Shown here: positions 1 to 64,000 of the stretch, piece by piece
Layout of the letters: each line of letters starts with the position of its first letter
Numbering within the stretch: the stretch's first letter is position 1
Assembly (NCBI GenBank): GCA_963422465.1
Contig: OY730171.1
Location: 3,720,001-3,784,000, forward strand
Direction: 5' to 3'
DNA: 64,000 bases
Origin: Lichina pygmaea
Lineage: Eukaryota > Ascomycota > Lichinomycetes > Lichinales > Lichinaceae
Translations under genes and position numbers: made by a program
The notes under the pieces: generated by a model
The model's database searches: none
The model's input: the letters and a program-made list of their open reading frames with translations, nothing else
Told to the model about the DNA's origin: nothing

Positions 1-1772
1 TAGGTGCAGTAGTGCTTTGTGCAAAACCTCCACTGTAGTTCGCCGTGCTGTAGATTTTGTGGGTCCATGCTGTAAGCATAGCTTCCTTGTGGTATTTCTT
101 CTTTGATAGACGCGGGTTTGTCTCGGTCCCCATCAGAGGTGGTTAAGGGCTCCTGTCTCTTGTCCTGACCTGTCTGTTCTGGTAGGTCCTTGCCTCCTGA
201 TGTTGCCAGTTGGTGGGCTGCTTCCAATGTCTGATTGTAGTTGTCCCATTGTTCAAGGGATAGCTAAGCCTCTCCTGGTGGGTCCTCTGGCTTGATGACA
301 TTCCAGTCTCCGTCAAGTGTATTAAGTTGCTGTCAGTGCACCTTGTTCTTTGAACAACAGTCTTTCACCATGTGGCCTAGCTTGCCACAGGCATAGCACT
401 TCAGTGCTTTCCCCTTTTTGTTGTTCCTTCCCTTCGTGAACCTTCCCTTGTGGTGGACTGCATCCAGTTCCATGGGTGCATAGCCATATGGGTCATGTGG
501 TGGTGCCTTTTTAGGTGGCTTGTAGTGGTTGCTCACATGCCATGCGGGGTGGCTGTATCCTCTGTCATGGTGTTTCTCCATCGCTCACTCAAATAGCTTG
601 TCATTGATGTTGATTGCTTGTACGATGAGTTTGTCCAGTGTGTCAACTGCTTGTCTGTCAAAGGTGATCTTATCCTTCATGTTTTCCTTGAGTCCACGTC
701 AGTACATGACCATCAGGGTGTTGTCATCCCAGTCAGTCAGTACTGAGTATTGTTTGAACTGCGTGGTGTACTCTGTGGCTGAGTGTTGTTGTTTGATGTG
801 CTGGATCATTCGTATAGCCACTTTGTCTTTATTAGATAGTCCAAGGATTCTTTTGATCTTGTCCTTGAATCATGTCTATTTTGTCATCTATTCTGTTGTG
901 CTGTTGTGGTCTCTGTTTCCTGAGAGATGTTTGTTGACGTAGGGCTTGATCTATCAATAAGCATTGCCTCTTATGTAAGTGGTTAAGAAGAGGGGCCACT
1001 TCTCCTTAGGCAGCTTTGTCTCTGGTTAGAATTGAAAGTAGACTTGGAGTTGCATGAGCCAGTCGTCAACCTTGTTCCTTTCGCCGTAGAACAGGTCTGG
1101 CTTGGCAACGCTAATCTTTCCATCTGGGAAGTTGGGGTTGGTTGCTCCTGAGGTACTCATCCTTGAGGGTCTTCAAAGTGTTGCGGTCTGTACTGTACTG
1201 TCCTATCCGAGTATAGGATTAGGGCGAGAGGTGGAAGGCGGGTTGGTTCTCGCAGGAGAGGAGTGTCAAGGAGTGCGAAGAGGTTTGGTGGAATGTGGTG
1301 GTGGTAACACCTGATCAACAGCTTTGTACAAAAGAATTGTATTGAAGTAGATCTAGTTGTCTGGATCACAACATGAGTTGAAGATGATCATTCCATAGGG
1401 GAACTATCACCAGACTATATAGTGCCCAGTTCGTGAGCAGAGTGAGCTCTGCTCACTTTGCTCACTTTTCATGCACGCTGCGGTGAGCTGGGTGAGCTCT
1501 GCTCACTTTGCTCACTTTTCATGCACGCTGGGGTGAGCTGGGTGAGCTCTGCTCACTTTGCTCACTTTTCATGCACGCTGCGGTGAGCTGGGTGAGCTCT
1601 GCTCACTTTGCTCACTTGTTCGTGCATATGCATGCTGCGGCAAGCGCCCCCTCGTTTGTCTCACCAGTCATGTGACTGGTTCCCGTGTCACACTGTCTGG
1701 TACTTCTGTCCAGTATCCTGTCTGCTGCTTTCTGTGAGTATATAAAGACTGTGTTCCTCCTGGGTCGTAACA
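1..1772 (-). mobile_element. Ty3/gypsy chromovirus-type element I (partial, cut by window edge)
   Basis: The 5' part of a minus-strand gypsy LTR retrotransposon: gag with a CCHC zinc knuckle (about 333-581) and the 5' LTR at 1179-1772. The rest lies off the left edge of the window. It matches the young element V at 46767-53267 over its whole length and has the same A-type LTR. It is inserted in the 3' half of LINE A1, whose sequence resumes at 1773. It is a degraded fossil with many breaks; its differences from element V are mostly CG to TG/CA. Confidence 0.9.
1179..1772 (-). repeat. 5' LTR of gypsy I (A-type U3)
   Basis: A 594-bp LTR bounded by TGTTGC and GTAACA (read on the plus strand). 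It holds about three and a half copies of a 50-bp tandem unit at about 1432-1640, built around GTGAGCTCTGCTCAC and CATGCACGCTG. A TATATAAAG box lies near the outer edge (about 1739) and a GTCATGTGAC site at about 1668; the latter is the CG-decayed form of the GTCACGTGAC palindrome seen in the other LTRs. Confidence 0.85.
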
Positions 1773-1958
1773 TAGGGTAAGGAAGTCAGGAACTCCAGCT
1801 CTGAAAAGAAAACTTGCCAGACTAATTCTTCCAGTCCTGATTTGCAGTAGCAGACTTGCCTCAGCTTTCTGTAACTCTTTGTAGAGCTTCAGATTGTTTT
1901 TGTGTGGCTTTTGACAGAAAGTCTGCCAGCCTGGATAGCTTCTTCTTTTCTTCTCTTC

Positions 1959-4789
1959 CTATTGGTCTTCCCACTCTTTAGTAAAGAGCTTTTGTAGTTC
2001 TTTCTTTGAACTAGCCTGGTTAGTAGTTATTTGACTTAACCAAGTGAATTTCCACTTAGGAGAGATAGTTGAGGATTCCTTTAAAGGTTTCTTCAAGAGA
2101 GAGGCATAGCTGGAAATAGTGGAAAAGATACTGTCAAGAAAGTATTTGAGAGGGGAGTTTTGAATAGAAGAAAGAAAACAGGCAGTGCAAAATTTAAAGT
2201 ATAGGTCTAGAGGTAGAAGAAAAAGCTCACTCTCTAATAGAAAAGAAGGAGTGGCTTTGAAGGCACCCCCAATAAGTCTTAGGCATCTGTTTTGAAATGA
2301 AACAAGAGAAGAGATATTGGAGAATTTTCTTAGAGAGTTAAACCAGATCCCCACTGCATAGCTCAGTAGAGATCTCAGTATAGCAGTGTACACCAGACGT
2401 GATGTGTGAACTGGAAAGCCCCAAGTAGAATAGGAAGTTCTAGAAAGAGAAGAGAGTGCTTTCTGTGCTTTTTGAAGAATAATCCTCTGGTGTTTGTGCC
2501 AGTGGAGCTTTGCATCTAGGTACACTCCAAGTACTCACACTTCTTCTTTTGGTTTGAGAATCACATTCCCCAGTCTGAGCTTGAGCTGAAGATTGTCTGA
2601 TCTTCTTCTGGAAAAATGAAGTATTTCATATTTCTCAGGTGAGAAGACCATTCCATGTCTTGCAGCCCAGGATAGACATTTGTGGTGTGTGTTCTTTAAC
2701 TTCACAAGGTTACTTTTCAAGGAGTGACTAAAAGCAAGCAGATTTGTATCATCTGCAAACCCCAGGGCAGATACACCAGAAGAGGGAGTATGCACAGTCT
2801 CATGCAATTCAGAAATGTAGAATAGAAAAAGAATAGGGGATAATGGAGAACCTTGAGAAACTCCACAATGAATAGGAATTGAACAAGACTCAGAATCATC
2901 AAAGACAAGAGTGGTAGAGCGCTTATCACAGAAGGAGTAGATCCAGGAAGCTAGCCAGGCAGGTATTCCTTTTCTTTTCAGAATTTGCTGTAGTATCTTG
3001 GGGAGAACTCTGTCATAGGCTTCTGAGATATCCAGTGAGAGTAGGGATGCAACCATGCCTTCCTTCCAGACTTTTTCCACTTGGGAGGTTAGAAGGAAAA
3101 GTGCTGCTTCTGTGGATCTTCCTTTCCTAAAGCCCATCTGGATATCTGGCAATAGTCCAGCTTCTTCTGCTATCTTGCTTAGTCTGGCTGCAGTAATAGC
3201 TTCCATCAGCTTGCCTGTTGTGTTTAGCAGAGCTATAGGGCGCCAGGCTTTAGCTTGATTGTAGGTTCCCTTGCCAGGTTTCCTCAAGCAGACTGTTTTT
3301 GCACTCTTAAATCTTTCAGGGAAGTACTCCAGTTTCCAGCATGTTGAAGTCAGAATAGCTAGAGCTTGGCAGAACCTAGGCCCCAGAGCTCTCAGAAATC
3401 CATTTGGCAGCTTATCTCTCCCTCCTGCTGTGAAAGGTTTCTTCTTGGCCAGAATTTGCTCCACTTCTTCACATGTTACCTCCTGGGAGAGCTGTATCTC
3501 AGAGATAGTCTGGGAGCTTTCTGAGCCTGGTTCTGGAACTAGAGCTTTTGGAAAGAACTGCTGTGAGAAGGCTTTAGTCTTTTCCTCAAAGGTTTTGGCT
3601 ATTCCTTCTTGTGTTTCCAGGTCAGGAACCAGAGGAAGATCAGGAGTCTTGTTGGCTTTGGACTTTCCCCACTTTGCAAGCTTCCAGAACTTTGAAGAGC
3701 TGGCCAGCTCATGGATTTGGTGTCTGAAAGTGTTCTGTTTTCCATCTCTGACTGCCTTTTTCTTGAGCTTAGTTGCTTGCTCAAGTTCCTCTTGACTTGC
3801 TTGCCTTTTTGCACTTTTCTTCTTACTCTTCTTTCCTCTTTAACCTTGTTTTGGATCTCTTGATTCCACCAGGGAACTGAGTGGCCAGATTGCTTCTGGA
3901 GCTGTGTGGATTTGCTTGCTATTTCTTGGAGAAAGTTGTCAAGATACTCCAAGTACTCATCCACTTCATATTTGTCTTGGAAGTGGAAGGGCAGGTGTAG
4001 CTTCTCACACTCTACTCTTGCAAGGTTTGAGTCCAGTGTTCTCCAGTTTCTTTCTGGTTTCCAGATTTTCCTTGGAGGATCCAGGTCCAGGCAGGTTAGT
4101 ACAGGTCTGTGGTCAGACCCATGAAAGAACTGAAGAGCCACTTTAGAGAAAATCAGAGAGTTAGAACGAGAAGAAGAAATAAAATACAGATCAATAGAAG
4201 AACATGGTTTTTCAGAAAGAGATCTTGCTCTGGTAGGGGTGAAAGGTGCAATAGCTAAATCCAGATTTAAGTCTTTCATTAGGTCTTGAAACTTGTTTGC
4301 AGTCTCAGAGTACAGTCTTCTCTTCTTTGACCAGTCTGGGTAGTGAAGATTTGAGTCTGTGAGAAGAATATGTTGTCCTTGTTCTTGTAAAGCATTTTGG
4401 AGTAAACAGAGAAGAGCTTCTGATGCCTCTGTGTAGTTTTCTTGACTTGATAGGGTGAAGTAGAGATTATGTACCCAAAGAGAAGTAGAAGAGTTTTCCA
4501 AGTAGATTTCAAGAGAAACAAAGTCTTTATTCCAGAAGGTAGGATGAAGAGAAGAGAGTTTCAGATTTTTATTAATAAGAAAAAGTGTTCTGCCAATCTC
4601 TGAACAGTAGAGAGGAAGAAAGGAAGAGAAAACAGTTGAAGTGCTTGTTTCTAGGTGAGGGTTTTTCCAGGGCTCTTGAAGTGCAATAATGTCCACCTCT
4701 TGGAGAGCTGAGGTTGCTAGCAGTAGCTCTTGGACTGATTGGCTTTTTTGCACATTATACTGGAGAAGTGTCAGCTTTGTGTCTTTCAT
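1959..4789 (-). pseudogene. LINE A1 ORF2: APE-type endonuclease plus reverse transcriptase
   Basis: The N-terminal part (3599-4789) is an exonuclease-endonuclease-phosphatase domain, from LLQYNVQKS through DIIALQEPW to GSDHRPVLTCLDL. The reverse transcriptase lies at 2535-3464, with RPIALLNT, the HCGVSQGSPLSPILF block and the catalytic GFADDTNLLAF. The C-terminal thumb is at 1959-2525. The reading frame shifts between endonuclease and RT near 3600-3765. A TGA sits at 2532-2534, where copy A3 has an Arg codon (EEVRILG), which fits CGA to TGA decay. No RNase H domain is visible. It would nick target DNA and prime reverse transcription from LINE RNA. Confidence 0.85.
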
Positions 4790-6177
4790 GCAGACATCTC
4801 AGTATCAAAGATCTTGAAGGAGTTAGCTGGTAGCTTTCCTCCAGAGTTGGCTGATCTTGAAGAAAGAATTTGCACTTCTGGGAGTGCACCTCTGAGTCTC
4901 TCTGAGCTTCTGCTTGGCTCAGCTGTTTTATGTTTTTTCCCCCCTGGTAGAGACTGAGAGAGAGGGAAAGACATAACTGGGGGGGGTTGTAGAGCTGGAA
5001 CAGAGGTAGCTGTTGGGATCTCATATTTTCCTGGGCGTGTGTTCCATGCTTCTCTTGCCTTCTTGGCTGCTTCCTGGCGTACTGGACAGACACTGGCCCA
5101 GGCTGGGTGAGCTCCTCTGCAGTTGCAGCATTTTGGCTTGAGAAGCTGTTCAGGAACTTGGCAGGCTCTCCTTTCATGCTGGCCTCCACAGGCACCACAC
5201 ACAGCTTTGTTCTTGCAGAAGCGTGCTTGGTGCCCATAGCCAAAGCACTTGAAACATTGTGCAATAACTGTGTCTGCCAGAAAAGGTTCTGCTTCATGCA
5301 TCCTGTGCCCCAGCACTAGCCCACTCTCAATCAAAAGATTGGCTTGTTCAGGGGTAGCCAGATCCAGGTGGAGAGAGGTAACTGGCTTCTTTTGAGCTGT
5401 AGCCTTCTTAGACCAGTAGGCTCTCAGGATGGTGATTTGCTTGCTCAGAGATGGGTTGCTGTTCTGGATTATCTGGCGGGTTTTCTCCAGGTCTTCAGGT
5501 TGGATATCTTCTGTTCTGACTCCATGGATCAGAACTGGAAATCTCTTGGGCTGGATGGTTGCTTTCTTTGTGAAGATAGCTGATACCCAGGCAGGGTTTT
5601 TCTCTAGGAAGACTTTAGTCTCTTGGCTTTCTGTGTTAATAAGGATATCCCCTGAAGGAAGTTTCCTTACTGCTCTGACCTGCTTGTTGTAGGGGCTGGG
5701 TAGTCTGTCTTGAAGAGCCTGGAAAAGCTGGATGTGAGTTCTATTAGCCATGTCAGGTGGCTGGATACCAGGATGTACAAGAACTTCTTTGAGAATTCTT
5801 GCAGGTAGAGGGATTTGTGCTGGAATAGATTTTTGGACAGCCTGGGCATATGATGGCTTGGCTTCTTGTTTGTCCAGCCACTTGTTGATATTCTCCAGCT
5901 CCTGGAAGATTCTGTTGGTGAGGCCAGTAGAGCTAGACTGGGCTTCTGTAGAGAAGAAGTTCTTTTTGATATTTTCCCAGCTTTTCAGAATAGATTCTGG
6001 GACTGGTTGGGTTTTGATCCAGGAGTCTACTAGTTTGTAGTCATTCTGGGGAGCTGGTTGGAGGGTAGGAGAGCTGGACTGGGTGCTAGGCAGACTGGAA
6101 GCTGGTTGGGAGAGTATAGCTGGTGTAGCTCTGGTGTTACTTTCTGAAGAGGTGGGTTTTTTCTTCTTGGGAGCTAT
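4786..6177 (-). pseudogene. LINE A1 ORF1: nucleic-acid-binding gag-like protein
   Basis: The frame is open from about 6233 down to the stop at 4786-4788. The protein has a Lys-rich N-terminus (APKKKKP), a long linker and two to three zinc knuckles at about 5070-5270 (CFKCFGYGHQARFC, then CGACGGQHERRAC and CCNCRGAHPAWASVC), the usual RNA-binding part of Tad1/I-clade ORF1. No in-frame ATG occurs before 5751. The likely original start is at 6177, where ATA stands in place of ATG ahead of GCTCCCAAG; this is inference. The stop overlaps the ORF2 start as ATGA. Confidence 0.75.
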
Positions 6178-6847
6178 GTTAGAGATTGTTTGGCACTGGT
6201 TGGGTGTTTTCTGTCTGCAGAGTACTGCCAGAAAGAAGAGTCACCTGGTTTCCCAGCAGTAATAATCTAGTCCTGGGACTAATCCCCAAGACTAGACTTT
6301 TCTGGGCAGCTTTTTCCAACTAAGCTCTGGGCAAAGCTAGAAGTATTAATCTAGACTAGGGACCAGACTCCCTATCTAGACTTTCCTTGAGCCAAACACT
6401 CTGCTAGCTCCAGAGTCAGTCAGACTCTAACTATTCCTCTTATCCTGAGACTCTCTCTGGTTGTGGGTAGATTGCTGGTTGTTGAAGAAGAAGATCGTGG
6501 ATTCAAGATCACAACTTTTGACAAACAGGCGTGGTTCTCAAAGGTGATGGGTTTTCACCTTAAGGTTTGAGTGGTTTCAGAGAGGAAGTCGGCTGTTTTC
6601 CAGAGTATATGACAAATTGTGTTGTTTGTCAAAAATGATGGTCCTTGAAGGATGTGGTTCTGGGAAGAGTTGAGTTCGTGGGTGATAGACTGTAGACATT
6701 TTGGGTTTTGTTCCCATGGCTGCACTGATTATTTTCCAGTAGTTGGATGTGAAGAGCTTGTCTCTGTCAGTAATGACTGTGATTAGAACTCCATAGTCCC
6801 TGACTAATCTGTTCAGTAGGAGGTGTCCCAACTGCTCTGCTGTGTGG

Positions 6848-7404
6848 TGTTGCAGTCTGTACCGTACTGTCCTATCCGAGTATAGGATTAGGGCAAGAGG
6901 TGGAAGGCGGGTTGGTTCTCGCAGGAGAGGAGTGTCAACAAGTGCGAAGGGGTTTGGTGGAACGTGGTGGTGGTGACACCTGATCAATGGCTTCGTACAA
7001 AGGATTGTATTGAAGTAGATCTAGTTGTCTGGATCACAACATGAGTTGAAGACGATTGTTCCATAAGGGAACTATCGCCAGACTATATAGTGCTGGCCTG
7101 TCAAGATGATCAAGATTGTCTCGACAGTCTCAACATCAAGACAGGTGAGATTGTCTTGACAGTCCCACCATGTTATGCACTCTGCGTCAAGACTGGTGAG
7201 ATTGTCTTGATGCTTCATGCATCATGCGTCAAGACTGGTGAGATTGTCTTGATGCTTCATGCATCATGCGTCGAGACTCCCGTGTGTGTCTCAACAGTCA
7301 CGTGACCTCTTGTTGGTTGGTCACTTGACTTCCATGGTGTCCTCTTGCCTGGCCCGCAGCCTGATTGCCTATAAATAAGTGGCTCCCATCCCTGGGTCGT
7401 AACA
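6848..7404 (-). repeat. 3' LTR of gypsy II (B-type U3)
   Basis: 557 bp, from TGTTGC to GTAACA on the plus strand. Its U3 has tandem units of about 40 bp built on GTGAGATTGTCTCGATGC and CATGCATCATGCG, unlike the A-type LTRs. GTCACGTGAC lies at 7297-7306 and a plus-strand TATAAATA at 7370-7377, which point into the element towards the antisense ORF. Confidence 0.88.
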
Positions 7405-7448
7405 CTACCCTCCTCTCCTTCATTCATTGTCCTGATGAATTCTTGAGT

Positions 7449-7950
7449 ATGTCTGCAAAATCACGTGCCTCTGCTTACCGAAACCAACTGGCAGCCCAGA
7501 TCCATGATCATAACTTCGTGTCGCTTGCTCTGTGTGACTTCTGTGTTTTGAACCACAAGCCCTGCTTCCGAATATCTGACAACAACGATAAGTTGAAGTG
7601 CGCTGAGTGCACTCATCGGGGAAAGTCCTGTGTATCACTTTCTTGGGAGTCGCTGAACATGACTCGGGATAACCTTCGCAAGGATTTGGCTGTTGATGAG
7701 GCCAAGTGGGATGCTCTTGTCAAGCAGCTTGCCGAGCTGCAGGCTCGTGTGTCCTGAAAGCGAAAGGTTCTTGAGGGTGCTGAGGGTCAAGCAAAGAAGA
7801 AGCTCCAGTGCCTTGTTGCTGAAATGGAGGCGGATGGTGAAGACTTGTCGGTGACAGTCATTGATGCGTCCGTGCTGTAGGCTGAGCTGTTCAGTCCTAC
7901 TCCTGCCGGAACTGCTGCAGGAGGAGCTGGCAGTTCACGAGGTTCCTGAG
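7449..7950 (+). pseudogene. Antisense Zn2Cys6-type ORF of gypsy II
   Basis: This lies on the strand opposite to gag-pol, between the 3' LTR and the chromodomain end of pol. The N-terminus (MSAKSRASAYRNQLAAQI) aligns with the antisense ORF of gypsy V at 52144-52644. The cysteine pattern is C-x2-C-x6-C-x11-C-x2-C-x6-C, which fits the Gal4-type binuclear zinc cluster consensus. A Leu/Lys/Glu-rich helical tail follows. The copy is degraded, but all six cysteines are retained. Confidence 0.7.
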
Positions 7951-10900
7951 TGGCTCCCAGGTATTTTCCGAGTCTGGGTAGTCTTTCCACTTGACAAGGT
8001 ATCGCTGACCTTTTCTCTTCAGGATCTGTTCAGGCTTGAATTCCTGTTCTTCCTCTGGTTGGTAATGAAATGTTTCCTGCAAGGGTGTGCTCTGGTCAGC
8101 TAATTCGATCATTGAGATGTGAAAGTTTGGGTGTACCCGAGCGTCTCTTGGTAGTCGCAGTCTGATGTTGACTGGTCCAGTTTTTTCTTCGACTGAAAAT
8201 AGTCTGACCTTGACATAGTCCAGTTTCTTTGTTCTTGGTTTCTTTGTTTTCCAATTTCTTGTGAGGAGGTAGACTTTATCCTCCTTCTTTAGCTGAGGTG
8301 CTATTTTCGATTTCTTGTCTATTTGACATTGCATTCTTTCTGAGGTGTCTTGAAGTTAGTGCCTCATCATTGTGTGCGTTTGTCATAGGAGCTTGTTGTG
8401 TTGGAGTACTTTCTCCGTGTTTGGTGAAGCTCTGCTTGGCATCCCGATATTCGCATGTTGTCCAAAATTGGCAAAAAATAGTGATTCCTTTGTTGAGTCT
8501 GATCTGTGCTGGTTGATTGCCAGCTGTGCCACCGGTAATAACTGTACCCAATTGCTGTGGGTCTTGTTGATGTAATACCGTAAGTAAGTCTCCAGGACTT
8601 GGTTCGCTCGCTCTGTCTGGCTGTCAGTTCGTGGGTGATAGGCTGTAGACATTTTGGGTTTTGTTCCCATGGCTGCACTGATTGTCTTCCAGTAGTTGGA
8701 TAGGAAGAGTTTGTCTCTGTCTGTAATGATCATGATCGGAACTCCGTGGTCTCTGACCAATCTGTCCAGTAAAAGGTGTCCCAACTGTTCTGCTGTGTGG
8801 GTTTCCTTGAATAGTACCGCTATTAGATATTTTGTGAATCTGTCCACTATCACCATAATCAAGTTGTAGGTGATTCCTGTGACTGGGTCTTTGGACTTGG
8901 GTAGCTTTGTGATGAAGTCCATTGACATGTCTTCCCACAGGCCTTTCAGTATCGTGTTCGGGTGTCCTTCTCTGTATAGCTTATGTCTTCCATGTTTGTT
9001 TTTCTGGCATAGTAGACACTTGCTGATGTAGTTTGTGACATGTTGTCAGAGGTTAATGACATTGTTCCCTGCCTGTTGGATAAGGTCTGTGGTCTTGGAG
9101 ATTCCTGGGTGACTGTGTGCTGGGTTATCATGGTAGTTCTTTATTAGTTCTTCAGTGTCTTCTGCCGTGAGCTTGTTGATCTGTGGTTGAGGCACCAGGT
9201 TTCCTTGCTGGTCCTGCTGTAAGATCGTTCCTTGGTGTTCATCATCTTCCATGTGGTCTTTTTGTCGGCTTAGTGCGTCTGCTCTCCTATTGTCTTGTCC
9301 AGGGGTGTACAAGATCTTGAACTTGTGTTGCCCTAGGAGTTCAGCCCATCTGACTTGCCATCTGTTCAGCTTCTTGGTTGTCGTGAATGTTGTCAGATTC
9401 TTGTGGTCTGTGAGAATGGTGAGTTCGGAACTGCTTTCCGCGTACACTCTCCAGTGTTCGAGTGTGTTGACAACTGCCAGTAGCTCTTTATCGTGGATAT
9501 CATAGTTTTGTTCCGCTTGTGTTATTTTTCGTGAGTAGTAGGCAACTGGGTGCCACTTGCCGTCTGCCTGTTGGCATAGACATGCTCCCACTGCCTGATC
9601 TGAAGTGTCTGTCTTGATTTGTGTTGGTTGGCCTGTCTTGAAGTTGAGGAGAACTGGTTCCTTGGCGCAAGTGTCCTTGAGCTGTTGGAATGCTTTTTGT
9701 TGTCTCTCCGTCCACCAGTACTCCACGTCCTTCTTTGTGAGTTCTGTCAGTAGTGTTGCCATCTGTGAGTAGTTCTTGATGAACTGTCGGTTGAAGTTGG
9801 CAAATCCCAGGAAGGCTTGTACTTCCTTAACTGATGTCAGTGTTGGCCATTGCTGAATCACTTTGATTTTCTCAGGGTCAATCTTGATCCCTTCAATCCC
9901 TATGATGTATCTGAGGAATTCAACTTCCAGTTTGTTGAACTCGCATTTCTTCAGGTTGAGCTTGAGCCCTGCCTCTTGTAGGCATCATAGAACATCCTTC
10001 ACATGTTTGGTATGTTCTTGTTGTGTGTTCGAGTAGACAAGAATGTCGTCCAGGTAGGCGATAGCTGTTTGGGCCAGGTGTGCTCTGATGACGTTGTTGA
10101 TCAATGCTTGACATGTTGCTGGTGTGTTCGTGAGTCCGAATGGCATAACCAGATACTTGTAGTGTCTGTATCAGGTTCTGAAGGCTGTCTTCCATTCTTC
10201 TCCTTTTTTCATGCGTATCAGGTTGTATGCTCCTTTCAAGTCCAGCTTGGTAAAGGTTGTAGCTTGACTGATCCTGTCTCGCAATTTGTTCACATTTGGC
10301 AACAGATATCAGTTCTTGATGGTAATGTTGTTGAGTTTCCTGTAATCCACACAAAGTTGAAGACTTCTGTTTTTCTTCAGTGCAAATAGTATCAGGTATC
10401 CTGCTGGCAATTGAGATTCTTGAATGAAACCTTTTTTCAGGTTTTCCTCCAGGTACTCGCGAAGTACTTGGAGCTCTTTCTCTGATAACTGGTAAATTGG
10501 TCCAAATCCTGGCTCTGTCCCTGGTTGCAACTTGATCTCATGATCCCAAGGTTGGTGCTTAGGCAACGCTGCTGTCATTGTCTCTTCCTGAAAGAGGTTA
10601 TCATACCCAGGTCAGTACTCTTCAGGGATCTCCAGAGGGTTAACAACTTCCTCTCTCTTCATCTCTGACTGTTTGGCCACCTGGTTCCGGGGTGTGCCTG
10701 TCGAGGCAGACCTCTTCTTTTGAGAGTTGTCCTTTCTGTCAGTGAGGTTCCACTGAGGACTCCTTCCCTTATCTGTCCACGCCTTCTGCGGCTGGTAACA
10801 GGTCTGAGCTGTGTTGTTAGTGCAGTTCCTAAACGTGAGTACTCCTGTCTTCCAGTTAACAACTGGGTTGTGCTTCTTTAGCCAAGGCATCCCCAAATAG

Positions 10901-12746
10901 ATATCCTGAGTGGCCAACTCAACAATATCAAGGTGGATCCTTTCAGCATGGTGTCCGGTAACCATTTCCATTGGCTGTGTCTCATGGCAGACTAGCTCTG
11001 TCTGTCCATTTGCCATTGTGAGCTGATAGGGCTGCTGCTTGCGTCTCCTTCCAGTGCCGAGGGTATCGTAAAGTTGTCTTGAAATGTAGTTCCCACTGGC
11101 TCCAGAGTCAACAAGTGCGTATGTCTGTATCGGCGTGTTGGCATGTAGTGACACAGGCAATCGCAGGTGCTTTGCGTTGCTAGAGGTCATGTTGTTGAGC
11201 TCCTGATGTCACCCCTTGACAAGAGAGTTTAGTCTTTTCCCAATCGAAGTGTCTTACCACTGACTGGGCAATGGGTCCAGCCATTCCTATCAGTTCTGAG
11301 GAATCTGTTCATGAATTTGTCTTGCTGATGCTTGTCACATCCAGGCTTGAGGCAGTACTGCCAATTGTCGACGTAGCAGTTGTAGTTGTTGCCTTGCTGT
11401 AGGAACATGAGGTGTTCGTGCCAATCATGTGTGTGCCCAGGGAATGCGGTGTGTTGGTGTTTGTCCCAAAGATGGATCTCACACGCATCCTTCTCACAAT
11501 TGACCCAATGCTTGTGGCAGGTGGCGTGGTAGGGTGAATGTCCTCTGTACCTTCGTAGTTGTTCGTGGTAGGTGCAGTAGTGCCTTGTGCAAAACCTCCA
11601 CTGTAGTTCGCCGTGCCATAGATTTCGTGGGTCCATGCTGTAAGCATAGCTTCCTTGTGGTATTTCTTCTTTGATAGACACGGGTTCGTCTCAGTCCCCA
11701 TCAGAGGTGGTTAAGGGCTCCTGTCTCTTGTCCTGATCTGTTAGTTCTGGTAGGTCCTTGCCTTCTGATGTTGCCAGTTGGTGGGCTGCTTCCAATGTCT
11801 GATCGTAGTTGTCTCATTGTTCGAGGGATAGCTGAGCCTCTCCTGGTGGGTCCTCTGGCTCGATGACATTCCAGTCTCCATCGAGCGTATTAAGTTGCTA
11901 TCGGTGCACCTTGTTCTTTGAACGACAGTCTTTCGCCATGTGGCCTAGCTTGCCACAGGCATAGCACTTCAGTGCTTTCCCCTTTCTGTTATTCCTTCCC
12001 TTCATGAACCTTCCCTTGTGGTGGACTGCATCCAGTTCCATGGGTGCATAGCCATATGGATCATGTGGCAGTGCCTTGTTAGGTGGCTTGTAGTGGTTGC
12101 TCACATGCCATGCAGGGTGGCTGTATCCTCTGTCGTGGTGTTTCTCCATCGCTCGCTTGAATAGTTTGTCATCAATGTTGATTGCTTGTGTGATGAGTTC
12201 GTCCAGTGTGTTGACTGCTCGTCCGTCAAAGGTGATTTCATCCTTCACGTTTTCCTTGAGTCTACGTCGGTACATGACCATCAGGGCGTCGTCGTCCCAG
12301 TCGGTCAGTACTGAGTATTGTTTGAACTGCGTGGTGTACTCTGCGGCTGAGCGTTGTTGTTTGATGTGCTGGATCATTCGTATAGCCACTTTGTCTTCGT
12401 TAGATAGTCCAAGGATCCTTTTGATCTTGTCCTTGAATCATGTCCATTTTGTCATCCATTCTGTTGTGCCGTCGTGGTCTCTGTTTCCTGAGAGATGTTT
12501 GTTGACGTAGGGTTTGATCCATCGATAAGCATTACCTCTCATGTAAGTGGTTGCAAAGAGGGGCCACTTTTCCTTAGGCAGCTTTGTCTCTGGTTGGAAT
12601 TGAAAGTAGACTTAGAGTTGCATGAGCCAGTCATTGACCTTGTTTCTTTCACTGTAGAACAGGTCTGGCTTGGCAACACTAATCTTTCTATCTGGGAAGT
12701 TGGGGTTGGTTGCTCCTGAGGTACTCATCCTTGAGGGTCTTCAAAG

Positions 12747-13303
12747 TGTTGCAGTCTGTACTGTACTGTCCTATCCAAGTATAGGATTAGGGCGAGAGGT
12801 GGAAGGCGGGTTGGGTCTCGCAGGAGAGGAGTGTCAAGGAGTGCGAAGGGGTTTGGTGGAATGTGGTGGTGGTGACACCTGATCAATGGCTTCGTACAAA
12901 GGATTGTATTGAAGTAGATCTAGTTGTCTGGATCACAACATAAGTTGAAGACGATTGTTCTATAAGGGAACTATCACCAGACTATATAGTGCTGGCCTGT
13001 CAAGATGATCAAGATTGTCTCGACAGTCTTGACATCAAGACAGGTGAGATTGTCTTGACAGTCCCACCATGTTATGCACCCTGCGTCGAGACTGGTGAGA
13101 TTGTCTCGATGCTTCATGCATCATGTGTCGAGACTGGTGAGATTGTCTCGATGCTTCATGCATCATGCGTCAAGACTCCCGTGTGTGTCTCGACAGTCAC
13201 GTGACCCCTTGTTGGTTGGTCACTTGACTTCCATGGTGTCCTCTTGTCTGGCCCACGGCCTGATTGCCTATAAATAAGTGGCTCCCATCCCTGGGTCGTA
13301 ACA
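12747..13303 (-). repeat. 5' LTR of gypsy II (B-type U3)
   Basis: 557 bp, the partner of 6848-7404. It is followed by the TGTGG target duplication at 13304-13308. It carries the same tandem U3 units, CACGTG palindrome and antisense TATA box. Confidence 0.88.
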
Positions 13304-13332
13304 TGTGGGTTTTCTTGAATAGTACTGCTATT

Positions 13333-13770
13333 TTGATTTGATTTGATTTGATTCTTACACTGATTCGGCTGTTAAGCCATGCAGAACTTCTTGAAGGAAT
13401 TTTTGTCTCTGGTAGACTTGACTCAGGAATCTCATGTATTTACCGTACACCCCATGGTTTGTAGTGTACGTACTGTGGGAAAACCCCAAACCCTGTAGGG
13501 GAAATAGGAAAACCACAGTAATGAGAGTTTGTGGATCTTGACGGATATTGGGTGAGCTATTTCTTGAGGGCTTTCATACATCTTGCGAGGAGTACATCTT
13601 GGACAAGTTCTATGAATCTTGGGGTTTTTTGTGGCAGAATGTGGGGTGGGTCAGATTTGAACTGACGACTAGTTTAGTCAGGTTCTCCAGGCCTGACACC
13701 ACTAGTTCCGGGTCATGGGTGCCACGTAGTGGGAAACTCTCACCAGCTTCCCACTACACTATGCCACCCC
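13333..13770 (-). mobile_element. tRNA-derived SINE, copy 1
   Basis: 438 bp, flanked by 12-bp duplications AGTACTGCTATT (13321-13332 and 13771-13782) inside gypsy III integrase. In minus orientation it starts with a tRNA-like head: a 7-bp acceptor pairing (13764-13770 with 13643-13649), an A-box-like TAGTGTAGTGG and a T arm (13650-13666) whose loop is TTCAAAT. It ends in a 41-bp segment shared with LINE A (13351-13391) and a (TCAAA)n tail. It encodes no protein; mobilisation would depend on the LINE A machinery. Confidence 0.88.
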
Positions 13771-14449
13771 AGTACTGCTATTAGGTATTTCATGAATCTG
13801 TCCACAATCACCATAATTAAGTTGTAGGTGATTCCGGTGACTGGATCTTTAGACTTGGGTAGCTTTGTGATGAAGTCCATTAACACATCTTCCTAAGAGC
13901 CTCTTGGTATTGTGTTCAGGTGTCTTTCTCTGTATGGCTTATGTCTTCCATGTTTGTTTTTCTGGCATAGTAGACACTTGTTGATGTAGCTTGTGACATG
14001 TTGTCAGAGGTTAATGATATTGTTCCCTACCTGTTGGATAAGGTCTGTGGTTTTGGTAATTCCTGGGTGACTATGTGCTGGATTATTGTGGTAGTTCCTT
14101 ATTAGTTCTTCAGTGTCTTCTGCCATGAGCTTGTTGATCTGTAGTTGAGGTACCAGGTTTCCTTGCTGGTCCTGCTGTAAGATTATTCCTTGGTGTTCAT
14201 CATCTTCCATGTGGTTTTTTTGTCAGCTTAGTGTGTCTACTCTCCCATTGTCTTGTCCAAGGGTGTACAAGATCTTGAATTTATGTTGCCCTAGGAGTTC
14301 AGCCCATCTGACTTGTTGTCTGTTCAGCTTCTTGGTTGTTGTGAACATTGTCAGATTCTTGTAGTCTGTGAGAATGGTGAGTTCAGAACTGCTTTCTGCG
14401 TACACTCTCCAGTGTTTGAGTGTGTTGACGACTGCCAGTAGCTTTTTGT

Positions 14450-16354
14450 TTTTTATTTTTTTATTTGATTCTTACCCTGGTAGTAGCTTTACAGCCATGC
14501 AGATCTTCTAGCTAATAGTGAACTCCTTCAGAAAACCTTTGAAGAGATAAAAACTGAAGGCAGGGTGTGACTAGGGAATGTAACAAAAGAAATCTTGAAG
14601 TTTCTGGTAAGAGAAGAGAATCTAGGTATTGAGTTGGGAATAGTGGAGTTTGAAAGCTAGATTAAACTGGTTTAGTCTTTTCAAAAACATAAACCAGTAC
14701 AAGAACTTCTGTAGTAGCTCTGGGTTTGAAATAATAGTGGTGAAGTCTTGGGGATTAAAAGAGACTTGTTGTCTTTGTCTTGAATAAAGAGAGCATGAAG
14801 AGGTGATATGTTTTGCAGTTTCTTCTGCTTGGCCACACACACATAGTGGGGTAGGGAAGTCAGGAACTCCAGCTCTGAAAAGAAAACTTGCCAGACCAAT
14901 TCTTCCAGTCCTGATTTGCAGTAGCAGACTTACCTCAGCTTTCTGTAACTCTTTGTAGAGCTTCAGATTGTTTTTGTGTGGCTTTTGACAGAAAGTCTGC
15001 CAGCCTGGATAGCTTCTTCTTTTCTTCTTTTCCCATTGGTCTTCCCACTCTTTAGTAAAGAGCTTTTGTAGTTCTTTCTTTGAACTAGCCTGGTTAGTAG
15101 TTATTTGACTTAACCAAGTGAATTTCCACTTAGGAGAGATAATTGAGGATTTCTTTAAAGGTTTCTTCAAGAGAGAGGTATAGCTGGAAATAGTGGAAAA
15201 GATACTGTCAAGAAAGTATTTGAGAGGGGAGTTTTGAATAGAAGAAAGAAAACAGGCAGTGTGAAATTTAAAGTATAGGTCTAGAGGTAGAAGAAAAAGC
15301 TCACTCTCTAATAGAAAAGAAGGAGTGGCTTTGAAGGCACCCCCAATAAGTCTTAGGTATCTGTTTTGAAATGAAACAACAGAAGAGATATTGGAGGATT
15401 TTCTTAGAGGGTTAAACCAGATCCCCACTGCATAGCTCAGTAGAGATCTCAGTATAGCAGTGTACACCAGACGTGATGTGTGAACTGGAAAGCCCCAAGT
15501 AGAATAGGAAGTTCTAGAAAGAGAAGAGAGTGCTTTCTGTGCTTTTTGAAGAATAATCCTCTGGTGTTTGTGCCAGTGGAGCTTTGCATCTAGGTACACT
15601 CCAAGTACTCACACTTCTTCTTTTGGTTTGAGAATCACATTCCCCAGTCTGAGCTTGAGCTGAAGATTGTCTGATCTTCTTCTGGAAAAATGAAGTATTT
15701 CATATTTCTCAGAAGAGAAGACTATTCCATGTCTTGCAGTCCATGATAGACATTTGAGGTGTGTGTTCTTTAACTTCAGAAGGTTACTTTTCAAGAAGTG
15801 ACCAAAAGCAAGCAGATTTGTATCATCTGCAAACCCCAGGGCAGATACACCAGAAGAGGGAGTATGCACAGTCTCATGCAATTCAGAAATGTAGAATAGA
15901 AAAAGAATAGGGGATAATGGAGAACCTTGAGGAACTCCACAATGAATAGGAATTGAACAAGACTCAGAATCATCAAAGACAAGAGTGGTAGAGCGCTTAT
16001 CACAGAAGGAGTAGATCCAGGAAGCTAGCCAGACAGGTATTCCTTTTCTTTTCAGAATTTGCTGTAGTATCTTGGGGAGAACTCTGTCATAGGCTTCTGA
16101 GATATCCAGTGAGAGTAGGGATGCAACCATGCCTTCCTTCCAGACTTTTCTACTTGGGAGGTTAGAAGGAAAAGTGCTGCTTCTGTGGATCTTCCTTTCC
16201 TAAAGCCTATCTGGATATCTGGCAATAGTCCAGCTTCTTCTGCTATCTTGCTTAGTCTGGCTGCAGCAATAGCTTCCATCAGCTTGCCTGTTGTGTTTAG
16301 CAGAGCTATAGGGCACCAGACTTTAGCTTGATTGTAGGTTCCCTTGCCAGGTTT
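14450..16354 (-). mobile_element. LINE A, copy A2, 5'-truncated
   Basis: Contains the RT domain (15609-16130, including GFADDTNLLAF) and the full C-terminal region (14622-15599). The latter has a C-x-C-G-x6-T-x2-H-x4-C motif near the end (CVCGQAEETAKHITSSC), typical of fungal LINE tails. The 3' end has an A-rich tail (T-rich on the plus strand, 14450-14467). It is flanked by about 15-bp duplications, CCAGTAGCTYTTTGT, at 14435-14449 and 16355-16369 within the RNase H region of gypsy III. The 5' end stops inside RT, as expected of incomplete target-primed reverse transcription. Confidence 0.9.
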
Positions 16355-17905
16355 CCAGTAGCTCTTTGTCATAGATATTATAGTTTTGTTCTGCTTGTGA
16401 CATTTTGTGTGAGTAGTAGGCAACTGGGTGCCACTTGCTGTCTGCCTGTTGGCATAGACATACTCCCACCACTTGGTCTGAAGTGTCTGTTTTGATTTGT
16501 GTTGGCTGGCCTGTCTTGAAGTTGAGGAGAACTGGTTCCTTGGCGCAAGTGTCCTTGAGCTGTTAGAATACTTTTTGTTGTCTCTCTGTCCACCAGTACT
16601 CCACATCCTTCTTTGTGAGTTCTGTCAGTGGTGTTGCTGTCTGTGAGTAGTTCTTGATAAACTGTCAGTTGAAGTTGGCAAATCCTAGGAAGGCTTGTAC
16701 TTCCTTGACTGATGTCAGTGTTGGCTATTGCTAAATCACTTTGACTTTCTCAGAGTCAATCTTGATCTCTTTGATTCCTATGATGTATCTAAGAAATTCA
16801 ACTTCTACTTTGTTGAACTTGTATTTCTTCAGGTTGAGCTTAAGCCCTGTCTCTTGTAGGTATTGTAGAACATCCTTCACATGTTTGGTATGTTCCTGTT
16901 GCATGTTTGAGTAGACAAGAATGTTGTCCAGGTAGGTGATAGCTGTTTGGTCCAGGTGTGCTCTGATAATGTTGTTGATCAATGCTTGACATGTTGCTGG
17001 TGTGTTCGTGAGTCTGAATGGCATAACCAGATACTTGTAGTGTCTGTATCAGGTTCTGAAAGCTGTCTTCCATTCTTCTTCTTTTTTCATGTGTATCAGG
17101 TTGTATGCTTCTTTCAAGTCCAGCTTGGTGAAGATTATGGCTTGGCTGATCCTGTCTTGCAATTTATTCACATTTGGTAACAGATATCAGTTTTTGATGG
17201 TAATGTTGTTGAGTTTCCTGTAATCCACACAAAGTCAAAGACTTCTGTCTTTCTTTGGTGTAAATAGTATCAGGTATCCTGCTGGCAATTGAGATTCTTG
17301 AATGAACCCTTTTTTCAGATTTTCCTGCAGGTACTCGCGAAGTACTTGGAGCTCTTTCTCTGATAACTGGTAAATTGGTCCAAATCCTGGCTCTGTCCCT
17401 GGTTGTAACTTGATCTCATAATCCCAAGGTTGGTGCTTAGACAACACTGCTGTTGTTGTCTCTTCCTGAAAGAGGTTATCATACCCAGGTCAGTACTCTT
17501 CAGAGATCTCCAGAGGGTTAACAACTTCCTCTCTCTTCATCTCTGACTGTTTGGCCACCTGGTTCTGGGATGTGCCTGTCAAGGCAGACCTCTTCTTTTG
17601 AGAGTTGTTCTTTCTATCAGTGAGGTTCCACTGAGGACTCCTTCCCTTATCTGTCCACGCCTTCTGTGGCTGGTAACAGGTCTGAGCTGTGTTGTTAGTG
17701 CAGTTCCTAAACATGAGTACTCCTGTCCTCCAGTTAACAACTGGGTTGTACTTCTTTAGCCAAGGCATCCCCAAATAGATATCCTGAGTGGCCAACTTGA
17801 CAATATCAAGATGGATTCTTTCAGCATGGTGTCTGGTAACTATTTCCATTAGCTATGTCTTATGGCAGACTAGCTCTGTCTGTCCATTTGCCATCACAAG
17901 CTGGT

Positions 17906-18350
17906 TTTTGATTTGATTTGATTTGATTTGATTCTTACACTGATTCGGCTGTTAAGCCATGCAGAACTTCTTGAAGGAATTTTTGTCTCTGGTAGACTTG
18001 ACTCAGGAGCCTCACGTATTTACTGTACACCCCGTGGTTTGTAGTGTACGTACTGTGGGAAAACCCCAAACCCCGTAGGGGAAATAGGAAAACCACAGTA
18101 ATGAGGGTTTGTGGATCTTGACAGATATTGGGTGAGCTATTTCTTGAGGGCTTTCATACATCTTGCGAGGAGTACATCTTAGACAAGTTCTATGAATCTC
18201 AGGGGTTTTTTGTGGCAGAATGTGGGGTGGGTCAGATTCGAACTGACGACTAGTTTAGTCAGGTTCTCCAGGCCTGACACCACTAGTTCCAGGTCATGGG
18301 TGCCATGTAGTGGGAAACTCTCACCAGCTTCCCACTACACCATGCCACCC
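17906..18350 (-). mobile_element. tRNA-derived SINE, copy 2
   Basis: 445 bp, flanked by 14-bp duplications CATCACAAGCTGGT (17892-17905 and 18351-18364) in the protease region of gypsy III. It is better preserved than copy 1. The acceptor GGGGTGG (18344-18350) pairs with CCACCCC (18224-18230). The T arm at 18231-18247 has a 5-bp stem and the loop TTCGAAT, so the B box is GTTCGAATC. The A-box region reads TGGTGTAGTGG. The tail at 17931-17971 matches LINE A and ends in (TCAAA)n. Confidence 0.9.
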
Positions 18351-20083
18351 CATCACAAGCTGGTAGGGCTACTGCTTGTGTTTCTTTCCAGTGCTGAGAG
18401 TATTGTAAAGTTGTCTTGAAATATAGTTTCCACTGGCTCCAGAATCAACAAGCGTGTATGTCTGTACTGGCGTGTTGGTGTGTAGTGACACAGGTAATCG
18501 CAGGTGCTTTGTGTTGCTAGAGGTCATGTGGTTGAGCTTCTGATGTCACCCCTTGACAAGGGAGTTCAGTCTTTTCCTGATTGAAGTGTTTTTCCACTGA
18601 CTGGGTAATGGGTCTAGCTATTCCCATCAGTCCTGAGGAATCTGTTTATGAATTTGTCTTGCTGATGCTTGTCACATCTGGGTTTGAGGCAGTACTGCCA
18701 ATTGTTAATGTAGCAGTTGTTGTTGTTGCCTTGCTGTAGGAACATGAGGTGTTTGTGCCAATCATGTGTGTGCCTGGGGAATGTGGTGTGTTTATGTTTA
18801 TCCCAAAGGTGGATCTCACACACATCCTTCTTGCAATTAACCCAATACTTGTGGCAGGTGGTGTGGTAGGGTGAATGTCCTCTGTACCTTTGTAGTTGTT
18901 TGTGGTAGGTGCAGTAGTGTTTTGTGCAGAACCTCCACTGTAGTTCACCATGCTGTAAGTTTTGTGGGTCCATGCTGTAAGCATAGTTTCCTTGTGGTAT
19001 TTCTTCTTTGATAGATGTGGGTTTGTCTCAGTCCCCATCAGAGGTGGTTAAGGGCTCCTGTCCCTTGTCCTGACCTGTCTGTTCTGGTAGGTCCTTGCCT
19101 CCTGATGTTGCCAGTTGGTGGACTGCTTCAAGTGTTTGATTGTAATTATCCTATTGTTCAAGGGATAGCTGGGTCTCTCCTGGTGGGTTCTCTGGCTTGA
19201 TGACATTCCAGTCTCTGTCAAGTGTATTAAGTTACTGTCAGTGTACCTTGTTCTTTGAACAACAGTCTTTCGCCATGTGGCCTAGCTTGCCACAGGTATA
19301 GCACTTCAGTACTTTCCCCTTTTTATTGTTCCTTCCCTTCGTGAACCTTCCCCTGTGGTAGACTGCATCCAGTTCCATGGATGCATAGCTATATAGATCA
19401 TGTGGTGGTGCCTTGTTAGGTGGCTTGTAGTGGTTACTCACATACCATGCAGGGTGGCTGTATCCTCTGTCGTGGCATTTCTCTATCACTTGCTTGAATA
19501 ACTTGTTGTTGATATTGATTGCTTGTGTGATGAGCTTGTCCAGTGTGTTGACCACTTGTCTGTCGAAGATGATCTTGTCCTTGATGTTTTCCTTAAGTCT
19601 ATGTCAGTACATGACCATCAGAGTGTTGTTATCCTAGTCGGTCAGTACTGAGTATTGTTTGAACTGTGTGGTATACTCTGCGGCTGAGTGTTGTTGCTTG
19701 ATGTGCTGGATCATTCGTATAGCCACTTTGTCTTTATTAGATAGTCCAAGGATTCTTTTGATCTTGTCCTTGAATCATGTCTATTTTGTCATCCATTCTG
19801 ATGTGCCGTCATGATCTCTGTTTCCTGAGAGGTGTTGGTTGACGTAAGGCTTAATCCATCAGTGGGCATTACCTCTCATGTAAGTGGTTGCAAAGAGTGG
19901 CCACTTTTCTTTAGGCAGCCTTGTCTCTGGTTAGAATTAAAAGTAGACTTGAAGTTGCATAAGCCAGTCGTCAACCTTGTTCCTTTCGCTGTAGAACAGG
20001 TCTGGCTTGGCGACACTAATCTTTCTATCTGGGAAGTTAGAGTTGGTTACTCCTGAGGTACTCATCCTTGAGGGTCTTCAAAG

Positions 20084-20686
20084 TGTTGCGGTCTGTACTA
20101 TACTGTCCTAACTGAGTATAGGATTAAGGGCAAGATGTGGAAGGTGGGTTGGTTCTTGCAGGAGAGGAGTGTCAAGGAGCGCGAAGGGGTTTGGTGGAAC
20201 ATGGTGGTGGTGACACCTGATAATAGCTTTGTACAAAAGGATTGTATTGAAGTAGATCTAGTTGTCTGGATCACAACATGAGTTGAAGACGATCATTCTA
20301 TAAGGGACCTATCACCAGACTATATAGTGCTGGCCTGTCAAGACAATCAAGATTGTCTTGACAGTCTCAACGTCAAGACAGGTGAGATTGTCTCGACAGT
20401 CCCACTATGTTATGCATCCTGCGTCGAGACCGGTGAGATTGTCTTGATGCTTCATGCACGTTGTGTCGAGATGGGTGAGATTGTCTCGATGCTTCCTGCA
20501 CCCTGCATCAAGACTGGTGAGATTGTCTCGATGCTTCATACATGCTGCGTCAAGCCACCCGTGTTTGTCTCGACAGTCACGTGACCCTTTGTCGGTTTGG
20601 TCACTTGACTTTCCATGGTGTCCTCTTGCCTGGCCCGCGGCCTGATTGCTTATAAATGAGTGGCTCCCATCCCAGGGATCGTAACA
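20084..20686 (-). repeat. 5' LTR of gypsy III (B-type U3)
   Basis: 603 bp, from TGTTGC to GTAACA on the plus strand. Four tandem U3 units lie at about 20340-20570, GTCACGTGAC at about 20574-20583, and TATAAATG at about 20650. Confidence 0.85.
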
Positions 20687-21195
20687 GGGCAGTGGTAGCA
20701 GGCCATGGTGGGGCAACATTGGCCGCGGCGACTGAGGAGTGAGTGACAGCAGACCTGGAGGTCGTGGAGCCAGCAATCTCCACAGCGTCTCAACAACACC
20801 ACAAATTTCCAGACGAGGCAAACCCTTGGATACTGATAGAACATCTGATCTAGAATCAGATAGGCCCATGAAATCTACAATTTTATCACTCTTTGGTAAA
20901 GTTATTAACGTTCTAAATTTGATCTGTTGAGGATCTGTCATTGGTGTAGTAGCTACTCTTGTCTCTCATGAACGCTACAAATTTTATGACAATTCCAAAA
21001 CTTCAGGGATTGTACTAGACAAGTAGGGGAATCCAATGAGCAAATCAGATTCCAATTTAGTCGTGGCGTTGTGAAGTTATAGAACTGCAAAGCTGATTCT
21101 GTGGAAGACAACCGTTGCGCTGTCCACACCGTTACGCTGTCGGACACTCTTACGAAGTAAGGGTGTCCCGACCGAGCTGGTGAGGGAGCGGGAGG
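20687..21195. other. AT-rich repeat debris without a gene
   Basis: No credible gene. Parts (about 20790-20820 and 20970-21060) resemble internal segments of the TIR elements at 21198 and 26425, with shared phrases such as TCAGGGATTGTA and AAGTAGGGGAATC. It may be a third, end-less copy. Confidence 0.4.
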
Positions 21196-21197
21196 TA

Positions 21198-22450
21198 CCC
21201 GTGCCACGGGGGGCTACACCCCCTCCTCCCGCACCTCCGGTACGTCCGGAACACCTCTCTATCCAGAGAGGTGTCTTACACCGGAATGAAAGTATCAGCG
21301 GTATGAAAGGTTCTCTTGATAGAATCAACTGCAATGCCTATAATTCCACAACACAATGACTACATGAAAATGTAACTGGCTCATTTGATTCCTCTACTTC
21401 TGCACTATCGTTTCTAAGGTTGCAGGCCTTTTTACAAGCCATGAAAGTAATATATCTACAAAACAAGGAAGAGTGACCAAAAGATCGCATGTCTGAGAGA
21501 AGCGAAGCGGGCGACTCAAGTTTCTATGGTAGCTAACGTGTCTATGGTAGCTACAGTAGTTACTCAACAATACCAGCAGAATCTGGGAGAGCCTGTAGCA
21601 TCAGGGGTGATAGTAGAAGAGTAGGGGAATCAGATAGGCACATAAAAATTATCACTTGTCTATCTAGTTGGTTATTGGTTATTGGTATTCCTACTCCATT
21701 CTAGTGCTAGTTATCTAGACTATGCTGGGTCAGCTATGAAAATTAAGCAAGGAAAACCCTAGGCCTGCTAGGGTGAAAAACCTCCTTCTGCAGTGCCTGG
21801 CCAGCACTATCCTGTCGAGATGCTGTAGAACGTGGGGGGTGGCTGGCTAGCAGCCAGCTTCCAGCTGCTCCTGAGCCCAGGAGAACTGGGGGAGGATGCC
21901 TTGTCAGAGGATCCACGCTGTGAGGGCGGCGGCGGGCCGTGGTCGGGATGTCAAAGCCTGGTAGTCAGTGGTGGCAGCTGCTAGATACAGGCTTCGCCGT
22001 GCTCGGAGAAAGCGCGTGTTTGGCTGTCTCCCACGGCGCTCCGCAGCTGCACGCCGGTGTGGGGAAGCCAGGCACCCGTCGCTTGCAGAGGAATGCCGCC
22101 AGTATTGTCTATCTAGTTGTGGAGTTGCAGGTGTTTCAAATTGATGTTGTCGAGAATCTGTTCTGTGAGTGACAACTACCATAGCTTCTCAACAACATCA
22201 CAAAAATCTAGAGAAGCCTATATCTTCAGGGATTATAGTAGAGAAGTAGGGGAATCAATTGAGCTGCTTACATTTCAATTTAGTCGCTCTGTTGTGAAGT
22301 TATACAGTAGATGTTGCAGTCAAGTAGTGATCAAAAACCTTTCATACCGCTGATACTTTCATTCCGGTGTAAGACACCTCTCTGGATAGAGAGGTGTTTC
22401 GGACGTACCGGAGGTGCGGGAGGAGGGGGTGTAGCCCCCCGTGGCACGGG
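21198..22450. mobile_element. Non-autonomous TIR DNA transposon (MITE-like), copy 1
   Basis: Terminal inverted repeats of 115 bp (21198-21312 and 22336-22450) start CCCGTGCCACGGGG and are flanked by TA dinucleotides, the target of Tc1/mariner/pogo elements. The interior has tandem-like segments but no transposase. A LINE B fragment with its own 15-bp duplication is inserted; without it the element is about 804 bp, close to copy 2 (826 bp). The superfamily is inferred from the TA target only. Confidence 0.75.
21671..22104 (-). mobile_element. LINE B 3' fragment, copy B1
   Basis: 434 bp, flanked by perfect 15-bp duplications TTGTCTATCTAGTTG (21656-21670 and 22105-22119). In minus orientation it encodes the last residues of the LINE B ORF (LAAATTDYQALTSRP and following), then the 3' UTR ending GTAGGAAT, followed by a tail of AATAACC-like repeats. 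It is inserted in TIR element copy 1. Confidence 0.88.
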
Positions 22451-22452
22451 TA

Positions 22453-23880
22453 CGAGGGTACCGAGTCCTCCAAGGCACGGGTACTCGTATGTAAGCAAGC
22501 CGACAAACGACTTCCACCAGCGTCCGGACTCCGGAAGCAGCCAGGGTATCTTGCCGCTTACGTCATCCTTGACCGAAAGTAGTAAGTGGGCTTGTTATTT
22601 TATTCCCTCGTCAACTTTCTTCGAATACGCCGGTGTCAAAATCCATAGGTTCGGTTCGGTAGGGACCGCGTTTACCTACCGGCTGCCGCGTAGAAGAGAG
22701 GGAGAACGAGTTGAGCCACCCGAGCCGACGCCCAAGTGGAGAAGAACCATTTCAACATGTAAATTGTAAAATCCCCAGACTTGGCCAAAAGCTCTCACGG
22801 GCCCGATTCATGCATTTGCCGGTCTGGCACTCTTCGAGAGGCTGAGCGCTGTACTGCTGTCTGCTATACGAATCTACAACAGCCGGTTGGCAGCCCAAGT
22901 CCTATGATTCTGTGAATTACTAGCAGCCAGACCAAGTATAGGAACGAGAAGTGTGGAGTACGCTTGTGCACGGCATTGCGATAACGTGCGAGTGTACGTA
23001 CAATACGTAGAGAGTACCTTATACTCCGGACCTTTGAGAACTTCGAAATGGCCGCTCTAACCAGGAGGTAGCACTCGACAACTGGTAAACAACTCATGCA
23101 AACATCCAACAAAACGTAAAGCAGACGGCTAGTTGATCAAGATGGAAGAAGTGCTGACAGACCTTTTCAAGCCGTAGCTGTCTTTGTTCAGACAGACAGA
23201 CACTCATCTCTGCCTTGGCCCAACCCACAGTAAACACCACTGGGGCAACAACCCAGTCAGGCAGATTGTTAGCAGAGAGTACAGAGTAGGAAACCAAGAA
23301 AGCAGAGAACTAGGAGAGTAGAGTATGTCGGTACGTATGTACGTATGTAGAGTCCGAAGAGAGCAGGGAGGCGAGAGGCATCGATAAGGTCCAACAAGAT
23401 CCAAAAAGATCCGGAGATACTCCACTCTCCGCGGAACTTTCACTGACTGAAATAGGTGTGGCGGGATATCAATCGTTCCATGCTTTGAGAATGCTACAAG
23501 GACACCTCCACCCTTCCAATGCAAGAGGAAGCTGTCGACAAGGAGAAAGGAAAAAAGATCAGAGACAGGGAATGGGAAGGAAAAAACAGGGACAAGGATA
23601 GGATCGGTTCCAAAAAGAGACGGATAACCATGTCAGCGATAGGTCGATGGCAATGGGACAGAAGGACGGCGGTGATGGTAAGGATGCTGGTGTTGGGTAT
23701 CACCGCCGACGCCGACGCCGTTCAAGATCCTCCACTTGCACCTCCTACTCCCGCCGCCGCTGACGGTGCCGATGGCCCACCGTTGATCCGGCCACCAGCC
23801 GCCCCAGGGCCGATACCGGCACTGCCAATGCCAGCGCCACTGTCCACACCCCCAGCCGTAGACCAACCTCCAGCAGCACG
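22453..23880. other. Intergenic region
   Basis: No ORF with recognisable similarity. It contains TACGTA-rich runs (about 23330-23350) and the presumed 3' flank of the minus-strand gene ending at 23881. Short plus-strand frames near 23520-23880 look like shadows of proline-coding sequence. Confidence 0.4.
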
Positions 23881-26128
23881 CTAGTACTCGTCCCCTCCGA
23901 GATCCCTTTCCCCACGTCTGTCCCTGTCCCTGTCTCTTCCTCTGTCGGGGAGTCGGTCCCGAGGCTGGAAGGACCCGTAGTCGTCGTGGTCGTCGTCGAG
24001 AGGAACGCGCGAGGCAAATGGCATGGACCCCTCTCCGCCGACGTAATCTCGATCTCGATCTCGCTCTCTGTCACGGTCACGGCCACGGCCTCGGTCGCGA
24101 CCCCATTCTCCGTCCCGCGGATGCCTCCGTCGACTATCCTCCGACGTATCCGATCCGAGCGGAAGATCTTGGTCCGAGCGACGGTAGCCGCTTCGTAGCG
24201 GTCGGCTCCGATTGCGTCGCCGACTTCCAGGCATGACGGTGCTCGAGGTGCGATGGTGGCGATGGCCTTCGGGGCCAGGAATCTCGAGTCCACCTCCGCC
24301 GCCGTTGCCACTGACGGTCGAATCCCGATGAGACCTAGCCCTCGACGGTGGCTTGGCATCCATCGGCTTCTCACGACCTCCACCCGGTTTGGCGGTGTAG
24401 GGATTCCGCTTCCGTTCGATGGCCTGCGGAGGACCGTCAACGTCGGAATTCTCATCTTCGACCCTTGCTTCTTGGCTCGGTGCCGAACCGGCGGCTGCTG
24501 CCGCCGCCGCCGCTGGAGGAGGGGCAGGAGGAGAACCGCCGTGAGAACGCACGATCGGCGGAGATGGGGACGAGAAGGCATCGTCGCGCCCGACGTGGTC
24601 CACCACGGAAGCGAAATACGGCTGTCGGTCTCGTTCGAGAACGGTCGCACCCCCGGCGCGTGCAGCCGACGAGCTCGTCTCGGGTTGGTCCCTTGCAGAC
24701 CAATCCGCCGGAGACGAGCGCGAGACCTCGCTCGGCTCGACCCGAAAAGCTCGCTTGACCTTCGCGACAGCCTTGGCGTCGCCGCTCAGCGGGAAGAGTC
24801 GACGCGAGATCTCCCTCGGAAAGCGTTCCTTGGCGTCGTCGGCGTTGCTGATGGGCAAGCCCTGCACGGCCTTCTGTAGCCGCTCAACCTCGTCGTCCGG
24901 ACACGCGAGGATCAAGAGCATCATCCAACGCCCGAAGCCATGTGGGGTGAGGCCCGGAACGGACGGCGCGTCCCCGGGTCGCTTCTGCACGAGGTGGTGC
25001 TGACACTCCAGCTCGCTGTAGACTCGTGAAAGCTCCGACGCAGCATTCTCCTTGAAGAGGCGGTCCCAGGGCCACATCTCCACCGGAAGACGGAAGCGTC
25101 CGTAGAACTCCGCCATCTTGTCCGGGGTCACGACGATGGAGTGAGCGGGCTGGAAACACTGGACCTGTTCTGACCATCAGCGGCACGCTGCGGGATTCCG
25201 CCGGCGATGGGTACCGTACCAGATGATTGGCGAGCCCGCGCAGGAACTGGCCGAGCCGATCCGTCGCCACGCCATCTTCGAAGAGCTGCCCCCACGTCTT
25301 GTCAAGCGGGGTCAGCTCCAAGCTCGACACCGTTCGATTGCCCGTCGGACGAGCCGAAGCCGGACCGAGGGCGTCGGGATCGGGCAGGGGTGCGAGCCTC
25401 CGACTCGCCTCCTTAGGACTTCGAGGCCCGGGCGGTGGTCTTGACGGTTGCAGATTCTCGGGAGACGACGTCGCTTCTGTCGTCTCCACCGCCGCCGCCG
25501 CCGCCGCACGGAGTGATGGTGGAGGCGAACGTCGACCCACCCTGGTCGACGTCGAACCGGCGGAAGCCGTCGAGTCCTCCCTCAGCGCCGGTGGTGGCGG
25601 CGGAGGTCGCCGGTCGGGGAGCCGATGGCCCTTTTCGGCCATGGACCTGATGGTGTGCTCCACGATCTGGGCGATCTGTGTCATCTGCGCCAGGGAGAAC
25701 TCGGCGTCGCGAGGGATCCCAGCATCGGGCAGCGCCACGGCCGGCTCCTGGCCTGGCCGAGCCGGAGGTTGCGGTGGCGGCGGTGGCGGCGGGTAGTAAT
25801 CAACTTGGTCGGCTCGAGGGCCAGCGCCTGGACGCACGGGCGAGGCTGCTCGGGGTCGGCGGGTCATCCCAGGTTCGGACCGAGTCGGCGAGCGTTCCCT
25901 GTCCCGTTCTCGAGGCCGATGATCCATCGGGGGAATCGAAGGGTACGTATCCTCGCGAGGGGAATAGCCGGTCGGCCGGGTGGAGTCACGTCGACCGCCG
26001 TCGGGTATCGTGACCGGGATTGTCTGCGAGCGCGAGTCGGATCCTTCCGGGTAGGGCAGGGGCTGCGTAGCGTAGTACGCACCCGGACGATCATCGTAGT
26101 AATACTGGTCGGGAGGGCCGTAGGCCAT
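23881..26128 (-). CDS. Conserved filamentous-fungal protein, DUF7514-like, proline- and RD-rich
   Basis: Two exons, complement(23881..25164, 25220..26128), give about 730 residues. The 55-bp intron (25165-25219) is phase 0 with donor GTACGG and acceptor AACAG. The N-terminal third is Tyr/Pro/Arg-rich (MAYGPPDQYYYDDRPG). The conserved core runs from TPLDKTWGQLFEDG across the intron to HSIVVTPDKMAEFYGRF, WPWDRLF, LECQHHLVQKRPGDAPSVPG and GFGRWMMLLILACPDDE, a block I recognise from uncharacterised Pezizomycotina proteins (DUF7514). The C-terminal third is low complexity, with RDRDRERDRD repeats. Function is unknown; the RD/RS-like tail suggests a nuclear or RNA-associated protein, which is inference only. 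The start at 26128 is the first ATG of the open frame. Confidence 0.82.
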
Positions 26129-26424
26129 GACGAACCACGAAGGACGGACGACAACCGAAAGATCAATATGCCGTATGGGTCCGGCGACACGTCAGGGCAA
26201 TATCGCGACCTGTCAGTTGACCAACAGTGGCGTCAGAACCCGACCAAGAAACGATTGGGCCTTTCCTTTGGGGGAGTGAGGGGGCCTCGTTGGCCTGAGA
26301 GAAACAAACCGAGATTTCAGGAGCAGAATCGGCCAGCCTTATAGCCTGGTTGGCCAGTGGTCTGGTAGTTTCGAGCCTGCAATGTACTGTAGTCGTGGCT
26401 GCAATCGTCACTCGTGAGATGGAA

Positions 26425-27250
26425 CCCGTGCCAATGGGGGGGCATACCCCCCTCTTACCGACCTACGGTACGTTACGTACGTCCAGAACACCACGTCCCA
26501 TGGAGGGGTGTTTGACAGTCCAACGCCGGATCCGGTTCAACGCCGGCCAACAAATCTGTCGATAGTTGTCGGGTTCAATCCACCACAACTCCACAACAAC
26601 ATGGTGAGATCGTACGCAGAGGCTGGGGCCTGCATTATCAAGGTCATAGATTCTATCCCCAACAATAAGAAAGCTACTATCCCAAAGCTAGCCAAGTATC
26701 TTGATGTTCCAGCACAACGACTCTGGGAGGAGAAAACACGTGTATTAGTCAGAGAAGCGAGCTCCCGTGAGAAGGCGACACTAGACCACTATCCAGCCCA
26801 GTCAGGCTGCGACAGCAACTCAGCAACACCAGAAAAATCAGAAAAAGCTTGCAAATTGGGGGATTGTACCAGAAGAGCAGGGGAATCAGATGCGCACATC
26901 CAAATTGTTATATCGTCGTTGTTCTATAGATTTACAGGCATTTCAAATTGACGTTGTTGAAAATCTATCCTTGAGTAATAACTATCGCAACTTCTCAGCA
27001 CCACCACAAAGATTGGAAGAAGTCCATATTCTCAGAGATCATAGAGCAGAAGTAGCGGAATCAAATGAGCCGGTTAGATTTTGATCTAGTTGTTGTAGTG
27101 TAGAGCTATAGATATGTAAACTTGAAGTTGTCGAGAATCCGGCGTTGAACCGGATCCGGCGTTGGACTGTCAGACACCCCTCCATGGGACGGGGTGTTCT
27201 GGACGTACCGTAGGCCGGTAAGAGGGGGTATCACCCCCCCATTGCACTGG
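26425..27250. mobile_element. Non-autonomous TIR DNA transposon (MITE-like), copy 2
   Basis: Inverted ends at 26425-26546 and 27139-27250 share ATGGGGGGG, the segment around CGTCCAGAACACC and a double CCGGATCCGG/CGCCGG motif. Length is 826 bp. Interior segments (26940-27100) match those of copy 1. A plus-strand frame from 26602 (MVRSYAEAGACIIKVIDSIP, then KATIPKLAKYLDVPAQRLW) resembles the N-terminal helix-turn-helix of pogo/Fot1 transposases, so it may be an internally deleted pogo-type element. No clear target duplication is seen. Confidence 0.65.
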
Positions 27251-28997
27251 AAACTGGAAACGCAGGGAGTCAGACCGCTTTACGTATCATTTATCTGGAT
27301 GAAAGCTCATGTACGGAGTACGAGGTACAGCACGTCGCCCTGCGCATGATCGCTGACATGAGCGTAACGACGTCACGAGGCAGGAGGCAACCGTGAACTC
27401 CGGTTGCCTCAGCCTTGCTTACTGAAATACGTGCCGGTGATTGGGCCTCTGCGGGGAAGCTGCGTGAAAAGCTTAGTAAGACGCACGCGTGTGACAGCTC
27501 TAGGGACCCTGCAGGCATAAGACTCCACTACGCAACGGTTCGACTAAACGAAAATCCACGCGAGCGAGCCGACGAGGGTCGGGCCGCATAGGCGACTGGG
27601 CGTCGCAGGAGCCGGAGAGCAGCTCGACTCTCATTACTTACGAAGCCTCAGGGTTACTTGCGACCCCTCACAAAAGTACTTGAATGACGCCATGTGCACC
27701 ATGAGCTGCCACATCCGAACTTCTCCAGTACGGTACTTGGAGTAATCCTACCAGTAGTTCATCGGACGATGAGATCTAGTGAGCTACTTGGGCACTCTGG
27801 CCTACTCCATACGGCCGAGCCTAGACATCAGCTTCTCTCTAGGTAGCACGGGAAGGGGCTGACCATCTCACGATAGCAGCTAGGAGACTGGGAGACGGGT
27901 CGACATATGAGGCAGGAAGATCTTCCTTCGAGGAAGGTCGTCCGAGTCGGAGTGCGAGTCGGAGTCGGAGTTGGCGCCGGAGCCCGAGTCCGGACGAGAG
28001 GATAGAGAGCTGATCGTACGTGTATCTGTGTGTGGTCTAGTGCATGTAGGGAGCTTGGTATAGCTACCCTGGTGCGATGCTTGAATTCTTTGTCTCTCCA
28101 CGGCGACCGTGGTGGCCTTGAGATGATGACCGAGAACATCTCTGAGTCAGTTCGGCTGTCAGTAGATAGGTGTGGTCCGAGTGGTCCCTCGCCTCTAGTA
28201 CCGGTACAGAACATGAGAGTGTGTTTACCTCGCCATGCTTGATCCAGCGAAGCTGTAAGACGGCTGCGGATTTATACTCAATCTACACAAGACTGTAAGT
28301 GTGTGTATCAAGAGACACCACCGCTAAAGTTGTCTACTGCTTGGCGTTTCTTTTCTTCCATCTCTCTAGTCCTGTTGCTCGAGAGCACCAACTTCGGGGA
28401 AGCGTCGTCAATAAAGAGCCCTTGGCGATTCTAGCTTGAGCTTGGAAGGCACAGGACTCCGGCTTCATTACAGTTGAACCAGGTGGAGACACGTAAAGGA
28501 GATGTAGTCGTGAATATTCTCATCAAAAGTAGTACGACTCCGGTCAGGCTGTCGTCAAGGTGGCAGAGAAAGGGGTTGAGCTTAGGATAGGAACATTGCA
28601 GGGGCAGAGAAGGCAGTGGGTGGTGCAGATGTACAGACAGAGCCGAGACATCCAGTGGGACACTTGAGATGTAAGAGAAATAGCGCAGTACCGGTGGTAG
28701 ACTGCAGTATGCAAATGACAAACCCTCCAAACTCCCTGTCAGAACCTCTGCCCAGCTCTCTGTCTTGCTTGCGAGTAGCTCCCTCGCTCCCTCTGAACAC
28801 CATAGTTGAAGCAAAAAACAGCAAGTGTGACATGATGGAAAGGCGAACGGTGACAATGGCAGCGATAGTGACGGCGATGAAGATGTCATGTAGAGCCTAC
28901 ACGTGTTCTTCATCGTCCACCATCAGTATCCCTCACGCGACATGAGATTGGGTATCCTAGCGCCATGAATTAGAAAACGAACGCAGTCCCACTCCGA
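27251..28997. other. Intergenic region between TIR element 2 and the bHLH gene
   Basis: I see no gene with a recognisable product. Minus-strand frames at 27828-28214 and 28431-28913 are open but low-complexity (Ser/Pro/Thr runs) and have no conserved motif. Confidence 0.4.
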
Positions 28998-30656
28998 TCA
29001 CGTATCCCAACGTGGCTGCGATAATCCTAGCTCGGCTCGTAGCTCGTTGTTCCCCTTGATCAGATCGTTGAGCCAGCCTGCGGCACGCAAAATCGTTACG
29101 CTCTTGGAGTAACCACCAGCTCTGAGACCTGGGACCATATCAATGAACTCGTCAAAGCTCTGTTGGATGCCTGCCCGCCGCTTTCGCTCCGACGCGATAT
29201 GATTGAGCCTCTTTTGCTCGCTCGTGAGGGTTGCACGTCCACTGGTACCGCCGCTGCTACGACCTGGCGCCGGAGTCCTTCGCTGCTTCGGCGTTTTGCT
29301 TGCTGTCGCGTTGGCCGATGCGATACCACTGCGCTGCCTCGCCAGTGCACCTGACGATTTTCTACTGGGCCTTGTAGGCTGTGTTGAAGTGTCAACCTCC
29401 TCGACGTGACCATCGTCACCCGGCTCGACGACATTCGCACCGGCAGTGGCTTTGCACGTGCGCTGCCGTTTCTTCGGTGGCGGTGGTGCTGGCGAAAGTC
29501 GTCGGATGCTTACATCATCCGCTGGGGTCGCCGGGTGAGAGGAGCCGCCTTCGGTCCTGCTCGTCGAGAGCCTGTGGTCGGACGAGCTTGCACTGGGTGT
29601 CACGTTGACTTCGTCGTGTGTTCCGTCAAGATTGCTGGGCTCCTGTGTGCGCGCGAAATTGTGTTCCTCCTTGAGCAAGAACCCTCGCGCCAGTTGCTCG
29701 TTGGGTGCGTAGGCGTTGTCGAGGAAGCTGGTATCCGAGCCCCAGCGGACATCGATTGGCTTGGCATGACCGCTCGACCGTGCCGAAGCCGAGGAAGCAG
29801 GAAGCGTCGACCGAGGCGGGCTGAAGCCGTAGCGGGTCGCGTACGATTCCGAAGCACCGAGGGGGGACATGTAGTGGGTCGGCGAGGTCGACGTCGCCGG
29901 CGCCGGCGCTGAAGCGACGAGCGGAGCGCAGTGCTGGAGTGCTGGGGCGTACATCATCTGCTCGGGCCCGTGGTATCGGTACGGTGCTGCAGTCGTGGTG
30001 GGGACTTGTTGGTAGGGCTGGTAGGTCGCGGCATGGCCGAGCATGGTCCCATCCGACGACTGCTGTCGACCGTGGTGCATCCGGGACCGTCCGTTCCCCA
30101 CCAAGGTCGAAGCAGCGAAGACCACGTCTTCCGACGCCAAGCCTGGTTGCGAAATCGGGCTCTCCGTGAAATGAGAGGCATGCGGTTGCTGCAGCAGCCG
30201 CATAACGTCGTCGGGATCGGGGCCGGAGAGGTCGCCCACGAACTGGGCAGGAGTATCAACTTGGCCGATGTGGGTCGCCAGGGAGATATCTGCTGGGAAT
30301 GCACCGGCATCGAAGGCGGCCGAATTGACATGATCGAAGAAATGCCCCAGCATATTCGACTCGGCCGAATTCAACAGCGCCGGGCCTGGCGCCGGTCTAG
30401 GCGGAGAGGAATACGGGAAATCGGCCAGTCCGGCGAAGGAATCTGTAGGGCGCGATGGTCAGCCGCGTACATCCAACGGTCGAACGTGCGGTGAAGATGG
30501 AGGAAATCGTCTGGTACATGAAGGGAGCGAGGGGTGAGAGGCAACGGGCAGGGGGCGCTCACAGCCAAACGGTATCATGGCGGGTGGCGGATCTCTTGGG
30601 ACCATCGTGCTTCCTGCGCCCGGCCCAAGCGGTAACGGTGAGACTTGTTCAGCCAT
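28998..30656 (-). CDS. bHLH transcription factor (GlcD-gamma-like)
   Basis: Two exons, complement(28998..30442, 30563..30656), give 512 residues. The 120-bp intron (30443-30562; donor GTGAGC, acceptor CTACAG) joins MIPFG to YSFAGLADFPYSSPP. The bHLH domain is at about 437-505. Its basic region has H446, E450 and R454 in the pattern NHIASERKRR, the class B signature that reads CACGTG. The loop is followed by SKSVTILRAAGWLNDLI. The rest is disordered and Ser/Pro/Ala-rich, with a basic stretch PPPPKKRQR at about 350. Similar proteins are annotated GlcD gamma in aspergilli; the targets are unknown to me. An alternative in-frame ATG lies at 30707. Confidence 0.85.
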
Positions 30657-33449
30657 GAGCGTCTCTGCGAATACAATCAAGGAGGGAACCGAGCCCGAGG
30701 ACGCCAAAGCTCATGGCATTGCCGATTGAAGTCGCAGCGAGTCTCAGGCTATCGAAGTCGAGGGTCGGGACTCGGAGGAGCGGTGCGCTCGCACGCCCCA
30801 GGGGTCCGTGCCCAGTCCGGGTGTCCCAGAGTGCTTTGATAATCGAGACGGTGATGACGAGAGAAGAAAGTTCGGAGCGAGGAGGAGAAGCGAGTCAATT
30901 GATCGGGGGTCGACGAAGGGGCAGCTACTGCTGGTGGACAGCTGGCCACTTAGACGAACCCCAGATTTTCGTAATCGTCGTGGTGTGACTTAGGGCAAGG
31001 ACCAGACCATTGATAAGGGGTTCGTGGCGGGAGAGGTTTCGAAACCGGAAGTGGCAGGTCCCCAGCCAACGGCGGCAGAGAGGATCGCGGGGTAGCAAGG
31101 TCGACCTCGAGCTGACTCGCTCGACATAAGCGGTGCTTGTTCAGACGAACGCGGTTGCTCGCTTGGGGAACCTGGGGACGGTGAGTGTGACGGTGTTTAT
31201 CGAGAGGTAGCGGGTGTGCGAGTTTTCAAGTGTTGTGTCTCACGAGCAAAGATGTGGTAGAGAACAAATGGTGGGTGGTAGGATGAAGCTTTCGAAGGCG
31301 GGAGTTTACCCTGAACCCTTGACATGGGCGATGCGATCACATGTGAAAGCCGGGGCGGGAGCAACAGGCTTACATAACAGCTGCGTCAGCAGACGGGCCA
31401 ATAGATCTCGCTTAGCTGGCCAATCAATCATGGTCACCGTCAGATCTCGAAGTGGCACGTGGGAAGATTCCGACCCCGCAGGAGTGCTTGTTTCCACCGG
31501 TCGGTCAAATTATCTGCCCAGAGAAAATTGTCCTTTCCATCAGGTTATCAAACGCTACATAGTCACTCATGGTCTCTAGGGAGCCAACCAAATGCTAACA
31601 TACGAGGCCTCGCAGATGTAAAGCCAGCCCTGCTTGTTTAGTCCAAGTCGGCACATGACATCCTTCAACCAATTAGGCTCGCCTCAAGTTCCACCCGTAC
31701 GTTACCATCAGTATGATAGTGCTGTGGTATGATCTCTCTTTTGCCATTAGAAACGGCTGCTACATGAGATTGCCACCCGCTTTTGCCGATCGACGACATC
31801 AGCGCGCACAGCTTCTTCCCTTCTCCCGGCTAGGTCCACCAGCTTGTCGCTACGATTGACGGAGATAATCTCGCCAGTAATGGCCTATGGGCCTGGAGGA
31901 CAAGGGACGGAGTACGTTCCCTAGAGCTAGTACGGATCTGTGCGGTCGAATCTGTTCATGTCAATGAACCGATCAATAGGAGTCTTTTTTGGTTCGCGAT
32001 AGAAGACTGAATTCTATCTCTAAGTCTGGGATGAAACGCTCCTGTCTGCCATGACTCTGTAACGTCGAACCGTCGGAGTCATTGGTCCTCTCCGCAATGA
32101 GCCATCATGCAGACCATAAGGACGGTGCTCCTCCTCTGTTTCGTCGGCGCTGGATCCATCGTGGGCTTGCCACAGACCTCAGACCCTGCAAAAGACAGGA
32201 TCAGGCGCCCTCAAGCCGAAATGTATGGCGCGACTGATCCATCTGACACCTTGAGTATACTGGCCGCCCTTGCCTTGAAGCTGAAGACGTCGTAGATGTA
32301 CGTCGGAAGACGTCAGGGGATGGTTGGGAGGACCGACTCGGCACAGCATCGGATGTCGAGACACCCTTGAGCCGGCAGATTCGGACGGCAGCAAGAGAGC
32401 CCTCATGATTCTTTACCGTTGCATGGTAAAGACTGTTGGGTTCCTCTCGATACTTCGCTCCCACTTTCCCAACGGCAAGATGCTAGCGAGCTCCCTGTAG
32501 ATTCAAAGTCTTCTCCAAGTGGATAGTGTAGGCGTTGTCTCGAGGACACCTGTGGATCAAAGAAGCCTCTGGATACTGAAACTGCATCACTGGCATGCGA
32601 GCGGCCTCTGAGATCCTCAACCGTTGCCTCCGTCAAGAGTTAGAGCCTGAGAATACGGCTCTCGTGGAGTCGATCAACGACGAGTGCCATAGCGGAGACC
32701 GCGCAACAGAGAAGCTTGATGATAGGTAGACATCAAAGGTGTCGCCAACAGAGCAGGAAAGAAAGACTCGAAGACAAGACTGAGACTGATGGTCTGGCAA
32801 ACAGTAAGAACTAAATTGACCTGTTGGTCAAGTCGGACCCCTTGATCTCAGGTGAATGGATAGGAGGAGTCCGTACCCCAACGACGAGACCTTTCCGCGT
32901 CGCAAGGGCTTTACATTACCGGTACGAGCGCTTTGGAGACCATCGGGCATCCTCACACGTTGAAGGACCAAGTTCAATGGAGATAAACGTCCGATAGGCC
33001 AAGGCCCTCTCTCGACACCATTGCACCCCTGCGACTCAGTCCGTATATCGACTTCGGTCAATCATCCGCAGCAGCAAAGGGCATGTAATCAAGCATGGCG
33101 CTAGATCAGCGTGTGAGGATACATGACGGTGAAGAGTGGTGCCTATGCTGTTGTGGAGCAACAGTAAGGAGTGCTTCATTAAAGAACGACTCACGATACC
33201 GTCTCCACTGGACCCACCGGATGCTGTGCTGACTCTGTACTGACTCTGTAGCCCTACGCTTGTAGTAGCTATATAAGCCATTTCCCACTGCCACTCGTGC
33301 CACTGCCACTGTCTGGAAGCCTACGATACGTACGGTACGGTAGAGTATAAATTTCCCCGGCTAATCCCGGCCAATCATCCACCATGCATGGGGGAGAGAG
33401 GAAGGGGTCCTATTCAATTATGTATTCTTCCCCTTCGTTCTGTATTTCA
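30657..33449. other. Long intergenic region
   Basis: About 2.8 kb between the bHLH gene and the tRNA-like gene. I find no conserved gene apart from the small secreted-type frame at 32107-32295. The first part probably holds the bHLH promoter. Confidence 0.4.
32107..32295 (+). CDS. Candidate small secreted protein (62 aa), uncertain
   Basis: The frame begins MQTIRTVLLLCFVGAGSIVG and has the shape of a signal peptide: a short positive start, a hydrophobic run and small residues before a possible cleavage near GLPQ. About 42 polar residues follow, with no cysteine. There is no recognised family. The frame may continue through an intron that I could not define, or it may be chance. Confidence 0.22.
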   Translation: MQTIRTVLLLCFVGAGSIVGLPQTSDPAKDRIRRPQAEMYGATDPSDTLSILAALALKLKTS

Positions 33450-33630
33450 GGACGATTGGTCTAGGGGTTTAAGGGCACTCGTGGGAGTCTCGGTAGCCAG
33501 TCTGAATATTCACGGGTGCGGACCAAGTTAGTGTCCCATGCGAATATGGCAGTGGATACCTGGGCGCTCAGACAGCCGGCTTGTCCGGGGTCTGAAAAGG
33601 GGGGCGTGGGTTCGAATCCCGCATCGTTCA
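33450..33630 (+). tRNA. tRNA-like gene with intron-sized insert, isotype undetermined
   Basis: GGACGAT at 33450-33456 can pair with ATCGTTC at 33623-33629 (one G-T wobble), followed by discriminator A. An A box TGGTCTAGGGG lies at 33457-33467. A B box GGTTCGAATCC lies in a T arm (stem GTGGG/CCCGC) at about 33606-33622. The 181-nt length implies an intron or long insert. I could not assign an anticodon stem with confidence, so it may be a tRNA pseudogene. Confidence 0.45.
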
Positions 33631-34371
33631 TCCTATCATTTCTCCATTGAATTTGGTTTTTTGGTTTTGCTTTGTTTTTTGAGGAGTGGAGAAGGGGTTT
33701 TCTTCACGTCATACGTATGCTCAAGCAGTGTACGCCAGTGGTCAGTTTGATCACAAACTCCTTGATCAACCTTCCTCTGTAAATCGCATTGAGGAGCGCA
33801 GATCATTATGTCTCTGCTCCAATGGTACCAGTTCTGTAGGGTTACAGTAGAGGTTTTGCAGGCGCAGGTGGCAGCAACCATTGTTAGAGTTGTAGATTTC
33901 TCTGCTAGCCCAGGTGTCCTGAGGAAGGGACTGCTGGGTGATTGCTACGTGCAGCCTTATATAATCAGCCAACGGCAATTCTGATCACCTGATCAGGGCT
34001 GTCGGGTCTTTTGGCCGAGTTGGGTTGGCCTTCTGACAGTGATCCGTGAATGTAGATCATCAAAGCTACAGTCACCTAGCGTCGCTGCAGAGCCAATTTC
34101 CAACGTTCATCGCGCCTGTAACTAATCAAAGCAATCCAAGACCATGGACATGGACATCAGTGCCCCCTGCAGCTTGAAGTGCCTGTGGCCTTCTAAGCGA
34201 CTTCACTCCTCTACAGACCGTGCCTAAAGCACTCAACGAACTGGTCGTCAGCGTGGAGAAAAAGCGCTGAAGCGGGATTCAAGGACACGCAACATCACAC
34301 GGGCGTGACAAGATGCTTGACAAGTCAACACGGCCATGATGACTCACCCTTGCAGGCATCATTGAGCCATC
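33631..34371. other. Upstream region of the P5B ATPase gene
   Basis: No gene seen. It starts with a T-rich run (33650-33680), as expected after a Pol III gene, and ends at the ATG of the next gene. Confidence 0.4.
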
Positions 34372-37300
34372 ATGGATAATTTCTACTCTGGCCCAGGGGC
34401 TTCCCCCGGCGGCGATGGCCATCGATATGGCTTGGCCCGAGAAAATGGGTACGGTATGCGTCGTCGCGAGTCAGACTTGAGCAGGTAATTGGCTCTGCGC
34501 AATCTTGCAAGCCGCGAGTTGACACTGACATCTCTGTAGCGCAAGCTTCATGGGCGAGGTTGAGATGGCGCATGACGAAGTAAGCAAGCTTGCCAGTCAA
34601 TAGGACCTGAAAGGCTTCTCACTGGCATCGTTGTCAAGGTCTTCGCAGGACCTGTGTCCGAGAGCGTCCCTACAAGCGTGGCGTCTTTCAGTCATCGCCG
34701 GCCAAGAGCTGGATCCATGACAAGTTTCACGTACATGCCCGACAACGAACAGCCCGAAGAGCTGCTCGGCGTTGATGACGATGACGAAAACAACGAAAAC
34801 ACCCTCCTGGTGGAGGACGAGGTCGAATTGCCGTCTCCCCTGGATGAGGAAGCCGATATCCCCTTCGACGAGTTGTTGCCGTCGCGGAGCAGAAGATCGT
34901 CTCGATTGTCGAGGTCGTCGTTGCGAGACCCTCTGCTGAGCAGCCATGAGCTGATGAGAACCTCGACTGCCGGCTCTGCGCGAGGTGGTAGAACCGTCCA
35001 AAAGATCTACATCATCACCGAGGACTTGACCATAGTGCTTGCTGGATTCTCTACATCGCCGATTCGTGCCGTTCTTTACGGCGTTCTATGCCTGGCTACT
35101 CTGGGCATGTTCTATCTCTTGTGCCGTTGGCTACCTCGGTGGCGCGTGGCATTGCTTGGTACGCCCACTCCGCTCGGAGAGTGCTCATGGGTCGTCATCG
35201 AGGTTAGCATGCACGCTGGACGCATGCGTCGATGGGATTCGTGTATCAGCTCGACTGACGAAGCGACAGAACCAATGGGGCGAGATAGCTGTCCAGGATG
35301 TACAACAGCGGTCCTATGGGAAGACGCTTTCGACGGTCTTCGGCGAACCCGAGGAGAAGTCCCCTTTCGTTGACGACGATGACGACGACGATCCCGTTCT
35401 TAACAGCCTTCGGTTCGTGGAGTACCGGTATATCAGATTCTGGTTCCATCCTCTGCGGGACCGGTTCGTCCTGGGACACGGCTGGCGGGATCCGGGCTGG
35501 ACGGACGTCAAATCGCTTCGTGAAGGCCTCGAAGGTGATGAGAAGGCTTATCGGGCTGTGGTCTTTGGTACCAATTCGATTGAGATTGAGCAAATATCGA
35601 TTCCGCAGCTCCTCGTTCAAGAAGTGTGTGGCATTGCTTCGAATCTTTTGCCAGGGCGCTCTAACAAGACACCAGGCCGTTCACCCTTTCTATGTCTTTC
35701 AGATCGCAAGCCTTATACTCTGGTCGTTAGACAGCTACTATTACTATGCAACCTGCATCTTTATCATTTCGGTGTTCAGCATCGCCACCACCATCGTCGA
35801 GACGAGAACTGTGAGTTAGCACTCTTTGATTAGCGTTGAAGCGATCAGTAATGTCCTTAATTAGACCATGGCACGACTCCGGGAAATGTCGAGGTTCGAA
35901 TGCGATGTGAGGGTCTTGCGATCGGGATTCTGTCAGTCCAAGCCTCGCCGGAGCTCAGATATTCGGCGCTGACGTGACCAGGGCGCTACGTCACATCCAC
36001 CGAACTCGTGCCGGGGGATGTCTATGAGGTTACCGACCCCTCACTGACACAGTTTCCCGCCGACAGTCTCCTTCTCTCTGGAGATTGTATCGTCAACGAG
36101 AGCATGCTTACAGGTTTGACCGATTCTCGCCGCAACTGTTGCCCGTGGGTCGCTGATTCACCACCGAGCAGGCGAATCCGTGCCGGTATCCAAGCTCCCA
36201 GCCACGGATGAGACTCTTGGCGCGCTAGATCTGGTCGTTTCTTCGATTCACCCCAATGTGGCAAGGTCCTTCCTCTTCTGCGGTACGAAGATCATTAGAG
36301 CGAGACGTCCCCATGACGACACAGAAGACGAAGCCGTAGCTCTCGCCATGGTGCTTCGCACTGGCTTCAACACCACGAAAGGCTCCCTCGTTCGCTCTAT
36401 GCTCTTTCCAAAGCCATCTGGCTTCACCTTCTATAGGGACTCTTTCCGCTACATCACCGTGATGGCTGGTATTGCTATGGTTGGATTCTTCGCATCGCTC
36501 GTCAACTTCATTCGCCTCAAGGTCCGCATCCATGCTCTTGGATACATCTTGAGACGAGCTAATGGGATTCCAGTTGGCATGGCACTTGATTATTGTTCGA
36601 GCGCTCGATCTCATCACCATCGTTGTGCCGCCCGCTTTGCCAGCGACTTTATCCATTGGCATCACATTTGCTCTAGCGCGGCTCAAGGAGAAACAGATCT
36701 TCTGTATCAGTCCTCAAAGGTATTGGCCCAGGGCATCGAGCAACGGCCACCGTTACGCTGATGCATTTCTCAGGGTCAACGTGGGTGGCAAGGTTGACGT
36801 GGTCTGTTTCGACAAGACCGGAACTCTGACCGAGGACGGCCTGGATGTGCTTGGGCTTAGAATCGTTGAAACCCCGTCGCATCGGTATGAGGCTGTCTCT
36901 CTCACCTGGTATCAGGTGCCCAGCCCTACCTGCTGAACATTCGGTTAGATTCAGCGACGTTCTTACGGACTCACGGGGTTTGTTGCCCTCCACCATGTAC
37001 AACCGTGATCCCACAATGGACTACAAAACCCACCAGGCTGCGCTATACGCTATGGCCACATGCCACTCCCTGCGGATGGTAGACGGTAAACTCATCGGGG
37101 ACCCGCTCGACCTGAAGATGTTTGAGTTTACAGGTTGGTCGTTTGAGGAAGGTGAACATCTGAGCGACCTGTCGGAAGATATAGAGCAAGGCAGATTATC
37201 TCCTTCAGTGGCGAGACCACCTCCCGGAGCAGAATATGCTGTCGATGAGAACGAGCCGGGTTCTAAGGCAGGTTCCAAGTTCCAAACTCCCGCTCGATCT

Positions 37301-39632
37301 GACTTGCTAATGTTCGCAGGCAAGCCCCATCGAACTTGGCGTATTGAGATCATTTGAATTTATACCGCAACTTCGGCGTGCCAGTGTCGTTGTTCGTCGA
37401 TTCGGCGCCAAAGAGGGGTCCGTGTACGTGAAGGGTGCTCCCGAAGCCATCAAGACCATTTGCGATCCCGACTCCGGTGGGTGTTGTAATTTGCAGTCTT
37501 GGTATTCTCCGTTTCCGACTCACCCACGCCCAGTGCCTTCCGACTGCGAAGATCTGATCGACTTCTACACGAACCGCGGCTATCGCGTCATCGCCTGCGC
37601 AACGAAGCACATCCCTAAACTCAGCTGGGTCAAGGTTCAAAAGCTGTCACGCTCGGAGGTCGAGTCCGACCTCCGGCTCGTGGGCTTCATCATCTTCCAG
37701 AACAAGCTGAAACCTCGGACGACGGGTACCATCGACGAGCTCTCCCGCGCTGGCATCAGGAAGATCATGTGCACAGGAGACAACATCCTGACAGCGATCA
37801 GCGTCGCGAGAGAGTGTAACTTGATAGACCGGACCGCGCATTGCTTTGTTGCCCATTTCGTTGATGGTAAGTCGTCGCTCTTCTGGCAGGCGAGGGCTCT
37901 GCTGACGCCGTAGTTCCAGGCAGCCCAGAAATACCGAAATCTCGGCTCGGATGGCAAAGTATCGACAATCCACTGTTTCGTCTCGACGAAGACACCCTCA
38001 AGGTAAGCTGGGACGACAAAGTAACCCCGCCTCGTCGACCCGGGCTGAGATTCGTGTAGCCGCTCCCTCCGCCGGCGGAAAGCGACGCCTCTCTGCCATA
38101 CGACATTTCTAACCTCAAGAACTATTCGCTGGCACTAACCGGAGACGTTTTCCGCTGGATTGTGGACTACGCTCCTCAAGAAATCCTACATCGGGTATGT
38201 GATTTTTTTTCCGATCGAGCTTTGTTGACCGCAAGACTGACATCGCGCAGGCTCTCGTAAGAGGGCAGGTCTTTGCGCGCATGTCGCCGGACGAGAAGCA
38301 TGAGCTGGTTGAGAAGCTACAGAGTATCGGTTATTGTTGCGGCTTCTGCGGCGATGGCGCCAACGATTGCGGGGCACTAAAAGCGGCCGATGTCGGCGTA
38401 TCATTGTCCGAAGCTGAAGCATCCGTGGCTGCGCCTTTCACAAGCAAAGTGTTCGACATCTCATGTGTTCCCGAAGTGATCCGGTACGTGTGACCCCTGC
38501 AACGCGTCAAATCTTGGCTCCTGACGTTTGATGCAGCGAGGGTCGAGCGGCGCTGGTAACTAGCTTCAGCTGCTTCAAGTACATGAGCTTGTACTCCGCT
38601 ATTCAGTTCACCAGTGTTAGCTTCCTATACGCATCGGCTTCAAATCTAGGCGATTCCCAGGTGAAGCGTTGTGCCAGTACTGTGCTCGATGAAGACCACG
38701 CGACTGACATCTGTGTGACAGTTCCTGTACATCGACCTATTTCTGATCTTGCCCATCGCCATCTCCAGTCAGTTTTCGCGCCCCAGATCCTGACTTTAGC
38801 TTTCAAAAAGGCTAACCCGAGCCCTTTCCCCTCCCAGTGAGTCGCACGGGTGCATATCCTGTGCTCAGTAGGAAGAGGCCTTCTGCGGAGCTCGTCTCGC
38901 GAAAAGTGCTCACGCCCCTACTCGGGCAAGTCGTCCTTTGCGTTCTTGTTCAGCTACTTGCATTCGAAGCGGTGAGACGTCAGACATGGTAAGCTCTGCA
39001 TATTGCTGTTCAAGTTCACATTCGTTGTTATTCTGGCCGCCATGGGCACACAAACACTGAAAGTGACCGTTTCGCTCAACTTCACACACCAGGTACACCC
39101 CTCCGAAGATCGAGGCCGAAGTATCAAACATCCTCAACTCGGACAACACCACCCTCTTCCTCATCTCGTGTTTCCAGTACATCTTCTCGGCCGTGGTTCT
39201 CAACATCGGCCCGCCATTCCGACGAAGCATGTTCGAGAACAGTACGTGCTAGCTACACATATCTTTCATACTCCTTTTCACCACGCCCCATCCTCCCATC
39301 TCCCTCTGGCCCCTTGGGATCCACAGCAACACTAAGCAGGACGCTCCCAAACAGTGCCCTTCGTCGTGACCATCGTCGTCGCCCTGCTCGTGTCGGTATA
39401 CATGCTTCTCGATCCGACGACGTGGGTGCAGCGGCTCATGGAGTTGACTTTCGTATCGATGCCCTTCAAGCTGTGCCTCGTTGCCCTCGCCCTCGTCGCT
39501 TTCGCCTGCTCCTGGTTCGCCGAGAAGTACCTCCTGCCAGCGCTCGCCAAACTTTTCGGTCGTCTCCACTATCGTGCTCGCGCTAAGAAGCGGAAGCTGT
39601 ACAAGTGTCTCGAGCAGGAGATGATGATTTAG
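34372..39632 (+). CDS. ypk9: P5B-type ATPase (Ypk9/ATP13A2-like cation or polyamine pump)
   Basis: 21 exons: 34372-34484, 34540-34579, 34639-35202, 35270-35623, 35676-35810, 35865-35931, 35982-36113, 36172-36521, 36574-36719, 36774-36884, 36949-37267, 37320-37476, 37534-37866, 37920-38002, 38060-38194, 38251-38483, 38537-38660, 38722-38767, 38838-38988, 39093-39241, 39355-39632. These give 1,339 residues with every junction in phase. The TGES actuator loop is at 468-471, the P5B signature PPALP at 604-608, the phosphorylation site DKTGT with Asp647, KGAPE in the nucleotide domain and GDGAND at 1047-1052. An acidic N-terminus precedes [15 protein letters not shown], and several C-terminal membrane segments follow. 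The family acts in vacuole/lysosome membranes in metal and polyamine handling. Intron 11 (37268-37319) is GC-AG. Confidence 0.93.
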
Positions 39633-39642
39633 ATTCTTTTCT

Positions 39643-39661
39643 GGGGGGGGGGGGGGGGGGG
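39643..39661 (+). repeat. Homopolymer run of 19 G
   Basis: It lies eleven bases after the stop of the P5B ATPase gene, in its 3' flank. It may be slippage-prone or an assembly-sensitive spot. Confidence 0.9.
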
Positions 39662-39940
39662 AGGTTGTTCTTCCCCTCCGATTGCCGGGCTTTTTTTTGG
39701 GGGATGCTGGTGGTGTTGTTCTTTGGTGGTTGGTGATGGTTGTTGTATACATGGAGTAGGAAACTACCTGAACACACCGAAACGCTCAGACTGTGGACAT
39801 TGTCTCCACCCGTGCCAGGTTGTGGCTGACTCTTAGGGTACCGCTGCACAAAAAGTAGCTCCTTTAATCAACTAACGCTTCCCCGCAACAGCCCTCCCCC
39901 GCCCTCTCCCCGGCCCGTCAAATTTCCACTTAATATTCGA

Positions 39941-40723
39941 TCAATGATCCCACGGATGCTTCCACCCCAAAATCACAGGACCGTCTTGTTTGGCGCGATA
40001 AAAAATCTGTGCATGGTCGAAGTCGAGTCAGCGACCTGGGTGACGGAGCAGTAGTAGTGGCAGTGGTAGTGGTAGTAGTGGCGGCAGCAGCAGCAACAGG
40101 AACAGCATTTCCCGCTGAAATGATGGATATGACCTACGAAGAACCACATGCTCGCCCCTAATGCCGTCGCTGCAAAGCGGTAGAATCGATGGAGTGGCAA
40201 CGAGGTTGGCTTGACCCGCCCTCCCATGACAGCCCGTTTTCGCGCGAGATACCATTCCATGCTCTCGACCTTCTTCACGCGCTCGAGTCGTTCGGGCGTC
40301 ACGACTGGCGCTGGAACTTCGGGCTACATGACTCATTCAAAAGATACTCTTTCGCTAGACGTGTGGGGAGCGACAAGTGTGGTGGGGGAGGGAGGTGGAG
40401 GGACCAAGTGCAAGTCATATATGTCAGGAAAGAGAGTTGAAACACATACAGATAAGCGGCTCGATAACAGCATGTGGTCGTCGGCATCGAGCTTCTTGAG
40501 AAACTCCACCTGCTCCGGAGATGGATCCGGTATGTGATCGGGGCCTGGCCGTTTTCTCTGGACGACAAATTTAGCACGAATCCCATCGACGAGTGGCGGG
40601 AGGGTGAGACTCGATAGATGGGTAACTGGCCCCACAAGTAAGAAGATCACTCACAGCTATCAAACGCTGCCAGAACCCTCTGGCTTGAGAGGTCGCCGGA
40701 GCTGGACCATCGGAGTCAGCCAT
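39941..40723 (-). CDS. Small single-pass membrane protein, possibly a complex I accessory subunit (NDUFB2-like)
   Basis: Four short exons, complement(39941..40006, 40138..40323, 40450..40557, 40655..40723), all phase 0, give 142 residues. Donors are GTGAGT, GTATGT and GTAGGT, with AG acceptors. The protein starts MADSDGPAPATSQARGFWQR, has KRPGPDHIPDPSPEQVEF, a basic stretch WYLARKRAVMGGR and a hydrophobic segment (FAATALGASMWFFIF). It ends YRAKQDGPVILGWKHPWDH. The last part (MWF, then a charged turn and G-x-x-HP) recalls the NDUFB2/AGGG subunit of mitochondrial NADH dehydrogenase; this family call is tentative. It is convergent with the P5B gene (308 bp apart) and divergent from BUR1 (583 bp). 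Confidence 0.72.
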
Positions 40724-41306
40724 TGTGTCCGGAGACACGAGAGCTTTGAGGTCTGTTGCTCTTGTGGCTCAACCGCAGCGTGAATCTCGAACTTGTGGTA
40801 GTACGACAAGTGATGTACCAATACCGGCCCCCCTCACCACCAGATGTCGTGGCGATGGCGATTGAGCGGGACGTCTGTAGCCGTACGTAGTACATACGTA
40901 CAAGAGGTTAGGTCTGATGGCGGTACGAGCGGCTATCTCGGCTAACTCCGGGGTTGCATCATCGCGAGATTGACTTCCGAGCCGCTCTTGTAGCTTACCC
41001 GAAGCGCATCGCCTCGGCGTGCTCGGGTAACTTGACCGGTCATCGTCGACCCCCTCAGAAACAATACCAAGCCAGCAACCCTTTAATCAGTCAGTCTATT
41101 CTGGAATTGCTGCTCACGGAAGATTTCCTGATCATCCTTTGAATCAATGCTGCTGACGCAAGATGAATAGACCGAAAATTCAACTGCCATAAAACCCAGC
41201 CTCCCAGCCTCTCAGCCTCCCAGCCTCCCAAATCCCTTTCACAAATGAAACTTCGAGATCAACTTCCGAAAACCATCCCCTGCCCAGCTTCTTCTCGACT
41301 GAACAT
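40724..41306. promoter_or_regulatory. Divergent promoter region shared by the small membrane-protein gene and BUR1
   Basis: 583 bp between two divergent starts. It holds TACGTA repeats near 40890 and a pyrimidine-rich direct repeat of CCTCCCAGCCT units at 41200-41230 just before BUR1. I assign no specific factor sites. Confidence 0.4.
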
Positions 41307-43527
41307 ATGGCGCTCGCACCGATCGTTCAATCCTCGCAGTCGACCATGATGGCGACGAACCGTTCCGCACCAACGAAGCCGCCGCATTCTTCGTCGCAAA
41401 TGACGCTGGAGGTCGACTCCAAAGGGCAGCCCCGGTTCCGGGGATGCTCGAACATCAAGCACTATGAGTTCCTCGGCAAACTGGGCGAGGGTACCTTCGG
41501 GTATGACGAATCTGTGGATTGCGGGCCTTGATGCAGCAGAGATAGCCTGCTGACCCTATTCCACAGCGAGGTGTATAAGGCCCGCTCGCGACGGACCGGA
41601 AACGTCGTTGCACTAAAGAAGATCTTACTCCACAACGAGAAGGATGGGGTACGGATCGCTTCCAGACTAAGTGTCAAGAAATCCCAGCCCTGATACAGAC
41701 ACCAGTTGCCAATCACCGCCATCCGCGAGATACGACTGTTGAAAATGCTCTCTCATGCCAACGTCTTGACACTGGAGGAGATGGCCATCGAACGGGGCAA
41801 AGGTTGGCGGCGAACCGTCTCCACGATTTCGCGCATTTACTGATACGTCTTGGTTCAACCCAATAGGTGAAGGGCGAAAGAAAGCCATCATGTACATGGT
41901 CACGCCATACATGGACCACGACCTGTCCGGCCTTCTCGAAAATCCGGATGTGCACTTCACCACCCCGCAGATTAAGTGCTATATGATGCAGCTGCTGAAG
42001 GGGCTGAAGTATTTGCATGATGTGGGTGCCACGGTCGACTTGTCTTGACGAGCATGTCGGTAACGGCTTTTATTCCACAGAATCAAATCCTGCATCGGGA
42101 CATGAAAGGTAATTGGGTGAATGGTCCCGGCGCTCGTTTGCTGAGGCTGACTCCTTTCCAGCCGCCAATCTTCTGATCAACAACCGTGGAAATCTGCAAA
42201 TAGCGGATTTTGGTCTGGCACGCCAGTTCGAAGAGCCACCCCCAAAGCCCGGAGATGGCAACGGCGTGGCCACGAGGGATTACACGGGTCTGGTCGTGAC
42301 GCGTTGGTACCGGCCTCCCGAGCTGCTTCTTCAGCTTCGTCAGTACACGCCTGCAGTCGATATGTGGGGCGTCGGGTACGTTACAACGTCGAGGGCTGGT
42401 TCGAGCCACCGGCTGACCTTAATGTGACAAGCTGCGTCTTCGGCGAGATGTTCTTGAGAAAGCCGATCTTGGCCGGAAACAGCGACCTTAACCAGATCCA
42501 AATGATCTTTGATCTTGTTGGCACTCCCACCGAAGAGAGCATGCCCGGATGGCGCTCCTTGCCTGGCTGCGAAGGAGTCAAACAGTTCGAAACCCGCCCG
42601 AGCACTCTGGTGCGGCGATTCAGAGAGTGAGTATATGACCCTTGACAAGACCGGAACTGCAAATCTCACACAAACCTCAAAATTCTCAGACAAGGACCGA
42701 TCATGATCTCTTTGTTGTCGGAGCTGCTCAAGCTGGACTGGCGAAAGAGGATCAATGCCGTCGATGCTCTCGAACATCCGTATTTCTTCACCGAGCCTCT
42801 ACCCGCGACACCGGAAAGTATCCCTCGCTTCGGCGACTCTCATGACCTCGACCGACGCCGATTCCGCGCTGAGAAGGGGCCTTTGCCTCCGGCCCCAGCT
42901 GGCGGCACGGTCGGCATGGGATCCGATGGTGAATGGGTCACTGGACCGAGACGAGCTGCGCCACTCAGTGGCCCTCCCAACGGCTATCGACGAGACCATT
43001 ACCCTCCGAACCACAATCGTCAGTCCGGACCCAATGGCCAAGGGCCTCGGCACAACCGAGAACATCGCGATTCGAGCAGAGTCCCCCCTCGGCCCAACAA
43101 CGACCGTCAACCGGCCTGGATGAAAGAGCGTCACCATCCGAGTCTTCCTCCGCGGCCAGTGAACGTTGCATGGGGACCAGGCGGCGGTGGCCAGCGAGGA
43201 CGCATCCCACCACCACCACCACCACCACCACCTCCGCCTCCACCTCCGCCTCCTCCACGTTCCCACCCACCACCGCCTCTACGAGAACATCTGAGCAAGC
43301 GAATGGACTCATATGTACCGGACTATGCCGATGGCACACGTCACCGGGGCGGAGCAGGAGGTGGTGGAGCACCGGGCGCCGACAGACACGATCGAGGTCG
43401 AGCCTTTGATCGAAAAAATCGCAGCCGTAGTCGCAGTCCTCGCCCTGTGGACCGAGCCCGAGACCGAGACCGAGACCGAGATGACCCTAGGATGCGTGAT
43501 CGGGACTGGGAACTATACCGTCGGTAG
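41307..43527 (+). CDS. bur1: Cyclin-dependent kinase BUR1/SGV1 (CDK9-like, transcription elongation)
   Basis: Eight exons: 41307-41500, 41567-41648, 41706-41802, 41867-42021, 42081-42108, 42162-42375, 42432-42626, 42690-43527. All are in phase and give 600 residues. The kinase domain starts [18 protein letters not shown], with catalytic Lys82 (VVALKK), the cyclin-binding helix PITAIRE at 94-100, HRDMK at 181-185, DFG at 201-203 and a T loop with Thr227 before TRWYRPPE. The C-terminal tail is Pro/Arg-rich, with a long proline run (about 43200-43260) and RDRDRD repeats. The family pairs with cyclin Bur2 and phosphorylates the Pol II CTD and Spt5 in the nucleus. Confidence 0.93.
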
Positions 43528-44780
43528 CATATTTGCTGGGGAAGGAGTTTCCTTGTCTCCTGGGCCTGTGTTTGAATGTCTTCGGAGCAGGCGCCCTTTC
43601 GTTTTGCATCTGATGTCTAATCCAAGAATAAGAACGAGAAGAATCTGATTGGGCGTTGCCCTCGAAAAAATGGAACCGTTTCCGACACTGATCTCTACTG
43701 TGCTTTGAGTACTAGAGAGGAAATGATAGCACTCGTCGTCAACGGCCAATCCTTTGTAATGCTTGCTCCATGAGTCCCATGACACCGACGAAGCCAATAC
43801 TGAAAGCTGAAAGCTGACGATTGAGGCTTTGCGCTGATTTTCCAAGAATCAAGGCAATGCTACCTACATGCTGTGTTCACAGTGTATACGGTACATAGAT
43901 CTACGAGAAATTGATCAACAGTCTACTCCCGTCTTTCCCACCTCCCCATCACCTTGCCGATTCCTGCTCGATCTAGTAGTTGCGGTACGGACGTAGACGC
44001 AGAGAGTGGGGGGTAGATTCGGAGCCTGTTCTGCTTGGCGACGGAAAACCAAAGTCAGAGCTGCGTAACCTACAGTAAGAGCTCGTCGAGCCATCCCCTC
44101 GAACAAAGAATTTTCAAAAGTGTGAGTTTGATGCTTGCGCTAATTAATTAAAGATCACCGATTGACCATATTATTTTTGGTCTACGGTACGTAAGAGGTA
44201 GCCAGCCGTCACAGCAAAAAAGATCTTTACCACTGCCGCCTCTGCCGCCGCCACCAACCCAACTCAAATCCATCGTGTTCCCACCACGACGGTTGCTGCC
44301 CTGCAGTACGTCGGCGCTGCCGGCTGCTCGAGTTGGGTCTTTGATGGGCAGCAGCTATATGTATAGAATTCACATCCTACCCTTCATCTATACATTTCCA
44401 TCGCATCCCTCCTAAGGGATGTCGAGCTCGACGACATCTTGTCGTATCCCCGTCATACTGGAGCCTACTGCCGCATCAAGCTCACGGGAGTACGAACCTT
44501 CTGAAGAGTCACATGTTTCGAAAGAGCTCTCTGATGACAGTGATATAGAAATGTCGGAGACGTGGTAACTGTGAACACATCATCAACAGCTACATGATGG
44601 CAGAACCTTCAAGATGGTCGACATACATTCCCGCACGCGAGACCGCTCGCTCTCTTGCAAACTCCACCGGCGGGTGGTTGTCCAGTGATTGACGGAGGAT
44701 CTGTATCCTCCCCATGTGAATATACCTGGTGGTGTTAAGGTAAACAAATCAACCGATTTCTTGAACTTTTATATTCTTCT
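43528..44780. other. 3' flank of BUR1 and truncated tandem-repeat unit
   Basis: No gene seen in 43528-44635. The segment 44640-44780 is similar to 62085-62236 (shared CTCTCTTGCAAACTCCACC and CTGGTGGT blocks). It is the end of a tandem repeat whose next unit was separated by insertion of the chimeric element. Confidence 0.5.
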
Positions 44781-44793
44781 ATGTTGTGAAAGC

Positions 44794-45932
44794 GGCCTGC
44801 GACGACTCAAACCTCCACGCGGTGCAGGCTGGGAACCTCGGGGCAGCGATGGCAGGCAGTCTCCCAAGCTGCTTGTAGTCGCTGCACCGAGAGCTAATTG
44901 AGTCACCGGTCGAGCTGCTGGTGCCCGTGGAGCGACGGGCCACCGGAGGTGTCGCGCAGGCACCCTGGACACCCCCGTGAAGCGACATCAGCAGAACAGA
45001 GGACTGCGACCAAACTGGTTATGAAAACCACCCGACGGATGTCTACCGTGTACGCTACGGCCCGAAGCCAGCCCTGCAGCTGGTGGATGTGAAGTCTAGG
45101 CATCCGACAGGGCACCTCTGGAGTAGTTGAGAGGAGTTTTCATCGCACAACCCTCCTAGCAGAGTCTCCAGCAGCTAATGCGTCGAGGATCTTGTTCTAG
45201 GAGGGGAGCGATATCTGCACTGCGGCATTGTTAATCGAACGGGGAATAGGTGTTCAAGAAGGCGAGCAGGCAGCCCGGAGGAAGCCCGCCGCTCCAGTGC
45301 CTAAGGGCCGTGTGATAGCCAAAGTGCTGGCTTGATGGTTTTGCCTAAGGCCTTGCCACGGGTTCCCTTCGGACTGCCTGCGGACCGGGGCCGGGGCACC
45401 GGAGATTCTCTGTTCGGAGGTTCTCCGGTGGGTCACCACGTACAACCGGGGCCCCACAGGCGACAGTGGGCAGATTGAGACTCCTCCCTACTTGGTTAGT
45501 GGGCTGGAAAGGCGGTCCTGCAGGTGCTGGCATGGCCTGCAGGGTCCGTAGAGCCTGCGAGGCATGGTCGGCCTCTGTACGAGAGATCTACAGAGGTAAC
45601 ACGAAACAGCGAGAGCTGCGGGGTGTGGCATATAATGGCAGTGACAGCAGTAGGGTCTGGGCCTACTACGAGACTGTCTATATGGCCCGAGAGGACGGAA
45701 GTGCATGCCGGTCCGTACAGAGTGCAGGTTCAGGCTGCAAATGACGGGCTCAAGGAGCAAACTGTAGTTGGAGTGTGGGCTCCGGGCTGGCAACCCAGCG
45801 CTCCGAAGCAGGACCTAGGGGTGAGCGTACATGGCAGAGCGCAAAAGGCCTCAGGACTGCGGGGAAGCGTGCCAGAGACCCTGCACGGGATGTCGACTCT
45901 GCGCTATGTCTTGGCATAGCTCAACTGTGGCC
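44794..45932 (+). repeat. Sequence X, copy 1 (1,139 bp)
   Basis: It begins GGCCTGCGACGACTC and ends CTCAACTGTGGCC, where LINE B begins. It aligns end to end with the inverted copy at 55759-56884, mostly differing at CG sites. A frame of about 131 codons (45524-45919) is shared by both copies, but I recognise no domain. It is not part of the LINE A 5' region as seen in copy A1. Size and arrangement recall the WEIRD part of the Magnaporthe MINE chimera; I could not compare sequences. Confidence 0.85.
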
Positions 45933-46766
45933 TGGACATGGTGGCAGCTTTCCCCAACATGTCACACAACCACCTACTGCACATCCTCTGGTGAGACAGA
46001 GTCCCCACAGCACTTGTACGGTGGACAGCCAGCTTCCTCGCAGACCGCCAGACCTCTCTGGTCCTGGGACAGTGGCAAGGTGATACCCACAGGGTCTCCA
46101 CCAGCATCCCACAGGGGTCCCCAGTCTCCCCGATCCTGTTTCTGTTCTTTAACAAAGAACTAGTTGACTTCTGCACACACAGCACAGGCAAGGTGTTGGG
46201 CATCAGGTTTGTTGATGATGTTAATATACTGGTAGTGGGCAGCAGCACTGAAAACAACTGCCAGGTTCTTGAACATGTCCACCACAGCTGCATGGGGTGG
46301 GCACACCACCACGGGGCCACCTTCACCCCACACAAATACAAGCTTATGCACCTCACCCAATCTCCGAAGAAATTTAACATGACTGCAGGGGTGGACCTGG
46401 GAGGTGTCACCAAATCCCCACAGCCAACCCTCCGCATACTCGGTGTACTCCTGGACTCAAAGCTCCGCTGGGGCCCACACATGAAGTGCATGTCAGAGAA
46501 GGCAGCACAACAGAGCTGGGCTCTCACCACCATCACAGGGTCCACCTGGGGTGTGATGTTTGGCAAGGCAAGACTGATTTACAACACAGTGGTGCACCCA
46601 GTGATCACCTACAGCATGATAGTGTGGGCCCCCCTGGAAGGCCTCCTCTGACCAGCACACCAACACTGGATTGGTGACACCCTGGAACACCAATAGCAAC
46701 ACTGCCTCCAAACAGTCACTGGTGGCTTCAAGGCAACCAGCTGGCAACAACTGGAAAGTGAAGCAG
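45933..46766 (+). pseudogene. LINE B reverse transcriptase fragment, first part
   Basis: The LINE B RT domain starts mid-domain (DMVAAF) and continues through IPQGSPVSPILFLFF, the catalytic FVDDVNILVV and the thumb (RLIYNTVVHPVITYSMIVWAPLEG). A stop codon (TGG to TGA-type change) and others interrupt it. The sequence resumes at 53268 after gypsy V. Confidence 0.85.
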
Positions 46767-47346
46767 TGTTACGACCCAGGAGGAACACAGTCTTTATATA
46801 CTCACAGAAAGCAGCAGACAGGATACTGGACGGAAGTACCAGACAGCGTGACACAGGAACCGGTCACGTGACCGGTGAGACAAACCAGGGGGTGCTCGCC
46901 GCAGCATGCATATGCACGAACAAGTGAGCAAAGTGAGCAGAGCTCACCCAGCTCGCCGCAGCGTGCATGAAAAGTGAGCAAAGTGAGCAGAGCTCACCCA
47001 GCTCGCCGCAGCGTGCATGAAAAGTGAGCAAAGTGAGCAGAGCTCACTTATCTCACCGAGTGAGCAAAGTGAGCAGAGCTCACTCTGCTCACGAACTGGA
47101 CACTATATAGTCCGGCGATAGTTCCCCTATGGAACGATCGTCTTCAACTCATGTTGTGATCCAGACAACTAGATCTACTTCAATACAATCCTTTTGTACG
47201 AAGCCGTTGATCAGGTGTCACCACCACCACGTTCCACCAAACCCCTTCGCGCTCCTTGACACTCCTCTCCTGCGAGAACCAACCCGCCTTCCGCCTCTCG
47301 CCCTAATCCTATACTCGGATAGGACGGTACGGTACGGACCGCAACA
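46767..47346 (+). repeat. 5' LTR of gypsy V (A-type U3)
   Basis: 580 bp, from TGTTACGACC to CGCAACA. U3 has tandem 50-bp units (46920-47090) with GAGCAAAGTGAGCAGAGCTC and CATGAAAAGT. The sense TATA (CTATATAG) lies at 47103-47110. Confidence 0.95.
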
Positions 47347-47364
47347 CTTTGAAGACCCTCAAGG
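47347..47364 (+). promoter_or_regulatory. Primer-binding region of gypsy V, possible self-priming
   Basis: The 18 bases between LTR and gag ATG do not begin with TGG, as a tRNA-primed site would. TTGAAGAC at 47349-47356 is complementary to GTCTTCAA at 47140-47147, about 30 bases after the sense TATA box, where the transcript should begin. That matches the self-priming layout known for Tf1/sushi elements. The pairing is 8 nt, shorter than the 11 of Tf1. Confidence 0.5.
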
Positions 47365-48864
47365 ATGAGTACCTCAGGAGCAACCAACCCCAACTTCCCA
47401 GATGGAAAGATTAGCGTCGCCAAGCCAGACCTGTTCTACGGCGAAAGAAACAAGGTCGACGACTGGCTCATGCAACTCCAAGTCTACTTTCAATTCCAAC
47501 CAGAGACAAAGCTGCCTAAGGAGAAGTGGCCCCTCTTCGCAACCACTTACATGAGAGGCAATGCTTATCGATGGATCAAGCCCTACGTCAACAAACATCT
47601 CTCAGGGAACGGAGACCACGACGGCACAACGGAATGGATGACAAAATGGACGCGATTCAAGGACGAGATCAAAAGGATCCTTGGACCATCTAACGAAGAC
47701 AAAGTGGCTATACGAATGATCCAGCACATCAAACAACGACGCTCAGCCGCAGAGTACACCACGCAGTTCAAACAATACTCAGTACTGACCGACTGGGACG
47801 ACGACGCCCTGATGGTCATGTACCGACGTGGACTCAAGGAAAACGTGAAGGATGAGATCACCTTCGACGGACGAGCAGTTGACACACTGGATGAACTCAT
47901 CGCACAAGCAATCGACATCGATGACAAGCTATTCGAGCGAGCGATGGAGAAACGCCACGACGGAGGATACAGCCGCCCCGCATGGCATGTGAGCAACCAC
48001 TACAAGCCGCCTAACAAGGCACCACCACATGATCCATATGGCTATGCACCCATGGAACTGGATGCAGTCCACCACAAGGGAAGGTTCACGAAGGGAAGGA
48101 ACAACAAAAAGGGGAAAGCACTGAAGTGCTATGCCTGTGGCAAGCTAGGCCACATGGCGAAAGACTGTCGTTCAAAGAACAAGGTGCACCGACAGCAACT
48201 TAATACGCTCGACGGAGACTGGAATGTCATCGAGCCAGAGGACCCACCAGGAGAGGCTCAGCTATCCCTCGAACAATGGGACGACTACGATCAGATATTG
48301 GAAGCAGCCCACCAACTGGCAACATCAGGAGGCAAGGACCTACCAGAACTAACAGGTCAGGACAAGGGACAGGAGCCCTTAACCACCTCTGATGGGGACC
48401 GAGACGAACCCGCGTCTATCAAAGAAGAAATACCACGAGGAAGCTATGCTTACAGCATGGACCCACGAAATCTACGGCACGGCGAACTACAGTGGAGGTT
48501 TTGCACGAAGCACTACTGCACCTACCACGAACAACTACGAAGGTACGGAGGACATTCACCCTACCACGCCACCTGCCACAAGCATTGGGTCAATTGCGAG
48601 AAGGATGCGTGTGAGATCCATCTTTGGGACAAACGCCAACACACCGCATTCCCCGGGCACACACATGATTGGCACGAACGCCTCATGTTCCTACAGCAAG
48701 GCAACAACTACAACTGCTACATTGACAATTGGCAGTACTGCCTCAAGCCTGGATGTGACAAGCATCAGCAAGACAAATTCATGAACGGATTCCTCAGAAC
48801 TGATGGGAATGGCTGGACCCATTGCCCAGTCAGTGGTAAGACACTTCGATCGGGAAAAGACTGA
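47365..48864 (+). CDS. Gypsy V gag
   Basis: 499 residues starting MSTSGATNPNFPDGK, 18 bases after the LTR. The retrotransposon gag domain occupies about residues 30-215. A CCHC knuckle CYACGKLGHMAKDC is at 255-268. The unusual C-terminal region has three repeats of W-x2-C-x4-C-x2-H at 377-388 (WRFCTKHYCTYH), 408-419 (WVNCEKDACEIH) and 456-467 (WQYCLKPGCDKH), plus a final W-x2-C. It forms the particle and binds RNA. Confidence 0.93.
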   Translation: MSTSGATNPNFPDGKISVAKPDLFYGERNKVDDWLMQLQVYFQFQPETKLPKEKWPLFATTYMRGNAYRWIKPYVNKHLSGNGDHDGTTEWMTKWTRFKDEIKRILGPSNEDKVAIRMIQHIKQRRSAAEYTTQFKQYSVLTDWDDDALMVMYRRGLKENVKDEITFDGRAVDTLDELIAQAIDIDDKLFERAMEKRHDGGYSRPAWHVSNHYKPPNKAPPHDPYGYAPMELDAVHHKGRFTKGRNNKKGKALKCYACGKLGHMAKDCRSKNKVHRQQLNTLDGDWNVIEPEDPPGEAQLSLEQWDDYDQILEAAHQLATSGGKDLPELTGQDKGQEPLTTSDGDRDEPASIKEEIPRGSYAYSMDPRNLRHGELQWRFCTKHYCTYHEQLRRYGGHSPYHATCHKHWVNCEKDACEIHLWDKRQHTAFPGHTHDWHERLMFLQQGNNYNCYIDNWQYCLKPGCDKHQQDKFMNGFLRTDGNGWTHCPVSGKTLRSGKD

Positions 48865-48902
48865 ACTCCCTTGTCAAGGGGCGACATCAGGAGCTCAACA
48901 AC

Positions 48903-51900
48903 ATGACCCCTAGCAACGCAAAGCACCTGCGATTGCCTGTGTCACTACATGCCAACACGCCAGTACAGACATACGCACTTGTTGACTCTGGAGCCAGTGG
49001 AAACTACATCTCAAGACAACTTTACGATACCCTCGGCACTGGAAGGAGACGCAAGCAGCAGCCCTATCAGCTCGCGATGGCAAATGGACAGACAGAGCTA
49101 GTCTGCCATGAGACGCAGCCAATGGAAATGGTTACCGGACACCATGCTGAAAGGATCCACCTTGATATCGTCGAGTTGGCCACTCAGGATATCTATTTAG
49201 GGATGCCTTGGCTAAAGAAGCACAACCCAGTTGTTAACTGGAAGACAGGAGTACTCACATTTAGGAACTGCACTAACAACACAGCTCGGACCTGTTACCA
49301 GCCGCAGAAGGCGTGGACAGATGAGGGAAGGAGTTCTCAGTGGAACCTCACCGACAGAAAGGACGACTCTCAAAAGAAGAGGTCCGCCTCGACAGGCACA
49401 CCCCGGAACCAGGTGGCCAAACAGTCAGAGATGAAGAGAGAGGAAGTTGTTAACCCTCTGGAGATCCCTGAAGAGTACCGACCTGGGTATGATAACCTCT
49501 TTCAGGAAGAGACAACGACAGCAGCGTTGCCTAAGCACCAACCTTGGGATCATGAGATCAAGTTGCAACCAGGGACGGAGCCAGGATTTGGACTAATTTA
49601 CCAGTTATCAGAGAAAGAGCTCCAAGTACTTCGCGAGTACCTGGAGGAAAACCTGAAAAAGGGTTTCATTCAAGAATCTCAATCACCAGCAGGATACCCG
49701 ATACTATTTGCACCAAAGAAAGACGGAAGTCTTCGACTTTGTGTGGATTACAGGAAACTCAACGACATTACCATCAAAAACCGATATCCGTTGCCAAATG
49801 CGAACGAATTGCGAGACAGGATCAGTCAAGCTACAATCTTCACCAAGCTGGACTTGAAAGGAGCATAAAACCTGATACGCATGAAAGAAGGAGAAGAATG
49901 GAAGACAGCCTTCAGAACCCGATACGGACACTACGAGTATCTGGTTATGCTATTCGGACTCACGAACGCACCAGCAACATGTCAAGCATTGATCAACAAC
50001 GTCATCAGAGCACACCTGGACCAAACAGCTATCGCCTACCTGGACAACATTCTTGTCTACTCGAACACGCAACAGGAACATACCAAACATGTGAAGGATG
50101 TTCTACGATGCCTACAAAAGGCAGGGCTCAAGCTCAACCCGAAGAAATGCGAGTTCAACAAACCGGAAGTTGAATTCCTCGGATACATCATAGGGATTGA
50201 AGGGATCAAGATTGACCCTGAGAAAATCAAAGCGATTCAGCAATGGCCAACACCGACATCAGTTAAGGAAGTACAAGCCTTCCTAGGATTTGCCAACTTC
50301 AACCGACAGTTCATCAAGAACTACTCACAGATGGCAACTCCACTGACAGAACTCACGAAGAAGAACGTGGAGTACCGGTGGACGGAGAGACAACAAAAAG
50401 CATTCCAACAGCTCAAGGACACTTGCGCCAAGGAACCAGTTCTCCTCAACTTCAAGACAGGCCAACCGACGCGAATTGAAACAGACGCTTCAGACCAAGC
50501 AGTGGGAGCATGTCTATGCCAACAGGCAGACGGCAAGTGGCACCCAGTTGCCTACTACTCACGCAAAATGTCACAAGCGGAACGAAACTATGATATCCAC
50601 GACAAAGAGCTACTGGCAGTCGTCAACGCACTCGAACACTGGAGAGTGTACGCGGAAAGCAGTTCTGAACTCACTGTTCTCACAGACCACAAGAATCTGA
50701 CAACATTCACGACAACCAAGAAGCTGAACAGACGGCAAGTCAGATGGGCTGAACTCCTCGGGCAACACAAGTTCAAGATCTTGTACACCCCTGGACAAGA
50801 CAATGGGAGAGCAGACGCACTAAGCCGACGAAAAGACCACATGGAAGATGATGAACGCCAAGGAACGATCTTACAGCAGGACCAGCAAGGAAACCTGGTG
50901 CCTCAACCACAGATCAACGAGCTCACGGCAGAAGACACTGAAGAACTAATAAGGAACTACCACGATAATCCAGCACATGGTCACCCAGGAATCACCAAAA
51001 CCACAGACCTGATCCAACGGGCAGGGAACAATGTCATCAATCTCCGACAACACGTCACAAGCTACATCAACAAATGTCTACTATGCCAGAAAAACAAGCA
51101 TGGAAGACATAAGCCATACGGAGAAGGACACCCGAACACAATACCGAGAGGCCCGTGGGAAGGCGTGTCAATGGACTTCATCACAAAGCTACCCAAGTCC
51201 AAAGACCCAGTCACAGGAATCACCTACGACTCAATTATGGTGATTGTGGACAGATTCACAAAATACCTAATAGCGGTACCATTCAAGGAAACCCACACAG
51301 CAGAACAGTTGGGACACCTCTTACTGGACAGATTGGTCAGAGACCACGGAGTTCTGATCACAATCATTACAGACAGAGACAAACTCTTCACATCCAACTA
51401 CTGGAAGACAATCAGTGCAGCCATGGGAACAAAACCCAAAATGTCTACGGCCTATCACCCACGAACCGACAGCCAGACGGAGCGAGCGAACCAAGTCCTG
51501 GAGACTTACCTACGGCATTACATCAACAAAACCCACAGTAATTGGGTACAGTTATTACCGGTGGCACAGCTGGCAATCAACCAGCACAGATCAGACTCAA
51601 CAAAGGAATCGCCATTTTTTGCCAATTTTGGACGACATGCAAACATCGGGATGCCAAGCAGAGCTTCACCAAACGCGGAGAAAGCACTCCAACACGACAA
51701 GCTCCTACGACAAACGCACACGATGATGAGGCACTACCTTCAAGAGACCTCAGAAAGAATGCAACGCCAAATGGACAAGAAATCGAAAATGGCACCTCAG
51801 CTGAAGAAGGGGGATAAAGTCTACCTCCTCACAAAAAATTGGAAAGCCAAGAAACCAAGAACAAAGAAACTGGACTATGTCAAGGTCGGACTATTTTCAG

Positions 51901-52235
51901 TCGAAGAAAAAACCGGACCAGTCAACGTCAGACTGCGACTACCAAGGGATGCCAGAGTCCATCCAAACTTTCATATATCAATGATTGAACCAGCCGACCA
52001 GAGCACACCCTTGCAGGAAACATTTCATCACCAACCCGAAGAAGAACAAGAGTTCGAGGTTGAACAGATCCTGGCTAGAAAAGGTCAGCAATACCTCGTC
52101 AAGTGGAAAGGATACCCAGACTTGGAGAATACCTGGGAACCACTCAAGAACCTCGCGAACTGCCAGCTTCTTCTGCGACAGTTTCGGCAGGAGCAGGACC
52201 GAACAGCTCGGCCTGCAGGAGGGACGCGTCAATGA
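48903..52235 (+). pseudogene. Gypsy V pol region: protease, RT, RNase H, integrase, chromodomain
   Basis: In order: aspartic protease (LVDSGASGNYIS), reverse transcriptase (YRKLNDITIKNRYPLP, IAYLDNILVYS), RNase H (ETDASDQAVGACL), integrase with an HHCC-type zinc site (about 50980-51090) and a D,D-35-E-type core (DFITKLPKS, YHPRTDSQTERANQ), and a C-terminal chromodomain (YLVKWKGYPDLENTWEP). The chromodomain marks it as a chromovirus that probably targets modified chromatin. Pol is in a different frame from gag and starts 38 bases after the gag stop. About one break. Confidence 0.93.
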
Positions 52236-52644
52236 CTGATCGAGTCAAATCCTCGCCATCCGACTCCATCTCTTTCACCAAGCACTGAAGCTTCTGCCTC
52301 GCACAGACCTCGGCGCCCTCCAACACCTTTCGTTTCCGAGACAGACGAGCCTGCACTGTGGCAAGTTGTTCAAAGAGTGCATCACGTGTTGCCTCGTCAG
52401 CGGCAACATCCTCACGGAGGTTGTCCCGGGACATGTTCAAAGATTCCCAGGACACAGAGACACAAGACCTTCCACGCCGAGTGCACGCAGCACATTTCAA
52501 CTTATCGTCTTCTCCCGGCATCTGGAAGCATGGACGACCACGGAGAACACAAAAGTCGCAGGGCGTACGCGAAACAAAACCCCGATCGCGAATTTGAGCA
52601 GCCAGCTGAGTTCGGCTAACAGTCGCACGTGACTTTGGAGGCAT
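52144..52644 (-). CDS. Antisense Zn2Cys6-type protein of gypsy V (166 aa)
   Basis: The ORF is on the opposite strand to gag-pol and overlaps the last 92 bases of pol. It begins MPPKSRATVSRTQLAAQIRD. The cysteines are spaced C-x2-C-x6-C-x11-C-x2-C-x6-C (CDFCVLRGRPC, then CAACTRRGRSC), inside the fungal Zn2Cys6 consensus. A helix-rich segment follows (about residues 75-125, LFEQLATVQARLSRKRKVLE), which could be a dimer coiled coil. There is no activation domain. The related frame in gypsy II keeps all six cysteines. A DNA-binding or regulatory role is inference. Confidence 0.75.
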   Translation of the reverse strand: MPPKSRATVSRTQLAAQIRDRGFVSRTPCDFCVLRGRPCFQMPGEDDKLKCAACTRRGRSCVSVSWESLNMSRDNLREDVAADEATRDALFEQLATVQARLSRKRKVLEGAEVCARQKLQCLVKEMESDGEDLTRSVIDASLLQAELFGPAPAETVAEEAGSSRGS

Positions 52645-52713
52645 GACCAGATTTCATCGAGATGATGAAAGATGGAGAGGAGGATAGTGTTACGACCCAG
52701 GAGGAACACAGTC

Positions 52714-52721
52714 TTTATATA
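52714..52721 (-). promoter_or_regulatory. Antisense TATA box (TATATAAA) near the outer LTR edge
   Basis: On the minus strand it lies 70 nt before the antisense ORF start at 52644, so a transcript would begin near the LTR boundary. The equivalent in gypsy II is TATAAATA at 7370-7377, 72 nt before its ATG. In the 5' LTR the same box would face outwards into flanking DNA. Confidence 0.65.
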
Positions 52722-52779
52722 CTCACAGAAAGCAGCAGACAGGATACTGGACGGAAGTACCAGACAGCGTGACACAGGA

Positions 52780-52797
52780 ACCGGTCACGTGACCGGT
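52780..52797. promoter_or_regulatory. 18-bp perfect palindrome with CACGTG core in the LTR
   Basis: ACCGGTCACGTGACCGGT reads the same on both strands; the 5' LTR copy is at 46859-46876. It combines a CACGTG E-box with CCG/CGG half sites, the triplets typical of Zn2Cys6 dimers. It lies about 60 bp upstream of the antisense TATA box. The core GTCACGTGAC also occurs in B-type LTRs. Confidence 0.75.
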
Positions 52798-53267
52798 GAG
52801 ACAAACCAGGGGGTGCTCGCCGCAGCATGCATATGCACGAACAAGTGAGCAAAGTGAGCAGAGCTCACCCAGCTCGCCGCAGCGTGCATGAAAAGTGAGC
52901 AAAGTGAGCAGAGCTCACCCAGCTCGCCGCAGCGTGCATGAAAAGTGAGCAAAGTGAGCAGAGCTCACTTATCTCACCGAGTGAGCAAAGTGAGCAGAGC
53001 TCACTCTGCTCACGAACTGGGCACTATATAGTCCGGCGATAGTTCCCCTATGGAACGATCGTCTTCAACTCATGTTGTGATCCAGACAACTAGATCTACT
53101 TCAATACAATCCTTTTGTACGAAGCCGTTGATCAGGTGTCACCACCACCACGTTCCACCAAACCCCTTCGCACTCCTTGACACTCCTCTCCTGCGAGAAC
53201 CAACCCGCCTTCCGCCTCTCGCCCTAATCCTATACTCGGATAGGACGGTACGGTACGGACCGCAACA

Positions 53268-53655
53268 AGCAGCAGTCCCACCACTGCGGGTGCACATGGC
53301 ATGACTACAGCTGCAAGCACATGCCTGCATAGAGGCCTCGGGTGCCCAGGCAGAAGTCCAAGACACCTGCAACTGACTGCGACACCAACTGGCCCCAAGA
53401 CAGGGCCACCGGCACTGCGCAGGTGCCACGCTGGGCCAAACACAACACCAGTGGGTCAAATCAATACTCTGGCCCCACTGAGAATTGGAACCCACAACAG
53501 GACAACTGGGCACCCCCCTGCGGGCTGACAGCCCCCTGAACAGCACCTTCCCAGGCACCCCCCCTCAATCCACCTGGCAGGCACGCCAGCTGGCAGAACA
53601 ATAGTGCTGGAAGTGATGGAACAAGCTACACGGAGGCCCCCCACCAAGGGCTCAA
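53268..53655 (+). pseudogene. LINE B ORF, middle part after gypsy V
   Basis: It continues the LINE B C-terminal coding region (VPPLRVHMA and following) from 46766 and ends at the CTCAA duplication where gypsy IV is inserted. It is related to the B2 copy at 63345-64000. Confidence 0.75.
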
Positions 53656-53796
53656 TGTTGCGATCCGTACCGTGCCGTCCTAACCGAGTATAGGATTAAG
53701 GGCAAGATGCGGAAGGCGGGTTGGTTCTCGCAGGAGAGGAGTGTCAAGGAGCGCGAAGGGGTTTGGTGGAACGTGGTGGTGGTGACACCTGATCAA

Positions 53797-55758
53797 TTTA
53801 TTTATTTATTTATTTATTTTATTCTTACACTGATTTAGCTGTAGAGCCATGCAGAACTTCTAGGTACATGTTTGTTTCTCCAGAAAACCTTTGGAGGAAT
53901 AAAAACTGGAGCTTGGGAGAGACTAGGGAAAATCTTGTGGAATATGCAGTAGCTAAGGAAATTTGTACATGTAGCTATTTGTTAAAACAAACAGTTGACT
54001 TGGTAGAGCTTAGAAAGAGAGTTGGTGGGCTAGGTTGAACTGGTCAAGTCTTTTCAAAGACATAAACCAGAAAAGAAGTTTAGGAAGTAGCTTGGAGGAG
54101 AATAAGATAGATGGGAAATCTTGTAGAGGGAATTGGACTTGTTGTCTTTGGTTTGAAAATTTGTTACAGAAAAAAGTGATGTGTTGGGCTGTTTCTTCTC
54201 CAAAACCACATGTGCATAGAGGGGAGTTAAAGTCTGGAACATTTGCTCTGAAAAGAAAACTGGCCAGTCCTATTCTTGCTGACAGAATTTGAAGAAATAG
54301 ACTAGACTCAGCTTTTCTCAAATCTTTGAAGATATTGAGGTTTTTCTTCTGTGGCCTTCTGGTGAACATGTCCCAAATAGCAGAACAATTTCCTCTGCTT
54401 ACCTGCCATCTGGCTTCCCATTCTTTGTGGAAAACCTCCTGTAGACTTTTCTTTGAGAAGTCTTGGTTAGTAGTTAGTTGTTCCAGCCAGACTGTTCTCC
54501 AGTTTAGAGAAATAGTTGTCAGAGACTTTGGTGTAGTTCTGAGAGAAGAAACATGGAGAGAAATTTGACTGTGTAGTTTGTGGAGAAGTGTAGAAGGAGA
54601 GTTGGGTAGTGTGTTTGAATAGAAAGATGAAAGAAAACATGCTGTTCTCAGCTTGAAGTATAAGTCTAGAGGGGGTAGAAATAGTTCTGATTCAAGTAGG
54701 AAAATAGGAGTGGCTTTAAAGACACCTCCTATAGTTCTTAAACATTTATTTTGGAAAGTAGATAATAAAATAATATTAGAGAGTTTCTTTTGGGGATTGA
54801 ACCAGACTCCTACTGCATAACTAAGAAGAGATCTTAGTATAGCAGTGTAGACATGACGTGCTGTTAGGACTGGTAGTCCCCAAGTAGAGTAGGTTGTTCT
54901 GGATAAAGCTGAGAAATATTTGGAGGCTTTCTGTGACATGATTTTTTGGTGTTTTTTCCAGACAAGTTTTGAGTCAAAGTAAAGTCCCAAGATGCGCACT
55001 TCTTCTTTTGGTTGAAGTACCACTTCTCCAAGTCTTAGACTGAGCTGAAGATTGTCTCTTCTTCTTCTAGAAAAATGGAGAAGTTCATACTTTTCAGGTG
55101 CAAACTTCATACCATGTTTTCTTGCCCAGTCCTGACATTTGGAATGTGTAGACTTCAACTTGAGAAGGTTGCTTTTCAAGGAGGAGGAGAATGCAAGAAG
55201 ATTAGTGTCATCTGCAAAACCAAGTGCTGAAACTCCTTTCTCAGGGGTGTGTACAGTATTGTGCAGTTCTGAGATATAGAAAAGAAATAGAATAGGAGAG
55301 AAAGGTGATCCTTGAGGGACTCCACAGTATATAGGGAACTGGGGGGATTCTGAGTCATCAAACACCAGAGAGGTAGTGTGTGAAGTAGTGAAGGAAAAGA
55401 TCCAGGATACAAACCACTTAGGAATCATTCTCTTAATCAGGATCTTTCTGAGAACTTCTGGCAAGACTCTGTCATAGGCTCCAGAGATGTCTAGAGAGAG
55501 AAGACTAGCAACCATTCCTTCTTTCCAGATCTTTTCTACCTGGGAGGTCAGAAGAAAAAGTGCTGATTCTGTTGATCTTCCTTTTCTGAATCCCATCTGG
55601 ATTTCTGGCAAGAGATTTTCTTTCTCAGCTAGTTCACTTAGTCTTGCAGCTGCAATAGCTTCCATTAGCTTCCCAATTGTATTCAGGAGAGCTATAGGGC
55701 GCCATGCTTTTGCTTGACAGTAGGATCCCTTGCCAGGTTTCCTTAGGCAGATTGTCTT
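53797..55758 (-). mobile_element. LINE A3 part of chimera 2, RT open
   Basis: RT and C-terminal region in one open frame (stop at 54010), from KTICLRKPGKG to FNLAHQLSF. It includes IQMGFRKGRSTES, YCGVPQGSPFSPILF, GFADDTNLLAF and the C-terminal CTCGFGEETAQHITFFC motif. It is a subfamily distinct from A1/A2. There is no CG from about 54001 to 54850, yet the frame is intact. The 5' end of the LINE is missing; upstream codons come from X. Confidence 0.88.
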
Positions 55759-56884
55759 GGCCACAGTTGAGCTATGCCGAGGCATAGCGCAGAGTCGACA
55801 TCCTGTGCAGGGTCTCTGCCACGCTTCCCCGCAGTCCTGAGGTCTTTTGCGCTCCACTGTGTACGCTCACCCCTAGGTCCTGCTTCGGAGCACTGGGTTG
55901 CCAGCCTGGAGCCCACGCTCCAACTGCAGTTTGCTCCTTGAGCCTGTCATTTGCAGCCTGAGCCTGCACTCTGTACAGACCGGCATGCGCTTCCGTCCTC
56001 TCGGGCCATATAGACAGTCTCGTAGTAGGCCCAGACCCTACTGCCGTCACTGCCATTATATGCCACACCCCGCAGCTCTCGCTGTTTCGTGTTATCTCTG
56101 TAGATCTCTTGTACAGAGGCCGACCATGCCTCGCAGGCTCTACGGACCCTGCAGGCCATGCCAGCACCTGCAGGACCACCTTTCCAGCCCACTAACCAAG
56201 TAGGGAGAAGTCTCCGTCTGCCCGCTGTCGCCTGTGGGACCCCGGATGTACGTGGTGGCCCACTGGAGAACCTCCAGTGCCCTAGCCCCGGTCTGTAGGT
56301 GGCCCGAAGAGAATCCGTGGCAAGACCTTAGGCAAAACCATCAAGCCAGCACTTTGACTATCACACAGCCCTTAGGTACTGGAGTGGCGGAAACCCTTTG
56401 TGCCACCTGCTCACCTTCTTTAACATGTAGTCCCCGTTCGATTAACAACACTGCAGTACAGACATCACTCCCCTCCTAGAACAAGATCCTCGATGCATCA
56501 GCTGCTGGAGACTCTGCCAGAAGGGGGGTGTGCGATAGGAACTCCTCTCGTCTACTCCAGAGATACCCTGTCAGGTGTCTAGACTTCACATCCACCAGTT
56601 GCAAGGCTGGCTTCAGGCTGTAGTGTACACGGTAGACATCCGTCGGGTGGTTTTCATAACCAGTTTGGTCGAAGTCCTCTGTTCTGCTGATGTCGCTTCA
56701 CGGGGGTGTCCAGGGTGCCTGCACGACACCTCCGGTGGCCCGTCACTCCACGGGCACCAGCAGCTCGACCGGTGACTCAATTAGCTCTCGGTGCAGTGAC
56801 TACAAGCAGCTTGGGAGACTGCCTGCCATCGCTGCCCCGAGGTTCCCAGCCTGCACCGTGTGGAGGTTTGAGTCTTCGCAGGCC
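55759..56884 (-). repeat. Sequence X, copy 2 (1,126 bp)
   Basis: The inverted counterpart of 44794-45932, beginning GGCCTGCGAAGACTC at 56884 and ending CTCAACTGTGGCC at 55759. It shares a frame of about 135 codons (55772-56179) with copy 1. Confidence 0.85.
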
Positions 56885-59800
56885 TCTGGTACCGCTATTA
56901 GGTATTTGGTGAATCTGTCCACAATCACTATAATTGAGTCGTAGGTGATTCTGGTGACTGGGTCTTTGGACTTGGGTAGCTTTGTGATGAAGTCCATTGA
57001 CATGTCTTCCCAAGGGCCTCTTGGTATTGTGTTCAGGTGTCCTTCTCTGTATAGCTTATGTCTTCCATGTTTGTTTTTCTGGCATAGTAGACACTTGCTG
57101 ATGTAGCTTGTGACATGTTGTCAGAGGTTAATGATATTGTTCCCTGCCTGTTGGATAAGGTCTGTGGTTTTGGTGATTCCTGGGTGACCATGTGCTGGGT
57201 TATCGTGGTAGTTCCTTATTAGTTCTTCAGTGTCTTCTGCCATGAGCTTGTTGATCTGTAGTTGAGGCACCAGGTTTCCTTGCTGGTCCTGCTGTCAGAT
57301 TGTTCCTTGGCATTCATCATCTTCCATGTAGTCTTTTTGTCAGCTTAGTACATCTGCTCTCCCATTATCTTATCCGGGGGTGTACAAGATCTTGAACTTG
57401 TGTTGCCCTAGGAGTTCAGCCTATCTGACTTGTTGTCTGTTCAGCTTCTTGGTTGTTGTGAACATTGTCAGATTCTTGTGGTCTGTGAGAATAGTGAGTT
57501 CAGAACTGCTTTCTGTGTACACTCTCCAGTGTTCAAGTGTGTTGACAACTGCCAGTAGCTCTTTGTCATGGATATCATAGTTTCATTCTGCTTGTGACAT
57601 TTTGCGTGAGTAGTAGGCAACTGGGTGCCACTTGCTGTCTGCCTGTTGGCATAGACATGCTCCCACCGCTTGGTCTGAAGTATCTGTTTTGATTTGTGTT
57701 GGCTGGCCTGTCTTGAAGTTGAGGAGAACTGGTTCCTCAGCGCAAGTGTCCTTGAGCTGTTGGAATGCTTTTTGTTGTCTCTCTGTCCACCGGTACTCTA
57801 CGTCCTTCTTTGTGAGTTCTGTCAGTGGTGTTGCTGTCTGTGAGTAGTTCTTGACAAACTGTCAATTAAAGTTGGCAAATCCTAGGAAGACTTGTACTTC
57901 CTTGACTGATGTCAGTGTTGGCTATTGCTGAATCACTTTGACTTTCTCAGGGTCAATCTTGATCCCTTTGATTCCTATGATGTATCTGAGGAATTCAACT
58001 TCCAGTTTGTTAAACTCATATTTCTTTAGGTTGAGCTTGAGCCCTACCTCTTGTAGGTATCGTAGAACATCCTTCACATGTTTAGTATGTTCCTGTTGTG
58101 TTTTCGAGTAGACAAGAATGTTGTCCAGGTAGGTGATAGCTGTTTGGTCCAGGTGTGCTCTGATGATATTGTTGATCAATGCTTGACATGTTGCTGGTGT
58201 GTTTGTGAGTCTGAATAGCATAACCAGATACTTGTAGTGTCTGTATCAGGTTCTGAAAGCTGTCTTCCATTCTTCTCCTTTTTTCATGCGTATCAGGTTG
58301 TATACTCCTCTCAAGTCCAGCTTGGTGAAGATCATAGCTTGGCTGATCCTGTCTCGCAATTTGTTCGCATTTGGCAACAGATATCAGTTTTTGATGGTAA
58401 TGTTGTTGAGTTTCCTGTAATCCACACAAAGTCGAAGACTTCTGTCTTTCTTTGGTGCAAATAGTATCAGGTATCCTGCTGGTGATTAAGATTCTTGAAT
58501 GAAACCCTTTTTCAGGTTTTCCTCCAGGTACTCACAAAGTACTTGGAGCTCTTTCTCTGATAACTGGTAAATTAGTCCAAATTCTGGCTCTGTCCCTGGT
58601 TACAACTTGATCTCATGATCCCAAGGTTGGTGCTTAGGCAACACTGCTATTGTTGTCTCTTCCTGAAAGAGGTTATCATACCCAGGTCAGTACTCTTCAG
58701 AGATCTCCAGAGGGTTAACAAATTTCTCTCTCTTCATCTCTGACTGTTTGGCCACCTGGTTCCAGAGTGTGTCTGTCAAGATGGACCTCTTCTCTTGAGA
58801 GTTATCCTTTCTGTCAGTGAGGTTCCACTGAGGACTTCTTCCCTTATCTGTCCATGCCTTCTACAGCTGGTAACAGGTCTGAGCTGTGTTGTTAGTGCAG
58901 TTCCTAAACATGAGTACTCCTGTCCTCCAGTTAACAACTGGGTTATACTTCTTTAGCCAAGGTATCCCCAAATAGATATCCTGAGTAGCCAACTTGACGA
59001 TATCAAGGTAGATCCTTTCAGCATAGTGTCCGGTAACTATTTCCATTGGCTACGTCTCATGGCAGACTAGCTCTGTCTGTCTATTTGCTATCATGAGCTG
59101 GTAGGGCTACTGCTTGTGTTTCTTTCCAGTGCCAAGAGTGTTGTAAAGTTGTCTTGAAATGTAGTTTCCGCTGGCTCCAGAGTCAACAAGCACGTATGTC
59201 TGTACTGGCGTGTTGGTGTGTAGTGACACAGGCAATCGCAGATACTTTGCATTGCTAGGGGTTATGTGGTTAAGCTTCTGATGTCGCCCTTTGACAAGGG
59301 AGTTCAGTCTTTTCCTGATTGAAGTGTTTTTCCACTGACTGGGCAATAGGTCCAGCCATTCCCATCAGTCCTGAGGAATCTGTTTATGAATTTGTCTTGC
59401 TAATACTTGTCACATCCGGGTTTGAGGTAGTACTGCCAATTATTGACGTAGCAGTTGTTGTTGTTGCCTTGCTGTAGAAACATGAGGTGTTCGTGCCAGT
59501 CATGTGTGTGCCCGGGGAATGCGGTGTGTTTGTGTTTGTCCCAAAGGTAGATCTCACACACATCCTTCTTGCAATTGACCCAATGCTTGTGGTAGGTGAC
59601 GTGGTAGGGTGAATGTCCTCTGTACCTTTGTAGTTGTTTGTGGTAGATGCAGTAGTGTTTCGTGCAGAACCTCTACTGTAGTTCACTATACTGTAAGTTT
59701 TGTGGGTCCATGCTGTAAGTATAGCTTCCTCGTGGTATTTCTTCTTTGATAGACGTGGGTTTGTCTCAGTCCCTATCAGAGGTGGTTAAAGACTCCTGTC

Positions 59801-60820
59801 CCTTATCCTGACCTGTCTGTTCTGGTAGGTCCTTGCCTCCTGATGTTGCCAGTTGGTGGGCTGCTTCGAGTGTTTGATCGTAATCATCCTATTGTTCGAG
59901 GGATAGCTGGGCCTCTCCTGGTGGGTCCTCTGGCTTGATGACATTCCAGTCTCTGTCAAGTGTATTAAGTTACTGTCGGTGCACCTTGTTCTTTGAACAA
60001 CAGTCTTTCGCCATGTGGCCTAGCTTGCCACAGGTATAGCACTTCAGTACTTTCCCCTTTTTATTGTTCCTTCCCTTCGTGAACCTTCCCCTGTGGTAGA
60101 CTGCATCTAGTTCCATGGATGCATAGCTATATGGATCATGTGGCGGTGCCTTGTTAGGTGGCTTGTAGTAGTTCTCACATGCCATGCAGGGTGGCTGTAT
60201 CCTCTGTCGTAGTGCTTCTCCATCACTCGCTTGAATAACTTGTTGTCAATGTTGATTGCTTGTGTGATGAGCTTGTCCAGTGTGTTGACTACTTGTCTGT
60301 CGAAGGTGATCTTGTCCTTCATGTTTTCCTTGAGTCCACGTCAGTACATGACCATCAGGGCATTGTCATCCTAGTCAGTCAGTACTGAGTATTGTTTGAA
60401 CTGTGTGGTATACTCTGCGGCTGAGTGTTGTTGCTTGATGTGCTGGATCATTCGTATAGCCACTTTGTCTTTGTTAGATAGTCCAAGGATCCTTTTGATC
60501 TTGTCCTTGAATTGTGTCTATTTTGTCATCTATTCTGATGTGCTGTCGTGATCTCTGTTTCCTGAGAGGTGTTTGTTGATGTAAGGCTTAATCCATCAGT
60601 GGGTATTACCTCTCATGTAAGTGGTTGCAAAGAGTAGCCACTTTTCTTTAGGCAGCCTTGTCTCTGGTTAGAATTGAAAGTAGACTTGAAGTTGCATAAG
60701 CCAGTTGTCAACCTTGTTCCTTTCGCTGTAGAACAGGTCTGGCTTGGTGACGCTAATCTTTCCATCTGGGAAGTTGGGGTTGGTTACTCCTGAGGTACTC
60801 ATCCTTGAGAGTCTTCAAAG

Positions 60821-61424
60821 TGTTATAGTCTGTACCGTGCTGTCCTAACCAAGTATAGGATTAAGGGCGAGATGTGGAAGACAGGTTGGTTCTCGCAGGA
60901 GAGGAGTGTCAAGGAGCACGAAAGGGTTTGGTGGAATGTGGTGGTGGTGACACCTGATCAATGGCTTCGTACAAAAGGATTGTATTGAAGTAGATCTAGT
61001 TGTCTGGATCACAACATGAGTTGAAGACAATTGTTCTATAAGGGAACTATCACTGGACTATATAGTGCTGGCCTGTCAAGATGATCAAGATTGTCTTGAC
61101 AGTCTTGACGTCAAGACGGGTGAGATTGTCTTGACAGTCCCACCATGTTATGCACCCTGCGTCAAGACCGGTGAGATTGTCTTGATGCTTCATGCACGCT
61201 GTGTCAAGACGGGTGAGATTGTCTCGATGCTTCCTGCACCCTGCATCAAGACTGGTGAGATTGTCTTGATGCTTCATGCATGCTGCGTCGAGCCACCCGT
61301 GTTTGTCTTGACAGTCACGTGACCCTTTGTTGGTTTGGTCACTTGACTTTCTATGGTGTCCTCTTGCCTGGCCCGCGGCCTGATTGCTTATAAATGAGTG
61401 GCTCCTATCCCAGGGATTGTAACA
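60821..61424 (-). repeat. 5' LTR of gypsy IV (B-type U3)
   Basis: 604 bp. Four B-type tandem units lie at about 61080-61300, GTCACGTGAC at about 61311-61320, and TATAAATG at about 61390. The CTCAA duplication follows. Confidence 0.88.
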
Positions 61425-61429
61425 CTCAA

Positions 61430-62009
61430 CTGCTGGACCCAGACCCCAGAGGAGGAGACAACTGGAAGCCGGACAAGATGCCATACTTGGCATCTCTCCA
61501 GCTTCACACTGGCTTGTTGAAGGCTCAAAGCAGCATCCTGACACAGGTCCGCACAGGTAAGATTGGGCTGGCTGCCTTCCTCTGCAAGCGGTGGGTCCCT
61601 GGCTTCCCGACACTGGCCTGCAGCTGTGGAGCACAGTGGGAAATAGCTAGACATGTAGTTGTTGCCTGCCCCCACCTCCTGCATGCCCGCTGCAGCCTAT
61701 AGGCAGCGGCATCCACCACTGACTACCAGGTGATGACTTCACGACTGTGGCCTGCCACTGCCCTCACAGTGTGGATCCTCCACCACAGTGTCCTTCCCCA
61801 GTTCTCCTGGGCTCAGGAGCAGCTGGAAGCTGGCTACTAGATAGCCACCCCCCATGTTCTACAGTGACTTGACAGGATAGCGCTGGTGAGGCACTGCAGG
61901 GAGAGGTTTTTTACTTGTTTGAAGTTTTCCTAGCCTAGTTCTATAGTAGACCCAGCATAGTCTAGTCACACTAGCACTAGAATAGTGTAGGAATTTAACC
62001 AACCAACCA
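61430..62009 (+). mobile_element. LINE B 3' end of chimera 1
   Basis: Encodes the C-terminal zinc-like motif CSCGAQWEIARHVVVAC, then a 3' UTR ending GTAGGAAT, then a TTAACCAACCAACCAA tail. The 13-bp target duplication follows at 62010. Confidence 0.88.
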
Positions 62010-62010
62010 A

Positions 62011-62310
62011 TGTTGTGAAAGCTTCGCTGTTGACGCTTTTCTCTTTTGGGACTGAACAGGGCCATGGAGGCCTGGACACCTTTGTCCAGGGAGACCGCTC
62101 TCTTGCAAACTCCACCAGTGTGTGGTTGTCTAGCGATTGACGGAGAACTCGGTTTCTCCCTGTGTGTATATATATCTGGTGGTCTCAAGATAAAGAAGAT
62201 ACCTGAGTCCATGAACTTTCATCTTCTTCTAGGGTGTTAGAGTGTCGCTGTTGACACTGTTTTCACTTAGGACTGACGCACGTCATGGAGGCTTGGAAAC
62301 CAAGTCTGCT
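62011..62310 (+). repeat. Tandem repeat of about 226 bp (target locus of chimera 1)
   Basis: One full unit (62011-62236) and the start of the next (from 62237) share GTCGCTGTTGAC/TTCGCTGTTGAC and CATGGAGGC. The preceding unit's end is at 44640-44780 on the other side of the insertion. I see no gene in it. Confidence 0.6.
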
Positions 62311-62812
62311 CATTCCTAGTCATATTTGGCTGGAACCTGAAGCTCCCCGTCGAGATGTACACCGATACATCCAAGCTTACCCCTGGCTGATACTTCAGCC
62401 AAGTTCAAAGATGAGAAGAAAAATTGTTGCGGTACGACTTTTTTTGTGTTCTCTGCCGCAGAGAAAAATTGCAACACCTACCGGTATCGGATGAAGCTGA
62501 GGCATTGTTGCGGCCGCAGGCAGGGCTAGGGCCTGGCCAGCCTTACCGTAGTCAGCTGTTAGTCAGCTTAGCTAGACGGGCTTATAGCCCTCGAGCCCAA
62601 GAGGGCCTCAATGGACATTATCTTCTTCTCTCTCTGAGCAGGCCGATGCCTTTGTAGCTCCAGCAGCCATGGTGGATTTCGCAACTATATACCAGCACTT
62701 CTTCAAGACTACGGAGGTTCACAGGTCTCCTTGCTGACCGTCGAACTAGAGTGTGTTCTGACAGCACTATTAGCCACGATCTTATATTCTCCACTACGGT
62801 ACCGTACGGAAG
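62311..62812. other. Unassigned sequence
   Basis: No gene or repeat that I can place. Short frames are open only by chance. Confidence 0.35.
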
Positions 62813-64000
62813 TATGTATGTATGTATTCCTACTCCATTCTAAAACTAGGTAGGCTAGATTATGCTGGGAAGACTATATAGTTGGTAAGGAAAACCTCAG
62901 GTCACATCTACATGACCAAGGGCGAAAAACCTCCCCTGCGGCCCCTAGGCGGTGGCCATCCAGTCGAGTCGCTATGAACTGGTGGATGACTGCGCTGCAG
63001 TCAGGCAGGGGGAAGCTGATCTTGGACCAAGGAAAACTGGGGGAGAAGGTTCAGCTGAAGGAACCACGTTGTCAGGGCGGTGGCGGCCCGGGGGTTAGAG
63101 GTTAGCTGCTGGAAGTCAGTGGTGGCAGCTGCCAGTCGCAACCACCTCTGTTCAATGTGAAATCTGGGGCAGTCCAGCACTATGTGTCGGGCTGTTTCTT
63201 GGTGCCATCCACAGGGGCAGGCCGGGGACTCGAAGCCGGGTACCCGGCAGGTGTGCAGGAAGCCTGCCAGTCCAATCTTCCCTGTGCAGATCTGGGTGAG
63301 TAAACTATTTTGTGGCCTCGGGAGATCGGCGTGGAGGCGGAGGGTCACTGCCTTGTACGGCATCTTCTCTGGTCTCCAGCCTCCGCCAGGGTCGGGGTCG
63401 GTGCTGCGGTGGGGGACTGGTGGGCCTCCTTTGAGTTCTTGCCAGTGATCCCAGCACTATTGCTCGGCCAGTTGGTACGCCTGCCACAGGGACTGTGCAG
63501 GTGGGCGCCTATCCGGCGGGTGGGTGGTTGCCGGGCAGGGGTTGTCTGACCATGGGGGAAGGCCCAGGTTTGTTGCAATGGACTCCAGGCGGCGTTGTTG
63601 TTGCCAGAGGATCCTCTTGGCCCAGTCGTGCTTCTGCCTCCGCTGGCGTGGGTCCGGGGGTGCGGTGGGGCCCGCGCTGTGGCCTGAGTTGGTCTTGTAG
63701 GCGGCGGCATGCAGTACTGATTTCCTGCCGGGCCCCGGAGGCTTCCATCCGAGCGCGGGCTTGGAGCTAGAGGCGCGCTATGTGGGCTTGTAGTGGGGGT
63801 ACGGCGGCTTCGTGTTCGAGTACAGGCCTGCTGGTGGCCTTAAAGGCGCCGGTGACTGCCCGGAGACACTGCTGTTGTACTCGTTCCAGGGGCTTGCCTA
63901 TCCAGTGTCGCTTTGCCGGTCGGAGGGTGCCATTGAGCGGGGCTCAGACTGTCGCGCCGTAGGTGAGGCATGGGCGTACCACCGCTGGGTAGACACCGTA
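62813..64000 (-). mobile_element. LINE B, copy B2, 3' part (cut by window edge)
   Basis: The minus-strand 3' end has a (ACAT)n tail (62813-62826), a 3' UTR, the C-terminal motif CPCGWHQETARHIVLDC (in 63001-63363) and the RT thumb towards 64000 (CLTYGATVWAPLNGTL). It extends beyond the window. The frame is broken in places. Confidence 0.88.

Follow-up and report, generated by a model that had tools for sequence, protein, structure and literature searches.

The locus analysed here raises the question of how a non-coding sequence, which we call X, came to stand in front of a 5'-truncated LINE (LINE B) inside a single short duplication, and of what X is. In the window, by which we mean the whole 64-kb stretch of DNA that was analysed, a scan of both strands found just two exact matches to ATGTTGTGAAAGC, at 44781-44793 and 62010-62022; the next best are two matches with 2 mismatches each. 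As the first-pass annotation had claimed, the left copy directly adjoins base 1 of X and the right copy directly adjoins the LINE B tail, which is a (CCAA)n repeat. LINE B is a single element split by two gypsy elements: L017, a relative that is likewise an X-LINE chimera with its own 13-bp duplication, but is uninterrupted, aligns in the same order to 46258-46764, 53269-53645 and 61427-62011. Its first piece carries a weak match to RVT_1 (E 0.0067, under the Pfam cut-off). The flanks of the insertion are part of a local tandem repeat, and the left and right flanks joined through one copy of the 13-mer are identical to the intact adjacent repeat unit at 157 of 207 positions, with 4 gap positions, none of them at the join. 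The empty state therefore had one copy of the 13-mer, which rules out a chance or tandem-repeat origin of the pair. Because LINE B is one split element and the adjacent unit shows the empty site, the evidence supports the entry of X and LINE B as one molecule; the earlier proposal of a single insertion with X at the 5' end is thus borne out by the 13-mer pair, the empty-site alignment and the L017 alignment together.

The gypsy elements arrived after this insertion, again as had been proposed: L017 aligns across both of their gaps, and each is flanked by a 5-bp duplication, AGCAG for element 1 (46762-46766 and 53268-53272) and CTCAA for element 2 (53651-53655 and 61425-61429), with positions counted by hand from the alignments. 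Element 2 is interrupted in turn by a second chimera, X2-LINE A, and part of the element is deleted there. X2 is 90% identical to X1, the copy in front of LINE B, whereas LINE A differs from LINE B and matches RVT_1 with an E of 4.8e-35. No target-site duplication was found around the X2-LINE A chimera. The features of the locus are collected in Table 1.

Table 1. Features of the two X-LINE chimeras and their surroundings, in window coordinates.
Feature	Position	Strand	Basis
13-bp target-site duplication, left copy	44781..44793	+	exact matching; empty-site alignment
X1, subfamily B, 1137 nt, non-coding	44794..45930	+	start and end common to the X copies compared
HDV-like ribozyme fold of X1	44794..44904	+	RF00094 match, descriptor scan, pair counts
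Terminal hairpin at the 3' end of X1 (stem of 7 bp), with the 10-nt tail UCAACUGUGG after it	45903..45920	+	tails of X copies compared
LINE B piece 1, 5'-truncated, junction GTGG/CCTGGACATGG	45931..46766	+	alignment to L017 relative
Gypsy element 1 (gag, RT, RNase H, integrase, chromodomain)	46767..53267	+	domain matches, L017 alignment
LINE B piece 2	53268..53655	+	alignment to L017 relative
Gypsy element 2	53656..61424	-	sequence comparison, L017 alignment
LINE A, 5'-truncated, junction GTGG/CCAAGACAATC, tail (AAAT)n	53797..55760	-	RVT_1; relatives
X2, subfamily A, 1124 nt, ribozyme fold at 56884-56774	55761..56884	-	alignment to X1, descriptor
LINE B piece 3 with (CCAA)n tail	61425..62009	+	alignment to L017 relative
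13-bp target-site duplication, right copy	62010..62022	+	exact matching; empty-site alignment
Intact adjacent repeat unit (empty site)	62095..62300	+	alignment of joined flanks

X is a unit with fixed ends. In the 32.5-Mb fungal genome its 5' pattern occurs at 232 places with up to 3 mismatches (a control pattern at 1), a count that spans more than subfamilies A and B, since X-C heads fall within 3 mismatches; its exact 3' end occurs at 119 + 98 = 217 places (control 0). The 54 distinct copies that we compared, the best-scoring matches from two genome searches, all begin at the same base, with GG in 51 and AG in 3, and BLAST places the ends of X copies at X positions 1137-1139. Lengths run from 1117 to 1157 nt. 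The 3' end reads ...ACUGUGG and follows a hairpin whose outer pair is G-C in nearly all A and B copies and A-U in the 5 X-C copies. X is non-coding: two X ORFs gave nothing above the Pfam cut-offs (best E 0.033), and within the frame of the 131-aa ORF of X1 the subfamilies differ by single-base gaps and changes are not in excess at third positions, on which grounds a protein gene was rejected. X1 is predicted to fold stably into a branched structure, at -518 against -469 (sd 9) for 10 mononucleotide shuffles. At least four sequence lineages can be told apart (A, B short, B long and C), and the tails of X hint at a fifth. Among 30 X-A copies there are no indels, and C>T or G>A accounts for 536 of the 600 changes; to judge from their sequences, these copies look like derivatives of one source.

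At its 5' end X begins, to the base, with the fold of an HDV-like ribozyme. Such ribozymes are nested double pseudoknots of P1 to P4, in which P1 has 7 bp starting at G1 and the catalytic C of J4/2 lies within C-N-R-A. Pair counts and the descriptor described below find both the double pseudoknot and the C-N-R-A motif in X. In X1, P1 is GGCCUGC/GCAGGCU, P2 GACUCAA/UUGAGUC, P3 ACC/GGU and P4 CUCGG../..CCGAG, with CUAA as J4/2; the fold looks like a self-cleaving ribozyme, for which cleavage is predicted exactly at 44793/44794. The first-pass annotation had not noticed it. A fold descriptor, composed after X had been seen, matches the window only at 44794 (+) and 56884 (-), base 1 of both X copies, and matches none of 12 mononucleotide-shuffled windows. 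In 60 loci (247,140 bases) it gives 50 matches, always at X base 1, and misses 10 of the loci; six loci are duplicates, so that it matches 44 of the 54 distinct copies. Against RF00094, X1 reaches 31.2 bits, and the search of the genome gives it 40.9 bits (E 0.0023); neither score attains the curated 50. Genome-wide, 85 matches are listed (86 of 1614 candidates scored), the best E being 6e-4 and the best score 43.9 bits, short of the gathering threshold of 50. Nine of these matches outside known X coordinates were inspected, and all nine are X; among 14 control genomes, 4 contain sub-threshold matches (E up to 10). Across 75 copies, J4/2 is CUAA without exception; at one position of P2, 55 copies pair A-U and 20 pair G-C, a covariation that is essentially a single event between subfamilies. 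Mismatches occur in 6, 1 and 4 copies at three P2 pairs, in 2 copies in P3 and in up to 4 in outer P4. Fold and boundary together point to a 5' end that would be made by the ribozyme.

One ribozyme and precise unit-length copies would also suit a circular RNA of viroid or retrozyme type that cleaves itself, the ribozyme making both of its ends. Such an RNA is very hard to reconcile with the predicted fold, branched and not a rod, and with searches for head-to-tail X arrays, which found no X-X joint at a spacer of 0-12 nt with exact patterns of either the A/B heads or all known heads. Viral contigs contained no exact match to a 23-base X pattern.

X is joined to LINEs at many positions, in at least two LINE groups and always by the same 3' end. 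The 198 junctions listed comprise 169 distinct 12-mers. Within 2 mismatches, 133 of the 198 match LINE-only sequence (shuffled 19-mers, 0 of 198), and 65 have no placement in that library. Allowing a locus to match its own start raises the number placed to 147, and a library that included both strands of the entire window placed 158 within 2 mismatches. The LINE relatives listed were 120 of 898. Of the 80 junctions grouped as C, 69 have the X-C tail TACG and 11 have TACA, including two (C2:4531606 and C5:1449129) whose heads show no mismatch to the A/B pattern. Copies that have a junction in common may stem from re-copied chimeric RNA and not from new jumps. The first-pass annotation had held that X would be part of LINE B if every full-length LINE B proved to begin with it; this is contradicted by the junctions, in which an unchanging X 3' end meets many positions of at least two LINE groups.

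Another reading takes X for the native 5' UTR of a LINE, ribozyme included, as in R2 or L1Tc, the chimeras being internal deletions. HDV-like ribozymes do lie at the 5' ends of R2 and L1Tc (PMC3414825, PMC4035085, both in part), and all 28 X-A copies joined directly to a LINE have LINE-A-type partners. Internal deletions, however, would vary both sides of the junction, whereas the X 3' end is fixed at 217 exact places and only the LINE side varies; X-B has LINE-B-type partners in 21 of 24 cases and LINE-A-type partners in 3 of 24, and X also occurs alone, as described below. We therefore regard a native 5' UTR as improbable, with little room left for it.

The LINE side of the junctions shows a clear preference. 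The first base is C in 144, T in 45, A in 5 and G in 4 of the 198, and the 98 distinct junctions with natural LINE context begin with CC in 48, TC in 22 and CT in 14 cases, against 5.9, 7.5 and 8.9%. The LINE bases upstream of the junction are identical to X only at control level, 77 of 98 sharing none. Pause hairpins 5' of the junctions were considered and dropped, there being no excess over control (mean MFE -7.17 against -7.44, p 0.71). Trans-splicing of X to LINE RNA would account for a fixed X 3' end and many LINE acceptor positions, but its AG acceptor is missing: AG precedes the junction in only 13 of 98 cases (control 6.9%), and we give this mechanism practically no credence.

Joining could also have been by RNA ligation, an X RNA ending in a 2',3'-cyclic phosphate being ligated to 5'-OH LINE RNA fragments by a tRNA-ligase-type enzyme and the product then reverse transcribed. 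Ligation ahead of reverse transcription has reportedly been argued for mammalian U6-L1. It would fit the exact X 3' end at junctions and the lack of upstream microhomology to X, it allows double chimeras, and the preference for CC, TC and CT could reflect that of an RNase. The one solo X-C copy, in which the next bases are TC, suggests on the contrary that the LINE machinery can start directly on the X 3' end, and we consider ligation unlikely, if still a serious competitor.

Duplications and solo copies elsewhere in the genome bear on whether X moves as a unit. A duplication of 9-15 bp directly follows the LINE tail in 19 of the 54 distinct copies. Duplications of at least 8 bp were found in 27 of the 54 before five of 8 bp were excluded and those of L013, L039 and L046 were rejected as not lying at the LINE tail; the other 27 copies have none of at least 8 bp. 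The first-pass annotation had also reasoned that X alone, with its own duplications, would make X part of LINE B and not a chimera. Such a copy does exist, once: an X-C in L081, inside a LINE, has a 16-bp duplication and no LINE tail, and its ACTGTGG directly abuts the duplication with no tail mimicking a LINE 3' end. The conclusion attached to it does not follow, since this copy shows X as an independently mobile unit and not as a part of LINE B. Other candidates for solo X proved different: L082 and L083 run straight into sequence that other chimeras have in their LINE portions; L084 and L085 are the 5' and 3' sides of one X-B, of which L085 matches LINE sequence in L010; and L086 has distant matches only. 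With six stretches at five places inspected, no source gene for X, or X gene outside chimeras, was recognised in the genome. Two loci (L050 and L056) are double chimeras of X-A and a truncated X-C.

The model that we favour, and think probable, is that X is a discrete RNA whose 5' end is cut by its own ribozyme and on whose 3' end the LINE reverse transcriptase lands; we infer cleavage, a free X RNA and template jumping in preference to RNA ligation. X would derive, as a DNA copy, from a structured RNA about 1.12-1.16 kb long that encodes no protein and whose first ~111 nt, the putative ribozyme, would cut just 5' of the first G and release it from a longer transcript. Its 3' end would be fixed at ...ACUGUGG, possibly with CC or UC added, after the terminal hairpin. 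The reverse transcriptase would copy LINE RNA at a nicked target, leave that template mostly where the bases just copied are CC, TC or CT, land on the X 3' end and copy X to its ribozyme-made 5' end. Completing the insertion would yield X, a 5'-truncated LINE and a tail within one target-site duplication. The X RNA may be abandoned part-way for a second X, or may serve alone as a target-primed template, so that X would spread by its acceptor 3' end and not by a LINE-like tail.

What purpose X has is a separate matter. It may be a housekeeping non-coding RNA and an abundant bystander acceptor, not selfish, which is the published view of WEIRD and is compatible with template jumping. X is non-coding and structured with discrete ends, X-A copies resemble those of one source, and snRNA and tRNA are known acceptors (PMC2104539, PMC3414825, both in part); but X has several lineages, no X gene was recognised outside chimeras in the genome, and its ribozyme is of a type known from mobile elements, which leaves the housekeeping reading somewhat doubtful. 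That X is a new kind of selfish RNA, a 5' hitchhiker, has in our estimate somewhat less than an even chance: X would free its own 5' end, offer a dedicated 3' landing end, have its copies re-transcribed and trimmed, and be able to change LINE hosts. LINEs would then be parasitised at the template-jump step and not by tail mimicry, a suggestion that we put forward with equal reserve. R2 inserts more efficiently when the 5' end of its template carries a stable HDV-like fold (PMC11331408, in part), which gives a reason why a ribozyme-type 5' end would be favoured; a ribozyme-capped 5' end may help LINEs to finish insertions.

The closest known system is MINE of Magnaporthe, in which WEIRD (1113 nt) is joined to MGL in 33 bipartite and one tripartite chimera, with a GCC*A/U junction motif, duplications of 10-20 bp, predicted pause hairpins and no solo gene found (PMC2104539, in part). 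The MINE-like layout that had been proposed for this locus is supported: X is joined to LINEs of two groups at many different points, and its size, double switches and C-rich junction motif are similar. In both systems a full-length non-coding RNA copy of ~1.1 kb lies 5' of a variably 5'-truncated LINE in the same orientation, with one duplication around the chimera, double switches, many junction sites and no solo gene found. X differs in number (217-232 ends), in its several subfamilies and two LINE groups, in the single solo copy that has a duplication to itself, in the lack of an upstream hairpin excess, where pause hairpins are predicted in MINE, and in its 5' HDV-like ribozyme fold, the word 'ribozyme' being absent from PMC2104539. 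Nor does that paper account for the formation of the RNA 5' end or the frequent choice of one RNA; an HDV-like ribozyme at the 5' end would explain the former, if WEIRD shares it. Homology of X to WEIRD is unproven: three published 20-mers were compared with X, two of them WEIRD primers and the third a MINE primer, and shuffles matched it just as well.

The R2 SIDE and R2/R1 hybrid SIDE of Drosophila, where jumps to tRNA and U12 occur in vivo, resemble X in placing a 5' HDV-like ribozyme on a non-autonomous element joined to another LINE's 3' part, but SIDE is a fixed composite of R2 ribozyme and LINE 3' end, whereas X meets many LINE positions and has no known parent LINE (PMC3414825, in part). 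In the L1Tc/ingi elements of trypanosomatids Pr77, an HDV-like ribozyme hallmark common to LINE-clade elements, is the native 5' end of the clade, unlike X (PMC4035085, in part). With variable LINE junctions in two LINE groups, X is not a fixed composite formed by internal deletion, as R2/R1 SIDE is. U6, for its part, is a conserved snRNA gene and, unlike X, is not known to have a ribozyme head. The U6-L1 chimeras of mammals are like those of X in joining a full-length structured RNA to a 5'-truncated LINE between short direct repeats (PMC2104539, in part). With 169 distinct 12-mers and a clear preference for CC, TC or CT, the X junctions are natural material for the study of LINE template jumping. 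Finally, the tail of a SINE mimics the LINE 3' end, whereas the solo X-C has no such tail; X suggests that LINEs have, in addition to SINEs, parasites that act at the 5' end.

The 13-mer ATGTTGTGAAAGC occurs exactly at two sites in the window and nowhere else in it, one copy adjoining base 1 of X1, the forward-strand copy of the ~1.1-kb unit X, and the other the (CCAA)n tail of its 3′ partner, LINE B. The insertion flanks belong to a local tandem repeat, and the left flank, a single ATGTTGTGAAAGC and the right flank align with the intact neighboring repeat unit, gap-free at the join. Because the three LINE B pieces align, in order, with an uninterrupted relative at L017, and each gypsy element separating them is flanked by a 5-bp duplication of its own, LINE B is a single element now in three pieces. 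The first-pass annotation had claimed this duplication, and a single insertion of X plus LINE B followed by the gypsy elements; both claims stand, and X and LINE B entered as one molecule. A further LINE, with a (CATA)n tail, starts beside this chimera and runs past the window end. The gypsy LTRs hold short internal repeats (AGTGAGCAA units and 42-bp TCAAGAC units), which are not alike between the two elements.

Coordinates of features in the window
Feature	Position	Strand
LINE-A-type copy, X-free	14445-16356	-
Tandem repeat unit, insertion target	44648-44793 and 62095-62300	
ATGTTGTGAAAGC copies	44781-44793 and 62010-62022	
RF00094 match	44792-44866	
X1	44794-45930	+
Fold descriptor match, X1	44794	+
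gypsy LTR internal repeats	46923-47102, 52844-53023, 61151-61311	
X2-LINE A	53797-56884	
X2	56884-55761	-
Fold descriptor match, X2	56884	-
LINE with (CATA)n tail	62816-64000	-

X2 and LINE A form a second chimera, inside gypsy 2. No duplication was seen around it, and by comparison with gypsy 1 about 1.8 kb of gypsy 2 is gone there, beginning at the end of the integrase region and including part of the LTR; the insertion appears to have deleted some of its target. Elsewhere in the window, within gypsy-like sequence, lies an X-free, 5′-truncated LINE-A-type copy; its first bases are GAAACC and it has, by eye, a near-identical duplication of ~14 bp.

X is a discrete non-coding unit. In the genome (32.47 Mb, 8 contigs), its 5′ end was found at 232 places with up to three mismatches (control, 1) and its exact 3′ end at 217 (119 + 98; control, 0). 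Length is 1124 nt in all 30 copies of subfamily X-A, 1128-1157 nt in 24 copies of X-B and 1117-1118 nt in two full copies of X-C, which shares ~80-83% identity with the other subfamilies. All 54 A and B copies among the best-scoring loci (L001-L060) start at base 1, as do 19 of 20 fetched X-C stretches; the remaining one, L080, is 5′-truncated and lacks the first ~235 nt. No X precedes this copy (L080/L097) within the 860 bases read. Of 53 copies, 50 terminate in CTGTGG and three in a one-base variant of it; this count excludes L052, where X terminates in CAACTGTGG. Just before the 3′ end lies a hairpin, with G-C as the outer pair in nearly every A/B copy and A-U in the five X-C copies. When X-B and X-C are compared in the frame of the 131-aa ORF of X1, there are three single-base gaps over 393 nt, and the three codon positions show 24, 21 and 15 changes. 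The folding energy of X1 is -518 kcal/mol, against -469 (sd 9) in 10 mononucleotide shuffles.

Examination of other X copies, their 3′ partners and their duplications bore out the chimeric reading. LINE sequence follows X at many LINE positions, and where a longer LINE copy is available, the natural LINE sequence 5′ of the junction shows no relation to X. The junctions listed number 198 of 217 (98/98 from the W search, 100/119 from the S search), with 169 distinct 12-mers. Of the 198, 133 could be placed in the LINE-only sequence of other copies with at most two mismatches (shuffled 19-mers, 0/198), and 65 were unplaced with this library. The tail is TACA, not CTCA or TACG, at 11 of the 198 listed 3′ ends; at least two such copies (G000 C2:4531606 and C5:1449129) have A/B-type heads, and the group may be a further subfamily or X-X recombinants.

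The first junction base is C in 144 of the 198, T in 45, A in 5 and G in 4, and CC opens 109. Among 98 distinct junctions for which the natural LINE context is available, CC, TC and CT follow in 48, 22 and 14, against 5.9, 7.5 and 8.9% at random LINE positions; upstream-side identity to X at junctions shows no excess over control. Partners were classed by GC content over 250 nt, with the cut at 0.52. On this basis, 28 of 30 X-A copies run into LINE-A-type sequence and the other two into X-C; of 24 X-B copies, 21 run into LINE-B-type and three into LINE-A-type sequence. One junction is common to an X-A and a TACG-tailed copy, and one to X-A and X-B copies (L033, L005); those sites have therefore been used more than once.

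A 9-15 bp duplication directly follows the LINE tail in 19 of 54 copies, with at most 1.5 kb of sequence per locus. Two loci, L050 and L056, consist of X-A plus truncated X-C, and the lists of 3′ ends suggest a third case at C2:4320845-4321955. At L081, an X-C with a duplication of 16 bp lies by itself within a LINE of the A type.

From its first base, X can be folded like an HDV ribozyme: P1 GGCCUGC/GCAGGCU, P2 GACUCAA/UUGAGUC, P3 ACC/GGU, a P4 arm and J4/2 CUAA. The predicted cleavage site is therefore the element boundary, and we infer that X would cleave itself there. X1 matches RF00094, the Rfam HDV family, at 31.2 bits (E 0.51; 24 kb searched, curated threshold 50) and at 40.9 bits (E 0.0023) in a whole-genome search, where the top X copy scores 43.9 bits (E 6e-4); none of the 85 matches listed exceeds the threshold of 50, and below-threshold matches (E up to 10) also occur in 4 of 14 control genomes. 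A fold descriptor, composed after X had been seen, matches only X1 and X2 in the window and nothing in 12 shuffled windows (500-base blocks). Across 60 loci totaling 247,140 bases, it matches 50 (44 of the 54 distinct copies), each time at X base 1 and at no other position; these loci were chosen for likeness to X, so the matches are not independent. Among 75 X 5′ ends (40 distinct), every P1 pair is kept in 74 or 75 and J4/2 in all. At one P2 pair, 55 of these ends have A-U and 20 have G-C, with an additional P2 double change in a single copy, L064. Mismatches affect 6, 1 and 4 of the 75 at three pairs of P2, with 2 in P3 and at most 4 in outer P4.

Most simply, the chimeras would arise by target-primed reverse transcription with a template jump to X RNA. 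The LINE enzyme would start on LINE RNA, jump onto the 3′ end of free X RNA and continue to the ribozyme-made 5′ end; LINE relatives carry RVT_1 and PF14529, the latter of endonuclease/phosphatase type. The CC/TC/CT preference could reflect cDNA pairing with the end of X RNA, should that end read GGCC or GGUC, or a reverse transcriptase that favors stopping at those bases. The solo copy L081, whose duplication starts with TC, leans toward pairing, as one case. Short patterns, which miss some LINE tails seen, give 839 A-type (control, 0) and 265 B-type (control, 6) LINE 3′ ends in the genome; very roughly, therefore, X heads about one-fifth of LINE insertions.

The 30 X-A copies (among L031-L060) are free of indels. 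They depart from the column majority by 600 changes, of which 536 are C>T or G>A; CpG sites account for 464 of the 536. A single recent source with later CpG decay would be expected to give this pattern. Whereas classical RIP targets CpA, decay of X-A in this fungus is mostly at CpG, a possible sign that its repeats carry CpG methylation.

Non-autonomous LINE parasites headed by a ribozyme have been described, namely the R2/R1 SIDE (PMC3414825) and Pr77 elements (PMC4035085); in these, however, the ribozyme belongs to a fixed composite or to the native 5′ end of a LINE. Among the open-access papers searched, we found none linking WEIRD or MINE to a ribozyme. Two WEIRD primers and one MINE primer (PMC3978060), the sequences compared, have no match in X. 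The layout had also been likened to MINE, the Magnaporthe chimera of WEIRD and the LINE MGL, and indeed the arrangement is the same as described in PMC2104539. That paper reports 33 bipartite chimeras, 31 of them MINE, plus one tripartite, with no solo WEIRD and a junction motif GCC*A/U. Copy number, the range of LINEs joined, the subfamilies, the one solo copy and the ribozyme fold set X apart from MINE as described there.
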